Assembly: GCA_013314775.1 (NCBI GenBank)
Contig: JABUFB010000010.1
Coordinates: 186,001-250,000 of the forward strand
DNA from: Armatimonadota bacterium
GTDB taxonomy: Bacteria > Armatimonadota > Zipacnadia > Zipacnadales > JABUFB01
DNA: 64,000 nucleotides
Direction of reading: 5' to 3'
Shown here piece by piece: positions 1 through 64,000 of this stretch (position 1 is the stretch's first letter; each line of letters opens with the position of its first letter). Both the position numbers and the translations under genes were made by a program. The notes under the pieces were generated by a model. That model saw only the letters and a list, made by a program, of their open reading frames with translations, searched no databases and was not told the DNA's origin.

Positions 1-1579
1 CTGCGCCTTTCACCCGGAAGGGTTCGGGCAGCGGTCGAATGCGCCGGTCCTCGACGGGCACGGGCACGAAGAAGTCCCTGGCCCCCGCCGCCGAGTACCA
101 GTAGGTCGTGCAGGCATACTCGCGATCCGCCGCGGCCCACTTCTCGATGTCGAACCGTATTCGCTCCCGAAACGGGATGTCGTCCAGAATGTGGAAGCGC
201 GCTACCGCCGTGTAACCGAAATTGCCCGGCCCGGTGCAGATGCTCTGGTTGTGGTAGGCGTGCTCGAACAGTGTGGTGTTGCACCACGCATATCCGAAGT
301 AGTCCTCGCTGCCGGTGCCGAAGAAGCTGGGGAATGTGTCGTCGTCCACCCAGACCTTCTCGTCACCCTCGCCCCACCAGGTCTGGTGGGTGTTGGTGAC
401 CGCGAGCATCACGCCCACGAAGCGCCCCGGCCCGGTGGCGTCGAGCATCCGCCAGTCCACGAACTGCGGGTCGGCGGGCAGCCATTCGTTGCGCCACTTC
501 GCCCGGAAGTAGAGGTCCCTTCCCGGGTCGAAATCCGCGCTCTTTGCCCAGATCTTGAACCGCAGCGTCAGCGGTTGAGACCAGTCATTGCGGACCCAGA
601 CCCGGCCCTGTCTCGCGAAGGGCATGTACCAGTTGCTGTAGCAGACCCCGTCCTTGCGCATTCCCACGGGCAGGCTTTCATAGGCATTCAAACCCGGCGA
701 GGAGCCGAAGAAGTCGCCCAGCGGCGCCCAGACCGAAGGCTCGGTATCATCGTCGAACTGCGCGCAGAGAACCGGCTCTCGCATGGCCTCGAACAGGGAG
801 TCCCTGGGTGCATCCACGCGCACTTCCATGCGCACGATGGCGGCCGGGCCGGTCAGGTCGGCAAGGATCGCCTCCTCACTGGGAAGGATGGTGACCCGGC
901 CGTCCGTACGCCTGGCGCCGTCCGTTGTGAACCGGTTAGCCGGATGCGCGAGGGTGCGCCCCACTTCCGCCATTACCGGGCGCACCTGCGGCAGCAGGCT
1001 CATCGAGAAAGGCTCCACCTCGGTGCCTTCCGGGTATGTCCGGTAGCCCACGTGGTAATAGAACCCGGGCTTGCTGGAGGTGACCTTGCACCTGCTCTGG
1101 TAGGGCATTGGGAAGTAGAGGTTCGCACCCAATGCCCGACGTCCGCTGAAGGGCGCCGGGAAGCACGCGAGCCCGGCGGAGGTGAGCTTCAGGAAATCCT
1201 CCTCCAGCGCCGGGGTCTCCAGGTCGTCGATGTAGATCCGCACCGTGCCCGCTCCATCGGGGTTCGCGGACCACAGGCGCAGGATCGCGCCCGGACCGTC
1301 CATCTCGGCCATCACGAACTCGGTGCGGCCTGCGTGCTGTTCAGTACGGATGAACTGCCCCGCGTCTCCGTTCGCGAACCAGCCGTCCCTGTCCGGCGCC
1401 ACGCTCGCCCGGTCGTAGCTGGACCACTGGTCGCTGCTTACGCTCGGCTCCGGCGCGGAGGCGAGACGCTCCATGTCCACCATCTCGCGCAGCAGACCGG
1501 CCACTGTAACCTGCGGGCCGGCCAGCGCCGGCAGAGCCCCACACAATGCGACCAGAACCAGCGGAATCAGTCGTTCCAT
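1..1579 (-). CDS. DUF2961 / GH172-like exported glycosidase (C-terminus beyond the left edge)
   Basis: The frame is open from an ATG at 1579 to the window edge (526 codons), so the 3' end is missing. The N-terminus (MERLIPLVLVALCGALPALA) is a Sec signal peptide, so the protein is exported. Its body matches DUF2961: an early 'GPGAILRLWSANPDGAGTV' segment followed by 'YIDD' is that family's hallmark, and the last visible part (IPFRERIRFDIEKW ... TTYWYSAAG) is its second conserved block. Known DUF2961 members (GH172) are difructose-anhydride enzymes and arabinofuranosidases, so a furanoside hydrolase is likely; the substrate cannot be read from sequence. It lies 57 bases downstream of the DUF4091 gene on the same strand and may share its transcript. 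Family call firm, activity tentative. Confidence 0.85.
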   Translation of the reverse strand, partial: MERLIPLVLVALCGALPALAGPQVTVAGLLREMVDMERLASAPEPSVSSDQWSSYDRASVAPDRDGWFANGDAGQFIRTEQHAGRTEFVMAEMDGPGAILRLWSANPDGAGTVRIYIDDLETPALEEDFLKLTSAGLACFPAPFSGRRALGANLYFPMPYQSRCKVTSSKPGFYYHVGYRTYPEGTEVEPFSMSLLPQVRPVMAEVGRTLAHPANRFTTDGARRTDGRVTILPSEEAILADLTGPAAIVRMEVRVDAPRDSLFEAMREPVLCAQFDDDTEPSVWAPLGDFFGSSPGLNAYESLPVGMRKDGVCYSNWYMPFARQGRVWVRNDWSQPLTLRFKIWAKSADFDPGRDLYFRAKWRNEWLPADPQFVDWRMLDATGPGRFVGVMLAVTNTHQTWWGEGDEKVWVDDDTFPSFFGTGSEDYFGYAWCNTTLFEHAYHNQSICTGPGNFGYTAVARFHILDDIPFRERIRFDIEKWAAADREYACTTYWYSAAGARDFFVPVPVEDRRIRPLPEPFRVKGA

Positions 1580-1636
1580 CACCGACCACCCTCTCGCTGT
1601 TGTGTCGTTGGTCTTCGCGTCGAACCGGCCTCGTGG

Positions 1637-3229
1637 CTACTTGAGCAACGCCGCAAGCTCCCGCCGCGCTGAGACATACCCTTGCGGGTCCTGGTTCCAG
1701 TCCTGGAAGGACCGCACCTGAGAGTCAACGATGGCGTCGACCTCCGCCTTTCTCCCCCTATTGGCGGCGAGGGTCATTATCTCGAAGTCCTCAAGTGCCT
1801 CGCGCACCAACTTGAGGCGAATGGACGGCACCGGCCCTCGAATGCCTGCCTCAAGTCCGGGGTAGACCAACATGCCCTCTCCCCAATACTTGTCCCGGAA
1901 ATGGGGCTTGTTCCAGACATCCTCGTACGCATCCCAGTACACGCTGGACCAGTACAGGAAGCCCTTGATACCGTAGCGCCAGCTTACCCAGAACGGCGCG
2001 CGAAAGTGCACGGGAGCGAAGTCCACCTGCCAGAAGGGGGCATTGCGCTGGCAAAGGGCGGTATAGCTCCAGAGGGTCTCGCCGAGTTCCTGGCGCTCCC
2101 GCGCAGTCTTCTCGTCCCAAAGGCCCCAGAGCGGGCACCAGATGTCCACCGCGCCGTACAGGTCTCCCCAATCGGGGTTGGAAGTGATGGTTTGCTCGGT
2201 ACACATACGCTTGATCCCCGGGTCGGCTTCCCGGATGAGAGCGCCCTGCTGCCGCACGATCTCGTACTCTTCGGCGTCATTGGGTTCGTCCCGCATGTAC
2301 ACGTAAGCGAGGTCCAGCCAGCCCTTCTCGCGCAGGTATCCGGCCAGCGCACGCAGACGCAGCTTGCACTTCTCGGGACCCTCACTCCAGCTGAATGGCA
2401 GGCGCAGAGCGTTCACATGCTTGTCTTCCACCATCATCCGCAGGCGCTCGCCGGTCTGAGAATCATCCACTGTTCCGTCATCCAGCACCTTCGGCCAGAT
2501 ATTGCCCAGACTGCCCGGAACCGCGCGGTGCGCGAGAAACGCGTCGATGTAGAGGTCCTCGACCTCGGCGAACTCGGGGGAGTTGGGGTCGAGATTGTTC
2601 TTCTTCGCAATGCGGCTACCCAGGCTGCCGAAGCTGGACTGCATCGCGATAGTGTCTGGGAGCTCGAAGGGCCAGACGGCAAGAATGACCGGGATCTGAG
2701 CCACCGTCTTCCCGGCCGAGGTGACCGTGACGCTGCCCCGGTACTCCCCGGGCGCGGTTCCTTTCGGCACGAACAGATCCGCCCAGTAGCCCTGGTTCGT
2801 GGCGGCTTCAATAGTGTATGGAGTGGCGTCATACTTCGCGCCCTGGATGTCCTGGCCCGTCTCCGGGTCCAGGAAGGGGATCAGGGCGTCAGGGTACCAG
2901 CCCGCAGGGGCGGTTGATCGCAGGCTGGGCTCGAAGACATTGAGATAGTGCTCGCGGAAAAGAGTGATACGGCTCGCAGGGATTGTGCCTGCCGGGCCCG
3001 TCAGGTCTGATGCGGTGAGATTCACGTCGGGAAGGGGCTGTTCACCCGCCCGGACGATGATCCGGAAGGCTTCGTACTCATTGGCCCCGGCCTCGAGGGT
3101 CACCTCAGAGACGGTGCCGGGGTCCGAGGATTTCAGCACGTGCTCCCACGGCGAAGCCACCCACACTGCCGGCTGTGCCCAGACGAGACTGGCAGCAATC
3201 AGCGCAACTACCACGAAGGCTTGCCACAT
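1637..3229 (-). CDS. Exported DUF4091 glycoside-hydrolase-like protein
   Basis: A 530-residue protein from the ATG at 3229 (MWQAFVVVALIAASLVWAQP), which gives a clean Sec signal peptide cut after VWA. The frame runs 11 codons further up, but those residues are charged and would bury the signal. The N-terminal half is beta-rich; the middle (about 200-400) looks like a TIM-barrel with 'LAYVYMRDEPNDAEEYE'. Residues about 420-485 carry the DUF4091 signature (GIKGFLYWSSVYWD ... GEGMLVYPG). DUF4091 proteins are predicted glycosidases of unknown specificity, common in carbohydrate loci of Armatimonadota and Bacteroidota. The gene sits 96 bases downstream of a methyltransferase gene, with a hairpin between them. 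Family certain, substrate unknown. Confidence 0.85.
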   Translation of the reverse strand: MWQAFVVVALIAASLVWAQPAVWVASPWEHVLKSSDPGTVSEVTLEAGANEYEAFRIIVRAGEQPLPDVNLTASDLTGPAGTIPASRITLFREHYLNVFEPSLRSTAPAGWYPDALIPFLDPETGQDIQGAKYDATPYTIEAATNQGYWADLFVPKGTAPGEYRGSVTVTSAGKTVAQIPVILAVWPFELPDTIAMQSSFGSLGSRIAKKNNLDPNSPEFAEVEDLYIDAFLAHRAVPGSLGNIWPKVLDDGTVDDSQTGERLRMMVEDKHVNALRLPFSWSEGPEKCKLRLRALAGYLREKGWLDLAYVYMRDEPNDAEEYEIVRQQGALIREADPGIKRMCTEQTITSNPDWGDLYGAVDIWCPLWGLWDEKTARERQELGETLWSYTALCQRNAPFWQVDFAPVHFRAPFWVSWRYGIKGFLYWSSVYWDAYEDVWNKPHFRDKYWGEGMLVYPGLEAGIRGPVPSIRLKLVREALEDFEIMTLAANRGRKAEVDAIVDSQVRSFQDWNQDPQGYVSARRELAALLK

Positions 3230-3291
3230 GGCCGATCCACCCTTTCGCGGGGATTTGAGCACAGTTTCCCCGTGGCGAAGGGGCGTTCCTT

Positions 3292-3313
3292 CCCCCGCGA
3301 TGCTTCGCGGGGG
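3292..3313 (-). terminator. GC-rich hairpin after the methyltransferase gene
   Basis: A perfect 9-base inverted repeat (3292-3300 with 3305-3313, CCCCCGCGA / TCGCGGGGG) around a 4-base loop. It starts 13 bases past the methyltransferase stop. No U-run follows on the minus strand, so it may be a weak terminator or an mRNA-stabilising stem rather than a strong intrinsic terminator. Confidence 0.45.
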
Positions 3314-3325
3314 GCAACCTGGGCA

Positions 3326-4117
3326 TCACCGGGCGAAGCCCGTCCCCAGAAGCCACGTACCATATCGCCGCTTGTACTCCTCTGACAGCGCAATCGGCCC
3401 AATGCGGTCGTATCCGAGGGTCGCTTTCAGACCCTTGACCAGCAGCCCCGTGGCCCGGCTCTTGGGCCACTTGCAGAGGGTATCCCAGACCATGTAGCCC
3501 TGCACCAGCACGTCCGTCAGCCCCACTGCCGAAAGCTCATCCGCCAGTTCCTCCGGCGTGATCTTCGCTTCGCGCAGGGGGCAGTCTTCCGCCGTCCAGG
3601 GCCACCCCAGGCGCTCCCAGCGATCCATCCACGGGTGCGCATTGTTCGGGATACACACCGCAACAAGCCCACCCGAAGCAGTGGCGTTCAAGTGCTTCTC
3701 CAGCACCGTCGCGCGCTCAGCCGCTTCAAACCAGTGCTCGATCAGGCCGTCCGACAGGCACACATCGAAGGCATGCCCGAAATCTCGCTCCAGCAAGTCG
3801 CCCTGCTCAAGCCGCACTTCAACTCCAGCGGGAATGTGCGGCCTCGCGCGTTCAACATTGAGCTTCGCTGATTCCAGGACGGGCGCGGAGTTATCGAACA
3901 AAGTCGCATTCGCGCCACGGATCGCGCAGGCAAGCCCCAGGCTTCCACCACCGCAACCCAGCTCGATCACCCTCCTGCCGGCGAGCGATCCCACCCGCTT
4001 CTCGATAAGCGTGACCGGGGGACGGGTAGAGAGCCGGATCATCGCCGAAGCCGAGGTCTCGTAGGGATCGATCCATCGGGCCATCGCTTCGTCCCATTCG
4101 CGCGTGACTCTGTCCAT
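3326..4117 (-). CDS. Class I SAM-dependent methyltransferase
   Basis: A 263-residue cytoplasmic protein. The ATG at 4117 is chosen because AGGAG sits 7 bases upstream; the longer open frame above it reads across the divergent promoter. Residues 50-59 (VIELGCGGGS) are the glycine-rich SAM-binding motif I. 'LEQGDLLERDF' and 'DVCLSDGLIEHW' fit motifs II and III of the Rossmann methyltransferase fold. No substrate-recognition domain is obvious, so the methyl acceptor is unknown. It diverges from the DUF4838 gene at 4311 across 193 bases and precedes the DUF4091 gene. A lone methyltransferase among exported glycan enzymes might act on sugars or lipids, but that is only context. Confidence 0.85.
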   Translation of the reverse strand: MDRVTREWDEAMARWIDPYETSASAMIRLSTRPPVTLIEKRVGSLAGRRVIELGCGGGSLGLACAIRGANATLFDNSAPVLESAKLNVERARPHIPAGVEVRLEQGDLLERDFGHAFDVCLSDGLIEHWFEAAERATVLEKHLNATASGGLVAVCIPNNAHPWMDRWERLGWPWTAEDCPLREAKITPEELADELSAVGLTDVLVQGYMVWDTLCKWPKSRATGLLVKGLKATLGYDRIGPIALSEEYKRRYGTWLLGTGFAR

Positions 4118-4310
4118 GCGCCATCTCCTGCTGGTGGCTCCACCAGTCTGGACGTGCCAGCATGCCTGGTCCGGTGAGGCGCTCCTATTCGACGACCAGC
4201 CGCCCTGCTCCTTCCGCACAACAGGAATGAGTGCGGGAGGGATCATGCCCATTCCCGTAGAAGGGTCAGTCGCTGAGGTTGGCGACCACGATCCCTGCGA
4301 GGGCCACAGC

Positions 4311-7300
4311 ATGAGACTCCCCGCTTTGCTCATCGGCGTTGCGACTCTGAGTATTACCAACCAGGCTGGACACGCCGCAAGCCTGACGCTGGTGGATGGC
4401 GGCGTTCCCGCCGCTACAATCGTGACTGCGGAGCGCCCAACCGTGCCCGCACGCCTCGCCGTCGAAGAACTCCAGACCCACGTAAAGCTCATCACCGGCG
4501 CGGAACTGCCTGTGGTGACGGACACCACTCCCGTTCGGGGTACCCGCATTCTCGTGGGCGAGAGCGCGGCGACCCGCAAACTGGGCCTGACCTCGGACAG
4601 CTTCGAGCCCCAGGAATACGTGGTCCAGTTCGCGCCCGACACCCTCGTCCTGATGGGCCGCGACAGCGACGAACCCGCGCGGGGAAATGTGTCGGTCTTT
4701 GGCAGGCCGGTTCCCGCCGAAGGCATGTTCGGCCGCGCTCTCAGCTTCGACGGCGGCTCCGCGATTGGGGTAGAGAACTGCGCCTTCAATGACCAGGAAG
4801 GCTCCATGGAAGCGTGGGTGTTCTTGCCGGAGGAGCTTGATCCCCGCATTGGGACCATCCTGCGCCTGGACAGCCCGGGCCCGTGGACTTACCACATCCT
4901 CCAGCGCGAACCGAACTCGCGGCGCATAAGCTACTTCACCTACGATGGGCATGGCGGAACCGCAGTGCGAACCGGTGAACTCTCCCCTGGCTGGCATCAC
5001 CTGCTGGCAACCCACAGCGTCGCCAATGACCGGCTCGAGCTGTTCGTGGACGGAACCAGCGCCGGTTCGGCCAAGTACCTCGTAACCTGCTGCGAGGGAT
5101 CCATGCTCCAGATCGGTGCGACCGGACTCACGGGGAACATGGGTAACCCCTTCACGGGGCGGATCGACGCTGTGCGGGTGACCCGAGCGGTCATCACTCC
5201 CGAAGAGAGCGGCTTCAAGGCGCGTCCGGCGGCAGGCCCGAAGACCGCGACACTGCTGCACTTCGATGAGGAGTCCGGTGTCCCCGTGGACTCGGGCGGC
5301 AGACTCGGGCCTGCGCCGCTTCCGGATTTCCACGACGATCAGGCCACCTGCTATGCGGTCTATGACTTTCTGGAACGCTTCTGTGGAGTGCGCTGGTTCA
5401 GTCCCACGGATTTCGGGACGATCTACACTCCCCGGAAGACGCTGACCGTGACCGGCGAGAGCATGCGGCGCTCCCCGGTTTTCAAGATGCGCACCGGCAC
5501 CATGATGAACCCGGGCAACTACGACCCTTCCATTACCACCTTCTGGCAGTCCGGCACTCCGGAGTTCGCGGATTTCGAAGCCACCGCTTACCCCCGCCTG
5601 CTTGAGCGGGCGCCCACCGAGGGCACCTTCCGGGCGGCCAAGAATCGGCAGACTAGGCTGTTCCTGCACCGTATGCGGGTCGGCGGCGAGCGCAATTACT
5701 GCAACCACTCGCTCTATGGCTACTATGACCGGTTCTGGCGCGATGGCGAGAAAAAGTCGTCGCTGTTCGTGGAGAAGCGCCCGGAGTACTTCGCCAAGGG
5801 CTACAACGGCGAGCCGCCGCAGATGTGCTACACCGACGAGGGGTTCCTGGAGCAGCTCGCCAAGGACGCGCGAGACTACTACGACGGCAAGGTCACCGGG
5901 GCGCAGCTGGGCATTTTCTGGAACCCCATCCCGCCCAACATGTTCCCCGTCGAACCCATGGACAACGCGGCCTTCTGCAAGTGCGAGGCATGCCAGAGAT
6001 GGGTCAGCCAGCGCGAGGCGGCGTCGATCTTCTTCTCCAATGGCCGCGACAGCGACTACTTCTTCAACTTCATCAACGGGGTGGCACGCAAGCTGCGCGA
6101 GACACATCCGGACAAGTGGATCATCACCCTGGCTTACATGTCCCATGCCGCGCCACCCGAGAAGGTGGCGCTTGAGCCGAATGTTGCTGTCCAGTACTGC
6201 TTCGCATGCAATCGCCTGAACTACGACAGGCCGTCCTATGAACACGAGCTCGAATACCTGGCCCAGTGGGGCGCGGAGAGCAAGCGCCGACCCATGTACC
6301 TGTGGCTATATTATACATTCCCCTGGGAAGTGGCGGTGAACGGAAAGTTCCATTGCTTCCCCGGCTACTTCGCGCACACAATCGGCGAGCAATTCAAGCT
6401 CTTCCATGAGTACGGCTACCGGGGCATCTTCCACTGCGGTTACGGCCAGGAGATCGAGGCGTACCTGACCTACAAACTCATGGACGACCCCACGCTGGAT
6501 GTGGATACACTCCTAGACGAGTACTTCACGGGCATGTATGGCCCCGCATCCGAATCAATGAAACGCATCTACCTGGAGATCGAGCAGGTCTACGGCGATC
6601 CGAAGAGCTACCCGCCGTCCATCGCCGAGGGCCGCATCGAGGGCCATCATCACCAGACCGAAGAGATTGCCTGGGGTTGGCTGGGCACCCAGGAGCGCAT
6701 GGATCGCTGGCAAGGGTATCTCGACCAGGCGAAAACCCTCGCCTCCACGGGCGATGAGGCAGCGCGGATCGCAATTTTCGAAAAGGGTATCTGGAACTAC
6801 ATGCTGGCCGGACGGCGCAGGTACTCAGCCCGCGAGCAGTACCGCAACGTCCCGCCGCCGCGTGGCGAGGCGCCCAGGGTCAGCCCGGCCAATGGCGACC
6901 CGTCTGCAGTGGACTGGGCGCAGGCGGGAGAATTCTCTCCATTCCGACAGAACACCGGTGAACCCACATCACGCAAGGTATCTGGACAGGCGGCCCATGA
7001 CGGTGAGTGGCTGTACCTGCGTCTCACCGAGGAGGGCGACCTCAGAGGGCTGCAGGATTCGCCGCACATCTATGATGGAGATGACTGGGAGATCTTTGTT
7101 TCCACGAGCAGGGGCGGGGCGAAATACTACCAGGTGGGCGTGAACCCATCAGGCGTCTGGGACAGCGGCCAGTATGAAGTCCCCCGAAAAGGCGAACCGT
7201 GGAAGACCGCCCTGCGGATCAACAGCACCGTCACCGAGGCGAAGGACCGCTGGACCGTGCTGGTCGCGGTGCCGCTCCGGGAGATCGTTCCAGACGGTTT

Positions 7301-7427
7301 CTCCGCAGGGGCCAGCATCTTCATGAACGTGTTTCGCGGCGGTCCGCAGGAGGCCCTGGCCTGGAGCCCCACCACCCAGCACGATTTCCACAGGCCCGAC
7401 CGCCTGGGCGAGATGGTGCTGAAGTAG
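4311..7427 (+). CDS. Exported DUF4838 protein with inserted LamG domain and C-terminal CBM9-like domain
   Basis: A 1038-residue protein from the ATG at 4311 (MRLPALLIGVATLSITNQAGHA), a Sec signal with GAGGG upstream; the open frame reaches further up but into the methyltransferase promoter. Order: GH20b/GH67N-like strand-helix domain (about 25-115, 'RLAVEELQTHVKLITGAELP'); a LamG/concanavalin-like lectin domain (about 122-340, 'GSMEAWVFLPEE', 'GRIDAVRVTRAVI'); then the DUF4838 core resuming at 'ATCYAVYDFLERFCGVRWF', with the family's CxCxxC motif (FCKCEACQRW, about 550-560). The end (about 860-1038) resembles CBM9-type domains ('GDDWEIFVSTS', 'WTVLVAVPLREI'). The lectin domain interrupts DUF4838 where related proteins are continuous. 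Predicted extracellular glycosidase of unknown substrate. Confidence 0.85.
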   Translation: MRLPALLIGVATLSITNQAGHAASLTLVDGGVPAATIVTAERPTVPARLAVEELQTHVKLITGAELPVVTDTTPVRGTRILVGESAATRKLGLTSDSFEPQEYVVQFAPDTLVLMGRDSDEPARGNVSVFGRPVPAEGMFGRALSFDGGSAIGVENCAFNDQEGSMEAWVFLPEELDPRIGTILRLDSPGPWTYHILQREPNSRRISYFTYDGHGGTAVRTGELSPGWHHLLATHSVANDRLELFVDGTSAGSAKYLVTCCEGSMLQIGATGLTGNMGNPFTGRIDAVRVTRAVITPEESGFKARPAAGPKTATLLHFDEESGVPVDSGGRLGPAPLPDFHDDQATCYAVYDFLERFCGVRWFSPTDFGTIYTPRKTLTVTGESMRRSPVFKMRTGTMMNPGNYDPSITTFWQSGTPEFADFEATAYPRLLERAPTEGTFRAAKNRQTRLFLHRMRVGGERNYCNHSLYGYYDRFWRDGEKKSSLFVEKRPEYFAKGYNGEPPQMCYTDEGFLEQLAKDARDYYDGKVTGAQLGIFWNPIPPNMFPVEPMDNAAFCKCEACQRWVSQREAASIFFSNGRDSDYFFNFINGVARKLRETHPDKWIITLAYMSHAAPPEKVALEPNVAVQYCFACNRLNYDRPSYEHELEYLAQWGAESKRRPMYLWLYYTFPWEVAVNGKFHCFPGYFAHTIGEQFKLFHEYGYRGIFHCGYGQEIEAYLTYKLMDDPTLDVDTLLDEYFTGMYGPASESMKRIYLEIEQVYGDPKSYPPSIAEGRIEGHHHQTEEIAWGWLGTQERMDRWQGYLDQAKTLASTGDEAARIAIFEKGIWNYMLAGRRRYSAREQYRNVPPPRGEAPRVSPANGDPSAVDWAQAGEFSPFRQNTGEPTSRKVSGQAAHDGEWLYLRLTEEGDLRGLQDSPHIYDGDDWEIFVSTSRGGAKYYQVGVNPSGVWDSGQYEVPRKGEPWKTALRINSTVTEAKDRWTVLVAVPLREIVPDGFSAGASIFMNVFRGGPQEALAWSPTTQHDFHRPDRLGEMVLK

Positions 7428-7481
7428 ATTGTGGGTGGATTGAGCAGCCCCCGGTCCGTGGCGTTATCGGGTGTCGGCGCG

Positions 7482-9029
7482 TTACAGGTCTGGCTGCTCG
7501 GAAGCCGTGGAGGCATGGGGCCCGGCGGCCGCCGGTGCGGCTCTGGCAGGGCGGGTGAAATCGTAGAGAAACAGTGCCGCTCCGGGCCGCTGGAACTCGT
7601 CAATACGGGTCCCGATCGCGTTCAGATCACGCAAGAAGGGCTGCTCGTCGCGTACACCGCCCCACGGGCAGGGGACGCAGTAGACCACCCAGACGCGCCG
7701 CTTGCCACGCAGAGCTTCAAGGCCCCGACTGTATGCTTCCGGGTCTTCTCGTCGTCCTGCACCGATGGTGTACTCACCGGGCCCAATGCCCAGAGCCGAA
7801 GCGTAATAACGAAACGGGTTCCGAGACCCATAGAAGACGTAGATCGTGTCCCCAGCTCGGCGTTCGCGCGACAGGCGCTCAACCACAGGTCGCACCTCCT
7901 CAACCGTTCGGGGCCGGAGGATGTCCCGGCCTGCCACCAGCGCAAGCGGCACGAGGATAATCAAGAGCAGGATCGTCCCGACGGCTCCCTCCAGGCCGCG
8001 CGATTGCCGAACGATGTGCACCGTCCCAGTCGCGATGAGCAGAAGAGAAAAGGGCACTGTGAAGAGCAGAAGACGGTCCGCGAAGGGGTACTTGCCCATG
8101 GCCGAAGCCGCAAGTGCCAGGAGTACTGGCGAGACCAGCAACCAGAATCCCTTCGCTGAACGGCGCCAGGCCAACACGCAGCCCACGAACAGCGGGAGAA
8201 ATGCGACCCCCGGATATGGGAAACCGCCAGGCATCCTCAAGGCTTCAGAGAGCGTCTCCAGATACCACCGGACGTCCTCCGCGCTCATCGGGGGAATTGG
8301 GGCGAAGCTGGCCTGCCAGTACCCTGTGAGGAACTGGCTCTCCGTCGCGGGGGATAATGTCAGGCGATGCACCAGAAGGAAACTGGAGGACCAAATGGCG
8401 GCGCCGGCGACTACAGCAAGTAGACCGCGCCAGCGACGCTCGGCGAGGCAATACGCACCGTGCACCAGGCATAGCCCTGCGAGCACGAACACAACCGCGT
8501 GGAAGAACCAGACCGCTGCCGCGCCGAGCAACCCCGTAAGGAGCCAGCGTCGTCCCTCGATGCTCCCCTGTCCCGCGAGCAGGAAGGCGAGCATCGAGAA
8601 GAGCACGTCGCCTGAGTACTGTTTGAGTTCGGCGGAATATGCCACGAGATGCCCGGATATAGCGAAGATGCCCAATGCCAGCGCCGTCTCCGCTCGCCCC
8701 GTCCACCGGCGACACAGGCCGTAGAACACGGGCAGGCTCAGGAGGCCGAACAGGAAGGCCGGCAGCCGGAGAGCGGCTTCCGAGGGGCCGAGCAGATCAA
8801 ATGCAGCGCGAGACAACCAGAGGAACCCGGGCGGACAGACCTGATCGTTGCTCAGAGGGAGCATTAGCTCAGCATAGGAACGTTCGACTATGTTCAGCGC
8901 CAGCGAGGCCTCGTCCGTCCACAGAGATCGGCCCGAGAAGTACTGAACTGCTCTCAGAACCACGCCCAGACCGATGAGTATCCACGGCCAGTAGGCCTTC
9001 GCCCACGCCCCCAGGCGGGAGGTACTGAT
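7482..9029 (-). CDS. GT39-type (ArnT/PMT-like) integral membrane glycosyltransferase, probable AUC start
   Basis: A multi-pass membrane protein of 515 residues as called. 'SGRSLWTDEASLAL' in the first loop holds the Asp-Glu pair (D39-E40) that is catalytic in GT-C enzymes using polyprenyl-phosphate sugars. About ten hydrophobic segments follow, then a soluble C-terminal part ('IYVFYGSRNPFRYY'). No ATG lies in frame near the expected start. GGAGGAG at 9043-9037 is 7 bases before an AUC at 9029, and that start gives exactly the length and N-terminal register of the paralogue at 9845-11392. GTG at 9065 or 9071 would add 12 or 14 unaligned residues. Probably transfers a sugar from polyprenyl phosphate to a periplasmic acceptor. 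Last gene of the glycosyltransferase run, 70 bases after the GT2 start-side neighbour as counted from the GTG alternative. Confidence 0.8.
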   Translation of the reverse strand: MSTSRLGAWAKAYWPWILIGLGVVLRAVQYFSGRSLWTDEASLALNIVERSYAELMLPLSNDQVCPPGFLWLSRAAFDLLGPSEAALRLPAFLFGLLSLPVFYGLCRRWTGRAETALALGIFAISGHLVAYSAELKQYSGDVLFSMLAFLLAGQGSIEGRRWLLTGLLGAAAVWFFHAVVFVLAGLCLVHGAYCLAERRWRGLLAVVAGAAIWSSSFLLVHRLTLSPATESQFLTGYWQASFAPIPPMSAEDVRWYLETLSEALRMPGGFPYPGVAFLPLFVGCVLAWRRSAKGFWLLVSPVLLALAASAMGKYPFADRLLLFTVPFSLLLIATGTVHIVRQSRGLEGAVGTILLLIILVPLALVAGRDILRPRTVEEVRPVVERLSRERRAGDTIYVFYGSRNPFRYYASALGIGPGEYTIGAGRREDPEAYSRGLEALRGKRRVWVVYCVPCPWGGVRDEQPFLRDLNAIGTRIDEFQRPGAALFLYDFTRPARAAPAAAGPHASTASEQPDL

Positions 9030-9135
9030 AGCGCATCTCCTCCACTCGCCCCCGCAGCGGATCACCCACACCTGCAGCCACAAGGGAGCTACTGCCGGTC
9101 TACTTTCGCGACACGTCTTTCCCGGCGAACGTCGA

Positions 9136-9822
9136 TCAGTCGCTGAACCGGTACCGGAGCAGCGTCCAGATAGCCTGCAGACCGTCACGCCAGCCGATCT
9201 TCTTGCCCTGCACGAAGCCCCGAGCCTTGTACTGAACGGGCACCTCGATGATGTTCGCGCCACGTTTGAGGAGTTTCGCGGTGATCTCCGGCTCGATCTC
9301 GAACTCCTCGCTGCGCAGTGGCAGGCTCTTCAGCAGCGGAGTGCGGATCACCTTGTAGCATGTCTCCATGTCGGTCAAGCGCGCCCCATACAGGGCATTG
9401 GTCAGCAGCGTGAGCATGCGGTTCGCCGCCCGCGAGGCCGGCAGGAACTGGGCGTCCCGGTTGAGGAAACGCGAGCCATAGACGACGTCGGTGCGGCCTT
9501 CGAGGAGCGGCGCGATGAGAGCGCCGTAGTCATCGGGGCTGTACTCCAGATCTGCGTCCTGTATGAGCACGATGTCGCCCTGAACGTGGTCAATTCCGGT
9601 GCGAATCGCTGCGCCTTTGCCCCGGTTCGCTTCATGCAGGATCAGTCGAACCACTTCCTGGTGCTCTAGTGCGATCTGTGCAAGAACATCCCGCGAGCCA
9701 TCTGTGGAGCCGTCATCGACGATGATGATTTCCTTTTCATGGGGTTCCGCAAGCACACGGGCCACGACCTCGCGCACCGTCTCGGCTTCGTTGTAAACGG
9801 GCATGACTACTGAAAGTCTCAT
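9136..9822 (-). CDS. GT2 family, DPM1-like polyprenyl-phosphate glycosyltransferase
   Basis: A 228-residue GT-A protein starting at the ATG at 9822 (MRLSVVMPVYNE), with GGGAG 5 bases before it. The DDGSTDG nucleotide-binding motif is at 36-42 and the metal-binding DAD at 89-91; 'NRGKGAAIRTGI' and 'DMETCYKV' are typical of dolichol-phosphate mannose or glucose synthases. It ends right after the catalytic domain (RYRFSD) with no membrane segments, like the short DPM1 form. The family makes polyprenyl-phosphate-hexose from a nucleotide sugar, which is the donor GT39 enzymes use. The gene lies between the two GT39 genes, so donor synthesis and transfer appear to be co-transcribed. The sugar (mannose or glucose) is not resolved. 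Confidence 0.9.
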   Translation of the reverse strand: MRLSVVMPVYNEAETVREVVARVLAEPHEKEIIIVDDGSTDGSRDVLAQIALEHQEVVRLILHEANRGKGAAIRTGIDHVQGDIVLIQDADLEYSPDDYGALIAPLLEGRTDVVYGSRFLNRDAQFLPASRAANRMLTLLTNALYGARLTDMETCYKVIRTPLLKSLPLRSEEFEIEPEITAKLLKRGANIIEVPVQYKARGFVQGKKIGWRDGLQAIWTLLRYRFSD

Positions 9823-9844
9823 TTGATCTCCCGGTGCTTGCGGT

Positions 9845-11392
9845 CTACCGTTCGGGCTGCTGTGAAGTCGCGGATGTATCGGAACCGGAGTGTTCTGGAA
9901 CCCGCCTCCCTGGACGCGCAAAATCGTACAGGAACACAGTCGCTCCGGGGTGAGTGAATTCTGCCAGCTTGTGTCCCAGCTGGTCAAGATACCGCCTGAA
10001 AAGGACCTCCTCATTCACACCTTCCCAGGTGCACGGATGCGCGAACACGATCCAGGCACGGGATTCGCCCCGCAGCGACGTCAGTTCGTCGCGGTAGCGT
10101 TCCCAGTCCTTGCGATGCTCCCCCCCAATTGTGTACTGGTCCGGTTGCAGGTTCATCCGGTCCGCGTAGTAGCGGAAGGTATGCCGAGCACCGTAGTAGA
10201 CGTAGATCACATCTCCGGGCTGTCGGTGCGCCATCATCTGCTGAACAACCGGACGCACCTCTTCCTTCGTGCGGGGGCGCACGACATCCCGGGCCGCGAT
10301 GATCCCGGTGGGCACGAACAGCAGGATCAGAAGCAGCGGGCCGACGGCCTCCTTCAGGCTCCGCGCCTGCCGAACGATCAAGGCGGCACCCTCGCCGATG
10401 AACAGCAGCCCGAAGGGCACCGCGAAGAGCATCAGGCGCCCGCCAAAGGGGTACTTCCCTACGGAGGAGGCAAGAAGCGCCACCAGCACGCCGGAGAGTG
10501 TGAGGAGACACCTGTGTGGCGAAGCCCGGTACGCGGCCACGATCCCCATGAGCAGTGGCAGCGCAGCCACTCCCGGGTGCGGGAATCCCCCGGGCATGCC
10601 CAGCAGTTTGAAGGGGGTATCCACGAACCAGCGCAGGTCTCCAATGCTCTTCGGGGGGATCGGCGCGAAAGTGCCCTGCCAGTAATCGGCAAGGTAGTCG
10701 TTTTCGGTCGCGCCGGTGAGGGTCATGAAGTACATCACCCCGAAGCTGCCTGCCCACAGGACTCCGCACCCGAGCACACCCGGCAGGTCTCGCCAGCGGC
10801 GCTCCGACAGGATCGCGATCCCGTGAACCAGGCAGATCCCGGCCAGCATCAGCGCCGACGCATGCGATCCCCAAACCGCCACCATCCCCACGAGACCCAC
10901 CAGCCACCAACGCTGGAGCCGCGGCAGCCCGCCACCTGCCAGCCAGAAGATCAGCAGGCAGAAGAACACGTCCGCCGAGTACTGCTTCAGTTCGTCGGAG
11001 TAGGCCACCAGGTGCTCGGAGATTGCGAATAGACCCGTGGCGATCGCGGCGGAGGACGCATCAGACCAACGACGCGCTACAAGGTAGAACAGCGGCACGG
11101 ACAGGACCCCGCACACGAAAGCAGGCAAGCGCAGAGCATCCTCGCCCGAGCCGAGCAGATCCACGGCCGCTCGGGACGCCCACAAGAACAGAACCGGGGC
11201 CACCTGCTCATCGGCCAGTGGCTGCAACAGCGCTTCATAGGAACGACTTACGATATTCAGTGCCAGCGCGGCTTCGTCGCTCCAGAGAGAGCGCCCGGAT
11301 AGGTACTGAACGGTCCTCAGCAGGATGCCCAGGCCAATGAGCAGCCAGGGCCAGTGGCGCGCGAGCTGAGACTGCATGTCTCTCGCCTTCAT
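9845..11392 (-). CDS. GT39-type (ArnT/PMT-like) integral membrane glycosyltransferase
   Basis: A 515-residue polytopic protein. The ATG at 11392 overlaps the stop of the YfhO-like gene as ATGA, implying translational coupling; an ATG at 11377 is the alternative. 'SGRSLWSDEAALAL' supplies the GT-C catalytic Asp-Glu (D39-E40). Hydrophobic helices fill most of the first 400 residues, and a soluble tail ('IYVYYGARHTFRYYADRM') follows. It is a clear paralogue of the protein at 7482-9029: 30 of 40 residues match over the segment starting two residues before WPW. Expected role is transfer of a sugar from a polyprenyl-phosphate donor, possibly made by the adjacent GT2 enzyme, in the inner membrane facing the periplasm. 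The two copies may act on successive positions of one glycan. Confidence 0.87.
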   Translation of the reverse strand: MKARDMQSQLARHWPWLLIGLGILLRTVQYLSGRSLWSDEAALALNIVSRSYEALLQPLADEQVAPVLFLWASRAAVDLLGSGEDALRLPAFVCGVLSVPLFYLVARRWSDASSAAIATGLFAISEHLVAYSDELKQYSADVFFCLLIFWLAGGGLPRLQRWWLVGLVGMVAVWGSHASALMLAGICLVHGIAILSERRWRDLPGVLGCGVLWAGSFGVMYFMTLTGATENDYLADYWQGTFAPIPPKSIGDLRWFVDTPFKLLGMPGGFPHPGVAALPLLMGIVAAYRASPHRCLLTLSGVLVALLASSVGKYPFGGRLMLFAVPFGLLFIGEGAALIVRQARSLKEAVGPLLLILLFVPTGIIAARDVVRPRTKEEVRPVVQQMMAHRQPGDVIYVYYGARHTFRYYADRMNLQPDQYTIGGEHRKDWERYRDELTSLRGESRAWIVFAHPCTWEGVNEEVLFRRYLDQLGHKLAEFTHPGATVFLYDFARPGRRVPEHSGSDTSATSQQPER

Positions 11393-13446
11393 TCGCCGGG
11401 CCGCCTCACTTCGCACCAGAGAACCAATCCGAGAATGAGCGCCGACAGGACCGTGACGGCGATGCCCGCCCACAAGTGGGGATGATGGTAGACCAACTCC
11501 ACCCGGCTATTCCCCGCAGGTACCTCAACGGCGCAGAATGCGATATTGCACCGGTGCAGTGGAGCCGGCTTGCTGTTGACTCGCGCCTCGAGCCAAGGAA
11601 TCCAGGTATACGCCAGCACCAGGATGCCCGGAGCGCGGGCCTCGCATTGAGCCACCACTCCGCGTGTGCCCTCGGAGATCACGCGGGCGGCCCCGCCGGA
11701 GGCACGCGAGACCCGCGGGATTTCGATACCTGTGCCTTCGGGCAGATAAGCGGTCGCGAAGGGTTCGTCGGACACGTCTTCGCCTCGCAGAACCGCCTCG
11801 AACTTAGCTTCAGTAGCCGTCCTTGACGCCAGCCAGGCCAGGCCCCTGTACTCGGGGTTTTCGCGCGAGACAACGGTGCTTCCTCCGCCAGGGCCAGGCC
11901 GACGTTCAATGATCCACCGGCAGCCGAACAGAGCCGACACTGTCAGATTGTGTGGGATGTCAGCCATCATTCGCGCATGAGCGAAATGCTTGAGACGCAT
12001 GGGGGTGTACCCGTCCACCGTGGGCAGGTCCCAGAGCAGGTTCGAATTCGGGTAAGCCATTTGAGCGCGCAGGAGGGTGATCTCGACAACGCTCAGCCCT
12101 TCCTCCGGCGGCCTGCGCAGCAAGTAGCGACCCCCTCCGTCGCCACGCTCGAATGACGGCAACTGCTCACGTGCGTCGGCGGCAATCCTCGGGTTGTAGT
12201 TCCAGGCGAAAACACCGGTCTCGCACACCACTGCGGCAGCAGCGAGCCACATTATCCACCGCACCGTCTTGAGGCTCTCTGGCAGAGTCGTCAGCCCGAT
12301 AGCGATGAGCAGACTCACACACGCCGAGATCACCAGAAGCCATCGCGCCGCCGCCCGGAAACTGTTCAGGAACGGGATGTACAGCACAACACGGTAGATC
12401 GGATTGATCTGCGACATCCCCATAGCGAAGGCGATGAGCATCAGTATGAGCAGGACGCTGATGATCTTGCGGCGTCGCCACGAAAGAGCTGCCAACGGCA
12501 GAAGCGCAAGCGTCGAGAAGCCCGCGAAACCCTCGCGCTCCCAGAATGCCCCTTGCGTGCCCCGAACATTCACAAAGGTCCACAACACGTCACGTGTAAT
12601 TGGAATCGAGGTGATGAAACTCAGGCTGGGCTCGCTCCGCACGGTCAACATGTGCAGAGCGATCGTTGGCACGAGCATGACACCGGCCAGCCCGACACCC
12701 AGCACCAAGACTGATACCAGGACGCTCCATCTGCGCAAGCGCAGACCGGGCGTCGATCGCATGTCCGGCAGCATCAGCTCGCACAGTGCCAGGAGTATGA
12801 AACCAGAGCAGGAGGTGAGCAGCAGTTCATGGGGATGTCCGACCAGCGTCTGAGCAACGATACACCACGCAAGAAGGGCGAGGTTGCGCCACCCGCCAGC
12901 CAGTCGGTAGTTCAGAATTGCATACCAGGCCCACGGGAACCAGGCGGCGGACTGGATGATCACATAGTGGTGCAGGTGGGCGATCATGAAGCCGCTGTTC
13001 GCGAATATGGCCCCCGCGCAGAAGGCCCCCAGGGGCAGAGCGCCCAGTCGCCTTGCCAGCACGAACATCCCCACAGCGGCGATACAGTAATGCAACCACA
13101 AGTTCCAGCCCATCAGCAACTCGGTGGATGCAGGCAGCAGCAACAGCAAGTTCGGCGGGTAGAAACGGCCCACCTGCGGATCGGCCGAGATCGGGTAGCC
13201 GCAGCCAATCCAAGGACACCACGGGAACCAGTTGCCCTCGAACACACAGCGCCGCATAAAGTCCTGCGTCGGGAGGAAAAACAGCCACTGGTCGTCGTGA
13301 AAGTACACCAACCGGCCCAGCAGCACAGGCGCGTGAATGAGAAAAATCAGCCCGCAGAGCCCAACCAGCCAGGGCCAATCCTTCCTGTGAGAGGAAAACG
13401 GCTTACCGTGGTCATCTGCTGGGCCGATGAACCCATTGGACCGCAT
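11389..13446 (-). CDS. YfhO-like polytopic membrane protein
   Basis: A 685-residue membrane protein with roughly twelve hydrophobic segments and a periplasmic-looking C-terminal region (about 420-650) before a last helix (AGIAVTVLSALILGLVLW). 'GCGYPISADPQVGRFYPPN' near residue 85 and 'HLHHYVIIQSAAWFPWAWY' fit YfhO-family and GT-C-like membrane proteins. In Gram-positive bacteria YfhO is implicated in glycosylating lipoteichoic acid, so a glycan-transfer or flipping role is plausible. The start is certain from context: its ATG directly follows the TGA of the GT4 gene with no gap, and its stop overlaps the GT39 start by four bases. The acceptor is unknown. Confidence 0.75.
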   Translation of the reverse strand: MRSNGFIGPADDHGKPFSSHRKDWPWLVGLCGLIFLIHAPVLLGRLVYFHDDQWLFFLPTQDFMRRCVFEGNWFPWCPWIGCGYPISADPQVGRFYPPNLLLLLPASTELLMGWNLWLHYCIAAVGMFVLARRLGALPLGAFCAGAIFANSGFMIAHLHHYVIIQSAAWFPWAWYAILNYRLAGGWRNLALLAWCIVAQTLVGHPHELLLTSCSGFILLALCELMLPDMRSTPGLRLRRWSVLVSVLVLGVGLAGVMLVPTIALHMLTVRSEPSLSFITSIPITRDVLWTFVNVRGTQGAFWEREGFAGFSTLALLPLAALSWRRRKIISVLLILMLIAFAMGMSQINPIYRVVLYIPFLNSFRAAARWLLVISACVSLLIAIGLTTLPESLKTVRWIMWLAAAAVVCETGVFAWNYNPRIAADAREQLPSFERGDGGGRYLLRRPPEEGLSVVEITLLRAQMAYPNSNLLWDLPTVDGYTPMRLKHFAHARMMADIPHNLTVSALFGCRWIIERRPGPGGGSTVVSRENPEYRGLAWLASRTATEAKFEAVLRGEDVSDEPFATAYLPEGTGIEIPRVSRASGGAARVISEGTRGVVAQCEARAPGILVLAYTWIPWLEARVNSKPAPLHRCNIAFCAVEVPAGNSRVELVYHHPHLWAGIAVTVLSALILGLVLWCEVRRPGE

Positions 13447-14607
13447 TCAGGCACCACCCAGCCCTGCCAGCTTACCCATTGCCGCCTCATACCTCTGCGC
13501 TGTGCGTGTGATTGAGTAGTTGCCGGCCGTCCTGCGCGCGCCATCGCCAAGCCGCCGCCGCAACTGGGGGTCTTCGGCGAGGGTCCTCCAGCAGCGAGCA
13601 TACTCCGCGGGCGTGTTGGAGTGCACCAATAGCGAGTTTTCACCATCGCGCAGAAAATCCCGCTGACCACCATCAGGGCTGGTCACCACAGGAAGGCCGC
13701 AATGCAGCGCTTCCAGGTAGACGATTCCGAAACCCTCATGCAGGGACGCAAGGCTGAAGACATCACAGGCAGCGAGAAGCTGGAACTTGCGGGTCTCGTC
13801 GACCCATCCTGTGAGAGTAACCCGGTCGCCGACACCGCGCGCCGCCGCGTGAGCTTCCAGTGCCTTCCGAAGCGGACCGTCACCGACAATCACCAGGCGA
13901 ATACCGCGGTCTGCGGTGAGAGCCAAGGCGTCGATGAGCCGGTCGAAAGCTTTGCGGGGTATTAGCCGGCCTATGGCTATTGCGATGAAAGCATCCTGCG
14001 GCAGGCCCAGTTCGTCGCGGGACAACCGCTCGAACCGGGGCTCGGGCAGGCCCAGGGGAATGACCTCGATCTGCCCGGTGTCCACCCCGTAATGCCGTCC
14101 GGCACGCTCCCGGACGTCCGAAGAGATGGCGCATATCCCATCCGCACCCCGGATCGCGCCGCGCACAATGGCGCGGGTGACAGGCCATCGGTGAGGGGAG
14201 GTGAACTTGGACGGATCGTAGATGTCGCCGCCGATGATCGTCAGGAGATTGGGACGATCCAGGGCGCGGCTGATTGTAGCACCCACGGGGCCGCTTGGCA
14301 GTGCGAACCAGGTGTTGACCACATCCGGCGCAAAATCCCGGGCGATCCGCGGACCGTCACGCCGTCCGGCCCACATGAAACCGGCCATCGATGCGATACT
14401 GGCCACAGCGCGCATACCCCGGCCGGGCACGGGTATGCGCGCCACCTGCACGCCACCGACCATTTCGCGGGCCAGCAGAGAACGATTGCCGGAGGTCAGC
14501 ACCATAATGTCGTGACGGGTCGCCAGCTCCTCGGCGATGTCACGCAACGCCGTGCCTCCCCCTCCACCCAGGGGCGGGTACTCGTAGTTCACCAAGAGGA
14601 TTCGCAT
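13447..14607 (-). CDS. GT4 family glycosyltransferase
   Basis: A 386-residue GT-B enzyme from the ATG at 14607 (MRILLVNYEYPPLGGGGG), the canonical glycine-rich N-terminus of GT4 proteins; the 11 codons above it are dispensable. The C-terminal donor-binding domain has 'AIGRLIPRKAFDRLIDAL', 'LVIVGDGPLRKALE' and the EX7E motif (E291-E299 in HEGFGIVYLEALHCGLPVV). Family members transfer a sugar from a nucleotide donor with retention, usually onto lipid-linked or capsular glycans in the cytoplasm. It is the first dedicated glycosyltransferase of the run, 67 bases after the Gfo/Idh gene, and its stop abuts the next start. Donor and acceptor are not identifiable. Confidence 0.9.
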   Translation of the reverse strand: MRILLVNYEYPPLGGGGGTALRDIAEELATRHDIMVLTSGNRSLLAREMVGGVQVARIPVPGRGMRAVASIASMAGFMWAGRRDGPRIARDFAPDVVNTWFALPSGPVGATISRALDRPNLLTIIGGDIYDPSKFTSPHRWPVTRAIVRGAIRGADGICAISSDVRERAGRHYGVDTGQIEVIPLGLPEPRFERLSRDELGLPQDAFIAIAIGRLIPRKAFDRLIDALALTADRGIRLVIVGDGPLRKALEAHAAARGVGDRVTLTGWVDETRKFQLLAACDVFSLASLHEGFGIVYLEALHCGLPVVTSPDGGQRDFLRDGENSLLVHSNTPAEYARCWRTLAEDPQLRRRLGDGARRTAGNYSITRTAQRYEAAMGKLAGLGGA

Positions 14608-14674
14608 GCACCCCACGCTTCCTGTTTTCGCCGCGAGCAATGACCGCCTCCCCGGGGCCCCGTCCCAGTGAAAG

Positions 14675-15823
14675 CTACATTGTCACATCCTGGAATGTCC
14701 GGGTCGCGGCGCTCTCCCGCGCCTTCAGGCAAGTGAGGGCGCTGATGATCCCCGCCTCAATCGGGCTGCGCGAGTCGCCCTTACCCTGGGCGATCTGGAG
14801 AAAATCGTGGCAAAGCTCCGTATCTCCGCCGAAGTGCCCGCCGCCTGCTTCGAACCGGATGGTCTCATTGCGCAGGCTGTGGTGCTCGAACACCTTGACT
14901 TCGCCGGTGTACCAGTCGAACTCGACGGTGCCGTGGTAGCCGAGAAATCGGGCTCCGCGCGCCCCGGCTTTGCCCCGTGCGTAGAAGTTCTGGCTGTAAC
15001 AGGCTTGGGCGCCGTTCTCGAACTCCACAATGGCGTTGCCGCTGTCCTCGTTCTTGATGCTCTCCGAGAACATGCAATGCATGGTGCTCTCGCGGTCCAC
15101 CTTCGAGCCTTGACCGCGCCGGTAGAACAGGTTGAACGGACTCTCAATGCAGGTCTCCTGCTCATCGCAGTCGCGGCACATGAGTCCTTCCGGCTTGTCG
15201 CCGCCGTAGATGCGCCGGGAGTTCATAGCGCAGACGGAGGCGGGACGGGACCCCAGGAGATAACTGATGTAGTCAAAGTCGTGGGTGGCTTTCTGCAGGA
15301 ACAGCCCGCCGGTCTCGTTGAAGTCCCGGTACCAGCCGCCGTAGTATACCCACCCATAAGGCACATTGTTCCAGGCCTGGACCTGGTGGATCTCCCCAAG
15401 ACGCCCGGAGTCGATGATCTCCTTGGCCGCAAGCGCCAGCGTGGTGAGCCGCAAGGGGAAGGACACCACGACCTGGGGCCTGTAGTCGTGGAATGCTTCG
15501 GCCAGCGCGCGCACCTGCTCCATACTGGTGGCCACAGGCTTTTCCAGGAACAGCGGCAGGCCGCGCTTAGCAACCTTCACAGCCATCGGGGTGTGAAGTG
15601 AACAGCGGGTGCCCACGAGCACACCGTCGAACTGCTCCTTGTCCAGCATCTCGTCAGCGTCTTCGTAGATGCCTGCGTTCTTCAGGTCCTCAAAGCTCTC
15701 CTTGTACTCTTTACCCTTCGGGTCGGTGATCGCGCCAATCTCGAAAGGCACGCTGAACTGCTTGAGTCCGTTGATGATGCCGCGGATGCGGCCGCCATAG
15801 CCGATGACTCCGAACCTGAGCAT
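14675..15823 (-). CDS. Gfo/Idh/MocA family oxidoreductase
   Basis: A 382-residue NAD(P)-dependent sugar or cyclitol dehydrogenase. The ATG at 15823 has GAGG 8 bases upstream and places 'FGVIGYGGRIRG' at the N-terminus as the Rossmann nucleotide-binding loop. EKP (94-96) and the conserved His in 'QKATHDFDYI' (H181, with D184) are the family's catalytic features. C216, C219 and C225 form a CxxCx5C cluster seen in a subset of the family, possibly structural metal ligands. It diverges from the deacetylase and aminotransferase genes across 178 bases. An Idh-type oxidase plus a DegT aminotransferase is a known way to make amino sugars or aminocyclitols, which I infer here; a purely catabolic role is also possible. 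Confidence 0.88.
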   Translation of the reverse strand: MLRFGVIGYGGRIRGIINGLKQFSVPFEIGAITDPKGKEYKESFEDLKNAGIYEDADEMLDKEQFDGVLVGTRCSLHTPMAVKVAKRGLPLFLEKPVATSMEQVRALAEAFHDYRPQVVVSFPLRLTTLALAAKEIIDSGRLGEIHQVQAWNNVPYGWVYYGGWYRDFNETGGLFLQKATHDFDYISYLLGSRPASVCAMNSRRIYGGDKPEGLMCRDCDEQETCIESPFNLFYRRGQGSKVDRESTMHCMFSESIKNEDSGNAIVEFENGAQACYSQNFYARGKAGARGARFLGYHGTVEFDWYTGEVKVFEHHSLRNETIRFEAGGGHFGGDTELCHDFLQIAQGKGDSRSPIEAGIISALTCLKARESAATRTFQDVTM

Positions 15824-16001
15824 AACGCAGTCCTCTTCTTGTTTCGTATTGGGGCCGCATGGGCCGGGAGCGCGTTTCGACAGATCTAGCAAAAGGACCT
15901 GCATTCCTCCGTGAGCAGAAGGACTGCCGCAGGACCGCGGCGAAAAGCCACGTGTTCCGCCCAGGTTCCACGGAGCGCATTACTCTGCCAGGAGAGCAGC
16001 C

Positions 16002-16901
16002 ATGAGTGCACCGCAGCCGCACCGCTTCGTGGTCACCGTAGACGACCCGGGCGGGCTGATCCAGGACCTCGACATATTCGAGCGTACTCGCCAATTCTTC
16101 GACGATGAGGGTGTCCCCGCCAGTTTCATGGTTGTTCCCCGGGGCGAGGGCGGCTGGCAATTGGATACCCAGCCGGCATGGCTGAGCGCCCTGAAGTCCG
16201 CCGAGGCCGCCGGCCACGACTGCCAGCTTCATGGTCTGGACCACCGAAACTGCGAGTTTGGCCCCTATCCGGCGATGATCCGAGCAATGGGCCGTCGAGA
16301 TCCCGAGGAGGTGCTGCGGGAGAATGCCGCCAGTTTCGGGAGCGTCTGGAACTATGAGTCTCACGTGGAGAAACTCCAGACTGCGATGGCGATCTTCCGG
16401 GCCGCATTCGAACGCGATCCACTGGTCTTGCGCACCGGTGCGCTCTCCCAGACACCCGACTTGTATCGCGCCATGGCTGATGTGGGTATGCGATACACTT
16501 CAAATCTGGTGATTGACCCGCGGGGCTGGGAATACATCAACGAGAACTACGATAACCCCGGCGACTGGGACCCGGCGGTGCCGCCACACCCATACATGCT
16601 CACAGACCGCGTCGTCAGCTTGCCGATGATCAGCGAGTATGCGTGGTATCTCACGCCGGAGAAGATCCCGGTCCATCTTGCGCTTGCCGTGGAAGACCTG
16701 CAGCGCGTTTGCGCCTTGGACGGCGTCTACATCCTGATCTGCCACGTTCAGTGTGTGGGTGCCGAAGACAGGCTGTCGCAGCAACTGATCCACGAACTGC
16801 TGTCCGTCGCACGCAGTGACTATAACGTGCAATTCCAAACACTCGCCGACCTCGTGGCTGACATCGAGGCCGGCACCCTTCCCGTCATTCCCGGCGGGTA
16901 G
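16002..16901 (+). CDS. Polysaccharide-deacetylase-like (NodB fold) cytoplasmic protein
   Basis: A 299-residue protein with AGGAG 7 bases before its ATG. NodB-type motifs appear in order: TVDD (D14-D15) in place of TFDD, HGLDH (H77 and H81, the metal-binding HxxxH), RTGA (R144) and LICH (H248). All the usual metal and catalytic positions therefore look intact. It has no signal peptide, unlike most chitin or peptidoglycan deacetylases, so it probably acts on a small cytoplasmic molecule such as an N-acetylated sugar or precursor. It is followed after 17 bases by the DegT aminotransferase gene, which fits amino-sugar metabolism. DUF2334-like or other NodB-fold members without deacetylase activity are the alternative. 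Confidence 0.75.
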   Translation: MSAPQPHRFVVTVDDPGGLIQDLDIFERTRQFFDDEGVPASFMVVPRGEGGWQLDTQPAWLSALKSAEAAGHDCQLHGLDHRNCEFGPYPAMIRAMGRRDPEEVLRENAASFGSVWNYESHVEKLQTAMAIFRAAFERDPLVLRTGALSQTPDLYRAMADVGMRYTSNLVIDPRGWEYINENYDNPGDWDPAVPPHPYMLTDRVVSLPMISEYAWYLTPEKIPVHLALAVEDLQRVCALDGVYILICHVQCVGAEDRLSQQLIHELLSVARSDYNVQFQTLADLVADIEAGTLPVIPGG

Positions 16902-16918
16902 AATGGAGGAGGCGCACC

Positions 16919-18073
16919 GTGGGCGTCGATCGCTTTGATGGGCCGGAAATCGAGTATCTGAAGGACATCCTCAGCCGTGGGGCCCTGTCCGGGCGGAGCA
17001 ATGGGTACCAGGGCAAGCTGGAGGCGGCTTTCGCGAAGGCCTTCGGCGTGAAACACGCCATTTCAGCCAATGCGGCCATGTCGCTGCTGATCTCGTCGGT
17101 GTTCGCCGCCGGGGCCGGCGCGGGCGATGAGGTCCTGTGTGACCCCCTGGTACAGTTCCACGCAATCGGCGCGCTGTGGATGAACGCGCATCCGACATGG
17201 GCCGATGTTTGCGAGGATACATGGCTCATGGATCCGGAATCAGCCCGGGCCAACATTACCCCGCAGACGAAGGCCATCTGCGCCACGAACCTCTGGGGAC
17301 AGCCCGCAGAGCTGGACGCGCTGCGCGCACTGGCAGATGAGAAGGGCATCATCCTCATCGAAGACTGCGCCCACGCCATGTTCCTGCCTTACAAGGGCAA
17401 GTACGCCGGCACATGGGGGCACATCGGCGTCTTCAGCTTCTGCCAGGGCAAGCATATGACTACCGGGGACGGTGGCATTGCTCTCACCGATGACGACGAC
17501 CTCGCCGCCAAAATCCGGGGAGTCACCTGCTTCGGGGAGTCGCCGCCCCACCTGGCCACGGTCTTCCGCATGACCGAGATGCAGGCGGCAATCGGCCTTG
17601 CGCAACTGGAGCGGGTCAAGGGGTACATCGAGGAATACCAGAAGAGCTACGCCCACCTGTCCGCGGCCCTTGATGGCTGCGACTGGGTGCAGCCGAGGGC
17701 CATCCGCGAGGGTTGCGGCAATTCGCCGTATATCTTCTCCTTCTTGTTCAAGGGCGACGAGAAGGGCATCGACATGATGGAGTTCCAGCAGGCCCTTTTC
17801 GACACGGGCGACACCTGGAACGTGGGCTTCACCCAGGTCCCGGCGTACAAGTACAAGCTGTTCACGCACCCCCTTGCGTACCAGGACAAAGGCTGCCCGA
17901 TCCACAACTGCCCGTACTACGAGGGCAACTACGAGTACCGCGATGGCCTTTGCCCCACCGCCGAACGTATTCTCCCGCGGCTGGTGAACACCAACTGCAT
18001 GATCTCCGAGGAGAACGCCAAGCGCGTCGCCGAGGGGCTTCGCAAGGCAATCGACTCCGTCGGGAAGTGCTAA
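16919..18073 (+). CDS. DegT/DnrJ/EryC1/StrS family PLP-dependent aminotransferase
   Basis: A 384-residue protein starting at GTG 16919, with GGAGGAGG just upstream. The fold-type I motifs are present: 'IEDCAHA' (D149 contacts the PLP nitrogen) and 'SFCQGKHMTTGDGG', where K178 should form the internal aldimine. The C-terminal part has an unusual Cys-rich stretch ('GCPIHNCPYYEGNYEYRDG'). The family transaminates keto-sugars or ketocyclitols, using Glu or Gln as donor. It sits between a deacetylase-like gene (17 bases) and a 76-codon gene (2 bases), and diverges from a Gfo/Idh oxidoreductase that could supply its keto substrate. The exact sugar is unknown; scyllo-inosose-type and 3-keto-sugar aminotransferases are both possible. 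Confidence 0.9.
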   Translation: MGVDRFDGPEIEYLKDILSRGALSGRSNGYQGKLEAAFAKAFGVKHAISANAAMSLLISSVFAAGAGAGDEVLCDPLVQFHAIGALWMNAHPTWADVCEDTWLMDPESARANITPQTKAICATNLWGQPAELDALRALADEKGIILIEDCAHAMFLPYKGKYAGTWGHIGVFSFCQGKHMTTGDGGIALTDDDDLAAKIRGVTCFGESPPHLATVFRMTEMQAAIGLAQLERVKGYIEEYQKSYAHLSAALDGCDWVQPRAIREGCGNSPYIFSFLFKGDEKGIDMMEFQQALFDTGDTWNVGFTQVPAYKYKLFTHPLAYQDKGCPIHNCPYYEGNYEYRDGLCPTAERILPRLVNTNCMISEENAKRVAEGLRKAIDSVGKC

Positions 18074-18075
18074 CC

Positions 18076-18306
18076 ATGGCGGACCTGACCAGACTCTCTC
18101 GCGAGACATCGGACATGATCCTGGACATCGTTGCCGACCTGGAACTGTGCAGCGCCGAACAGGTGCGCGACGAACTGAAGACCCGACATGGCATCGACGC
18201 GCCGGTTGATCAGGTCGAACGCTACATGGAGTTCCTGCGCAGCGGCTTCCCCCGGAAACTGGCCCACGCCGGACCGGGACGCTGGAACCTGGTGGACCTG
18301 AGCTAA
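18076..18306 (+). CDS. Small 76-residue protein coupled to the aminotransferase, function unknown
   Basis: It starts at the ATG at 18076, two bases after the aminotransferase stop, so translation is probably coupled. The protein (MADLTRLSRETSDMILDIVA ... GPGRWNLVDLS) is short and charged, with a helix-helix-turn pattern ('LCSAEQVRDELKTRHG', 'PVDQVERYMEFLR') ending in a strand-like 'GRWNLVDL'. That outline resembles a small winged-helix domain, but I cannot match it to a named family. It has no signal or membrane segment. It may regulate the aminotransferase operon or bind the enzyme. A strong hairpin follows its stop. Real-gene confidence rests on spacing, reading-frame quality and the hairpin immediately after. 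Confidence 0.65.
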   Translation: MADLTRLSRETSDMILDIVADLELCSAEQVRDELKTRHGIDAPVDQVERYMEFLRSGFPRKLAHAGPGRWNLVDLS

Positions 18307-18312
18307 GCACCC

Positions 18313-18346
18313 GCGGCCGGTGTGAGCAATTCCCTGCACCGGCCGC
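18313..18346 (+). terminator. Hairpin closing the deacetylase-aminotransferase operon
   Basis: A perfect 10-base inverted repeat (GCGGCCGGTG 18313-18322 with CACCGGCCGC 18337-18346) with a 14-base loop, 7 bases after the stop of the 76-codon gene. It lacks a T-run, so it may attenuate rather than fully terminate transcription before the next gene at 18373. Confidence 0.55.
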
Positions 18347-18372
18347 GACACTCCCGATTCCGAGGCAATCCC

Positions 18373-20520
18373 ATGTGGAAACTCTCTTTCCTTGCAATGG
18401 CGGTCAGCACCCTGGCTTTCGCACAGGACCCCTCGCTTTCGCCGTCGATTGAGGCGGACGCGGACTACCTTCTGACTACGCCGGACTTCATGTCCGCCCA
18501 GTTCGGAATGGCGGTGGATCACGTCGAGGCAGGGGGCGAACGCGTCCAGGTGAGAACCACCGGCGGCGAGTTCGTGTTCAGTCCCGGGGAGAACCTCCTG
18601 GTGGTGAGACAGCGCCTGGGCAGGGAGCGCGAAACAGTGCGCGTGAGTTTCCCCGCCGGGCTGCTGTCGGGCCTTGCCACGGAGGCCTGCGGAACCGGCG
18701 CGGTGCGGATGCGCAACGGTGCGGGCACACTCCAGTTGCGCATCAATGGGGATTCGCTGCTCATGCTCAAAGCGGCGGAGCCCGTTGAGCTGCGCTGCGA
18801 GGTGGCCTTCGAGCCCGCCAGCGTCCGGAAGTACCACGCAGACCGACTACTCCTGGATGAGTGGGGCTGCGTGGGTACCTACTGCGCCACCGGTGAGGGC
18901 AGGGCGAAGAGCTCCACCGACCAGCGTACCATCGACTACGCCCTGGATCCCGGGCAGGTCTGGTGGCTGTCCGTGGGGCCGCCAAGGCCTTACCCCTGGG
19001 AGGACTCCTTCAACGAGCGTGTGGCCTGGCACTGGTCCATGGAGACTGGTTACCCCTCCGATGACCTGATCGAACAGTGGAGCAAGTACGGGAACATCCT
19101 CCTGCAGCAGGCGGAAGTCATGCTCTGGAAAGACTGGAGCCTGCGCTTCATCCCGCGCAACGGCATCGAGGAGTTCCAGCGGGTCAATCAGACGTGCGAG
19201 CGCTTCGGAATGCGCAACATCGTCTACACATCGCCTTTCTACTTCCTGACCGGCACCGGGTTGGAAGACAAGGCGATGAACAGCTTCGACAACTTCGCGG
19301 TCACAGGCTTCTCGCCCGGCGACCCCCGGGGCCTCAACTGGCCCATCTTCCTTTCCGAGATCACTCGCGTCGTGAAAGAATACAAACCCGACGGCCTTTA
19401 CTTCGACGGTATCTATGGGAATGTAGTGCGAACGTATCTCATCAGCCGCAAGTCCCGGGAACTGGTGGGCGACGAAGGTATCCTGGAGTTCCACGCCACC
19501 GGCAGTCCGCCCGGAGGCGGTGTCTATCTGCCCCAGATAGACACTTACTACACTTTCATACTCCGCGGAGAGGGTTGTCAGGATTCCTACACCAACCCGG
19601 ACTACATGCGGTATTTCGTGTCCACGTACAACATCAGTAACTCCATCGGCGTGCTGTGCAACAATAACAACTACCCGCTGGACGAGGAGTTTGTAAACTT
19701 CCTGCTGGACAACAACATTCGTTTGCATTTCCTGGGAGCCGAAGGGCAGCGTTTCGAAGGCATGAAGAAGTACTACTGGCCGGCACTCAATGCCGACCTG
19801 CCCGCGAGGGTGGAGGCGAAGGCGCAGGAGCGGCAGGATAAGCTCGTGGCCCAGCGCCGCGAATTGCAGGCCGTGATGACCGAACCCATGCCCGAACTGC
19901 CCGTGGCCTGGCAGGAGACTTTCGATGACCCAACCCTCAGCGCGAAACTGCCGGAACCCGCACCGGAGGGCGGTCTGGAAGCGGCTCTTCCCGGCGGCTG
20001 GACGTGTTTCCTGAGCCCACGGAGCGAAGCAACCCTGCAGGTTGAGCAAGACACGCTGCGCATTGATGCCCGTGCCCACACGGTGGTGTCCATCGAGCGA
20101 GACCTGCCCGCAGACACAGTCGCGGTGCAGTGCCGGGTCTGGGCGGCCGGCGACTTCGGGATGTCCTGGGGGCCTGGGCTTGCGCTGTGGATCGGCGACA
20201 CCCGAGCGCGCATCGGCGTGCGCAGTGACGGCCGTCTGCAGACAGACCGTGCCGGCACGCAGGAACTCTACGAAGGCTACCCCGCCGGGGAGTGGTACTG
20301 GCTGCGCGTCCGCATCGCGCGGTCATACGTGCTGATGGAGGCATCGCGTGACGGAGAGAACTGGGAATGCCTGCGCGTCGACTGGCTGGCCGATCCATCA
20401 GCCCCCAAGCGACTGTTTGCGGGCAAGGTGCCCTACGACGCGGGCAGGAGGGAGCATGCCGAACCGGGCGGAATGGGCACGTGTTTCGTGGACGACGTGA
20501 AGGTCTACTGCGCGCCTTAG
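18373..20520 (+). CDS. Exported putative TIM-barrel glycosidase with C-terminal concanavalin-like domain
   Basis: A 715-residue protein. The ATG at 18373 has GAGG 8 bases upstream and begins a signal peptide (MWKLSFLAMAVSTLAFAQ). The first 200 residues are a beta-sandwich. The middle resembles (beta/alpha)8 glycosidases: 'EFQRVNQTCERFGMRNIVYT' and 'YKPDGLYFDGIYGN' (about 335-350), where the Asp after YF is in the usual catalytic or substrate-binding place. The last about 190 residues ('WQETFDDPTLSAKL' to 'GTCFVDDVKVY') resemble DUF1080/LamG-like glycan-binding domains. No CAZy family can be named by eye. It may be read through from the aminotransferase operon past the hairpin at 18313-18346. 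Extracellular glycan hydrolysis is inferred. Confidence 0.65.
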   Translation: MWKLSFLAMAVSTLAFAQDPSLSPSIEADADYLLTTPDFMSAQFGMAVDHVEAGGERVQVRTTGGEFVFSPGENLLVVRQRLGRERETVRVSFPAGLLSGLATEACGTGAVRMRNGAGTLQLRINGDSLLMLKAAEPVELRCEVAFEPASVRKYHADRLLLDEWGCVGTYCATGEGRAKSSTDQRTIDYALDPGQVWWLSVGPPRPYPWEDSFNERVAWHWSMETGYPSDDLIEQWSKYGNILLQQAEVMLWKDWSLRFIPRNGIEEFQRVNQTCERFGMRNIVYTSPFYFLTGTGLEDKAMNSFDNFAVTGFSPGDPRGLNWPIFLSEITRVVKEYKPDGLYFDGIYGNVVRTYLISRKSRELVGDEGILEFHATGSPPGGGVYLPQIDTYYTFILRGEGCQDSYTNPDYMRYFVSTYNISNSIGVLCNNNNYPLDEEFVNFLLDNNIRLHFLGAEGQRFEGMKKYYWPALNADLPARVEAKAQERQDKLVAQRRELQAVMTEPMPELPVAWQETFDDPTLSAKLPEPAPEGGLEAALPGGWTCFLSPRSEATLQVEQDTLRIDARAHTVVSIERDLPADTVAVQCRVWAAGDFGMSWGPGLALWIGDTRARIGVRSDGRLQTDRAGTQELYEGYPAGEWYWLRVRIARSYVLMEASRDGENWECLRVDWLADPSAPKRLFAGKVPYDAGRREHAEPGGMGTCFVDDVKVYCAP

Positions 20521-20623
20521 GGGAGCCGACAGCGGACGCCACCGCTTCGCAAAGCCGACGCTGTTTCTCATCACCGAAGCCCGTGATGCGGGGCACAGGT
20601 TCGCACCCGGGGAGATCGCCCCA

Positions 20624-22462
20624 TCACTTTGGCAGGTCACACCGCCACAAGTCGGCACCTGAACCGTAATACAGCGTCTCCCTTTCCGTAACCAGGAACC
20701 CGTGGGCTTTGCCAAGGGACGGGTGCCGGCCCACAACCACCACCGCGTTCATCTCCGGGTCGAAAGCGAAAACCAGCCCGCCACCGATCCCGTAGACTCG
20801 TCCGCGTGGCCCGACCGGGCTATCGTTGAGGGTCGGAAATACAAAGCCGTTCGCGGGCAGGTCGCCAGTGAACAAGACCTCGCGCTTCACCGGGTCGAAC
20901 ACGTAATACTTCGCGTCAGCTATCCCGAACACCCGTCCATCGCGCAGCCGCACTGCGCGCCAGTACGTACGCGTGCCCGGCACGGGCTTTCCGCTCCAGG
21001 TCATCTCGGACTTCACCGGGTCCCAGAGGAAGACTGCGCCTTCTGTCTGGCTGGGGATAGCGCTGCTGCCGCCGCCGATGGAGCAGCATGCCAGGACCTC
21101 GCCGGTCTCAGGAATGCTCGCCAGGTGCGTGATGCTCAGATCGGGGAGCGGACATGGGAACTGCTGCCATTTCCGTGTCTCGGGGTCCACCTGCACAAGC
21201 GCGCCACCCAGGCGTCCTTTCGCGGGTGTGGTGCCGAAATACAGCTTCCCGTCGGGGCCGCGCTCCCATTGGTTCGGGCGCTCCTGCCCCGGCACTGACT
21301 GGGCTATGCGCAACGGGTTGAGGCCCTTTTCGATGGGCTTCGCAGGGTCATACAGGTCCAGATGGCAGCCCATGTAGCTGGCGATCCAGAGGCCCTCGGG
21401 GCCGCTGATGATGTCGTAGATCTGAATGGCTCCGGCCGCGACCATACCGTGGTTAGCCATCTCGCCGGTTCCTGGGTCCAGCGACCACAGGAGCCCCGGA
21501 AACAGCCCGCCGCCCCAGAGTTTGCCGCCGTGCTCACACGCCACCGAAAAGAGTGTCACCGGCCTGCCCGCGTAGTCCGTGGGTACGTTCCGGGTCTGCC
21601 CCCCAGCGTCCTTGAGCACCAGATTCCCGTCGTCATCCAGTCTGACTACAGTCTCTTTTCCGGCCTGCAGGCGCGCGGCATCGGAGCGCCTCGGTGCGGG
21701 GGTGGTCACCTCAATGTGGTCAGGGTGGCACAGGAATTCGGTGGCGCCGGACTTCCCGTACACGCGTCCATCCACACCAGTGCATACCGTCGGCGATCCC
21801 TGCTCACCCGTCATCTCCGCGGGGAGGATCTGGTGCTTCTCGCCGGTCTTCGGGTCGCAGGACCACAGCTCGCGGTGATGCAGACCCACCGGCACGTACA
21901 CGATCCCGTCATCGCTCGCCGCGACGGACAACGCATACTTCTGCCGGTTATCCTCCCCGAAGGTCCCCAGTGTCGAGACCTCTCCGGTGCGCGTGTCGCA
22001 GCGCACAACGTGGGTGGCCGGATACGTACCGATGTACCAGTTGCCCTGCGGGTCCATGCAGTGCCCGATCCAGTAGTTCGCCGGGCTTGCGGGAATGCCC
22101 AGGTCCTTCAGCTCGCCGGAATCCGCGTCGTACCGCAGGAACCGGCCCGGATTGCCGGTGTAGATATAAAGAGCGCCGTCGGCTCCCCGGGTCTGAAAGA
22201 CATGGGTGCGCCCGTACTCGGTGGTGTCAAGCCAAGTGGTCTTGCCGGTTGCAATCGATACACCCACCGCCGCGTGGCGCTCGCTGGTCTCGTAACGCGC
22301 CCAGGCCATGAAATCCTCCCCCGGGCCCTGCGTCACCACTTCAAAGGATAGCGGCTTCACCACCAGCGGCGCCCCGAGGTTCTCGCAGGGGAGTTCGACC
22401 GGGTCATCCGCGAGGGCGGCGATGGATGCGAAAAGTGCGAGAATGAGCATTGCGGTAGTCAC
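20624..22462 (-). CDS. Exported beta-propeller protein
   Basis: A 612-residue protein. I place the start at GTG 22462 (VTTAMLILALFASIAALA), with GGAAAGG 10 bases upstream; ATG 22450 is an alternative that keeps the signal peptide. After the signal come repeated blade-like units of the type 'GGALVQVDPETRKWQQF', 'GLYRYDADSGELKDLG'-like segments and 'VFLWDPVKSEMTW', in the style of SMP-30/Kelch/PQQ-type six- or seven-bladed propellers. No catalytic motif is evident. Such proteins are often annotated as sugar-binding or lyase-like in glycan loci, but here a binding, scaffold or lyase role cannot be told apart. It is convergent with the glycosidase gene at 18373 and divergent from the PHP gene. 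Confidence 0.75.
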   Translation of the reverse strand: MTTAMLILALFASIAALADDPVELPCENLGAPLVVKPLSFEVVTQGPGEDFMAWARYETSERHAAVGVSIATGKTTWLDTTEYGRTHVFQTRGADGALYIYTGNPGRFLRYDADSGELKDLGIPASPANYWIGHCMDPQGNWYIGTYPATHVVRCDTRTGEVSTLGTFGEDNRQKYALSVAASDDGIVYVPVGLHHRELWSCDPKTGEKHQILPAEMTGEQGSPTVCTGVDGRVYGKSGATEFLCHPDHIEVTTPAPRRSDAARLQAGKETVVRLDDDGNLVLKDAGGQTRNVPTDYAGRPVTLFSVACEHGGKLWGGGLFPGLLWSLDPGTGEMANHGMVAAGAIQIYDIISGPEGLWIASYMGCHLDLYDPAKPIEKGLNPLRIAQSVPGQERPNQWERGPDGKLYFGTTPAKGRLGGALVQVDPETRKWQQFPCPLPDLSITHLASIPETGEVLACCSIGGGSSAIPSQTEGAVFLWDPVKSEMTWSGKPVPGTRTYWRAVRLRDGRVFGIADAKYYVFDPVKREVLFTGDLPANGFVFPTLNDSPVGPRGRVYGIGGGLVFAFDPEMNAVVVVGRHPSLGKAHGFLVTERETLYYGSGADLWRCDLPK

Positions 22463-22639
22463 GTTCGTGCAACCTTTCCGGTGGCAACAGGGAAGCGATT
22501 CTTCTGAACTAGCGTTCCTTACAGTTTCCCCGCGCATGGCCCGGCGGCCTTCTCGAGCCGTACCGGTCTGAAGGTGCCCCGGTGACGAGCGCGGAATCTC
22601 ACTCACGATCGGCTAATGACGACCTCGGGAGACTTCCTG

Positions 22640-23497
22640 ATGCCCCTCACCAGCGATTGGCACATCCACAGCCGGCATTCTTGCGACGAGGCGTCCCTCA
22701 TCATGAACGAGCTCGTCGCGTCGGCAGCTCGGGACGGTATCCACGAGTTCGGAATCACCGACCACATCCATACTCCATATAATCTGCCTGACCTGTACGC
22801 TTCGAGGCAAGAGTACCTGGCCACGGAACCAGGGCACAATTTCCACTTCGGCGTTGAAGTCAGCTGCGTTTCCCAATGGGAGCTGGAAGAGCTCGCCCGA
22901 GGTAGTTACGAGCGCCCTGTCTATGGACTGCGGCAGGGAGGTCCAGCCGGTGCGGAACCCGCGATCGGCCTCACCGCCGACGACATCGAGAATCTGGGCA
23001 TCGAGTACGTGGTCGCGGGAACCCACTGGCCGCTGTACTGCCCCATGGAGCGAGACGCGGTGATTCGCGATTACCACCGACAGAACATGTACCTTGCGGC
23101 CCATCCGCTGGTGGACATCGTCGCCCACCCGTGGTGGTGGATGGGCCACTGGCGCGACGATGACGGGCGCTATACCACCGATCCGTGGCTGGACGATTTC
23201 GGCAAGATTCCCTCATCAATGCACGATGAGTTCGCAGCGGCCCTGGTTCAGCACGGCAAGGCAGCCGAGGTCAACATTTCGGCCAACCTGCTCAACACCA
23301 GCTACCCGGACACCTTCCCGCTGCAGTACGTGGAATACCTGGCCGGCCTCAAAGAGCGCGGTGTCATGCTCACTCTGGGCTCGGACTGCCACTCACCGCG
23401 CTACGAGATGGCCTTCGAACGCGCCGAGGCCCTTTTGGCCACAGTGGGGATCACCGATGCCGATCTCGGCCGACCGCCCAGACTGCAGGGCAGATAG
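22640..23497 (+). CDS. PHP-domain metal-dependent phosphoesterase
   Basis: A 285-residue cytoplasmic protein. The ATG at 22640 has GGGAG 8 bases upstream; an in-frame ATG at 22616 has none. PHP metal-binding motifs appear in order: HIH (H8, H10), TDH (D41-H42), GVEV (E73), 'GTHWP', 'AHPWWWMGH' and 'LGSDCHS' near residue 255. This matches histidinol-phosphatase-like PHP proteins that hydrolyse phosphomonoesters with Mn, Fe or Zn. The neighbouring genes are a divergent propeller and, 89 bases downstream, a heparinase-like lyase. A sugar-phosphate phosphatase role is a context inference; true histidine biosynthesis is unlikely because no his genes are nearby. Confidence 0.85.
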   Translation: MPLTSDWHIHSRHSCDEASLIMNELVASAARDGIHEFGITDHIHTPYNLPDLYASRQEYLATEPGHNFHFGVEVSCVSQWELEELARGSYERPVYGLRQGGPAGAEPAIGLTADDIENLGIEYVVAGTHWPLYCPMERDAVIRDYHRQNMYLAAHPLVDIVAHPWWWMGHWRDDDGRYTTDPWLDDFGKIPSSMHDEFAAALVQHGKAAEVNISANLLNTSYPDTFPLQYVEYLAGLKERGVMLTLGSDCHSPRYEMAFERAEALLATVGITDADLGRPPRLQGR

Positions 23498-23586
23498 CAG
23501 GCCGGGCCGTGGCCGGATGTCGCTTCGCGAGCCCCCCGGCGCCAACGCGTCGGGTTGACCGCCACACCCCGGAGGACAAGAGGGAC

Positions 23587-26500
23587 ATGCACATGCTTCT
23601 CCCTGTGCTGCTTGCCGCGGTGATTGCCGTCCCGGGTTACACGCAAGATGCGCCCGAGCCGATCATTCCGGCATCGGCTGGGGGTGTTCCCGCGCCGCCC
23701 GCGGAAGAGACCGCCAGAGCACTCTTCGCGCGCTTTGATCTCAGTGCGCCCGAGTGCCGCGACTATGCTCTTCTCCTGCGGCAGGCCAAACTCCTGGAAG
23801 CCCTGGAATTGTGGCGCGACCGGGTGGTCCAGCGACTGCGCGTCCATGATTTCGGCGAGTATGGCTGGCATGAGTATGCACGGCACCCGCGCAGTGTGGG
23901 CAGCATTGATGCTCTCCTCGGAAAGCCTCCTCGTCAGGAGTACCTGAAGTCACCGATGGTGGGCTTCGTGGACATCTACGGCATGACCGGACTGCCCGGC
24001 GACACTCCCCCGGTGAACTGGTATGCTCATGTGGACGACGTCACGGACTGGGGCGGTGGCGACTGCGAGAAATGGGACCGCACGGTAAAGATGGAGCGCA
24101 CCGATTATGGAAACTTCGAGTTCGCGAAATCCTTTACGGCTCGTTACTGGGAGACCGGAGACGCGGTCTATCTGGAAAAGGCGCTGGACCTGTTCAGCGA
24201 CTTCTCCCGAAACCATGCCCGAGGCTTCTGGGCGATCTACTTTGCGAACCAGGGCCTCCCGGACAAGTTCGTCTGGGAGAAGCTGCATGTGGACTGGCGG
24301 CTGAACACAAACGCTCTGCAGATCGGGTGGCGGCTGAAGAACTTTCTGAAGGTCCTGGCAGGGCTGACCAAGTGCCTCGGCCCGGACAAGGCCGCGGAGT
24401 GGAAAGATGTGCTCGCGCCTACACTTGAGGAGCTGCCTCGGGAGCGTTTGGCGCTCGTGAACGCCGCGCAGCTTGCCGAGATCGCCCTGAGTTGCGAGCG
24501 CGACCACATCAGCAAGCTCATCTGGTTCACCCTGTACCCCGGCGCTGTGCCCAATCAGCGCGCGGAAGGCCTGAAGGCCCTGGCCTTCTACGCCGCGATC
24601 TTCCCCGAGTTTCGCACCACGCCGCAGGTGAACGAGTATGTGGAACGCGGGTACGAGGACTTCCTCAGCAGCAACTTTGCCCCGGACGGCGGCAGCCTGG
24701 AGCAGTCCTTCAACTACAACAGCCAGGACAAGGAAGGCCTGGAGGAGGTTCTCGATTTCTACGGCGACAACCCGCCGCGTTTCGCGAATCAGATCCGCGA
24801 GCGTGTCGCGGCGCGCAGGCGCGTGGATGATGCGCTGCAGACGCCCCTGGGCGGTCTTCCACAGGTGGGCAATGCCCACGATGTGCTGGGCAAGAATGTC
24901 TGGGAGAGCGACGCAGCGGCCGAGAAGTACTGGGCCACACCGCTCGAGGGCAAGAGCCCGATTCGTCCCCAGCCGTACACATCGATTTCCCTGCCCTACA
25001 GCGGCTTCCACGCCATGCGCAGCGGCTGGCAGATGAAGGACCTGTATCTGTTCTTCATGAACGGCAGGCCGCAGGCAGGGCACTCCATGCGCGACAACAA
25101 CGCCATCCAGGTGACCGCCTATGGACGGCAGCTGCTTGTCTGCGGGGGTGACCCGACCTATGGCGTCTTCCGCACCCCGGAAGCGAAGGGCGCGGATTTC
25201 TACCTGAGCGAGGCTTCGAGCCTCAAGAACAACACAGTGATCGTAGATGGGCGCTCTCAGTCCAAGAGCGGCCCCCATGCATCACGCGCATACGAGACAC
25301 CGGTGCTCAGTCGCTGGCATACTTCCGAACGCTGCGACCTGGTGGATGGGCTGTATGACTTGGGCTACGGGGATTTCGAGAACAACCGCGACATCAACGT
25401 GGATATGAGCGTCCAGCACTACCGCCGCGTGGTCTTCGTGAAACCCGCGAAGCTCTGGCTGGTGGAAGACCGCATGATCAACACTGGCGACAAGCCCCAC
25501 CAGTATACCCAGGTCTGGAACTTCGCGCCATACTGCGAGGACCCCGAATACCGCAAAGTCATCGCCGGGTTCAAGGAAGATCAGTTCGTCCTGGACCAGA
25601 CCGCCAAGCGACTGCGCACCGCGGACCCGGACGGACCGAACATCGAACTGCTCCACTTCGGCCCGGCGCTGGAATACCGCAAGTACCACGGCAACCGTGA
25701 CCCGTGGCTGGGCTGGTATTCGGCGGGAATTGGCGATGCGCGGCCGGCCGTGGACATTCACGTAAACTGGCAGAGCAATGCTTCGGACCGTCTTCTGACG
25801 CTCCTCGTGCCCACCGATAAAGGGCAAGCCGGCCCGGTTGCAAGAGCCGCGGAGCTCCTATCAGAAGCGAGTGGCGCGGGCCTCGACACCACCCTCGACG
25901 ACGGCACCCGCATCCGCTACGTGAGCCGTGGTGCCGCGCAGTCCATTGAGCTTGGCCCTGTGACGGCCACCGCCGAGTCGCTAATGGTGTGCGAAGCCCC
26001 CGGGGCAAGCCTCTGGGGTCTGGCTTTCGGCTGCAGTGACATGGCGATTGGTGCAGCAGCACAGGAAGTGCCCACACACGACTTCGAGTTCCGCATGGAC
26101 GGCGGCCAATTTACGTCAGAACCGATCTACGTCCCGAGGGTGCCTGTGATCTCGCGCCCGAAGCCATTCCTGAAAATGGCCGACGCGGACCCGCTCATCA
26201 TCGAGGCGGAGCCCGGATACCAGGTCCGGTACACTGTGGACGGCAGGGATCCCAACGCCCGGTCAGCGCTGTATGCTGGGCCCGTTGCGCTTGTCGAGCC
26301 CTGCACGGTAAAGGCGCGGTATTTCGAGGGCAATCGGCCGCTGCCGCTGGTGGCGACCCGCGAGTTCCGGCCCTGGCCGTGGCCTCCGCGTGAACCGGAG
26401 CACGCGACCGAAACGGGACTGGTGAGAGGGATGAGGTACGACTTCTTCGAGCACAAGGGCAGCGTCAGGATATACGACCTGATGCTGCGAACGCCGAACA

Positions 26501-26859
26501 AATCAGGGACCTGCGACGGCCTGGACATGAGCATCACCGAACCCGCGCGCTTCTGTGGTGTGCGATGGCGTGGGTTCCTCAAAGTGCCGCAGGACGGCGT
26601 CTACCACTTTCACCTGGAAACGCCGGAAACCGCCTCGGTGCTCATCTTCAACCCGGAGCGCGACTTGGCATTGCCCGAGCTCGCGCGATGCGGCTGGTGG
26701 GGAAGCAAGCATACGGGCAGCGCAGCACTGAAGGCCGGCCTGCATTGCTTCGAAGTCCAGTTCATGCGCAACTCGAAGAACCAGATGCGGCTGGAAATTG
26801 AGGGGCCGGGCATCCCGCGTCAGGAGCTGTCTGCGGACCGGCTGTTCATCGAGCCTTAG
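23587..26859 (+). CDS. Exported heparinase II/III-like lyase with CHB_HEX-like and PA14-like C-terminal domains
   Basis: A 1090-residue protein. The ATG at 23587 (or 23593) follows GGAGG and AGAGGG and opens a signal peptide (MHMLLPVLLAAVIAVPGYTQ). Residues about 40-430 are an alpha-helical toroid ('SFNYNSQDKEGLEEVLDFYG', near 380). The next beta-sheet domain begins with 'PQAGHSMRDNNAIQVTAYG', a variant of the heparinase II/III GH-x-D motif, then 'LLVCGGDPTYG'. About 860-925 ('GYQVRYTVDGRDPN', 'CTVKARYF') is a chitobiase C-terminal-type fold. About 935-1090 ('GVRWRGFLKVPQDGVYHFHL') is PA14-like, a carbohydrate-binding beta-barrel. It probably beta-eliminates an acidic polysaccharide outside the cell. 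The substrate is not deducible, and the catalytic motif deviates from textbook heparinases. Confidence 0.75.
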   Translation: MHMLLPVLLAAVIAVPGYTQDAPEPIIPASAGGVPAPPAEETARALFARFDLSAPECRDYALLLRQAKLLEALELWRDRVVQRLRVHDFGEYGWHEYARHPRSVGSIDALLGKPPRQEYLKSPMVGFVDIYGMTGLPGDTPPVNWYAHVDDVTDWGGGDCEKWDRTVKMERTDYGNFEFAKSFTARYWETGDAVYLEKALDLFSDFSRNHARGFWAIYFANQGLPDKFVWEKLHVDWRLNTNALQIGWRLKNFLKVLAGLTKCLGPDKAAEWKDVLAPTLEELPRERLALVNAAQLAEIALSCERDHISKLIWFTLYPGAVPNQRAEGLKALAFYAAIFPEFRTTPQVNEYVERGYEDFLSSNFAPDGGSLEQSFNYNSQDKEGLEEVLDFYGDNPPRFANQIRERVAARRRVDDALQTPLGGLPQVGNAHDVLGKNVWESDAAAEKYWATPLEGKSPIRPQPYTSISLPYSGFHAMRSGWQMKDLYLFFMNGRPQAGHSMRDNNAIQVTAYGRQLLVCGGDPTYGVFRTPEAKGADFYLSEASSLKNNTVIVDGRSQSKSGPHASRAYETPVLSRWHTSERCDLVDGLYDLGYGDFENNRDINVDMSVQHYRRVVFVKPAKLWLVEDRMINTGDKPHQYTQVWNFAPYCEDPEYRKVIAGFKEDQFVLDQTAKRLRTADPDGPNIELLHFGPALEYRKYHGNRDPWLGWYSAGIGDARPAVDIHVNWQSNASDRLLTLLVPTDKGQAGPVARAAELLSEASGAGLDTTLDDGTRIRYVSRGAAQSIELGPVTATAESLMVCEAPGASLWGLAFGCSDMAIGAAAQEVPTHDFEFRMDGGQFTSEPIYVPRVPVISRPKPFLKMADADPLIIEAEPGYQVRYTVDGRDPNARSALYAGPVALVEPCTVKARYFEGNRPLPLVATREFRPWPWPPREPEHATETGLVRGMRYDFFEHKGSVRIYDLMLRTPNKSGTCDGLDMSITEPARFCGVRWRGFLKVPQDGVYHFHLETPETASVLIFNPERDLALPELARCGWWGSKHTGSAALKAGLHCFEVQFMRNSKNQMRLEIEGPGIPRQELSADRLFIEP

Positions 26860-26887
26860 GGAGCTGCGCCACGGCGACTGCCTGGGC

Positions 26888-29800
26888 TCACGGCTCCCGC
26901 ATCACCACGCAGCCCACCCCATGCGGGCCAAGCTGCACCGGGATGTAGGCCTTGCCGTCAGCAAGGCGCACGTCCAGCAGCTCCCCGGTCATCGCGTCGG
27001 AGTACCGGGCGCCTTCCAGATGCGGGACGCTCAATGCCTCGCCACGAAAAGTCCGGTAGCCGGCGTTGAACAGCGTCCAGACCGTCTCCCCGCCGCCGGT
27101 GAAACGGTTCGCATACACTGTCGGGACCAGCGTGGGCACCAGGGGCTCCACATCATCCGCGCAGAACGCCGCGCGGTGCTCGTGCTGGATCGCGAAGGCC
27201 CCGCGCAGGAACTGATGGGCGTCCTCGCAGTAGAAACCCGTAGTCCCGCCGTGGGTCCACAGGCCTTCCCCATTGAAGAACGGCCATTTGAGCAGGTCCC
27301 AGCCGCCTTCGGTGAAGGCGTTGTACGAGACAAGCTGAAACACTTTGAAGTCCGGGAACATGAAACGGAACAGGTCCACCCGGTGAGGCATGAGGTCCGG
27401 GTCAGACCATGTCACCGAGTAGCCCAGCGCACCGTCCTGAAACTGCGAGTTCACGTCGTTGGGCGTCTCTTCGGTGAGTGTCGCGATCTCTTCGGGAACG
27501 CTGGAGCGGATGGCCTTGAGGGTCGCCGCTTCTCCTCGGATCGGCCCCCACGGAACCGGGTGCCCGTGCTCCCGAGACCAGCAAGTCTTCCAGGGGTTCA
27601 GGAACCCGTACTGGTCGATGTACATGCCGTCCGGCTGGAGCTCGCCTGCCACCCGCTCGTAGGTGCTCGCGAGATGATCGCGCCATCCCTTGGCATCGGC
27701 GCACATCATATGCTCGGTGGAGTCGGGTTCCCACAGGAATGGCGAGCCGTCCTTGCGGCGCATGTTGTATTTGGGCACGTTCTCACGGCCCCACTCGCCC
27801 CGGATGTCGCACAGGTAGCCCTCGATATACAGCCCCACGCGGACACCCGCGTCCTGCGCCTGACGGATCGCCTCCCGTATCGCTTCCCGGCCGCCCAGTT
27901 CATCGTAGTGACTGTAGTCGCCCACTCGTCCGTAGACGCGCGACGCTCCGAAGTCGAAGATGTGCAGGTAGTCCAGGCGCCCGAAATAGTCGCGGTACTT
28001 TTCGATCGTTTCCTTCATCTTCCACTCGCCTGTCTGGTTATTGCGCAGGCTACCCCAGGCGAAAGTCTGCTGATAGTAGAAAACCTCCTGGAACCACTGC
28101 TTGCGGGGGACCTGGGGCTTGTACCAGGTCTTCACCCAGTCCCGGTAGATGCCCAGCGCCGCGCGCCAGTCTCCGGAGTGAGCCCGCAGAGCCACGGGGC
28201 ACGTCTCGATGCGCTCCTGCGGCTGGTACTCCCGCTCCCAGAAGTCCAGGCGCCAAGCGATCCCGTTCTGGTCCTTGACCAGGTCCCAGTACCGGTAGTC
28301 ATTGTCGAGATCGTACGTCAGTAGCGCCAGCCCCGCGCCGGCAGCGGGACTGAACGCGTCCGCCACCTGCAACGGGTACTCGCCCCCGTAAGTCTGCCGC
28401 TGGTGGGTAGGCCGGTTGCTGATGATCCCACCCTTGCGCCCCCACAGATACCATGTATCCTTCGCGGACCCGATGCGCAGTCCGTTCACAAGCGGGAAGC
28501 TCACCTTCGGCGTGAACACCTCTTCCGACGCCTGTTCGAGGTCCAGCTCCATGCCGATGTCCGGTCCATCGCCCACGGATATCCGCAGTTCACCCCGCAA
28601 GGCCACGCCGCCCTCGGTCCCATCCACCGGAATGCGCAACACGGTACGTTCCCCATGAGCCTCCACTAACGCTTCGCCCACGGATACCTGCTCTGAGGTT
28701 AGCGTGGTCTCGTCGCGCCCGATGGAAAACAAGGGGCCTGGCTCCACCGTGATCCCGGGCCCCTGCATGAGCGGACTGCTTAGCCCCCGCAACCGCACCC
28801 CGCCTCGAGTCTGCACATCGACCGCAAGCAGGTCGTTGGCAATCAGGAATCCGCCCTCATTGGGGGTGATGCGGCCATCACCGGGAACATCAGCCTGAAC
28901 AGAAACCGGCGGCGGGATGACCTGCACTTCGGGCTCCTGGGTCGCCGCCGGGCCGCCGTTGACCGTGGCCGCCGCCAGCCAGAGTTTCCCGCTCTCCATA
29001 CGGTTGCGCAGGCTCACCCGGGCGATCTTTTCATCGCGCAGACCGGTGAGGCAGTAGACCTCCGGACCATTGCGCAGTTCATAGCGACCCGAAACCAGGC
29101 AGATCGGAAACATCTCATCAACCAATCCGTCCGCGTACTCGACCCGGAATACGAAACGTTCGGGGGCGCTGGTCTGTCGCATGGGAACGGGGTCGCCCAT
29201 GCGGGAGCCGTCGGTTGCCGGAAGTTGGCCGGCGAGGAGCAGGTAGAGCTCTGAGCCGCTCTGCCCCACCTCCAGCTTGGCCATTTCATCAATGTTATCC
29301 GGCGTCATGAGAGCTCTCGGCTCACCTGTGGTGAGGCGAAAGGGCACTCCCCGCACGCAGATCTCGCCCTGGGGGAACCATGAAGACAGGCCCATGGCCC
29401 GCAGCGAATGGCCGAGAAGCGTGGTATCTTCGTCAGGGACCTCGACCGGCCGAACGTTCCCTCGCGCAAGCATGGACCCGCCCCAGCCCTCGGACACGGG
29501 CAACACTTCACTCACCCGAAAACGTGGCCGCCGCGCGCTGAACCGCACCGTGTCGATCCACACATCCCCGCGTTCGCCCTTGCTGCAGACCTGGACCGCC
29601 GCGTGAGTGGCCGTGAAGTCCGCGCTGAAAGGCAACACCAGCACATGCCACTGGCCGTCGGGTTCCACCTGCGGGAGGGAGATGACGCGCTGGCTCTGCT
29701 GGGGCATGCCACCCTCCGCACCCGACAGCCAGAGCAGATAATCGCCCCACGGAGCAGTGCCCTGCGCCCGGTAACGGATCGCCACGAAACGATAGCCACT

Positions 29801-30541
29801 CAGGTCGACGGGTTCGCGCAGGGTGGCCGACCACTTCATGCCCTTGTCGGCGCCTTCAGCGCTCAGATGCAGGACTCCGTTGTCCGATTCCGCCGCGAAA
29901 GCTGCCGCGTCATTCGCCAGCCAGCCCGGCTCCGCGCGCAGGTTTTCGAGATCCTCCCCTGGCCGCAGGACATAATCAGCCAGCGGAGTCGCACTCGCCG
30001 GAATGACCGTCGCATCCGCGGGGGCATCGTCGGTAACATCCAGGTGATCGAAGCTGATCCACGCAGGCTCTTCTCGGCATTGAACTTCGGTCAGTACCGA
30101 CCGCACCCCGCCCTGAGCGCCCCGGGCCGCGAGGTCCACCGCAATGGTATGCCACTGGCCATCGCGGACGAGCTCGGCCACGTTGAGTACTTCCTTGCCG
30201 GAAGCGCTGCCGTCATATACCCAGATCGCATAGCCGCCCGCGAGGTTGAGCGCCCGGTAACGCAGCACCAGGTAGACGCTGGTCTCGGCGGCCACGTCGC
30301 GCAGGGGCAGTTCGAACTTCATGCCCTTTCCAGGCTCCGAGACCCGCAACGTCACCGCGCCGTCTTCAGCGATGACCTGGGGATTTGCCGCCGCATTCCC
30401 AAGGAAGGTGGGGTGGGCGATCCATCCCGGGTCGTTGCTGAAATCCACGGGCAAGCGCACCTGTGCACTGCAGGCGCCGGCTACCAATACGAGAGCGACC
30501 AGCAGAGACCCAACCGGATGGAGTGCAGGATTGGTTGTCAT
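26888..30541 (-). CDS. Exported DUF6259-like TIM-barrel glycosidase with two N-terminal jelly-roll modules
   Basis: A 1217-residue protein with a signal peptide (MTTNPALHPVGSLLVALVLVAGACSA). Two similar beta-sandwich modules follow (about 28-150 and 180-320): each pairs a 'KGMKFELPLRDV' / 'KGMKWSATLREP' strand with 'DGQWHTIAVDL' / 'DGQWHVLVLPF', so they look like internal duplicates of a carbohydrate-binding module. The (beta/alpha)8 part starts near 850 ('LDYLHIFDFGASRVYG'). 'PDGMYIDQYGF' (about 970) and 'TLTEETPND' (about 1020) give candidate catalytic Asp and Glu. This fits DUF6259, predicted glycosidases. It faces the heparinase gene convergently (28 bases) and diverges from the beta-helix operon. 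Substrate unknown. Confidence 0.75.
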   Translation of the reverse strand: MTTNPALHPVGSLLVALVLVAGACSAQVRLPVDFSNDPGWIAHPTFLGNAAANPQVIAEDGAVTLRVSEPGKGMKFELPLRDVAAETSVYLVLRYRALNLAGGYAIWVYDGSASGKEVLNVAELVRDGQWHTIAVDLAARGAQGGVRSVLTEVQCREEPAWISFDHLDVTDDAPADATVIPASATPLADYVLRPGEDLENLRAEPGWLANDAAAFAAESDNGVLHLSAEGADKGMKWSATLREPVDLSGYRFVAIRYRAQGTAPWGDYLLWLSGAEGGMPQQSQRVISLPQVEPDGQWHVLVLPFSADFTATHAAVQVCSKGERGDVWIDTVRFSARRPRFRVSEVLPVSEGWGGSMLARGNVRPVEVPDEDTTLLGHSLRAMGLSSWFPQGEICVRGVPFRLTTGEPRALMTPDNIDEMAKLEVGQSGSELYLLLAGQLPATDGSRMGDPVPMRQTSAPERFVFRVEYADGLVDEMFPICLVSGRYELRNGPEVYCLTGLRDEKIARVSLRNRMESGKLWLAAATVNGGPAATQEPEVQVIPPPVSVQADVPGDGRITPNEGGFLIANDLLAVDVQTRGGVRLRGLSSPLMQGPGITVEPGPLFSIGRDETTLTSEQVSVGEALVEAHGERTVLRIPVDGTEGGVALRGELRISVGDGPDIGMELDLEQASEEVFTPKVSFPLVNGLRIGSAKDTWYLWGRKGGIISNRPTHQRQTYGGEYPLQVADAFSPAAGAGLALLTYDLDNDYRYWDLVKDQNGIAWRLDFWEREYQPQERIETCPVALRAHSGDWRAALGIYRDWVKTWYKPQVPRKQWFQEVFYYQQTFAWGSLRNNQTGEWKMKETIEKYRDYFGRLDYLHIFDFGASRVYGRVGDYSHYDELGGREAIREAIRQAQDAGVRVGLYIEGYLCDIRGEWGRENVPKYNMRRKDGSPFLWEPDSTEHMMCADAKGWRDHLASTYERVAGELQPDGMYIDQYGFLNPWKTCWSREHGHPVPWGPIRGEAATLKAIRSSVPEEIATLTEETPNDVNSQFQDGALGYSVTWSDPDLMPHRVDLFRFMFPDFKVFQLVSYNAFTEGGWDLLKWPFFNGEGLWTHGGTTGFYCEDAHQFLRGAFAIQHEHRAAFCADDVEPLVPTLVPTVYANRFTGGGETVWTLFNAGYRTFRGEALSVPHLEGARYSDAMTGELLDVRLADGKAYIPVQLGPHGVGCVVMREP

Positions 30542-30696
30542 CAGCCTACATTCTCCCTTCCCACGCCATGTCCGCCTGTCAGACTTGAATACTTATGTTC
30601 ATTCCCGGCACAGTAAGCCCCGACCTTCCGAAGGGAGGCATGGCGTTGATGGTGAATAGCCAGGAACCACTGCCTCACTGGAAGGGAGCAGATTGC

Positions 30697-33222
30697 ATGT
30701 CACCCACGGCTCTGTGCCTCGCATTACTGGTGGCCCTCGGGGCGTCGTGCCTCTCCGCCGAGACCGTGCTCTTTGTCTCGCCCCAGGGTGATGATACCTG
30801 GTCTGGACGGCTTCCCGCTGCCGATGAGCAGGGCGCGGACGGGCCTTTCGCCACGGTCGCGAAAGCCCGGGACGCAATCCGCGCGCTAAAAGAACAGGGG
30901 GCGCTCACAGGTCCCGTCACGGTTCAGATCCGCGCGGGGCAGTACTTCCTGGATGAGCCCCTCTCTCTCGGTCCGGAGGATTCCGGGACAGCCGAAGCGC
31001 CCATCACATACATGGCCTACCCGGGGGAAAAGCCGGTGCTGGTGGGTGGGAAACCAATCACGGGGTTTGAAGCCCAGGCTGACGGGGTGCTCGTTGCCGA
31101 CCTGCCGGAAGTGCGGGGTGGGAGCTGGCGTTTCAAGTCCCTGTATGCCGACGGCAGACGAATGATCCCTGCGCGCACCCCCAATTTCGACCCGACCGAT
31201 CCCTACCGCAAGGGGTTCTCATATGTGGCCCTGGACCCTAACGCCTTCGGTTATTCGGTTGGCAATATCCACAATCCGGGCGACTGGATGGAGTATGACA
31301 TCGATGTACCGGCGGATGGAGAGTACACGCTCTGGGTCTACTACGGGGCGCAGAATAAGCCTTTCGGCAACGACAACATGGCCGGGCGAACAGCTGTGAA
31401 GATCGATGATGGTGAGTTCACGCCACTCCTGAACCTGCCGGACACCGGGGGCTGGGCGGTATCAAGCTGGCAACCCACCGCGACGCTGAAGTTAACAGCG
31501 GGGAAGCATGTCTTGCACTGGGAGAATCTCAGGGGCGGCGGGCTGAACCTGGCGACCTTCGCGCTGAGTGACGACCCGGACTGGAAGCCGGTGGACACCA
31601 ACCTCCCCCCGGTGGCCGACGGCAGGCACATGATCCTGATCCAGGCCGCGCGGTTCACGAAGTACAAGGGCATCCAGCTATCCGTGAGCGGCAGCGGGAT
31701 GGGCTCCAAGACCAGCTTCACCTACGCCCCTGGAGACATCAAGCCCGAATGGGCACAGGTACCCGGTGCGGAGGTCCACATCTTCCAGTCCGGCAACTGC
31801 CGGGCGTTCCACGAGGTTCTGAGCATCGAATCCGTGGATGAGGAGAAGCACCTGGTCACGGTGGGCGGCCCGGAAGCATCCTCCTCCCTGGCCACCGGCG
31901 ACCGCTACTTCGTGCAGAATGTCCCGGATGCCCTGGATGCACCGGGCGAGTGGTACCTGGACGCGGAAAAGGGGCAACTCCGATTCATCCCGCCTGCCGG
32001 GTTCGGCGCCCAATCCCTCGTGGTCGCTCCGGTGGCCGGGCGCATCGTGGAACTTGTCGGCGAAGCGGACAAACCCGTCTCTCACGTGCGCTTCCGGGGT
32101 CTCACCTTCACCGGTGGCGAATATGAGCAGAACGACGGCGCCATCGGCTACGGCATGGGCACGAACGGAGTGTTGTTTCTGGGGAATGCCACGGACTGCG
32201 AGGTGTCCGACTGCACCTTCGTGAGCATCGGCAAGCACGCTGTCTGCTGCTCGGGCGGCGGGAGGCATGCCATCACGGGGAACGACATCTCCCGCACCGC
32301 CTACGGCGGCGTGATACTCCTGGACAGCGCCGCAAACCTGGTGGCAGACAACCACATCCATCATACCGGAGAAGTCTACAAGCACCCGGGCGGCATCGCC
32401 ATGCAGGGCGCGAAGGCCAGTGACAACGTGGTGCGCCGAAACGCGATCCACGATACTTCCCGGTACGGGATCAGCTTCAAGTACGCAGGCACGAACAACC
32501 TCGTCGAAGACAATTTCATCCAGAACACCAACCTGGAGACCTACGATACGGGCGGCATCGAGGTGACCCAGGGCGACCGCGAGGGCCGGAGTGGCAGCAC
32601 TATCCGGCGGAACTTCGTGGCCGATACCATCGGCTATTCCTGCCAGCACGACAAGCCCCTTTTCCTGTCCTGGAGCATCTACCTGGACTCCTTTGCCGGC
32701 GGGTACACGGTGCGCGACAACATCTGCCCGCGCAGCAACAACGGCGGCATCATGTTCCAGGGGGGCAAGGACAACATCGTCATCAACAATATTCTTGTCG
32801 ACGGGCGAGTGGGCCAGGGCCACTGGTCCAACTTCGCGGGCAACTCCACCGGCCTGGTATTCGAGCGCAATATCGTGGCCTGGAGCAACCCTGACGCAAT
32901 TCTCTGGGCCCACGGCACACTGGGCCCTGAGGTGATCCGCGCGGACCGCAACCTCTTCTGGTGTCCTGGCATCCCCGAGCCGAAGCTGGGGTACGGTGGC
33001 CGCGAGACCTGGGCTGACTGGCAGGCTCGTGGATATGACCAGAACTCTCTGTTCGCCGACCCGCACTTCGTGGACCCAGCCGAAGACGACTTCACGCTGC
33101 GCGCCGAATCGCCCGCCTGGCAGCTGGGGTTCGAAAAGATCGACACCAGCGGCATCGAAGCCGCAAGAGCCCACTGCAGCTGCAAGATCGAGCCTGCCTC
33201 GATCCTTTTCTTCGCCCAGTAA
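30697..33222 (+). CDS. Exported right-handed beta-helix enzyme with inserted CBM6-like domain
   Basis: An 841-residue protein. The ATG at 30697 has GGGAG about 8 bases upstream and begins a signal peptide (MSPTALCLALLVALGASCLSA). 'LFVSPQGDDTWSGRL' and 'GPFATVAKARDAIRAL' are the usual N-terminal cap of parallel beta-helix glycan enzymes. Residues about 185-300 ('NPGDWMEYDIDVPADGEYTL') form a CBM6/CBM35-type jelly roll set into the cap. The helix itself (about 470-790) has recurring 'NDISRTAYGGVIL', 'NAIHDTSRYGIS', 'NNILVDGRVG' coils. GH141 and several lyase families have this architecture; I cannot choose among them. First gene of a five-gene plus-strand run to 39938. The paralogue directly downstream lacks the CBM insertion. 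Confidence 0.75.
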   Translation: MSPTALCLALLVALGASCLSAETVLFVSPQGDDTWSGRLPAADEQGADGPFATVAKARDAIRALKEQGALTGPVTVQIRAGQYFLDEPLSLGPEDSGTAEAPITYMAYPGEKPVLVGGKPITGFEAQADGVLVADLPEVRGGSWRFKSLYADGRRMIPARTPNFDPTDPYRKGFSYVALDPNAFGYSVGNIHNPGDWMEYDIDVPADGEYTLWVYYGAQNKPFGNDNMAGRTAVKIDDGEFTPLLNLPDTGGWAVSSWQPTATLKLTAGKHVLHWENLRGGGLNLATFALSDDPDWKPVDTNLPPVADGRHMILIQAARFTKYKGIQLSVSGSGMGSKTSFTYAPGDIKPEWAQVPGAEVHIFQSGNCRAFHEVLSIESVDEEKHLVTVGGPEASSSLATGDRYFVQNVPDALDAPGEWYLDAEKGQLRFIPPAGFGAQSLVVAPVAGRIVELVGEADKPVSHVRFRGLTFTGGEYEQNDGAIGYGMGTNGVLFLGNATDCEVSDCTFVSIGKHAVCCSGGGRHAITGNDISRTAYGGVILLDSAANLVADNHIHHTGEVYKHPGGIAMQGAKASDNVVRRNAIHDTSRYGISFKYAGTNNLVEDNFIQNTNLETYDTGGIEVTQGDREGRSGSTIRRNFVADTIGYSCQHDKPLFLSWSIYLDSFAGGYTVRDNICPRSNNGGIMFQGGKDNIVINNILVDGRVGQGHWSNFAGNSTGLVFERNIVAWSNPDAILWAHGTLGPEVIRADRNLFWCPGIPEPKLGYGGRETWADWQARGYDQNSLFADPHFVDPAEDDFTLRAESPAWQLGFEKIDTSGIEAARAHCSCKIEPASILFFAQ

Positions 33223-33257
33223 CGCCAACCTGCCGTTCGCGAGGGGCTGATTGCACA

Positions 33258-35660
33258 GTGACAGGAGCCCGCCACTTCAACACCTTCGCTGCGTGCGCCA
33301 TCCTCGTGGCATTCCTTGTGGGATGCGCGCAGGGCGAGACTGTGATGCACGTCCGCGGTCAGACGCCGAATGCGAAGTTCATGGGACAGGGCACCGAGGA
33401 ATCGCCCTGGCGTTCAATCCACGCTGCAATGGCGGCGGTTCGAGACCTCACCCAAACCGGCCTCACCCAGGACGTGCGGGTCGTACTGCACGGCGGCGTT
33501 TGTCGTATCGGGGCGCCCCTGGAGTTCGGCCCGGAGCATGGAGGGACGGAGCAGTTCTCCGTAACCTGGTGCGCTGCGCCGGGGGAGGATGTGGTCATCA
33601 GCGGCGGCCGCGAGATCACCGGGTGGCAGGCACACGCAGACGGCATCTGGACAGCGACCGTGCCGGGTGTGAGAGAGGGCGACTGGTATCCCTCGTCGCT
33701 CATCATCGACGGGCAGCCTGCAACTCGCGCGCGGACCCCCAATGCGGATGCGCCCCAGCCACTTATCCAGGTTGTGGACGAACGGCTGGACACTGAGCGG
33801 ATGGAGTTCCGCCTGACATTCCCCGCAGGGGTCGTCGAGAACTGGGGCAACCCCACTGACGTGGAGATGGTCTGCCAGGGCAACTGGGCGATCAACCGCA
33901 AGCGCGTGGTGAGCCTCGATCCAGAGAGGAACGCAGCGGTGTTCCAGCCGCCGCATCTTGACCGCTCGAAGCTCCCCTGGAACTGGCCCGGCAAAGGCCG
34001 CTGGTTCTTTCTCGAGAACGCCCGGGAGTTTCTCGACCAGCCCGGGGAGTGGTATCTCGACCGCTCCAGCGGGACCATCAGCTACATGCCGCTCCCGGGG
34101 CAGGACCCTGGCAAGCTGAGCGCTGTTATGCCCCGCTGCGAGGGGCTGGTGGTGGTCAGGGGCACCAACGAGCAGCCGGTGCGCAACCTGCACTTCCAGG
34201 GAATCCAGTTCGAGGATTCCGCCTGGCCACTTCCAGAGGGCGACTACCATGGAGTGCAGGCCTGCCGCTACTCCACCGGCAGCACCGCCAACCGGAAGGT
34301 GGTGCCGGTGGGCATCCGCTGGGAGTGCGCACAGGACTGCAGCCTGACCGAGGGAGCAGTGAGGCATTTCGAGGCGTCCGGCCTGGAGATCGGCCGGCGC
34401 TGCTATGGCGTGCGCATCGTGGGCAATGAAGTCACGGATATCGGCGGCAATGGCATCGAAGTGGGTGCGGCGAATGATGACGCCGAAGCGCCGGCCGGCA
34501 ACATCGTAAGCGACAATCACATCCATCACACAGGCCAGAGATTCTTCGGCGCGGTCGGCATCTGGGTCGGCTTCGCGCGCGAGACCACCGTCTCCCACAA
34601 CCGGGTGCATGACCTTCCGTACAGCGGCATCTCCTGCGGGTGGGTTTGGGCGCCGCAGGCATCCGCGTGCAAGGCCAATCTGATCGAGTACAACCACATT
34701 CACCATGTCATGGGCAAGCTCTGCGACGGTGGCGGCATCTACACCCTGGGCCTGCAGCCCGGCACAGTGATCCGCGGCAATCTCATCCACGATGTCTACC
34801 GCAGCGGCCATGCCCAGGGCGCTCCGAACAACGGAATGTTCATCGACGAGGGCAGCACCGGCTTCCTGTTCGAACGGAATGTGATCTACGCGGTGGGCTC
34901 CGAACCGGTGCGACATAACCAGAACCGGTCCGAAGGACACACGTGGGTGGACAACCAGTTCGGTATCCGGGCCTTCGCCCGGGGACTTGTGGGCGGCGCG
35001 CTTCAGTGCCCGTCGGCGCTGGTGGAGATGCCCCACTCGGAGGCGCTCGAGCCCGAGCAACTCACCCTTGAGGCATGGGTGCGCGTTCCATCGTCCCATC
35101 CGAGCGGTGACACCCGGCGCTGGATTGTCTGTAAGAACGATGATGAGTGGACCCAGGGCAACTATGCGCTGGTTACGAACGTTGGCAAAGTGGGTGCATA
35201 CCTGAACATCGGCGGCGGGCAGGGGAACATGATCCAGCTTTGGAGCGCTGATGGTGCATTGGCGTCCGACGTCTGGCAACACGTGGCGATGACCTACGAC
35301 GGAAAAGACCTCGTCGTATTCGCCAACGGAACCGAGGTCGCCCGCAAGGCCGTGAACCGCAGGCGTGAGCCCGGCAATACCCCCCTCGCAGTGGGTGGCA
35401 GGCAGGACCGTTACAGCTCCTTCGAGGGCCTCATTGATGAGGTGCGGGTGTACAGCCGAGCGCTGCCCCAGGATGAACTCGCTGCCCACGTGGCCCAGGG
35501 CGCGGCCGATCCCCCCGCGGCCTGCGATCCGACGCGGGAGACAGGGCTGATCGCGTACTTCGGGTTCGATGAGGGCGACGACGCCCGGCGTATCATCGAG
35601 GAAGCCCGTGCAGCCACCGGGCCAAGAGAACCACACCGCAGCAGGCTCGGTGTGCAGTAG
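33258..35660 (+). CDS. Right-handed beta-helix enzyme with C-terminal LamG domain, possible lipoprotein
   Basis: An 800-residue protein starting at GTG 33258, with GAGGGG 12 bases upstream. The N-terminus (ACAILVAFLVGCAQG) contains LVGC, a good lipobox, so it may be a lipoprotein anchored by Cys22. A beta-helix cap ('ESPWRSIHAAMAAVRDL') and coils ('NEVTDIGGNGIEVG', 'NRVHDLPYSGISCG', 'NLIHDVYRSGHAQG') make up most of it. About residues 575-740 are a LamG-like lectin domain ('EQLTLEAWVRVPSS', 'WQHVAMTYDGKDLVVFANG', 'FEGLIDEVRVYSRAL'). It is 35 bases behind a beta-helix paralogue and 30 bases before an MFS gene. Likely a surface glycoside hydrolase or lyase; specificity not visible. Confidence 0.75.
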   Translation: MTGARHFNTFAACAILVAFLVGCAQGETVMHVRGQTPNAKFMGQGTEESPWRSIHAAMAAVRDLTQTGLTQDVRVVLHGGVCRIGAPLEFGPEHGGTEQFSVTWCAAPGEDVVISGGREITGWQAHADGIWTATVPGVREGDWYPSSLIIDGQPATRARTPNADAPQPLIQVVDERLDTERMEFRLTFPAGVVENWGNPTDVEMVCQGNWAINRKRVVSLDPERNAAVFQPPHLDRSKLPWNWPGKGRWFFLENAREFLDQPGEWYLDRSSGTISYMPLPGQDPGKLSAVMPRCEGLVVVRGTNEQPVRNLHFQGIQFEDSAWPLPEGDYHGVQACRYSTGSTANRKVVPVGIRWECAQDCSLTEGAVRHFEASGLEIGRRCYGVRIVGNEVTDIGGNGIEVGAANDDAEAPAGNIVSDNHIHHTGQRFFGAVGIWVGFARETTVSHNRVHDLPYSGISCGWVWAPQASACKANLIEYNHIHHVMGKLCDGGGIYTLGLQPGTVIRGNLIHDVYRSGHAQGAPNNGMFIDEGSTGFLFERNVIYAVGSEPVRHNQNRSEGHTWVDNQFGIRAFARGLVGGALQCPSALVEMPHSEALEPEQLTLEAWVRVPSSHPSGDTRRWIVCKNDDEWTQGNYALVTNVGKVGAYLNIGGGQGNMIQLWSADGALASDVWQHVAMTYDGKDLVVFANGTEVARKAVNRRREPGNTPLAVGGRQDRYSSFEGLIDEVRVYSRALPQDELAAHVAQGAADPPAACDPTRETGLIAYFGFDEGDDARRIIEEARAATGPREPHRSRLGVQ

Positions 35661-35690
35661 TCAAATCAGCATGAGAAGAGAAGGCAATTC

Positions 35691-36980
35691 ATGAGAATCA
35701 AGCTCGCATCCCTGCATTACGGCTGGATTATCCTGACGGTAGGCACGCTGGTGGTCTTCGGCGCTCTGGGTCTGGGGCGTCTGGGCTACGGTATGGTTCT
35801 GCCCGCGATGCAGGAGGGCCTGGGGATGGACAACACCCAGGCCGGCGCACTGGCAAGCGCCAATCTCACCGGCTATCTCTGCCTCTCCGCATTGGGCGGC
35901 GCACTGGCCTCGCGTTTCGGGCCGCGGGTGGTTATCACGGTGGGGATGACCCTTGCGGGAGCTTCCATGGTGCTGACCGGCCTTTCCCACGGCATCATCG
36001 ACACCGGCATCTGGCGCACAATCACAGGCGTGGGCAGTGGGGCCAGCAATGTACCGATTATGGGTCTGCTCGCCGCGTGGTTCAGCCTGCGCAGGCGAGG
36101 CGTGGCTTCGGGTATCGCCGTGGCGGGCTCATCCATTGCTCTGATCCTGCTGGGATACGCGGCTCCGTCGGTGCTCTCGGCCTACGGGGATAGTGGCTGG
36201 CGCGTCTGCTGGTTCGCATACGGGGGGATCACTCTGTTCGTAGCGGCCCTTGCCGGACTGCTCCTGCGCAACTGCCCATCCGAGTACAATCTCTGCCCGG
36301 TGGGTGATGTCAACGGAACGCCGCCGGTCCCCGTGAAATCCGAGGGCCTGCGGTGGGGGCTCATCTACCGCTCGCGAGCAGTCTGGCAGATGGGTTTCGT
36401 CTATACTGCCTACGGGTTCGCGTACATCACGTACCTGACTTTCTTCGTGAAAGGCCTCATCGCCGACGGCGGCTACACCCAGGCACAGGCGGGGCACCTG
36501 TTCATGATCATGGGTTGGGTCAGCCTTTCGTGTGGCCTTATCTGGGGCCATGTGTCGGATGTCATCGGCCGCAAGGGCGCGCTGGTGATCGTCTATCTGA
36601 TCCAGGCCGCGGCGTACGGTCTGTATGCATTCGTGCCCACGCCGGCGGGGTTCACACTGTCCGCGCTGCTCTTCGGCCTCACCGCCTTCAGCGTTCCCGC
36701 AATCATTGCCGCTGCCTGCGGCGATATGCTGGGACCGCGACTTGCCCCGGCCGCCCTGGGTTTCGTCACGCTCTTCCTGGGCATCGGGCAGGCGGTCGGA
36801 CCCACGGTCGGCGGCATGATCGGCGACGCCGCGGGTTCTCTGCCGCCGGCGATGATCCCACCGGCAATCGCATCAGCCCTCGGTGCCTTAGGCGCGGGCC
36901 TCATGCCCGCCACCGTCAGTCGCGACAACCCGGCCACACCCAAAGATACGCCTGAGAACGGAAAGGATGGAGTTGCATGA
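35691..36980 (+). CDS. MFS transporter
   Basis: A 429-residue permease with about twelve hydrophobic helices. The ATG at 35691 follows AGAAGG. 'SRFGPRVVITVGMTLAGAS' after helix 2 and 'SDVIGRKGALVIVYLIQAA' after helix 8 are the paired MFS loop motifs, and the helix 1 region ('YGWIILTVGTLVVFGALGLG') resembles the oxalate/monocarboxylate (OFA-like) branch. That suggests an organic-acid or uronate substrate, though sugars are possible. It is the only transporter in the window. Its stop overlaps the start of the iron-sulfur flavoprotein by four bases (ATGA), so the two are translationally coupled. It lies within an operon of beta-helix and DUF4838 genes, so it probably imports their product. Confidence 0.9.
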   Translation: MRIKLASLHYGWIILTVGTLVVFGALGLGRLGYGMVLPAMQEGLGMDNTQAGALASANLTGYLCLSALGGALASRFGPRVVITVGMTLAGASMVLTGLSHGIIDTGIWRTITGVGSGASNVPIMGLLAAWFSLRRRGVASGIAVAGSSIALILLGYAAPSVLSAYGDSGWRVCWFAYGGITLFVAALAGLLLRNCPSEYNLCPVGDVNGTPPVPVKSEGLRWGLIYRSRAVWQMGFVYTAYGFAYITYLTFFVKGLIADGGYTQAQAGHLFMIMGWVSLSCGLIWGHVSDVIGRKGALVIVYLIQAAAYGLYAFVPTPAGFTLSALLFGLTAFSVPAIIAAACGDMLGPRLAPAALGFVTLFLGIGQAVGPTVGGMIGDAAGSLPPAMIPPAIASALGALGAGLMPATVSRDNPATPKDTPENGKDGVA

Positions 36981-37648
36981 AAGCAGTCGCAATCATGGGC
37001 AGCCCCCACGGAATGAAGGGCAATACGGCGAAGCTGCTGGAACCGATGCTGGAGGCAATGAAGGAAGCCGGCGCGGAGGTCGAAACGCTTCTTCTGGGCA
37101 AGCTGAAAGTCGCCCCCTGTGTGGGTTGCGATGCCTGCCACAAAGGTGGCAAGTGCGCGATCAACGACGACTTCGACCAGGTCCTCCAGGCCATTCTGGA
37201 CGCCGACATGATCGTCCTGGCCAGCCCGAATTACATCTTCAGCGTAAGCGCCCAGATGAAGGCCCTGTTCGACCGCTGCTGCGGGCCGATCCACATTCAG
37301 CAGTTCGCCGGCAAGTTCGGCGCTGCCGTAGTGACTTCCGGCGGCGGTGGATGCACCGAAGTTGAAGACTATATGCTGCGCTTCTTGCGCATGGCCGGTG
37401 CCTGGACCGTTGGAAGCACCGGGGCCGAAGCCTTCAAGCTCATGGACCCGTCCCAGGCGCCGCAAGCAGTGGAAGCAGCGCGGGAACTGGGCCGCAAGCT
37501 GGTTGCCGCCGTGCAATCCGGTGAGCCACCCGCGGACCAGGTCGAGGAGCACGAGCAGACCGCCCAGTTCATGCGGCAGATCGTTTCCATGCGCAAGGAC
37601 GACTGGCAATATGAGTATGAATACTGGCAGAAACTCGATGCCGTATAA
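36977..37648 (+). CDS. Flavodoxin-fold iron-sulfur flavoprotein / NAD(P)H-dependent oxidoreductase
   Basis: A 223-residue cytoplasmic protein. 'AIMGSPHGMKGNTAKLLEPM' is the FMN phosphate-binding loop of the NADPH-dependent FMN reductase family. C48, C51, C54 and C60 ('PCVGCDACHKGGKC') form the compact cysteine motif found in iron-sulfur flavoproteins. 'ASPNYIFSVSAQMKALFDR' is the second conserved FMN-binding segment. The start overlaps the MFS stop by four bases, and the next gene follows after 13 bases. Redox proteins of this type shuttle electrons or reduce small molecules; here it may reduce an imported sugar-derived compound. The coupling to an MFS gene in a glycan operon is unusual. Confidence 0.85.
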   Translation: MKAVAIMGSPHGMKGNTAKLLEPMLEAMKEAGAEVETLLLGKLKVAPCVGCDACHKGGKCAINDDFDQVLQAILDADMIVLASPNYIFSVSAQMKALFDRCCGPIHIQQFAGKFGAAVVTSGGGGCTEVEDYMLRFLRMAGAWTVGSTGAEAFKLMDPSQAPQAVEAARELGRKLVAAVQSGEPPADQVEEHEQTAQFMRQIVSMRKDDWQYEYEYWQKLDAV

Positions 37649-37661
37649 CCAGGAGGCGGAC

Positions 37662-39938
37662 ATGCACCAGGTTTATCTCGTCCTCATCGCCATCGTCTTG
37701 CTTGCCTGCGCAGGCTGTGCGTCTGCAGTCACCCTCGCGCACAACGGTGCGAGCCACTACGTCATCGCGGTCCCGGTGAATGCCGACGCGCCGACGATCA
37801 CCGCAGCCGAGGAGTTGCAGAAGACCTTGAAGGCGGTGACCGGCGCCGTTCTGGAGATCGCTCAGGAGAGTGACGTCGCGGCCGATGCACCGGTTATCGC
37901 AGTCGGTCCCGGTGAGCGCTTCAAGAAGGCCTGCCCGGATGTTGATCTCGCTGCCCTGCAGCGCGACGGCATCGTCATCCGCACCGTCGGTGACGATCTC
38001 TTCCTCGCAGGAGGCAGCCCGCGTGGCACGCTGTATGCGGTCTACACGTTTCTCGAAAACCCTGTCGGCTGTCGCTGGTGGGCGGCGGATGCGGAGTTCG
38101 TGCCCCGGCGCCCAACCCTCGAAATTGGCGATCTCAACACAGTCTACGTGCCGAAACTCCAGTATCGCGAGGCCTTCTACCGCGGCGTGCTGCGAAATCC
38201 GCTGTTTGCTGCGAAGCTCAAGCTCAATGGACATTTCGAGAGCATTCCGGCTTCTCACGGCGGGCATTACTCGATCATCGGGTGGTGCCACACGTTCTAC
38301 CAGATCCTGCCGCCCGAGAAGTATTTCGCGGCGCATCCAGAGTGGTACAGTGAGATCAACGGACGGCGTGTCCATGAGGGTGCCCAACTGTGTCTCACCA
38401 ACCCCGAGATGCGCGCCGAATTCGTCCGCGTAGCACTGGAGCGAATCCGTCAGCAGCCGGACGCGGGGATTATCTCTGTGTCCCAGAATGACTGGCACGG
38501 GCGTTGTCAGTGCGCTGATTGCAGGGCTTTGGAGGAGTCCGAAGGAGCGCCATCCGGGGTGCTGGTGCATTTTGTAAACGCGGTGGCTGAGGAAATCGAG
38601 AAGGAGTTCCCGAATGTGCTGGTAGAGACTCTCGCCTACCAGTACACCCGGCAGGCTCCGCAAAAGGTGAAGCCGCGGCGCAATGTTATCATCCGCCTGT
38701 GCTCAATCGAGTGCGACTTCTCCAAGCCCCTGGAGACCAGCAAAACCAACAGGACCTTCGCGCGGGACGTGGCGGCGTGGAGCGCCGTCGCCCCGCAGCT
38801 TTACGTGTGGGACTACGTCACCAATTTCGCCAGCTACATCATGCCCCATCCGAACCTGCGGGTGCTTGCGCCGAACATCCGATTCTTCGTCAACAACAAG
38901 ACCATCGGGCTGTTCGAGCAGGGTGACGCAAGCTGCTCTTGCAGCGACTTCCCGGAACTGCGCGCGTGGCTTCTCGCGAAACTGATGTGGGACCCGTCGC
39001 TGGACGACAAGGCCCTGATCCGCGAGTTCATGCAGGGCTACTACGGGCCGGCAGCCGAACCCCTACTCCAGTACATTGAACTGTATCATGACGCCATTGA
39101 GAGAAGCGGTAAGGCCCTGCGGTGCTACATGAGCGGCACGATTGACTGGCTGCCGCTGGCCGACATGAACGCGGCCACCAGGCTGTTCGCCGAAGCGGCG
39201 CGGGCAGTCGAGGGCGATCAGGTCCTCAGCGACCGCGTGCGCCGGGCCCGATTGCCGCTGGACCACTCCTGGATCCTGGGCTACAACGCCCTCCGCCGCC
39301 AGGCCATCGGGGAGAAGACCGAGTTCCTCGGGCCCGCCGACCCGCAGGCAATGGTCCGGGACTTCATCGAGACTGCCGAACGCTTCGACGTGGACAGCTT
39401 CCGCGAGGGCCAGCCGTTCAGCAACTACGCGCCCACGCTGGAGCGCCGGTTCCGCGCAGCCGGACCGCCGCCGGAAATGTGCAAGGACCTCCCCGTTGAG
39501 GACTGGGTGGACGTGCAGGACAACGACTTCACCCTCCACAATGCAGGCGCGTGGGTCTCTCTCGTCGAAGACCAGAAGGCATCCGACGGTTGGGCAGCGC
39601 GCATGCCCACGAACCACACCCAGTGGGCCACCCAGTACCCCATCACCCGGGACGTGGAACAGCTTGGGAAGAGCCATTGCTATGCATTGGTGAAGTGCGC
39701 CGCGAAGGACAAAGCCGCCCCGGCCTTTGAGGCGGGCATCTACGACAACGAGACCAAAGCCGGCCTGGCTGGTCGAACAGTTGCGGCTTCCGAGTGCGCG
39801 GGCGATGACTATGTGCTCATCGACCTGGGGGTGCAGGAACTGAAGACCAGCATGTACGTGTGGTTTGCACCGAAGAACAACCCGGACCAGATCGAGTCAA
39901 TCTCCATCGACCGGATCTTCTTCATCCGGGAGAAGTGA
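37662..39938 (+). CDS. Exported DUF4838 protein
   Basis: A 758-residue protein with AGGAGG at the ideal distance before the ATG at 37662; longer upstream reading in this frame overlaps the flavoprotein gene and is rejected. The N-terminus (MHQVYLVLIAIVLLACAGCASA) is a signal peptide, possibly lipoprotein-type. A GH20b/GH67N-like domain (about 30-110, 'AAEELQKTLKAVTGAVLE') leads straight into DUF4838 ('TLYAVYTFLENPVGCRWW', then 'NDWHGRCQCADCRALEES' with the CxCxxC motif, about 275-295). The end is beta-rich and may bind sugar. Unlike the paralogue at 4311-7427 it has no lectin insertion. Last gene of the beta-helix operon, followed by a strong bidirectional hairpin. Predicted glycosidase, substrate unknown. 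Confidence 0.88.
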   Translation: MHQVYLVLIAIVLLACAGCASAVTLAHNGASHYVIAVPVNADAPTITAAEELQKTLKAVTGAVLEIAQESDVAADAPVIAVGPGERFKKACPDVDLAALQRDGIVIRTVGDDLFLAGGSPRGTLYAVYTFLENPVGCRWWAADAEFVPRRPTLEIGDLNTVYVPKLQYREAFYRGVLRNPLFAAKLKLNGHFESIPASHGGHYSIIGWCHTFYQILPPEKYFAAHPEWYSEINGRRVHEGAQLCLTNPEMRAEFVRVALERIRQQPDAGIISVSQNDWHGRCQCADCRALEESEGAPSGVLVHFVNAVAEEIEKEFPNVLVETLAYQYTRQAPQKVKPRRNVIIRLCSIECDFSKPLETSKTNRTFARDVAAWSAVAPQLYVWDYVTNFASYIMPHPNLRVLAPNIRFFVNNKTIGLFEQGDASCSCSDFPELRAWLLAKLMWDPSLDDKALIREFMQGYYGPAAEPLLQYIELYHDAIERSGKALRCYMSGTIDWLPLADMNAATRLFAEAARAVEGDQVLSDRVRRARLPLDHSWILGYNALRRQAIGEKTEFLGPADPQAMVRDFIETAERFDVDSFREGQPFSNYAPTLERRFRAAGPPPEMCKDLPVEDWVDVQDNDFTLHNAGAWVSLVEDQKASDGWAARMPTNHTQWATQYPITRDVEQLGKSHCYALVKCAAKDKAAPAFEAGIYDNETKAGLAGRTVAASECAGDDYVLIDLGVQELKTSMYVWFAPKNNPDQIESISIDRIFFIREK

Positions 39939-39991
39939 GCTTGCCAAGCATTGCTTGGGCGCAAACAGCGGCCTCCGGAACCGTGCGAACG

Positions 39992-40023
39992 ACCCGGGCG
40001 AGGGAAAACTCTCTCGCCCGGGT
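39992..40023. terminator. Bidirectional hairpin between convergent genes
   Basis: A perfect 11-base inverted repeat (39992-40002, ACCCGGGCGAG, with 40013-40023) with a 10-base A-rich loop. It lies midway between the stops of the DUF4838 gene (39938) and the esterase-like gene (40036), so it can end transcripts from both sides. No T-run flanks it. Confidence 0.7.
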
Positions 40024-40035
40024 GATCGTGCGCCC

Positions 40036-41091
40036 TCATCGCCCCTGTTTCCCCTTCAGCCAGCGATCGAACCAGTCGAATGCCTTGGCCCCGCTAAACT
40101 CGTGACCGCCCGGGTGCAGATCCACGTCGCAGCGCTCCGGGACACCCGCCGCTTTATAGCAGGCGGCCACCTTCCGGTATGCTTTCATCGCGTCATCCAC
40201 CACGAAGCACTGGTCCTGTTCGCCGATCTCCGCCAGCATCGGCCGCGGCGCGATGAGTGAAGCCACGTCGGGAATATCGCCAATCTTCGCGAGACCCGGC
40301 ATGTACTGTGCCCCGCAGAAATTGCCCTTTCCGCGGTCACCCAGGGCATCGGACAGCGTGCTGAGGTAGCAGCAGATAACGCAGGCCTTGATACGGCTGT
40401 CCAGGGCGGATAGGTACGTGGTCATCGTGCCGCCAAAGGACACGCCGATGCAGCCGATCTTCCCGGCGTTCACTTCCGGCCGCGTCTGCAAATAGTCCAC
40501 CACGCGCTTCGCGTCCCAGATGTGCAGGTTCAGATACTGGAAGCCAAAGTAGCCGTTGGCCAGGTAGGCCACATTGCACCCGTCGCGGCTGGGGCGACGT
40601 ACCCACTCGTCCGGATCGATGCGCTCCCCGAACCCACGCCAGTCGGGCGAAATCGTCACATACCCCCGCCGGCAGAACTGGATCGCCATGCAACGCTGGT
40701 AGTCCTCGATGGGGTTACCATCATTGTCCAGACCGACCGAGGGGTTCTTCCCCATCCCGTGTCCGTGGGCGATGACAATGCCGGGCAGTCGCTTCCCTTG
40801 GGGCAGGTCCTTGGGAGTCAGCACCCACGCTGGAATCGAGTTATAGGGGTCGGAATCGAAGACAACTTTCTCGCGGATGTAGTCCCCTTGGTCGGTGCGT
40901 TCGAGCACTTCCGGGCGTAGGGGCACGGCTTCCGGGTCCGGCCCCAGGAGCTTCACCAGCTCGCGCCGGAAGGTCTTCCGCCAGGCCTGCCACTCCTCTT
41001 TCGTCTTCGCCTTGCACGGGTATAGCGGCCTTTGTGATTTCAGGCGCGCCTGTGTGGCCTCATACTGGCTGAAAATGCGCTTGCGAGCCAC
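40036..41091 (-). CDS. Alpha/beta hydrolase (acetyl-xylan-esterase / dienelactone-hydrolase-like)
   Basis: A 351-residue protein starting at GTG 41091 with GGAGG 7 bases upstream. The alpha/beta-hydrolase nucleophile is S218 in GVSFGG; D293 ('GEQDQCF') and H330 ('HPGGHEFSG') complete a plausible triad. 'IAHGHG' (107-112) supplies the oxyanion hole. The N-terminal helix-rich extension is typical of the Abhydrolase_7 / acetyl-xylan-esterase group. There is no signal peptide, so it acts in the cytoplasm, unlike most xylan esterases. It is 29 bases downstream of the SGNH hydrolase gene, so both are probably one transcript and may remove acyl groups sequentially, outside and inside the cell (inference). 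Confidence 0.85.
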   Translation of the reverse strand: MARKRIFSQYEATQARLKSQRPLYPCKAKTKEEWQAWRKTFRRELVKLLGPDPEAVPLRPEVLERTDQGDYIREKVVFDSDPYNSIPAWVLTPKDLPQGKRLPGIVIAHGHGMGKNPSVGLDNDGNPIEDYQRCMAIQFCRRGYVTISPDWRGFGERIDPDEWVRRPSRDGCNVAYLANGYFGFQYLNLHIWDAKRVVDYLQTRPEVNAGKIGCIGVSFGGTMTTYLSALDSRIKACVICCYLSTLSDALGDRGKGNFCGAQYMPGLAKIGDIPDVASLIAPRPMLAEIGEQDQCFVVDDAMKAYRKVAACYKAAGVPERCDVDLHPGGHEFSGAKAFDWFDRWLKGKQGR

Positions 41092-41120
41092 GTGAGTGCC
41101 TCCGAGACAGTGATAATCAG

Positions 41121-42509
41121 CTACTCAGCGACGGGGACAAGTTCGTACCGGTGCGGCACGGGCTGATTCCTCTGCCAGATCTGCTGCTGCAGGTCCTCAA
41201 TCCGGGACCTCAGAGAATCCAACTCCCCCCGCGTTGCCAGGTAGTTCTTGAACTGCCCGGCGAAATATGGGTTCGGCCCGGCGGGGGTGCTGTTTTTCGC
41301 CAGGAAGTCGTCGAAGTATGTCTGGATGGCTGCGTCGTCGCCCTCATCAATCTTCGCTCGCATCAGCATCATCCTGATCTGTGCCCAACTGCGGATGCGC
41401 ACTTCGAGAGCGCTGCGCTGGTCGTTGAGGGCGACCACCTCACGCGCCTGCCGATACTGCGGAGTCGCGGGATTGGTGGCAAGATTGACTCCCGCACCAA
41501 GCTCCTCGCGCGAGTACTCCCCCACGTTCTCGCCATCAATTGCCAGGCGCATTCTGCCTGCGCCCTCAAGTTTGACCTTGAGGATTTCCTGATTGAGATC
41601 TTCGATCAAGGGCACCAGCTCCAACGCGGGCTTCGCAACGTCTTCAATGGGCAGGGGGAGCGCCTTTGCGGCGACCGTGAAGGCGATGCGCTCACCGGAC
41701 GCTTCGATCGCGCTCACTTCCGCGTTCGCACATTCCACAACGGTTCCGGCCACGCCGTCCAGTGACACGCTCGAGACAAGGGCCGGCACGCCCTGCGCCT
41801 TGAGGTACAGGTACGCCATCACCATCTGCCCCACGTCACCAGGGTGAACGCGGTCTTGACCGATGATCGTGAACTTTGGGTCGGTCTTCTGCTTCTCAAT
41901 GTTGAGCGCTGTCATCGGTCCGTGGAAGTCCACGATCGATCCACCAAACTGCAGAGCCAGGTTGCGCGCATACTCGCCACAAGTGGCAAGCGCGGCGTTC
42001 ACACCGAAAAGGTTCTCCGTGGGGATGTCTCCCGTGTCGTCGTAAGGCGAGGGCGTGCAGAAGATCAGCGTGGAAACGCCATTCGCAAGCAGTCGTCGGG
42101 CGAGCGTCTCCATGTTTCGCCGGTGGTTGTCGAGGGCGTTCTGCCGGGCGGTCAGGATCGCCTCATCGGGGTTCTCTCGACCGTAGTAGCTGCGCCCCAC
42201 GTCGTTCATGCCCAGCATGATAGAGGCAACATTGGGCCGGTTCGGCAGGATGTCCCAATCCAGCCGACTCACGGCTCCACTCGCGGAATCGCCCGCGATG
42301 CCGCAGTTCACGAACCTCACCCTGCGCTCCGGGAACCGGGTGAGGGTGTAATCGTAGATGTACCGGTGGAACTTGCGCGAGTGGGTGATGCTGTCTCCGA
42401 TGAAGGCGACCACATCGCCGTCCCTGAACTGCGGCGGCCCCGGCGGCTGGGCGACAGACAAAGCGGTGATGACCAGCAGGCTGATAGCGAACCAACAGGC
42501 GTGTTCCAT
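41121..42509 (-). CDS. Exported SGNH/GDSL-type esterase
   Basis: A 462-residue protein from the ATG at 42509, with GGGAG 5 bases upstream; signal peptide MEHACWFAISLLVITALSVA. SGNH blocks are complete: GDS (S40, 'AFIGDSITHS'), the block II Gly (G70/G73 in 'CGIAGDSA'), N102 ('MLGMNDVG') and D219/H222 ('DRVHPGD'). The remaining about 230 residues include a beta-rich part and a charged, probably coiled-coil C-terminus ('LDSLRSRIEDLQQQIWQRNQ'). The family removes acetyl or other acyl groups from glycans. It diverges from the aldo/keto reductase gene across a region with a striking inverted repeat. A second, shorter SGNH gene lies at 61793. Confidence 0.87.
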   Translation of the reverse strand: MEHACWFAISLLVITALSVAQPPGPPQFRDGDVVAFIGDSITHSRKFHRYIYDYTLTRFPERRVRFVNCGIAGDSASGAVSRLDWDILPNRPNVASIMLGMNDVGRSYYGRENPDEAILTARQNALDNHRRNMETLARRLLANGVSTLIFCTPSPYDDTGDIPTENLFGVNAALATCGEYARNLALQFGGSIVDFHGPMTALNIEKQKTDPKFTIIGQDRVHPGDVGQMVMAYLYLKAQGVPALVSSVSLDGVAGTVVECANAEVSAIEASGERIAFTVAAKALPLPIEDVAKPALELVPLIEDLNQEILKVKLEGAGRMRLAIDGENVGEYSREELGAGVNLATNPATPQYRQAREVVALNDQRSALEVRIRSWAQIRMMLMRAKIDEGDDAAIQTYFDDFLAKNSTPAGPNPYFAGQFKNYLATRGELDSLRSRIEDLQQQIWQRNQPVPHRYELVPVAE

Positions 42510-42548
42510 CAATGCTCCCGAGACGCGTGGTTTCCGTCAGCGTCTATT

Positions 42549-42637
42549 TTGTCCAGACCGACCGGTCATTCCTCCTTGCGCACAGCAGACAGGAATCCAC
42601 GGCGGCGGCGGTGAATACCCGACCACTATCTGGACAA
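42549..42637. promoter_or_regulatory. Inverted repeat pair in the divergent SGNH/aldo-keto reductase promoter
   Basis: TTGTCCAGA at 42549-42557 and its exact reverse complement TCTGGACAA at 42629-42637 sit symmetrically, 71 bases apart, in the 144-base gap between divergent genes starting at 42509 and 42654. One copy is about 40 bases upstream of the minus-strand start; the other is just ahead of the plus-strand Shine-Dalgarno. The placement suggests paired operator half-sites controlling both genes. No regulator gene is adjacent. Confidence 0.4.
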
Positions 42638-42653
42638 TGAAGGAGCGATTAGC

Positions 42654-43646
42654 ATGGCCCACGAGTTCAGCGGGCAGAGATACGACAGGATGCAGTACCG
42701 CAGATGCGGTCGCAGTGGACTGATGCTGCCCGCGATCTCCCTCGGTCTGTGGCAGTCATTGGGCGAGCCGGGGCGCGAGGAGGTCTGCCGGGAGGCGGTC
42801 TACTACGCCTTCGACCACGGCGTCACCCACTTCGACCTCGCGAACAACTACGGGCCGCCGCCAGGCAACAGCGAAATCGTCTTCGGCAAGATCGTGAAGG
42901 ACATGCCGCGGGACGAACTCATCATCTCCACCAAGGCCGGCTTCACCATGTGGGAGGGCCCCTATGGCGACTGGGGCAGCAAGAAGTACCTGGTGGCCAG
43001 CCTCGACCAGTCGCTGCAGCGCATGGGGCTGGAATACGTGGACATCTTCTACCACCACCGCCCGGACCCGGAAACGCCCCTGGAGGAGACGCTGGGCGCG
43101 CTGGACCTCATCGTGAAGCAGGGCAAGGCGCTATACGTCGGAGTCAGCAACTACCCGGGGGAGCGCTTCTGCCAGGCCGTACAGACGATGCGCGACAATC
43201 ATTGGTCGCCGATCACCATCCATCAGCCGTATTACAACATGATGAGCCGGGGAATCGAGCGCGACCTGCTCCCCCACACCGCGGCCTTCGGCACCGGCGT
43301 CATCGCTTTCTGCCCGTTGGCGGGGGGAGTGCTCACGGACCGGTACCTCAAGGGCCTGCCTGCCGACTCACGGTGGGGCAAGCGGGGAGCAGACGGCAAG
43401 AAGTGGTGGGACGAGCAAGACGCTCGCGGGGTCTGGGCGAAGGTGCGGGCGCTCAATGAGATCGCAGCAAAGCGTGGGCAGAGCATGGCGCAGATGGCTC
43501 TGGCGTGGATCCTGCGCCTGCCGGCAGTCACCAGCGCCCTCATTGGCGCCTCCAGTGCGGCGCAAGTTGCGGACAACATCGCTGCCTTGGACAACCTGGA
43601 TTTCAGTGACGAGGAACTGCGGAGCATCGATGACCTGACGCGGTAG
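42654..43646 (+). CDS. Aldo/keto reductase (YghZ / L-glyceraldehyde-3-phosphate reductase-like)
   Basis: A 330-residue NADPH-dependent enzyme with AAGGAG upstream of its ATG. The catalytic tetrad is visible: D61 and Y66 ('THFDLANNYG'), K94 ('ISTKAG') and the His in 'YHHRPD' (134-135). The length and the 'SEIVFGKIVKD' and 'WAPLAGGVLT'-like ('CPLAGGVLTDRYL') segments fit the YghZ/Kv-beta branch, which reduces sugar aldehydes such as L-glyceraldehyde 3-phosphate and methylglyoxal. The SGNH gene diverges from it, and it converges on the GH4 gene. A detoxifying or sugar-aldehyde role in glycan breakdown is inferred. Confidence 0.9.
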   Translation: MAHEFSGQRYDRMQYRRCGRSGLMLPAISLGLWQSLGEPGREEVCREAVYYAFDHGVTHFDLANNYGPPPGNSEIVFGKIVKDMPRDELIISTKAGFTMWEGPYGDWGSKKYLVASLDQSLQRMGLEYVDIFYHHRPDPETPLEETLGALDLIVKQGKALYVGVSNYPGERFCQAVQTMRDNHWSPITIHQPYYNMMSRGIERDLLPHTAAFGTGVIAFCPLAGGVLTDRYLKGLPADSRWGKRGADGKKWWDEQDARGVWAKVRALNEIAAKRGQSMAQMALAWILRLPAVTSALIGASSAAQVADNIAALDNLDFSDEELRSIDDLTR

Positions 43647-43680
43647 CAAGCCAGTCTTTGCAGAGCTCCCGATCAGACAG

Positions 43681-43727
43681 CAGGTGCGGGGTGTCGGCGG
43701 TGTCCAGCCGACGCGGCCCCGCACCTG
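43681..43727. terminator. Nested hairpin between convergent genes
   Basis: An 11-base perfect outer stem (CAGGTGCGGGG 43681-43691 with 43717-43727) encloses a second 6-base stem (GTCGGC 43693-43698 with GCCGAC 43707-43712). It occupies the 98-base gap between the aldo/keto reductase stop and the GH4 stop, and can act in both directions. Confidence 0.65.
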
Positions 43728-43744
43728 TCACCTTCAGTCCCTCC

Positions 43745-45256
43745 CTATCCTTCCGCAGCCGGGCGCTCCTTGGCCTTGTCCGCCTCTTGTGCCAGCTTAC
43801 GCGCCGCCTCGCGGTCTGCCTCCATCTCCTCCACGGTCTTGGTGTGCAGGCGCGCCGCGCCTTGATAGCCCTCGCGGGTCGGGATGAGATTCCCCGAAGC
43901 CAGCCGCTTCTTTGCCGCCGCAATAGCGTCAGCGTACTGCGGCAACCACGCCTCCCCCGCAACCAGCATCTCGTCGGTCATCTGGCTAATCTCAGGCGGA
44001 TTCAGCACAGCACCGGTGAGCGGGTCCATCATCATTGCCTGCCGCAGCAGGAAGTCGTCTCCGTGTACCGCCGCCTCCACCGCAAGCCGCTGCACACTCA
44101 CCGAGGCATTGCAGACTGCTGCGCAACCAAGGGGCAGGTCACCCACGATGGGGATGCTCAGGCCATTGCCGTCCACGTAGCCCGGGACTTCCACGCAGCA
44201 ATCCGGGGGCAGATTGGGGATGCAGCCGTGGTTCTGAACGTTGAAATGCCCCCGGTACCTGCGCCCGGTCTCCAGACCCTCGATGATGTAGGAGCCGTGC
44301 TCGTGCCCACGCTTCTCGGGCTCGAAGGTCCACGGGTCGGCCTGCATCCAGTTGGGAAAGTCATGCTCGAACCAGTTGCGGCCTTCGGTGCAGACCCGCA
44401 GGTAACCGCCGGTCTCGCCGTTGATCCAGCTTCCCAGGTCGATCCAGTTGACCAGGTCGTCCGCGCGCTTGCGGAACCACGGCACGTACTCGCTGAAGTG
44501 CCCGTTGGACTCCGTGCAGTAATAGCCGAAGCGCCGCAGCATTTCGATGCGCACTTTTTCCGTCTTGCTGTACGTCTCGTGCTTCTCAAAGGCCTCCAGG
44601 AGTTTCCCGGTCATGTCCTGGCCTTTGTGTTTCACGCTGATGTACCAGGTCTGGTGGTTGATACCCGCGCAAATGATGTCCACCTCGTTGACCGGCAGGC
44701 CCAACACATTGGCGATCTGGTGATGCCCGCCCTCGACCCCGTGGCACAAGCCGATGACATTGACCCCGTACCCATACTTGTAGCACGCCCACGTGTTCAT
44801 GGACATCGGGTTCGAGTGGTTGATCAGCGTGCAGCCGGGCGCAGCGACTTCGCTGATGTCCTTGCAGACGCCTAGCAGTACCGGGATCGTACGCTGAGCG
44901 TACATAATTCCGCCGGGGGCCAGGGTGTCACCCACGCACTGGTCCACACCATACTTCAGGGGGATGTCGATATCGGTCTGGAATGCTTCGAGGCCACCAA
45001 CACGCACGAAGGAGTATACATAGTTCGCGTCCCGGAATGCCTCGCGGCGGTCGAGTGTTGCCGACACTTTCGCAGGCAAGCCGGATGACTCGATGTCTCG
45101 CTTGCATAGCTGATACACCATGTCGAGGTTGCGCTCGTTGATGTCCGTGAACGCAAACTCTGTGTCCTTCAACTCGGGGATGCAGAGAATGTCGCGCACT
45201 TGCGCGCGCGTGAAGCCGATGCTGCCGGCTCCGATGACGGCGACCTTGATAGGCAT
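43745..45256 (-). CDS. GH4 family NAD-dependent glycosidase (alpha-galactosidase / alpha-glucuronidase type)
   Basis: A 503-residue protein from the ATG at 45256, with GGAGG 6-7 bases upstream. 'VAVIGAGSIGFTR' is the NAD-binding fold of GH4, which hydrolyses glycosides by oxidation at C3, elimination and hydration using NAD+ and Mn2+. The metal Cys-His pair is C171-H172 in CHGV, and H201 is in 'GINHQTWY'. In GH4 the residues after Cys-His track specificity: CHSV is usual in alpha-galactosidases and CHG in alpha-glucuronidases, so a uronic-acid glycoside is a candidate. Cytoplasmic, so it acts on imported oligosaccharides. It diverges from a zinc dehydrogenase gene across 165 bases. Family firm, substrate moderate. 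Confidence 0.9.
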   Translation of the reverse strand: MPIKVAVIGAGSIGFTRAQVRDILCIPELKDTEFAFTDINERNLDMVYQLCKRDIESSGLPAKVSATLDRREAFRDANYVYSFVRVGGLEAFQTDIDIPLKYGVDQCVGDTLAPGGIMYAQRTIPVLLGVCKDISEVAAPGCTLINHSNPMSMNTWACYKYGYGVNVIGLCHGVEGGHHQIANVLGLPVNEVDIICAGINHQTWYISVKHKGQDMTGKLLEAFEKHETYSKTEKVRIEMLRRFGYYCTESNGHFSEYVPWFRKRADDLVNWIDLGSWINGETGGYLRVCTEGRNWFEHDFPNWMQADPWTFEPEKRGHEHGSYIIEGLETGRRYRGHFNVQNHGCIPNLPPDCCVEVPGYVDGNGLSIPIVGDLPLGCAAVCNASVSVQRLAVEAAVHGDDFLLRQAMMMDPLTGAVLNPPEISQMTDEMLVAGEAWLPQYADAIAAAKKRLASGNLIPTREGYQGAARLHTKTVEEMEADREAARKLAQEADKAKERPAAEG

Positions 45257-45360
45257 GGGTGTCCTCCGATAGCAAGCGTATGACTGGGCGCCCTTCCGGC
45301 GCATGATGGGCTGCCTATTCCCCACGCACGGAGCGGAAACCTTGCGCGCGAGGGGACGGG

Positions 45361-45390
45361 TTGTCTAAACTTGCCAGTGCCAGGAGACAA
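45361..45390. promoter_or_regulatory. Inverted repeat in the divergent GH4/dehydrogenase promoter
   Basis: TTGTCT (45361-45366) and AGACAA (45385-45390) form a 6-base inverted repeat with an 18-base spacer in the 165-base divergent gap between 45256 and 45422. The outer half-site TTGTC also occurs in the inverted repeat at 42549-42637. This could be a shared operator, but the match is short. Confidence 0.25.
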
Positions 45391-45421
45391 CGCAGCGCAC
45401 TCAGACACTCGAGGACCTCCC

Positions 45422-46429
45422 ATGAAAGCTGCCCGGCTCCATGCCGCTCGAGATGTGCGAGTCGAGAGTATTCCAGACCCGGTTCCCGGACCCGGCCAAG
45501 TGCTTGTGCGCGTTCGCGCCGTGGCCATCTGCCCCTCGGACTGGCGCCTGTATGCCGACGGTGACGCCGGCGGCAAGCCGCTCGCCGCGCCCATCATCCA
45601 GGGCCACGAGTTCTCTGGTGACGTGGTTCAGCTCGGCCCCGGGGTCGCTGCTCCCGCCGTCGGAACTCGTGTGGGTGTGGAGCCCAGCTGGCATTGCGGC
45701 CACTGCGACATGTGCGCCCAGGGCAAGTACAACATCTGCCGGAATATCGTTTTCCCCAGTTTCCCGCCTTGTGACGGCGCCCTTGCGGAGTTCATCGCTT
45801 GCCCGGTCATCAACGTGCAGGCCCTGCCGAGTAACGTGGGCTACATTGAAGGCGCACTGGTGGAGCCCCTAGGGGTTGCGCTGCATGCCGTGCGCCTGGC
45901 TGATGCGCGGCCGGACGGGCACCTGATCATCCTGGGCGCCGGAGTCATCGGCCTGTTCTCGCTGATCCTGGCGCGGCTGTCCGGGGTTCAGAACGTCACT
46001 GTTGTGGAGCCTGTAGATGGCCGCCGAGAGCTTGCGGCGCAACTGGGAGCAACCTCAACCGCCGCACAGTGGGAAGAGCTTCTGGAGGATCGGCGCGGGA
46101 ACGTGGTGCTGGAATGCTCGGGTGAATCCGGCGCTACGGAGGAGGCGCTGGAACTCGCGGACCACGGAGGCAAGGTGGTTGTGGTGGGCATTCCCAGGCC
46201 CGAAACGGTCTGCTTCGAGGCCCATCTTCCCCGCCGGAAAGAGCTGACGATCATCTTCTCCCGGCGCTCCAGGGACACCCTCTCGGAAGCCCTCGAGCTT
46301 GTGTCATCGGGCCGCGTGCCCCTGGACTGGCTCCCGGTCAGACGGTTCCGTCTCGACCAGGTCGCTGCCGCCATGGATGCAACGGCTGCCCGGCCCGGCG
46401 ACATGCTGCGCGCCATTGTGGAGCCCTGA
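45422..46429 (+). CDS. Zinc-dependent alcohol / polyol dehydrogenase (MDR family)
   Basis: A 335-residue protein from the ATG at 45422, with GAGG upstream. Catalytic zinc ligands C37 and H62-E63 (GHE) are present. C92, C95, C98 and C106 ('HCGHCDMCAQGKYNIC') are the structural-zinc loop. 'LIILGAGVIGLFSLILARL' is the Rossmann NAD(P) site. Length and motifs fit sorbitol/threonine-dehydrogenase-like enzymes that oxidise polyols or sugar alcohols. It diverges from the GH4 gene and converges on the pentose isomerase gene, with a terminator hairpin between. Likely interconverts a sugar and a keto-sugar during catabolism; the specific polyol is unknown. Confidence 0.9.
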   Translation: MKAARLHAARDVRVESIPDPVPGPGQVLVRVRAVAICPSDWRLYADGDAGGKPLAAPIIQGHEFSGDVVQLGPGVAAPAVGTRVGVEPSWHCGHCDMCAQGKYNICRNIVFPSFPPCDGALAEFIACPVINVQALPSNVGYIEGALVEPLGVALHAVRLADARPDGHLIILGAGVIGLFSLILARLSGVQNVTVVEPVDGRRELAAQLGATSTAAQWEELLEDRRGNVVLECSGESGATEEALELADHGGKVVVVGIPRPETVCFEAHLPRRKELTIIFSRRSRDTLSEALELVSSGRVPLDWLPVRRFRLDQVAAAMDATAARPGDMLRAIVEP

Positions 46430-46439
46430 AGAATCAGCA

Positions 46440-46469
46440 GGGGCGACGATCCGTGAAGACCGTCGCCCC
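46440..46469. terminator. Bidirectional hairpin between dehydrogenase and isomerase genes
   Basis: A perfect 9-base inverted repeat (GGGGCGACG 46440-46448 with CGTCGCCCC 46461-46469) with a 12-base loop, 11 bases past the dehydrogenase stop. It can terminate that gene and, 65 bases from the isomerase stop, the ara-like operon coming the other way. Confidence 0.65.
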
Positions 46470-46533
46470 GGACGCGCTCTGTCGAGACAGGGCTGCCAGG
46501 TGGTCCGCGCACCGGACCGGGCCCCGGCAGAGG

Positions 46534-47949
<1,416 letters not shown>

Positions 47950-47997
47950 GCTCGCTCCTCCCGCTTTGAGGTATGGTGACTTGCGTGGTTTGGGAAC

Positions 47998-48699
47998 TCA
48001 GCCCTCGTGCGTCTCCTGTCCGTAGTATGCTCCGGATCCGTGCTTGCGCAGGAAGTGTCGGTCCTGCAGGTGCACATCAATGGAGACGAGACCCGGTGCA
48101 AGGCTTTCGGCCATGATCGCCATCTGGGCCACCTGCTCCAGGACGATGCTGTTTTCCACTGCGTCGTCGGGCGTCTTGCCCCAGGTGAAAGGACCGTGGC
48201 TTGCCACAAGCACTGCGGGCACTTCCAGGGGATGCACGTTTCGAAACGCGTGCACGATGTACTTGCCGGTCTGCAGTTCGTAATCCCCCGCGACCGCCTC
48301 TTCCGACATGCTCTCGGTCACGGGCACGGTTCCGCGGAAGTTGTCCGCATGGGTCGTCCCGTAGCAGGGCAGGGCGCGCTTCGCCTGGGCCCATGCCGTT
48401 GCATGTGGAGAATGGGTGTGCGCGATGCCGCCGATGCCCGGGAAGCTGCGGTACAGTTCGAGGTGCGTCGGGGTATCTGACGACGGGCGCAGCCTGCCTT
48501 CCACCACGCGCCCCGCGAGATCAACCACCACCATATGCTCAGGCCGCATGGTGGCGTAACTGACCCCGCTGGGCTTGATGACGATGAGGCCGGTATCCGG
48601 GTCACGCCCGCTCACATTGCCCCAGGTGAGAATCACCAGACCCGAACGCCAAAGATCCAGGTTCGCCTGGCACACTTGCTGCTTGAGTAGCTCGAGCAT
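47998..48699 (-). CDS. araD: L-ribulose-5-phosphate 4-epimerase
   Basis: A 233-residue class II aldolase-fold enzyme that converts L-ribulose 5-phosphate to D-xylulose 5-phosphate, the last step of L-arabinose catabolism. Identity is clear: 'LTWGNVSGRDP', 'IKPSGVSYATM', 'PSSDTPTHLELY' and 'ASHGPFTWGK' are hallmarks of AraD. Zinc ligands H94, H96 ('HTH') and H168 are kept, as is the catalytic D119 ('TTHADN'). Length matches E. coli AraD (231). The ATG at 48699 has AAGGA 9 bases upstream. It lies between the kinase gene (69 bases upstream) and the isomerase gene (48 bases downstream), on the same strand. L-fuculose-phosphate aldolase is an unlikely alternative because of the AraD-specific residues. 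Confidence 0.95.
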   Translation of the reverse strand: MLELLKQQVCQANLDLWRSGLVILTWGNVSGRDPDTGLIVIKPSGVSYATMRPEHMVVVDLAGRVVEGRLRPSSDTPTHLELYRSFPGIGGIAHTHSPHATAWAQAKRALPCYGTTHADNFRGTVPVTESMSEEAVAGDYELQTGKYIVHAFRNVHPLEVPAVLVASHGPFTWGKTPDDAVENSIVLEQVAQMAIMAESLAPGLVSIDVHLQDRHFLRKHGSGAYYGQETHEG

Positions 48700-48768
48700 C
48701 GAAAACAGTCCTTGTCCGCCAGCTAGCGACGCGCAGGCCCGGCAGATTCGGTCGAGATCAGCCCGGCC

Positions 48769-50451
48769 TCACGACACCCGCTTCTTGATATCCAAGAGCG
48801 CCTTCATAATGTCGTACAACGACTCCGCATGCCCCTCCACCCCGAAGGTGTCGTGCAGGCGCTTGTAAAGGGCGTATAGCTCCGTGTAGACCGCATGGTT
48901 GGCGGCATCGGGCTCGAACACCAGGTCCTTGACGCCGGTCATCGCCACCTGGGCATCTTCCGTGGTGTCATAGCCGCCGGCGGCCGAGCCGGCCACCACG
49001 GCGCCGAAGATCGCCGCACCCAGGGCGCATGTCTGCCCGGAGCGAGACACTTCCAGCCTCTGCCCGGTCACATCTGCGTAGATCTGCATGAGAAGCGGGT
49101 TCTTCTCGGCAATCCCGCCACAGCAGATGATCCGCTCGATCGGCACGCCATACTCCTTCATCCGGTTGTGGATGGTCAGCGCACCGAAGGCGGTGGCTTC
49201 GATCAGCGCCCGGTAGACTTCGGCGCGGTTGGTCTGCAGCGTCTGGCCGATGAGCAGGCCGGTAAGGCGCGCATCCACGAGCACTGTCCGGTTGCCGTTA
49301 TTCCAGTCCAGCGCCAGCAGGCCGCTTTGGCCGGGCTTGAGCTGCGCGGCCTCCTCCGTGAGGCGTTCGTGGAGCTTCGCGTCACCTTCGCAGAGCACCG
49401 ACACAAACCAGTTGAAGATATCGCCGACTGCGGACTGACCGGCTTCGATGCCGAGATAACCCGGCAGCACCGAGCCGTCCACGATTCCGCAGACGCCCGG
49501 GATGTCCGTCGTCAGTTCGGTCTTCCGGGCCACCGTAATGTCGCAGGTCGATGTGCCCAGTATCTTCACCAGCGTACCGGAAGCCACCCCCGAACCCACC
49601 GCGCCGTAATGGGCATCGAAGGCGCCCACCGCCACCGGGATTCCGGCAGGAAGCCCCAGCCGGCCAGCCCACTCCTCGCATAGCCTTCCCGCCGCGACGT
49701 CAGAGGCATATGCTTTCTCGTACAGCCGCGGGCGCAGTTCACCCATCTTTGGGTCGAGAAGCGACAGGAACTCGGCGTCGGGCAGCCCTCCCCAGTCCTC
49801 GCAGTACATCGCTTTGTGGCCCGCCGAACACACGCCGCGCTTGATGCTCCCGGGCCGCGTGTCCCCCACCAGCAGGGCCGGGATGTAGTCGCAGAACTCC
49901 ACCCAGCTTGCCGCCGCCTCGAACACCTCCGGGTCCACGTTCAGGCAATGCCAGATCTTCGAGAAGAACCATTCCGAGGAGTACGTCCCCCCGGACTTGT
50001 TCAGGTACTGCGGGCGATGCTCCTTCGCGAGCGCCGTGATCTTCTCCGCCTCGGCCATGGAGGAATGATCTTTCCACAGCCAGGCTAAGGCGTTGGGGTT
50101 GCCCTCGAACCTTGGATCGAAGGCCAGCGGCACGCCTGCCGCATCCACCGGGATGGGTGTGGAACCGGTGGTGTCCACCCCGATGCCGATGATCTTCTCG
50201 GGGGCGAAATCGACCACTTCCTCTGCCCGCTTCAACACTGCCGAGACGCATCCTACCAGCCCGTCGTGGTAGTCTGCAGGGTGCTGTCGGGCCACGTGAG
50301 GATCGCTCCGGTCGCCGATGACCCCGGCATCGCCGCGCGTGTAATCATGGACCGCCGTGGCAATCTCCTCCCCCGTCCGCACATCCACGATCAGCGCCCG
50401 AACCGAATTGGTTCCGTAATCCAGCCCCAGTGAATACCTGGCATCCGACAT
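48769..50451 (-). CDS. araB: Ribulokinase
   Basis: A 560-residue FGGY kinase that phosphorylates ribulose with ATP. 'LGLDYGTNSVRALIVD' is the N-terminal phosphate-binding motif. D279 in 'GAFDAHYGAVGSG' is the catalytic base. 'ILGTSTCDI' and 'CCGGIAEKNPLLMQIYADV' are the remaining FGGY signatures, with AraB-type length and spacing. The ATG at 50451 follows GGAGGG. Together with araD and the isomerase it forms an arabinose-type operon; the URO-D-like gene begins the run 82 bases upstream. AraB of other bacteria accepts both D- and L-ribulose, so the operon's actual pentose depends on the isomerase. Confidence 0.93.
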   Translation of the reverse strand: MSDARYSLGLDYGTNSVRALIVDVRTGEEIATAVHDYTRGDAGVIGDRSDPHVARQHPADYHDGLVGCVSAVLKRAEEVVDFAPEKIIGIGVDTTGSTPIPVDAAGVPLAFDPRFEGNPNALAWLWKDHSSMAEAEKITALAKEHRPQYLNKSGGTYSSEWFFSKIWHCLNVDPEVFEAAASWVEFCDYIPALLVGDTRPGSIKRGVCSAGHKAMYCEDWGGLPDAEFLSLLDPKMGELRPRLYEKAYASDVAAGRLCEEWAGRLGLPAGIPVAVGAFDAHYGAVGSGVASGTLVKILGTSTCDITVARKTELTTDIPGVCGIVDGSVLPGYLGIEAGQSAVGDIFNWFVSVLCEGDAKLHERLTEEAAQLKPGQSGLLALDWNNGNRTVLVDARLTGLLIGQTLQTNRAEVYRALIEATAFGALTIHNRMKEYGVPIERIICCGGIAEKNPLLMQIYADVTGQRLEVSRSGQTCALGAAIFGAVVAGSAAGGYDTTEDAQVAMTGVKDLVFEPDAANHAVYTELYALYKRLHDTFGVEGHAESLYDIMKALLDIKKRVS

Positions 50452-50533
50452 CGCTCGTGCCCTCCTGGATCAAGCGGCGCACGCGCCGGCTCAATTTGCT
50501 CTGTAGATTTCGTGTACTCCAGTGAGGCGACCT

Positions 50534-51514
50534 TCAGCTAACCACTTTGCGACACATCTCGTAGGCCGTGTCGAAGGCAAACTCAAGCTCTTCCATGCTG
50601 CAGTGATCCTGTACGAAGTGGGTGGTGCAGAAGAGAAGGCCTCCGTCTGCGTAGATGCTCATCACCCGCTCGATTTCGGACCTGAGAAAGTCCAGCTTTC
50701 CGAATCCGATGGTGGTCTGCACGTCCAGCCCACCCATGACCGAGAACCAGTCGCGGTACTTGTCATGGTGCTCCGTGAGGCTCATTCCGGCAGACTCCTG
50801 CCACGGATGCACCACGTCGAACCCCAGGTCGATGATCCCGTCAATCACCGCGTTCACGTTCCCGTCGCTGTGCAGACTCAGGTACGCCCCGGCGGACTTG
50901 ACCGCGTTGCAGGTCTCCTTGTGGTACGGGTAGATCATCTCCCACCACATGCGGGGGCTGAACATGAGGCCCACTTGGGCGCCCCAGTCATCGGAAACAT
51001 GGACCATATCCACACCCAGATCAATGCAGTTCAGCGCGAAAGCCTGATTCCATTCGGCCTGCCGCTGGTAGACCCGTGCGAGATCATCGGGGTACAGGGC
51101 CAGGTAGGTCAGGTGGTTCTCGATCCCGAAGGGCCCGTTCAGGCACTCGAAGATCCCCGGGGTCTGCATGTAGACAAACCGCCCGCGCTGCTGCTTATGG
51201 TGGTCCACGGCGGCCACAACATCGGCATAGGCGGACTGGTCATCGGGGTCCGCAAGCTCAATGTCCAGCAAATCCGCGGGAGTGATCGGCCCGCCGACCG
51301 AAACCCGCAGCGCGTTCAAATCATCGCTTCGATACGGCTGCGGGCCGCCGAAAAGGTGGGCGAAGTCGAACTCATACTTGTCCTCGAACGCAGCCACCGA
51401 ACCCCAGCGCTGTGTAATCGGCTCAGACAGGTTCGCGCTGACCCACCCATAGATGGGGATGCGATCCGGCTTGCCATGCTCAATGACGGTGATGACGCGC
51501 TCTCTCGAAAGCAT
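50534..51514 (-). CDS. URO-D-like (MtaA/CmuA superfamily) protein lacking the His-Cys motif
   Basis: A 326-residue protein with AGGAG before the ATG at 51514. The N-terminal 'LSRERVITVIEHGKPDRIP' and overall (beta/alpha)8 layout are those of the uroporphyrinogen decarboxylase superfamily, which includes corrinoid methyltransferases. At the position where MtaA/CmuA proteins have H-x-C for zinc, this one has 'LHSDGN' (H215-S216-D217), so it cannot bind zinc the usual way. It heads the araB-araD-isomerase run. Its sugar-locus setting and lack of haem or methanol genes argue against both textbook functions. The paralogue at 60725 retains HCCG. Function unknown. Confidence 0.75.
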   Translation of the reverse strand: MLSRERVITVIEHGKPDRIPIYGWVSANLSEPITQRWGSVAAFEDKYEFDFAHLFGGPQPYRSDDLNALRVSVGGPITPADLLDIELADPDDQSAYADVVAAVDHHKQQRGRFVYMQTPGIFECLNGPFGIENHLTYLALYPDDLARVYQRQAEWNQAFALNCIDLGVDMVHVSDDWGAQVGLMFSPRMWWEMIYPYHKETCNAVKSAGAYLSLHSDGNVNAVIDGIIDLGFDVVHPWQESAGMSLTEHHDKYRDWFSVMGGLDVQTTIGFGKLDFLRSEIERVMSIYADGGLLFCTTHFVQDHCSMEELEFAFDTAYEMCRKVVS

Positions 51515-51937
51515 TCAGATCTCCTGTTGTAAATGGGTTCGCAGCCGATATGCCTGTGACCGCAGTCAGCCCTCAACGCGGAACAGCGCGGCTTCGCCGG
51601 CATCCGCGCTCATCTCGAGACACCGGTTGCGTTTGCTTGTAAACGCCAGCAGTCTGACCCACCTCCAGCCGTCCCGGTGGATGAACTTCCCGACGGCGAA
51701 GCGGCCGCCGGCCAGGTCGGACGGGTACGCTCTCACGCCGGCAAGAGAAGACCCGGCGGGCTGGACCGCGTGGGATATGAGCCGCCGGATTCCGGACTGC
51801 AGAATCTGAGTTCCGCTCCTTCGTGCATGCTGACTGAGGCGGCACAGGGCATCATTCGCCATCCATAGACGATGCACCTGTTTCCCGATGTGGCAGGTCA
51901 TCCCGCGAACCTGTCGAACCTGCCCCCGGTGATAGCT
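51515..51937. other. 423-base gap between divergent genes
   Basis: This is the only stretch above 300 bases without a full gene. It should hold the promoters for the URO-D/ara operon (minus) and the SIS-like gene (plus). I see no clear -35/-10 pair, riboswitch or tRNA. The part at 51566-51742 reads as a protein fragment on the minus strand (listed separately). No repeats or inverted repeats of note were found by eye. Confidence 0.5.
51566..51742 (-). pseudogene. Possible C-terminal remnant of a lost gene
   Basis: The minus strand reads 58 codons of well-formed protein sequence ending in a stop at 51566 ('AGVRAYPSDLAGGRFAVGKF', 'WRWVRLLAFTSKRNRCLEMS', 'GEAALFRVEG'). The composition and alternating hydrophobic pattern look like the end of a beta-sandwich enzyme. 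Upstream the frame continues but turns into noncoding-like, Ser/Gln-rich sequence with no credible start or Shine-Dalgarno at a usable distance. I read it as a degraded gene tail in the divergent promoter region. A chance open frame is the alternative. Confidence 0.3.
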
Positions 51938-53134
51938 ATGAAGCCCGCAGTGACTGTTGCTTTGCTGTGCATTCTGATGCTCGCCCTCGCTGGTGCCGGA
52001 GGCGCTCAGCCTGTGACCCGCCCCAACTCTCCCTCCGCCGCGTATCTCGACCGGCTTCTGATTGCCATTGAGCAACAGGTAGCCTCGCTGCCGATGCACA
52101 CCCACCTTGCCGAAGCAGCCGCCGACCGGCTCATCGCAGGCGGCAGAATCTGGTTAGCCGGCGATACGGGGTTCATCATCGAGGGGCTGAATCGCGCCGG
52201 CGGGATGATGTCCGTCAAGAAGCTGCAGAAGGCCGATGACCTGCAGTCCGGCGACGTGGTGCTGTTCGGATCGCTCCGCGTGAACAGTGAGGACGAGCGA
52301 GACATGGTACAGCGGTGCCTGGATACCGGCGTCCTGCCTGTCTTTTTCGACCCGGAGATGCCCCTTGTGCCCGCGTCTATAGACCCCGCAATCCCGCGCG
52401 TTGGGAGCGAAGAGTACCTGCCTTTCGCGTCTCCCGCCAATGCCATCAGTCTCTGGACATTCACGGCCGAACTGGTATCCGCCCTCACCCGAAGGGGCAA
52501 GATGCCGCCCATGTACCAGAGCGTGGTAGTGCCCGGTGGACGCGAGCGCAATGCATCTCACCTGCCCCTGACCTGGGAACCCGGCTCCCCGACGCCGGTG
52601 AAGCCGCTGGTCCTGGGGAGGACCTACCTGTCCCGGCTCGCGCGCTGCATCCGGAAACTCAGGGCAAGCGAGATGGAGAATTTCGCAAAGGCAGGGAAAC
52701 TCGCCGCCGATGCCATGGCCGCAGGCCACACGGCCTGGATTGTGCCCGAAGGCCACCTGCCGCCGTACCAACCGGGGATCGCCGACAATCTCGCGGGCCT
52801 GCGAAAGCTCGATGGCGGCCGCAATGCCGAACGTGTTGCGGACACGGTCAAGCCCGGCGACGTGATCCTGTACATCGGCTACTATGAGCCCTTCGGGCCG
52901 TGGGTGGAAAACGCCCATGCTGCGGGCGCAAGAATCGTCACCATCGTCTCCGGCACCCCGGACAAGCCAGCCTCCGCGATGGGCGCTGACATCAACATCT
53001 GCGGCTGCTGGCCATACGGTGACGCGCTGGTGCAGGTGCCCGGCTATGACGTGAGCATTCTCCCGCCCTCGGGTGTAATTCAGTCCGCCGCGTATTGGAT
53101 GCTGGTCGCCGAGATTCAGGCCGCCACGCGTTGA
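51938..53134 (+). CDS. Exported SIS-like (phosphosugar-isomerase-fold) protein
   Basis: A 398-residue protein. The ATG at 51938 begins a clear Sec signal peptide (MKPAVTVALLCILMLALAGA, then GGAQP). Two halves each resemble a sugar isomerase (SIS) domain: 'GRIWLAGDTGFIIEGLNRAG' with 'DLQSGDVVLFGSLRVNSED', and 'VKPGDVILYIGYYEPFGPWV' with 'AGARIVTIVSGTPDKPASAM' and 'GADINICG'. SIS domains normally bind phosphosugars in the cytoplasm, so export is surprising. The Shine-Dalgarno is weak (GGTGAT). The nucleotide- and phosphate-binding Ser/Thr loop is not clearly present, so a binding rather than catalytic role is possible. It runs toward the giant enzyme gene ending 13 bases away. Confidence 0.6.
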   Translation: MKPAVTVALLCILMLALAGAGGAQPVTRPNSPSAAYLDRLLIAIEQQVASLPMHTHLAEAAADRLIAGGRIWLAGDTGFIIEGLNRAGGMMSVKKLQKADDLQSGDVVLFGSLRVNSEDERDMVQRCLDTGVLPVFFDPEMPLVPASIDPAIPRVGSEEYLPFASPANAISLWTFTAELVSALTRRGKMPPMYQSVVVPGGRERNASHLPLTWEPGSPTPVKPLVLGRTYLSRLARCIRKLRASEMENFAKAGKLAADAMAAGHTAWIVPEGHLPPYQPGIADNLAGLRKLDGGRNAERVADTVKPGDVILYIGYYEPFGPWVENAHAAGARIVTIVSGTPDKPASAMGADINICGCWPYGDALVQVPGYDVSILPPSGVIQSAAYWMLVAEIQAATR

Positions 53135-53147
53135 CCCGCGCCCGCCC

Positions 53148-56100
53148 TCAGTACTCCACTCGCACTTCGAACCTCTCCGGGCCCGGCAGGAGCGTCACGG
53201 TCTCCTGGTCGGGGTCGAACTGCGCCCAATCCGCTCCGTTGACCGTCACCCGCCGAATCTTCGTTCCATCCGGGTGGCGTACCCGGAGCTTGATGGCTTC
53301 CCACGGTTCCCGCGTGGGAGGGGTCACCAACGCTCCGATCGTCCTTTCGCCGGCGTGCGAAATCACCCGGCATGACACCGGCCCGAAGTGGGTGGGCATG
53401 CGGTCGAAGCGCACCTGCTGTCCATCCCGTAGCCACGCCCGGGGGATGGCCCACAGGAGCCGCAGCGTCTTCGATGGCAGCCCCGGCCCGGAAAGTTCTT
53501 CGGTCACCAGCATGTGCCGCAGGTAGTTCAGGGGCACCGCGCTGGAGCAGGGAATTGGATCGCTCATATCCGGAACCGGGTAGGCGCTGGCGGCGTGCAG
53601 GTCGCTGGCGTACAGCAGATTGGTCTCCCGTGAGGCGAAGGTGCTACGCTCAAGGTTGAAGGCGAGGTAAGCATAGAACGCCAGGAGGAACTCGTCGATC
53701 TTGTCCTGGTGCAGTTTGGTCAGCGCATAGCCGAGGCCATACAAGCCGTCCAGGCCGCCGGGCCCGGCATCGCGCCGGAACCGGGGCAGCCCGCAGAAAA
53801 TCAGATTGTCCGCTTCCATGTAGTCCACAATCCAGGCCAGATGTCGGCTGTCCATATCGAAGGGCAGCAGGTCGAGCAACACGCCTGCGAAAAGCTGGTA
53901 GTAGTCATCGCCTACCGGCTCGACCGCATAGAGTCGCAGGGGCAGGAAAGGCGGCTTATGCTCGGGCCTGTAGTTGCCCTCAATGGCCCGGTCGATGTCC
54001 TGCCTGTACGCAAGGGCTTCTTCCCGGTAACGCTCTGCGGTCTGGCTGTCGCCCAGGCGTTCGAGCATCCAGGCCGTGTCCTCCAGGCCCCGCCAGCATG
54101 CCAGGTTCCCATACAGCGCGTAGCACTGCAGCTCCGCAATGTCTCCCCCGTAAGACCATTTCGGCAACAGTCCCCAGTGCAGCGGCTTCTCCCCGTTCTC
54201 AAGCTCCATGGTCTTCCGGCGGTTGGCGAGGGTCCACTCGGCGCATTCCCGGAACAGGTCCGCGTGCTTCCCCAACCAGTCCATGTTGCCCGTCAGCCGC
54301 GCCAGACTTACGGCGTACATGGGCTGCAGGCCGTTGCGGTATTGCTGGTGCCGATCGGCGTAGGTCTTGTATTCCTCCACCTTCTTCAGGAACTCCGCGT
54401 GCAGGTACGTGGCATCCATGTACCGTTCTGCATCCCCGGACAGTCCGAAGTACGCCAGGGCCAACATAGCGAAGCCTTCCTCGACCCCGTAAAGGCTCCC
54501 CTCGTAGACCGATGGCATCGAGCCATACGGCATGATGTCCCCGTCGGCGTTGATGTACAGTTGCGCCAGGACCGCTTTGAGCATCCGGTTGACCCGTTCT
54601 TCGGGAACTTCGACGGGAGCCGACGGGGCGATCAACTCGTCCCAGTAGTCGCGGAAACGCGCCAGCGCGGCGTCGTAACCCGCGTTTCGATACACTCCGG
54701 GCGCAGCGTGCGCTCCACCAAGTCCGTGCGGGTAGACCAGGTCCAGCGTGCCCGGACAGTCCAGGTCGAACTCGACCGTCGCCCCGTCCCCAGCCAGCCT
54801 TCCTTGACTCGTTGTGGCCAGGACCGGCCGAGATCCGCAGGTGAGCACGTCATCCTGCAGAGTGGCGCCTTCAGGGAGTCCTTTCACCCGCAAACGCACT
54901 TGGGTCTTCCCGGGCCGGCCATCCGCACGGCTCACTTCGGTACGCACGAAAAGCGCGGGGATCCGACGGTTATCATCCGCGAAGGACACGAAGGCCGTCT
55001 GCCGCACCAGCAGGTCGCCTGCCCGACCCTCAATCACTGTGCCCGGTCGCCAGCCGTCGATCAGGACCCGCGTCACTGTGTCCAGGCAATCTTCCAGCGT
55101 AAGTTCATCCTCGCCAAAGCCGAAGGACAGGCGCTCCCGGGCCAGGATGGTGCCATCCCGCGTCACCCCGATCTCCTCGCGCAGATCCTTGAGGCCCAGC
55201 AATGCCCGGGCGGGGGTCATGGACAGCGCCAGCGGAACCAGGTCGTCGTATCCCGGCTCCTTGCCCGATGCCAGTAGTTGCGTTTCGAAGCTCCTGTCCG
55301 CCACCAGACGGTCAGGCCACGTGTGGGGGGTGGCAGGCAGGTATCGCAATACCTCGATCTCCGCCAGATCGGCGACTGGCCTTCGGAACCTGACCCCGAC
55401 GGCCTCGCAGGCGAATGGCTCGAAGCTGAGTTCCAGCCGCGCGCCGCTCTGCTCAGCCCTGGGCTCCAATTCCCGCCAGTCTTCGCCGTTTCTCGCGAGC
55501 ACAGCCACATCATCGGTGCGCTCCGCCTCCCCGGAGAAGTGCAGCACCACCCGGTCCGCCACGTGCTGCACAGGCCATTCCACGGACGCGAACCAGACCT
55601 GACCGGCGGGCTTGGCCGCATCGCCATCCACCAGCGCGGGGCGCTCTCCCGCTTCCGTCTCAACTGCCTCCCAGACTATGCATCGGGACGCGCCGGGCTG
55701 TGTCTCGCTGAGCCGCGCCAGGTTCGGCACCAATTCGCGCCCACCCAGTTTCCGCTGCTCCGACGGCGACAGCACCCGCGCGCCCTCAATGCTCTCAGCG
55801 CCCGCGCCACCTTCGAAAGCCATCACTTCCTGCAGCGCCATGAGCCCCCGGTCCCGCGCGCCACGGGCAGGCTGGACCACCCGAAACGACTGCGCCTGCA
55901 CGGGCTCGAAACCCACGACCGTTCGGCGCGCCGTGGGTTCCAGCCAGGTCTCCGGCGCGAGCACCGGCACCCAGGACTTGTCGCTGAGGTACTCGACCCG
56001 GAACGCTCGCGGGTACCAGGTGTCCTGCGACCACCAGATCTCCACGCGGCCAATACTCACCACTTCGGGCCAGTCCAACCGCACCCAGTGCTCGACCTCT

Positions 56101-56375
56101 GTCGCCTCCGAGACCCAGGTGTTCCCGGAGTTCCCCAGGCGATCCGCGCTGCCAGTGTCCCATGTGGTTTCCTCGCCAGGAGCGATCCACAGCCCGTCAT
56201 TGACCACATCCTTACGGTAGCCGGAAAAGGTGGAATCCACGGTGACCTTTGCCGCCTTACCCTCGGGATAGCGAACAAGATTGCGCGCGTCGTCCCTGGC
56301 CGGAACGGCGTGAAGCGCGGTCACAAGCACCAGCATCAGCGCGAGGATCATCAACAGTGAGCAGTGAGCAGTCAT
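53148..56375 (-). CDS. Exported six-hairpin (alpha/alpha)6-barrel glycosidase-like protein with discoidin-like N-terminal domains
   Basis: A 1075-residue protein from the ATG at 56375, with GGAGG 7 bases upstream and a signal peptide (MTAHCSLLMILALMLVLVTA). The first about 330 residues hold two F5/8-type (discoidin-like) jelly rolls: 'VEHWVRLDWPEVVSIGRVEI' with 'PRAFRVEYLSDKSWVPV', then 'VADRVVLHFSGEAERTDDVA'. The middle is beta-rich. From about 560 comes an alpha-helical toroid ('MPSVYEGSLYGVEEGFAMLA', 'MYAVSLARLTGNMDWLGKHA', 'AVEPVGDDYYQLFAGVLLDL'), and a beta-sandwich end ('VRFDRMPTHFGPVSCRVIS'). This is the layout of six-hairpin glycosidases such as GH127/GH146-like or GH78-like proteins, but no family is certain. 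It diverges from the heparinase gene across 121 bases. Confidence 0.65.
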   Translation of the reverse strand: MTAHCSLLMILALMLVLVTALHAVPARDDARNLVRYPEGKAAKVTVDSTFSGYRKDVVNDGLWIAPGEETTWDTGSADRLGNSGNTWVSEATEVEHWVRLDWPEVVSIGRVEIWWSQDTWYPRAFRVEYLSDKSWVPVLAPETWLEPTARRTVVGFEPVQAQSFRVVQPARGARDRGLMALQEVMAFEGGAGAESIEGARVLSPSEQRKLGGRELVPNLARLSETQPGASRCIVWEAVETEAGERPALVDGDAAKPAGQVWFASVEWPVQHVADRVVLHFSGEAERTDDVAVLARNGEDWRELEPRAEQSGARLELSFEPFACEAVGVRFRRPVADLAEIEVLRYLPATPHTWPDRLVADRSFETQLLASGKEPGYDDLVPLALSMTPARALLGLKDLREEIGVTRDGTILARERLSFGFGEDELTLEDCLDTVTRVLIDGWRPGTVIEGRAGDLLVRQTAFVSFADDNRRIPALFVRTEVSRADGRPGKTQVRLRVKGLPEGATLQDDVLTCGSRPVLATTSQGRLAGDGATVEFDLDCPGTLDLVYPHGLGGAHAAPGVYRNAGYDAALARFRDYWDELIAPSAPVEVPEERVNRMLKAVLAQLYINADGDIMPYGSMPSVYEGSLYGVEEGFAMLALAYFGLSGDAERYMDATYLHAEFLKKVEEYKTYADRHQQYRNGLQPMYAVSLARLTGNMDWLGKHADLFRECAEWTLANRRKTMELENGEKPLHWGLLPKWSYGGDIAELQCYALYGNLACWRGLEDTAWMLERLGDSQTAERYREEALAYRQDIDRAIEGNYRPEHKPPFLPLRLYAVEPVGDDYYQLFAGVLLDLLPFDMDSRHLAWIVDYMEADNLIFCGLPRFRRDAGPGGLDGLYGLGYALTKLHQDKIDEFLLAFYAYLAFNLERSTFASRETNLLYASDLHAASAYPVPDMSDPIPCSSAVPLNYLRHMLVTEELSGPGLPSKTLRLLWAIPRAWLRDGQQVRFDRMPTHFGPVSCRVISHAGERTIGALVTPPTREPWEAIKLRVRHPDGTKIRRVTVNGADWAQFDPDQETVTLLPGPERFEVRVEY

Positions 56376-56496
56376 GCGATGCCTCCAGGTCCAGTGTTCG
56401 AAGAGTAGATTCCCCGATCTTGGGCGCATTCCTGCACTGCACAGGAGGTCGACCGCAGCACGTCGAATACCACCGCATAAACCGGAGGGATACCCC

Positions 56497-59400
56497 ATGC
56501 TCATGCTCACGCTTCTTCTTCAGGCAATTATCGCACAGGCGCAGCCCGCGAACCTCGCCCGTCTGGACGGCGCGGTGGCAATCGCCGACAGCACCCATCG
56601 GGATCGCTGGGGCATCGACGGCTACCACGCGCATCTCGCCATCGATGGCAACACTAATAGCGCGGGCGACGGAATGCGCACTACCAGTTGGGCATCCGAC
56701 AATTGGGAGGTCACCCATTCACTGACCGTGATCTTCCCGGCCGAGGCCGATCTGGAGTCCGTGCGCATCCACTGGGCCGGCTCGCTTGCTCCCTCGCGCG
56801 TGGTTGTTTCGGGTCTCATCGGCGGCCAGTGGGAGGAGTTGGGGGCATATGGCCCCGCCGGGAATGAGGCGGTGTCCAGTGCATGGACGGGACAGGCAGC
56901 GAATGTGGCCGCCGTCCGCATCATCCAGCCGCCGGATGCCGCGAATCTCGGAGCCGACCGCCGCATGTGGGTCGCCGAGCTGGAGGCCTTCGGGCAGGTC
57001 TCGGAACCTCGCGTGCCGGTTGACGTAAGGGCAACCCGGGAACGCGTCGAGAGCGAACTCCTTGCCCTGCGCAGAGCCGAAGATGATACGCGCAAGGCGC
57101 CGGTCATCGCGCGGGCGATGAGCCCCCTCAAGACCCGAGGCTTCCAGGGCATCGTGAACCGCGAGGACGTTGCCCGAGGCCGCGAGAACGTGGCCACGCG
57201 TCCGTGGGCGAAACAAGCTCTGGAAGCCATTCAGCGCGACGCCGACTGGTGGGTGGCGAAAGACGACCAGTACATCCGCAGCCTCATCCCCGGGGGCAAT
57301 CCGAGGGCGATCTGCCCCAGTTTCGAGAAGGGCTGCCCGATCCACGGCGGCGCCCGGAGCACCTTCAGCGCTACCCTCGAGAAGCCCTATGTCTGGAAGT
57401 GCTCCAAGGGCGGCGAAGAATGGTTCGACGGGGCGGTGGTAAAGAATCCCGCCACCGGCGAAGACGTGGTGGTGCATGACGACGGCAGTGGCTGGCTGGC
57501 TCCCGAGGGCTTCCCAAATGCCGGCCGGCGTTATTACTTCGTTGCCGCGTACCGCTACTACTTGCTTGGGAAGCTTTTCTCGTCACCCTACGAGCCCGAC
57601 GGGGGTTCCGAGTATCGTGGCGAAACCCCGATCATGCAGCTTTCGCTCGCCTACGCGCTCACGGGCGAGCCCCAATACGCCCACAAGGCCGCAGTGATGC
57701 TCACGCGCCTCGCCGACCTGTACCCCGGCTATGACGGCTGTGTCGAAGGCCCCAGTCAGCGTCAGGACGGTTACATCGGCCAGACTTTCGAGCGTTTTCT
57801 GGTGCAGAACCTCATTCTGTGCTGCGACCTCATCTGGGACGAGGTCATGCAGGACCAGCAGCTCGCCGACGACCTCGCCGCGCAGGGACTTGTTGACCTG
57901 AACGGCGATGGCAGGGTATCCGGCGCGGACGTGGCCCACCACTTGCAGCGCAATCTCCTCGCTCATATCTACGAGTACCTGCACCGGTTGATCCCGTACC
58001 TCGACGGGGACTTCTGGATGTACGAGATGACAGCCCTCGCGGCGCTGGCCAATTCAACTGGCAACCCGGAACTCGCCGCCGAAGCGCTGGAAAGCGACCT
58101 GGGCCTGCGGGTGCTCCTGCAGAACTCTTGGTTCCGCGATGGGAAATACATCTACGATTCAACCGGCTACAACCAGGGCAACGCGGAGACGATCCTGCGC
58201 ATTGCCGAGTGGATATACGGCTTCCAGGCGCCGCCGCAGTACCCGGAGCCGTTGGACCCGTATCACCACCCCGACTACCGCCTGACGATGCTGTACGACT
58301 TCCTGCGCCACGTGGACTGCGACGGCAGGGTACCTCAGATCGGCGACGTGGGCGGGGCGCGCTCCGTGAGCCTGCGCACCACGCCGCCCTATGCGTGGTA
58401 TTTCGAGCGCGCCCTGGTGCGGCTGCCTGAACTGCGGGACTACTACGCCGGGCAACTCATGGCCGCGGCCGGGGGCGATCTGGAGCAGCTTCGTCTCGGC
58501 GGCGCGGACTGGTGGACCATCTTCCATGCAGGCCCGCCGCTGGAGGCAGAAGCAGCGACGGTAGAGCCGCCGCGCTCCCACCTGTTCGACGACAGCGGCA
58601 TTGCGATCCTGCGCGCCGGTGACACTGCCGCCACACGCATGCACGTGCCCTTCACCTTCAGCCGCGGCGCGTACGGCCACGGCCACCCGGACAAGCTGGC
58701 CATCAACATCTTCCGTTACGGCTATGACTTCAGCGCCGACCTGGGCTACCCCACCACCTGGACGGACCTGAAAAGCGGCGGCTGGGAGAAGCACACCGCA
58801 AGCCACTGCCTGGTGATGTTGAACGAGGGCGGTCAGACGGGCAATGTGACCGGCAAGCTCTCGTACTTCGCCACCGAACCCGCGTGCGACGCAGTGGAGG
58901 CTTCCTGCGAGGCAGCTTACCCGGGGACCAGTCTCTACCGCCGCACGCTGGCGCTGGTCCGCGACCCGAACGGTGAGCCACTGTATCTTGCCGACATCTT
59001 CCGGGTGGCAGGAGCGAGGACTCGAGATTATCTGTTCCACTCCCTGGCGGCTCCGGAAAACCTCACAGTGACCCTCGACCAGCCCGCCGACTGGACCCAC
59101 CAGCCCGAAGGGTGCCTTCTCGGCGAAGATGTGCCGCCCATGACCCGCGCCGGCTACGGATTCCTGTTCGACCTGCACCGTGCACACACGGCCGGCAATC
59201 TGAAGGCCTCCTGGGAGTTCCGCAAAGGCGTCTCCCAGCCCGACCGCTATCTCCTGACCCGCCGGCAGTTCACCAACTGCGACGTGCGATTCACCATGAT
59301 CCGCACCGGCAAAGCGGGAGGCGACCGCGAACGCGCCGTCTTCGTCTTCGCCACCCAGCCCTCCACGGTGCAAAGCCGCCGGGTCATCATGCTCCCGGCC

Positions 59401-60693
59401 ACCGAGCTGTCCGTGGGCAAGCCGGTGAAGGTCGAGGTGAAGGTCCGCGGCGCCCAGGCGACGATGACTGTCGACGGCCGGCCCTCGGGCCGCGTGGATG
59501 TGACGGGTTCACCGGGGGAGAGCGGATCCGTAGGGCTTCTTCACTACTACAACTACGACTGGGAATACCGCGATTTCGAGATCACTCCCGACGGTGGCGA
59601 TACCATCCGCATGAACTTCGAAGCGCCGCTCTCCGAGGCCGACTGGGCGCGCATTGACCCCACCTACTCGGCGGCCGCGGGCGCATTGAAGGTCTCCGAT
59701 AAGACAGGCGGGGCGCTGCACCTGTTCGCGGCAGGGAGCCCCGGGCGCGAGGTAATCCGGGCCGCCGCCGAAGGTTACGGGGTCCGCGGGCAGGCGCCTT
59801 TGGAAGGCCATCTTATCCTGCGAGACATCCGTGAAGACACGGCCCAGGGCACGGCGTTTCTCACGGTGTTGGAGGCAGTAGACGGCCCATCATCCGTCAC
59901 CGCAATGCAGCGCCTCGAGATCACACCATCGGGGGATGGGACGCTCACGGACTGCGATGCCGTGGCCATGCGTGTTGAGGCCAGTGACAGTGCTGGGCCG
60001 CGCGTGGACTACGTTCTCAGCGCGCTTGATATGGATACGGTTCGGCAGTTGCAGGTGGACGGCCATAATATCCGATTCCGGGGGGCCTTCGGACTCGTTA
60101 CCACCCGCTCGGGCCAACCGACGAAACTGATGCTCGTGGGCGGCGGGGAATTGGCGTGCGACGGTCACACACTCTCGTCGCCCGGCAACCTCACTGGGCA
60201 GGTTGTGACCGTGGACCCATCGGCGCCCGCGATCTCGGTGCGTCTGGATGACCGCTGCCCCACGCCGGACGCAAGTCTCGTAGGTTCGAAGATCAAGCTG
60301 GAGAACCAGGCCTACGTCTGTCCCGCCGTTTACACGATTACATCCGTAGAGGCCCTCCCGGAGGGTCTCTGGCGCCTGGGCCTGAATATGCCCCTCACCG
60401 TTGCCCGCGGGGCGATTGCCTCCGTCAACGCGGGCAACGCGAGCTTCGCCAGCCGCACGCCAGTGATGAAGCTGCGGATGAACCCGGGGATCTTCAATGG
60501 GAAACCGGCACGGGCCCTGCCCGACGGAGCACCCGTGCGCCTGACGACTGCGACGGAGAGCGCTTTCGTTTTGGCGGACCCGGCGGCGATCTCCGACTTC
60601 CACCCCGAGGGCGAGTATGAGATCCTGGACGTGGGCGTGGGCGACCCGTTCACCATCGTGACCCACAAGTCCCTGGCGCTAGCAGCGAACTGA
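56497..60693 (+). CDS. Giant exported heparinase II/III family lyase with EF-hand-like insertion
   Basis: A 1398-residue protein; GGAGG lies 8 bases before the ATG at 56497, which opens a short signal peptide (MLMLTLLLQAIIAQAQP). Residues about 25-165 are F5/8-like ('SWASDNWEVTHSLTVIFPAE'). A helical toroid (about 175-680, 'STGYNQGNAETILRIAEWIY') carries a Ca-binding loop 'DLNGDGRVSGAD' (467-478). The beta-sheet domain has the canonical heparinase motif 'AYGHGHPDKLAINIFRYGYD' (about 725). A C-terminal beta-rich region (about 880-1050, 'VKVEVKVRGAQATMTVDGRP') resembles LamG/DUF1080 folds, and more beta-sandwich sequence follows to the end. It probably cleaves an acidic glycosaminoglycan-like or alginate-like polymer outside the cell. 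Followed 31 bases later by the URO-D-like gene. Confidence 0.8.
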   Translation: MLMLTLLLQAIIAQAQPANLARLDGAVAIADSTHRDRWGIDGYHAHLAIDGNTNSAGDGMRTTSWASDNWEVTHSLTVIFPAEADLESVRIHWAGSLAPSRVVVSGLIGGQWEELGAYGPAGNEAVSSAWTGQAANVAAVRIIQPPDAANLGADRRMWVAELEAFGQVSEPRVPVDVRATRERVESELLALRRAEDDTRKAPVIARAMSPLKTRGFQGIVNREDVARGRENVATRPWAKQALEAIQRDADWWVAKDDQYIRSLIPGGNPRAICPSFEKGCPIHGGARSTFSATLEKPYVWKCSKGGEEWFDGAVVKNPATGEDVVVHDDGSGWLAPEGFPNAGRRYYFVAAYRYYLLGKLFSSPYEPDGGSEYRGETPIMQLSLAYALTGEPQYAHKAAVMLTRLADLYPGYDGCVEGPSQRQDGYIGQTFERFLVQNLILCCDLIWDEVMQDQQLADDLAAQGLVDLNGDGRVSGADVAHHLQRNLLAHIYEYLHRLIPYLDGDFWMYEMTALAALANSTGNPELAAEALESDLGLRVLLQNSWFRDGKYIYDSTGYNQGNAETILRIAEWIYGFQAPPQYPEPLDPYHHPDYRLTMLYDFLRHVDCDGRVPQIGDVGGARSVSLRTTPPYAWYFERALVRLPELRDYYAGQLMAAAGGDLEQLRLGGADWWTIFHAGPPLEAEAATVEPPRSHLFDDSGIAILRAGDTAATRMHVPFTFSRGAYGHGHPDKLAINIFRYGYDFSADLGYPTTWTDLKSGGWEKHTASHCLVMLNEGGQTGNVTGKLSYFATEPACDAVEASCEAAYPGTSLYRRTLALVRDPNGEPLYLADIFRVAGARTRDYLFHSLAAPENLTVTLDQPADWTHQPEGCLLGEDVPPMTRAGYGFLFDLHRAHTAGNLKASWEFRKGVSQPDRYLLTRRQFTNCDVRFTMIRTGKAGGDRERAVFVFATQPSTVQSRRVIMLPATELSVGKPVKVEVKVRGAQATMTVDGRPSGRVDVTGSPGESGSVGLLHYYNYDWEYRDFEITPDGGDTIRMNFEAPLSEADWARIDPTYSAAAGALKVSDKTGGALHLFAAGSPGREVIRAAAEGYGVRGQAPLEGHLILRDIREDTAQGTAFLTVLEAVDGPSSVTAMQRLEITPSGDGTLTDCDAVAMRVEASDSAGPRVDYVLSALDMDTVRQLQVDGHNIRFRGAFGLVTTRSGQPTKLMLVGGGELACDGHTLSSPGNLTGQVVTVDPSAPAISVRLDDRCPTPDASLVGSKIKLENQAYVCPAVYTITSVEALPEGLWRLGLNMPLTVARGAIASVNAGNASFASRTPVMKLRMNPGIFNGKPARALPDGAPVRLTTATESAFVLADPAAISDFHPEGEYEILDVGVGDPFTIVTHKSLALAAN

Positions 60694-60724
60694 GATGCAA
60701 TCCGAAACCAGTGAAAGGCCCACA

Positions 60725-61774
60725 ATGATGAGCGACGCGTCACGCCGGCGAGTCATGAGCGCCATCCGCTTCGAAGCACCCGATCGGGTCCCCGTTCGCA
60801 TCTACCCCGCTCCCGGCGGCCTGTACGAGCATGGCGAGAAGCTCCTCGAGGCCATCAAGGAGTGTGGCCACGATTTCGGCGACCTATCTGACCTGACGCT
60901 CCCAACACCGCCCGGTCCCGAGGCATTCGACCCTGACGGCCGCTATCACGAGTTCAGGACCGATGACTGGGGGACGCGGTGGGAGTACCGAATCTTCGGA
61001 ATCTGGGGGCACCCGGTGGAGTGGCCCCTGAGCGACCTGGCAGCCCTGGACACCTATGAGCCGCCCCCAGTGGGCATCCCTGAAGGCCCCGGGTTCGAGA
61101 GCCATAAGGCTCAGGTCGCCACTCACAAGCAGACCTGGTACTCCATCGGCGGCGGTGGATCGTTGTTCGAGAAATTCTGCTCCATCCGGCCCTTCGAAGA
61201 CGTGCTCATGGACATCACCCAGGACACACCCGAGGCGAACCGCATCGGCGACATGCTTGTGGGCTACTGCCGCAAGCTGGTAGACTACAGCCTCGCGCTG
61301 GACGTGGACGGCATTTGCTTCGGCGACGACTTTGGCACAAACAGCGCCTGCATCTTCTCTCCGCCGGTCTGGCGCCGGTTTTTCAAGCCCCGCTACGAGG
61401 AGCTGTTCGCGCCAATACGCGCTGCCGGTAAGCATATCCTGTTCCACTGCTGCGGACACATTGCGCCGATCCTGCCCGACCTGCGCGAACTGGGCGTTGA
61501 CGTGATCTGGCCGCAGATCACCGCCTACGATGTGCGCGAACTAGCGGCCATCTGCCGAGACCTGGGCCTCACGGTGGAACTCCACCCAGACCGTGGAGGA
61601 ACCATGCAGCGGGCAACCCCGGATGAAGTCCGCCGCCACGTATTCGATCTGCTTGAGGTTTTCCAGACCGCCCAGGGCGGCTCGTGGCTCTACGTCGAGA
61701 TCGACCCGGGGTTCCCCTGGGAGAACGTGAAGGCGCTCATGGACGTGGCGGGCGAGCTGCGCAGCGGCGCCTGA
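60725..61774 (+). CDS. URO-D-like (MtaA/CmuA superfamily) protein with intact HCCG motif
   Basis: A 349-residue protein. The ATG at 60725 follows GAAAGG at 7 bases; an in-frame ATG at 60695, two bases from the upstream stop, has no Shine-Dalgarno. 'MSAIRFEAPDRVPVRIYP' and 'ELGVDVIWPQITAYDVREL' are superfamily features. H241-C242-C243-G ('LFHCCGHIAPIL') matches the zinc H-x-C region of MtaA/CmuA methyltransferases, which the paralogue at 50534 lacks. The gene follows a heparinase gene and precedes an SGNH hydrolase gene, with no corrinoid or haem gene nearby. A demethylase role toward O-methyl sugars is a speculation; the reaction is unknown. Confidence 0.8.
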   Translation: MMSDASRRRVMSAIRFEAPDRVPVRIYPAPGGLYEHGEKLLEAIKECGHDFGDLSDLTLPTPPGPEAFDPDGRYHEFRTDDWGTRWEYRIFGIWGHPVEWPLSDLAALDTYEPPPVGIPEGPGFESHKAQVATHKQTWYSIGGGGSLFEKFCSIRPFEDVLMDITQDTPEANRIGDMLVGYCRKLVDYSLALDVDGICFGDDFGTNSACIFSPPVWRRFFKPRYEELFAPIRAAGKHILFHCCGHIAPILPDLRELGVDVIWPQITAYDVRELAAICRDLGLTVELHPDRGGTMQRATPDEVRRHVFDLLEVFQTAQGGSWLYVEIDPGFPWENVKALMDVAGELRSGA

Positions 61775-61792
61775 CAACAGACGAAGGGAACC

Positions 61793-62539
61793 ATGATGAG
61801 GAAGCTCGTGGCCGCACTGTTACTGTTGACGCTCATTGCTACGCTGGCACTGGCTGCGGAGCCGGAGATCATCACCGAGAACGGCAAGCGCATTGCTGTA
61901 CACGAAGGGAGGCGTATTGGGCTGAACTTCGATTCAAACATGCAACAGTTCGCGAAGTACGACGCCCAACACCCCGAACCCACCGGAATCGTCTTCGTGG
62001 GAAGCTCGAGTTTCGTCGGCTGGAAAACGGTGACGGAGGACATGGCCCCGCTGCCCGTGGTCAACCGGGCATTCGGGGGTTCGAACAGCGCACAACTGTG
62101 GTACTACGCGGACCGCGCCGTGGTGGCACGCAGGCCGAAGCTCGTGGTGGTATACATCGGCGACAATGACATGCCCGCGAGCACAGTGACTGTGGAAAAC
62201 TACATCAAGTACGTGACCCTTTTCATCGAACGCGTCCGCGCTTCGCTGCCCGCGACCCGGTTCATTTTCGTGTCCAACAAGCCCAGCCCATCGCGCTGGA
62301 AGCTGTGGGACAAGTACCTGGCCGCAAACGCCGCGCTCAAGGCCCTCTGCGAGGCGGACCCGAAGTTGCGCTATGTGGACATCACCCACACGCTTCTTGA
62401 CGGAGACGGCCAGGTGATTGCAGACCGCTTCCTGCCCGACATGCTCCACGTGAAGCCCGAAGTCTATGTGGATTGGACCGCCGCGATTCGGCCAGTGGTT
62501 GAAGAGGTTTGGAGCTCGCTTCAGACCCCGGGGCAGTAG
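61793..62539 (+). CDS. Exported SGNH hydrolase, short form
   Basis: A 248-residue protein with AAGGG before the ATG at 61793 and a signal peptide (MMRKLVAALLLLTLIATLALA). The nucleophile block reads 'IVFVGSSSF' (GSSS in place of GDS), followed by 'NRAFGGSNSAQLWYY' (block II Gly), 'VYIGDNDM' (N in block III) and 'DMLHVKPE' (Asp-His of block V). This is the pattern of GDSL_2-type acyl esterases in glycan loci. It lies 18 bases after the URO-D-like gene, so is probably in the same transcript as the heparinase. It likely removes O-acyl groups from extracellular glycans. Paralogue of the longer SGNH gene at 41121. Confidence 0.87.
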   Translation: MMRKLVAALLLLTLIATLALAAEPEIITENGKRIAVHEGRRIGLNFDSNMQQFAKYDAQHPEPTGIVFVGSSSFVGWKTVTEDMAPLPVVNRAFGGSNSAQLWYYADRAVVARRPKLVVVYIGDNDMPASTVTVENYIKYVTLFIERVRASLPATRFIFVSNKPSPSRWKLWDKYLAANAALKALCEADPKLRYVDITHTLLDGDGQVIADRFLPDMLHVKPEVYVDWTAAIRPVVEEVWSSLQTPGQ

Positions 62540-62608
62540 AGCGGAACGCCTCGGAGACGGGCGAGCGTCCCGCGCTTCACCCGTCCCCGGTTGAGTCCTG
62601 GCCGGCCC

Positions 62609-64000
62609 TCAGTTCGCCGGGGCCACTCGCACCCGGTAAAGCACCTTGTCCCGCACCCCCAGGTACTCCAGCGTCCCATCGGGACGGTACTTTGGCGGGC
62701 CGTCGCCCGGGATCCAGCTGTACGCCGGGCCCTGCACGCCGTCCACGACCATGAAGCTCTGGTCGCCGTTCTCGGCGATGTATGCAAACCGCTTTCCGTC
62801 GGCGCTGAAACCCTCGGAGACATGATAACTGAAGGGTCCGCGCAGGCTCTCATAGAGCGGCTGAGTGACGCCGTCGAGGATGATCGCCATCTGCTCGCCA
62901 AACTTGCCGATGCAGGCGGCATGCTTACCGGATGCGTCAAACCACGGGCTCTGGGCGAGGGCGTCACACTCGGGCCACTCAACGCCGTCCACGACGGCCA
63001 CCCACTTGTCTCCTTTCTTCGCCCCGTAACAGATGCGCGCGCCGTCCGCGGACCTGTTGATGTCCCCCACCTCCTCATACCATGCGCCCTGCCGGCCATT
63101 CGCCCAGACGCACTGCTTCTCGCCGTCGGTGAAGACCGCGGCGACCATCACCGGACCGTTGTCTTCCGACCAATCCGTCTCCACGAAGACCTGATCGTGC
63201 TCCGGCATTGCCTCACCCTTGAGCACGAGGCGATCTTTCGGCCCCACGCGACCCACATACGTGGGCGCGCTGCTCCCGGGCAGAAAAAGGGGAACGGACA
63301 CTACGATATCATCATACTCTGGCCCCTCGACGCCATCCACCACAACGACCGCCTTGCCATTGCGCTTCGCGGCCCAAGCAACGTGTGCGCCGTCGTCGCT
63401 GAAATCCAGTGCGAAGGACTTCTCGTGATATACGAAGTCCTCATAGGCCGGGCTCTCCGTCCCGTCCAGCAGCACGTGCCATTTTTCTTCCTTGCGCACG
63501 ATGTAGGCAACGCGGCCATTTGAGCTGATGGTCGGGGAACTATAGTGGACCTCCTGGTACGGCCCGAACTCGGCGCCGCCTACCACGACTTTCCACTGCT
63601 CTCCATCGCGCGCGGCATACGTCAGCTTCCCGCCCGGGGTGACAACAGGCGTCATGGCCATGATCTCGTCGAACAGCGGACCCGGCTGTTCGCCGGTGAA
63701 GACCGCCCATTTCTCGCCGAGCTTGCCCACTGTGACCGGGTCGCTCTGGGGAGTAGCCCGGATCATGTAGTCCCCGATTTCATCCGCCGCAACTGTCGCC
63801 TGCCCATTCACGTACACCCGCCAGAAGCCTTCCGTCTTGGCCCGGAAAACCAGTCTGCCCTGTGGATCGATCTCCGGCGAGAAAGGGGCCACTTCCTCGT
63901 AGGGCCCGAGCTCTGTCCCCTTGGCCCAAAGGAACCACTGTTCGCCCCTGCGCCCGGCGTAGGTGAAGCCCTGGGCGGCCTGATGGTAGATGATTCCCGC
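62609..64000 (-). CDS. Repeat-built WD40/TolB-like beta-propeller (N-terminus beyond the right edge)
   Basis: The frame is open from the stop at 62609 to the window end, so the N-terminus is missing. The visible about 463 residues are a tandem array of about ten units of roughly 45 residues. Each has a pattern like 'GPEYDDIV', a DG turn ('SADGARICYGAKKGDKWVAV') and 'VVDGVE' before the next 'GP'. Such PD40/WD40-like units build beta-propellers in TolB-type and dipeptidyl-peptidase-type proteins. No catalytic domain is seen in this part. It faces the SGNH gene convergently. A binding or scaffolding role on the cell surface is likely but unproven, and whether it is exported cannot be judged without the start. 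Confidence 0.7.
   Translation of the reverse strand, partial: AGIIYHQAAQGFTYAGRRGEQWFLWAKGTELGPYEEVAPFSPEIDPQGRLVFRAKTEGFWRVYVNGQATVAADEIGDYMIRATPQSDPVTVGKLGEKWAVFTGEQPGPLFDEIMAMTPVVTPGGKLTYAARDGEQWKVVVGGAEFGPYQEVHYSSPTISSNGRVAYIVRKEEKWHVLLDGTESPAYEDFVYHEKSFALDFSDDGAHVAWAAKRNGKAVVVVDGVEGPEYDDIVVSVPLFLPGSSAPTYVGRVGPKDRLVLKGEAMPEHDQVFVETDWSEDNGPVMVAAVFTDGEKQCVWANGRQGAWYEEVGDINRSADGARICYGAKKGDKWVAVVDGVEWPECDALAQSPWFDASGKHAACIGKFGEQMAIILDGVTQPLYESLRGPFSYHVSEGFSADGKRFAYIAENGDQSFMVVDGVQGPAYSWIPGDGPPKYRPDGTLEYLGVRDKVLYRVRVAPAN

Follow-up and report, generated by a model that had tools for sequence, protein, structure and literature searches.

A conserved DUF2334-DegT-winged-helix gene cassette beside a genus-specific glycosyltransferase array in an Armatimonadota genome

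Introduction

Positions 7482-18306 of a 64,000-nucleotide stretch of Armatimonadota DNA (the whole stretch is called the window here) encode an aminotransferase, a deacetylase-like protein and an oxidoreductase next to a row of glycosyltransferase (GT) genes, which raises the question of whether these genes serve one pathway. A first-pass annotation of the DNA had read them as a single amino-sugar glycan assembly locus. Comparison with other Armatimonadota genomes leads us to consider it probable that two independent units lie side by side, one a conserved cytoplasmic cassette of DUF2334, DegT and winged-helix proteins and the other an unrelated GT array specific to the genus. Judged from its protein families, the cassette may act on an amino sugar or aminocyclitol. 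A real conserved unit is thereby told apart from a chance neighbour, and DUF2334, a family that we found named just once, in a single open-licence paper, gains a partner that is always present and a substrate class open to testing. In addition, an unnamed 76-aa domain is tied to the DegT family by gene order and by fusion in two phyla.

Gene organization of the locus

The host assembly is an Armatimonadota MAG of 6.1 Mb in 37 contigs, 98% complete. On the plus strand lie the cassette genes, encoding a NodB/CE4-fold, deacetylase-like DUF2334 protein (16002-16901; PF10096, E 1.3e-9), a DegT/DnrJ/EryC1/StrS aminotransferase (16919-18073; PF01041, E 1.6e-62, 212 bits) and a 76-aa protein with a predicted winged-helix fold and no named family (18076-18306), whose ATG is found 2 bases past the DegT stop. 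Divergent from these, on the minus strand, are a Gfo/Idh/MocA oxidoreductase (14675-15904; PF22725 and PF01408; start likely ATG 15823), a GT4 glycosyltransferase (13447-14640; PF00534, E 4.4e-39; start likely ATG 14607), a YfhO-like membrane protein that is a probable GT-C glycosyltransferase (11389-13446), a GT39/PMT_2-type GT-C glycosyltransferase (GT39a, 9845-11392), a soluble GT2 resembling polyprenyl-phosphate sugar synthases (9136-9822; PF00535, E 1.5e-35) and a second GT39/PMT_2-type enzyme (GT39b, 7482 to about 9071; start uncertain). The genes named in the first-pass annotation, their order and their gaps of 0, -4 and 22 bases were confirmed, given starts at ATG 11392 for GT39a and ATG 9822 for GT2; between GT2 and GT39b about 50-65 bases intervene, according to which start is taken. 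Promoter and terminator scans gave results near chance level. Adjoining the array in the window are a GH123-domain protein (1637-3262) and a DUF4838/CBM9 protein (4104-7427). Further along, an isomerase, a class II aldolase and an FGGY kinase, recognized by eye at 46534-50451, resemble an arabinose/fucose catabolic operon.

Distribution of the cassette

At a threshold of at least 74% identity, the DegT orthologue was found in 16 of the 291 Armatimonadota genomes searched, belonging to nine families; these 16 genomes are not independent samples. A DUF2334 gene lies upstream of DegT in every one of them; in 15 the two genes are neighbours, and in G254 about 3 kb separates them. Searching the 291 genomes with a profile of the 76-aa protein recovered the same 16 genomes, the match in G254 being broken into fragments on either side of a masked stretch, with further weak or partial matches in G009 (a DegT fusion), G040 and G160. 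Wherever the contig runs on far enough, in 14 genomes, the 76-aa gene directly follows DegT; the small protein is truly coupled to DegT, as had been suggested. The match in G040 (L260, G040:C85:35777-35881) covers 35 residues from the domain's C-terminal half; G040 lacks a close DegT, and the match is possibly a frameshifted copy.

Homologues of the window's GT4, YfhO-like, GT39, GT2 and Gfo/Idh genes were found with the cassette in two genomes only, that of the window and G004 of the same genus. They are absent from the flanks of the 14 cassette genomes outside the genus, several of these flanks ending at contig ends, and a Pfam scan of 20 proteins that flank the cassette in other genomes returned no glycosyltransferase. 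The pairing of DUF2334 with DegT recurs beyond the cassette, since in other Armatimonadota families a distant DUF2334 (about 30% identity) also precedes a DegT of a distant subfamily. In family f29 (L185, L186, L187, L188) such a distant pair is followed, in several genomes, by PF01515 phosphate acetyl/butyryltransferase-family and ABC transporter-like genes.

The genes that surround the cassette in several genomes encode GH123, DUF4838 and BNR repeat proteins, a mannitol dehydrogenase and an ABC permease. These glycan-degradation and sugar-use neighbours, with GH123 and DUF4838 genes present in the window too, favour a catabolic hypothesis, in which DUF2334 would deacetylate an N-acetyl amino sugar freed by glycoside hydrolases and DegT would strip its amino group by running in reverse. 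We regard this as unlikely, though the best placed of the alternatives, because the genomes are full of such genes and DegT enzymes are usually biosynthetic. A glycan-degradation context was rejected as a feature of the cassette: GH123/DUF4838-like matches are about twice as dense near it as at other loci (5 loci in 192 kb versus 8 in 618 kb), which is not clearly above background. Genes of the GH123/DUF4838 type also flank the cassette in some relatives.

The cassette proteins

The earlier label of 'NodB-like' for the first cassette protein, which Pfam places in DUF2334, proved correct. Its AlphaFold model (pLDDT 83) matches CE4/NodB proteins in the PDB with Z of about 20-22, and the metal motif residues D14, D15, H77, H81 and H248 are invariant in 13 relatives. 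With a predicted NodB fold and an Asp-His-His metal site, the protein is, as modelled, a member of the CE4/NodB deacetylase superfamily. Like the deacetylases 3rxz, 3qbu and ArnD it has this fold and these metal motifs; unlike them it has no signal peptide by eye and precedes DegT in all 16 cassette genomes. A PDB sequence search with DUF2334 and YfhO returned nothing useful. In two genomes (L190:8088-10404 and L192:4477-6800) a distant DUF2334 is found without DegT, beside L-fucose-isomerase-like and creatinase/M24-like proteins.

For the second protein, the assignment as an aminotransferase also held. It matches the family profile and keeps the PLP lysine, K178 in the motif GKH..TGDGG, which is invariant, and by these features it belongs to the DegT/DnrJ/EryC1/StrS aminotransferases. 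It reaches no NCBIfam cut-off.

The 76-aa protein belongs to no family in Pfam or NCBIfam. Its model (pLDDT 89) is arranged as helix-helix-helix-hairpin and matches winged-helix proteins with Z up to 9.5 (65 residues, rmsd 1.8). A Foldseek search with the model gave nothing below E 0.001, and we therefore claim only the winged-helix fold class. Copies downstream of DegT in relatives show 55-91% identity. By direct count the window protein has 14 acidic and 10 basic residues (net about -4), a composition that disfavours simple DNA binding. In two phyla this domain also occurs as a C-terminal fusion to DegT, namely in the Armatimonadota genome G009 (L122) and in a planctomycetote (L052); the latter fusion was detected at E 2.9e-14 with a profile built without L052 and L122. 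In the DegT tree these two fusion proteins form the sister group of the cassette DegTs (support 100/97). The fusions suggest that the 76-aa protein is a partner of DegT, either a subunit or a regulator. We found no relevant description of DUF2334, or of DegT with a winged helix, in the open-licence literature, and both the cassette with its winged-helix partner and the DegT fusions appear to be undescribed.

A comparable architecture is known from the MocR/GabR regulators, in which a PLP fold-type I aminotransferase-like protein is likewise joined to a winged helix, as it is in L052 and L122. One conceivable reading is that the 76-aa protein and DegT make up an aminotransferase-linked sensor or regulator, independent of MocR in origin and belonging to a different branch of the PLP enzymes, and that the metabolite concerned is also acted on by DUF2334. 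We give this idea a small chance. MocR has an N-terminal winged helix of the GntR type, whereas the enzyme here is of the DegT family and its winged helix is C-terminal in the two fusions or encoded by a separate gene, and the 76-aa protein is acidic. A search for a shared operator upstream of DUF2334 (13 loci) found no k-mer above shuffled sequence. None of the three cassette proteins matches an anti-phage defence family.

Taking the cassette as a metabolic unit of its own, we propose that it operates in the cytoplasm. DegT would transfer an amino group on a keto-sugar or keto-cyclitol, in either direction, and DUF2334 would remove an N-acyl group from a related amino sugar, with the winged-helix protein serving DegT as a subunit or regulator. 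As a source of the keto group, any of the approximately 100 Gfo/Idh enzymes encoded in the genome could serve.

The Gfo/Idh oxidoreductase lies outside the cassette

The combination of Gfo/Idh oxidation with DegT action is well known as a source of amino sugars and aminocyclitols, and the oxidoreductase at 14675-15904 had been counted as part of the same system. Its orthologues in four cassette genomes (G006, G007, G008 and G025; 71-84% identity) are on contigs other than that of the cassette. Homologues with about 50% identity in G056, G057 and G061 adjoin a LacI/GntR-type regulator and a xylose-isomerase-like TIM barrel gene, a setting that looks catabolic. The 6.1-Mb window genome alone has 107 matches to the Gfo/Idh/MocA N-terminal domain, so any single Gfo/Idh neighbour is weak evidence.

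We also considered Gfo/Idh proteins in general as a constant cassette partner and rejected them, as their presence is patchy and the subfamilies differ. Within 3.5 kb of DegT they are present in the window's genus, L045 (two other Gfo/Idh genes), L052, L124 and L021 (from the genome of L124), give only weak matches in L048 and L122, and are missing from L040, L041, L042, L047, L049, L110 and L194. The Gfo/Idh gene is outside the conserved cassette.

The glycosyltransferase array

The view of the GT genes as a coherent set stands. The 'YfhO-like' label is weak for the window protein taken singly, which scores 20.6 bits against PF09586 (cut-off 28.5), and gains its footing from the family, as 12 of 12 members scanned match PF09586 (best E 1.7e-17). 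An aspartate near the N-terminus, D52, is nearly invariant. Both GT39 proteins pass the PMT_2 (PF13231) cut-off and retain the DE motif, which in GT39a (D39 E40) is invariant; GT39b is a paralogue of GT39a (54%). From the PMT_2 matches, YfhO family membership and conserved acidic motifs, these three proteins are predicted GT-C-type membrane transferases. GT2 is a short, single-domain protein whose closest NCBIfam models are AglJ (the best), ArnC and PpgS, each below cut-off.

No Wzx, Wzy or ABC exporter is encoded among the ORFs of 7482-18306, which distinguishes the array from Wzx/Wzy O-antigen and capsule loci; the absence noted earlier holds for the array, and Wzx- and Wza-family genes are present on other contigs of the same genome. 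The YfhO-like protein had been offered as a substitute exporter. Published work instead proposes a GT-C role for YfhO and for a number of PMT_2 proteins, which would draw sugars from a C55-P carrier, itself loaded by a GT-A enzyme, a scheme still without biochemical proof (PMC5836110, PMC8035078). Since YfhO proteins are proposed to be GT-C transferases and not exporters, the array resembles a transmembrane glycosylation set of the multi-component kind. It shares with the CsbB-GtcA-YfhO systems and their relatives a GT2, here putatively of polyprenyl-phosphate-sugar type, beside YfhO- and PMT_2-type GT-C enzymes. It differs from them in having three GT-C genes and a GT4, in its short single-domain GT2 and in its host, Armatimonadota and not Firmicutes. 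A further difference concerns GtrA, the usual flippase for polyprenyl-phosphate sugars, for which no PF04138 match was found in the 98% complete genome; candidates of Wzx type are found elsewhere in that genome.

The complete array (GT4, YfhO-like, GT39, GT2, GT39) is present only in the window genome, and the array is restricted to the genus. In G004, the sister genome (contig C145; L039:2356-3606), a single 416-codon frame joins the N-terminal part of GT4 (residues 1 to about 170) to the C-terminal part of YfhO (from about residue 433). Compared with the window, about 2.1 kb is missing in frame, and the ends have no long repeat. The join is seen on one contig and reflects either a true in-frame deletion or a fault in the assembly. 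With GT4 and YfhO merged in the only other array-bearing genome, conservation of the assembly line would fail even inside the genus.

These observations bear directly on the single-locus proposal, by which Gfo/Idh, DegT and the NodB-like protein make an amino sugar, the five GTs build a surface glycan from it and YfhO replaces the exporter. The genes are indeed adjacent in the window genome and its sister, and the oxidation and transamination route is, as said, well established. The gene-neighbourhood check, run across Armatimonadota, nevertheless gave the very outcome that the first-pass annotation had named as counting against it: the cassette outside the genus occurs without these GTs or this Gfo/Idh in the flanks examined, and Gfo/Idh orthologues are unlinked to it or in the catabolic-looking setting. 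With the array apparently damaged in the sister genome and YfhO proposed as a GT-C transferase (PMC5836110), we consider the single-locus proposal improbable.

Least probable of all is a counterpart of the Arn (L-Ara4N) pathway, with DegT as ArnB, DUF2334 as ArnD, GT2 as ArnC and GT39 as ArnT moving an amino sugar from a polyprenyl-phosphate donor onto an envelope lipid. Its list of parts makes it attractive, as each type of component has a counterpart here: a DegT, a NodB-fold deacylase, a GT2 and a GT-C transferase (ArnB, ArnC, ArnD and ArnT are described in PMC12650200). ArnB and ArnC models score for DegT and GT2, and the DUF2334 model matches the ArnD structure 8t0j (Z 19.9, rmsd 2.9, 227 residues), but the scores fall far below the ArnB and ArnC cut-offs (120.7 of 631 bits and 84.3 of 529, respectively) with other families scoring higher, the ArnD match is within the range of other NodB proteins, which match equally well or better, an ArnA-type gene is absent beside the array, and DegT and DUF2334 travel elsewhere without these GT2 and GT39 genes.

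Under the two-unit reading that we prefer, GT2 would make a polyprenyl-phosphate sugar; once flipped, this would serve the three GT-C membrane transferases in decorating a glycan, lipid or protein of the envelope. GT4 would act on the cytoplasmic face, where it would add a sugar. No product need be common to the two units. Their adjacency and divergence in this genus may leave room for a local functional link between them. Homologues of GT2 and GT39 are also adjacent in G014 and G039, and in G014 they sit in what looks like an envelope-polysaccharide locus, with lookalikes, judged from sequence, of a Wzx-type flippase, an SLBB-repeat export protein and a Wzc-type kinase.
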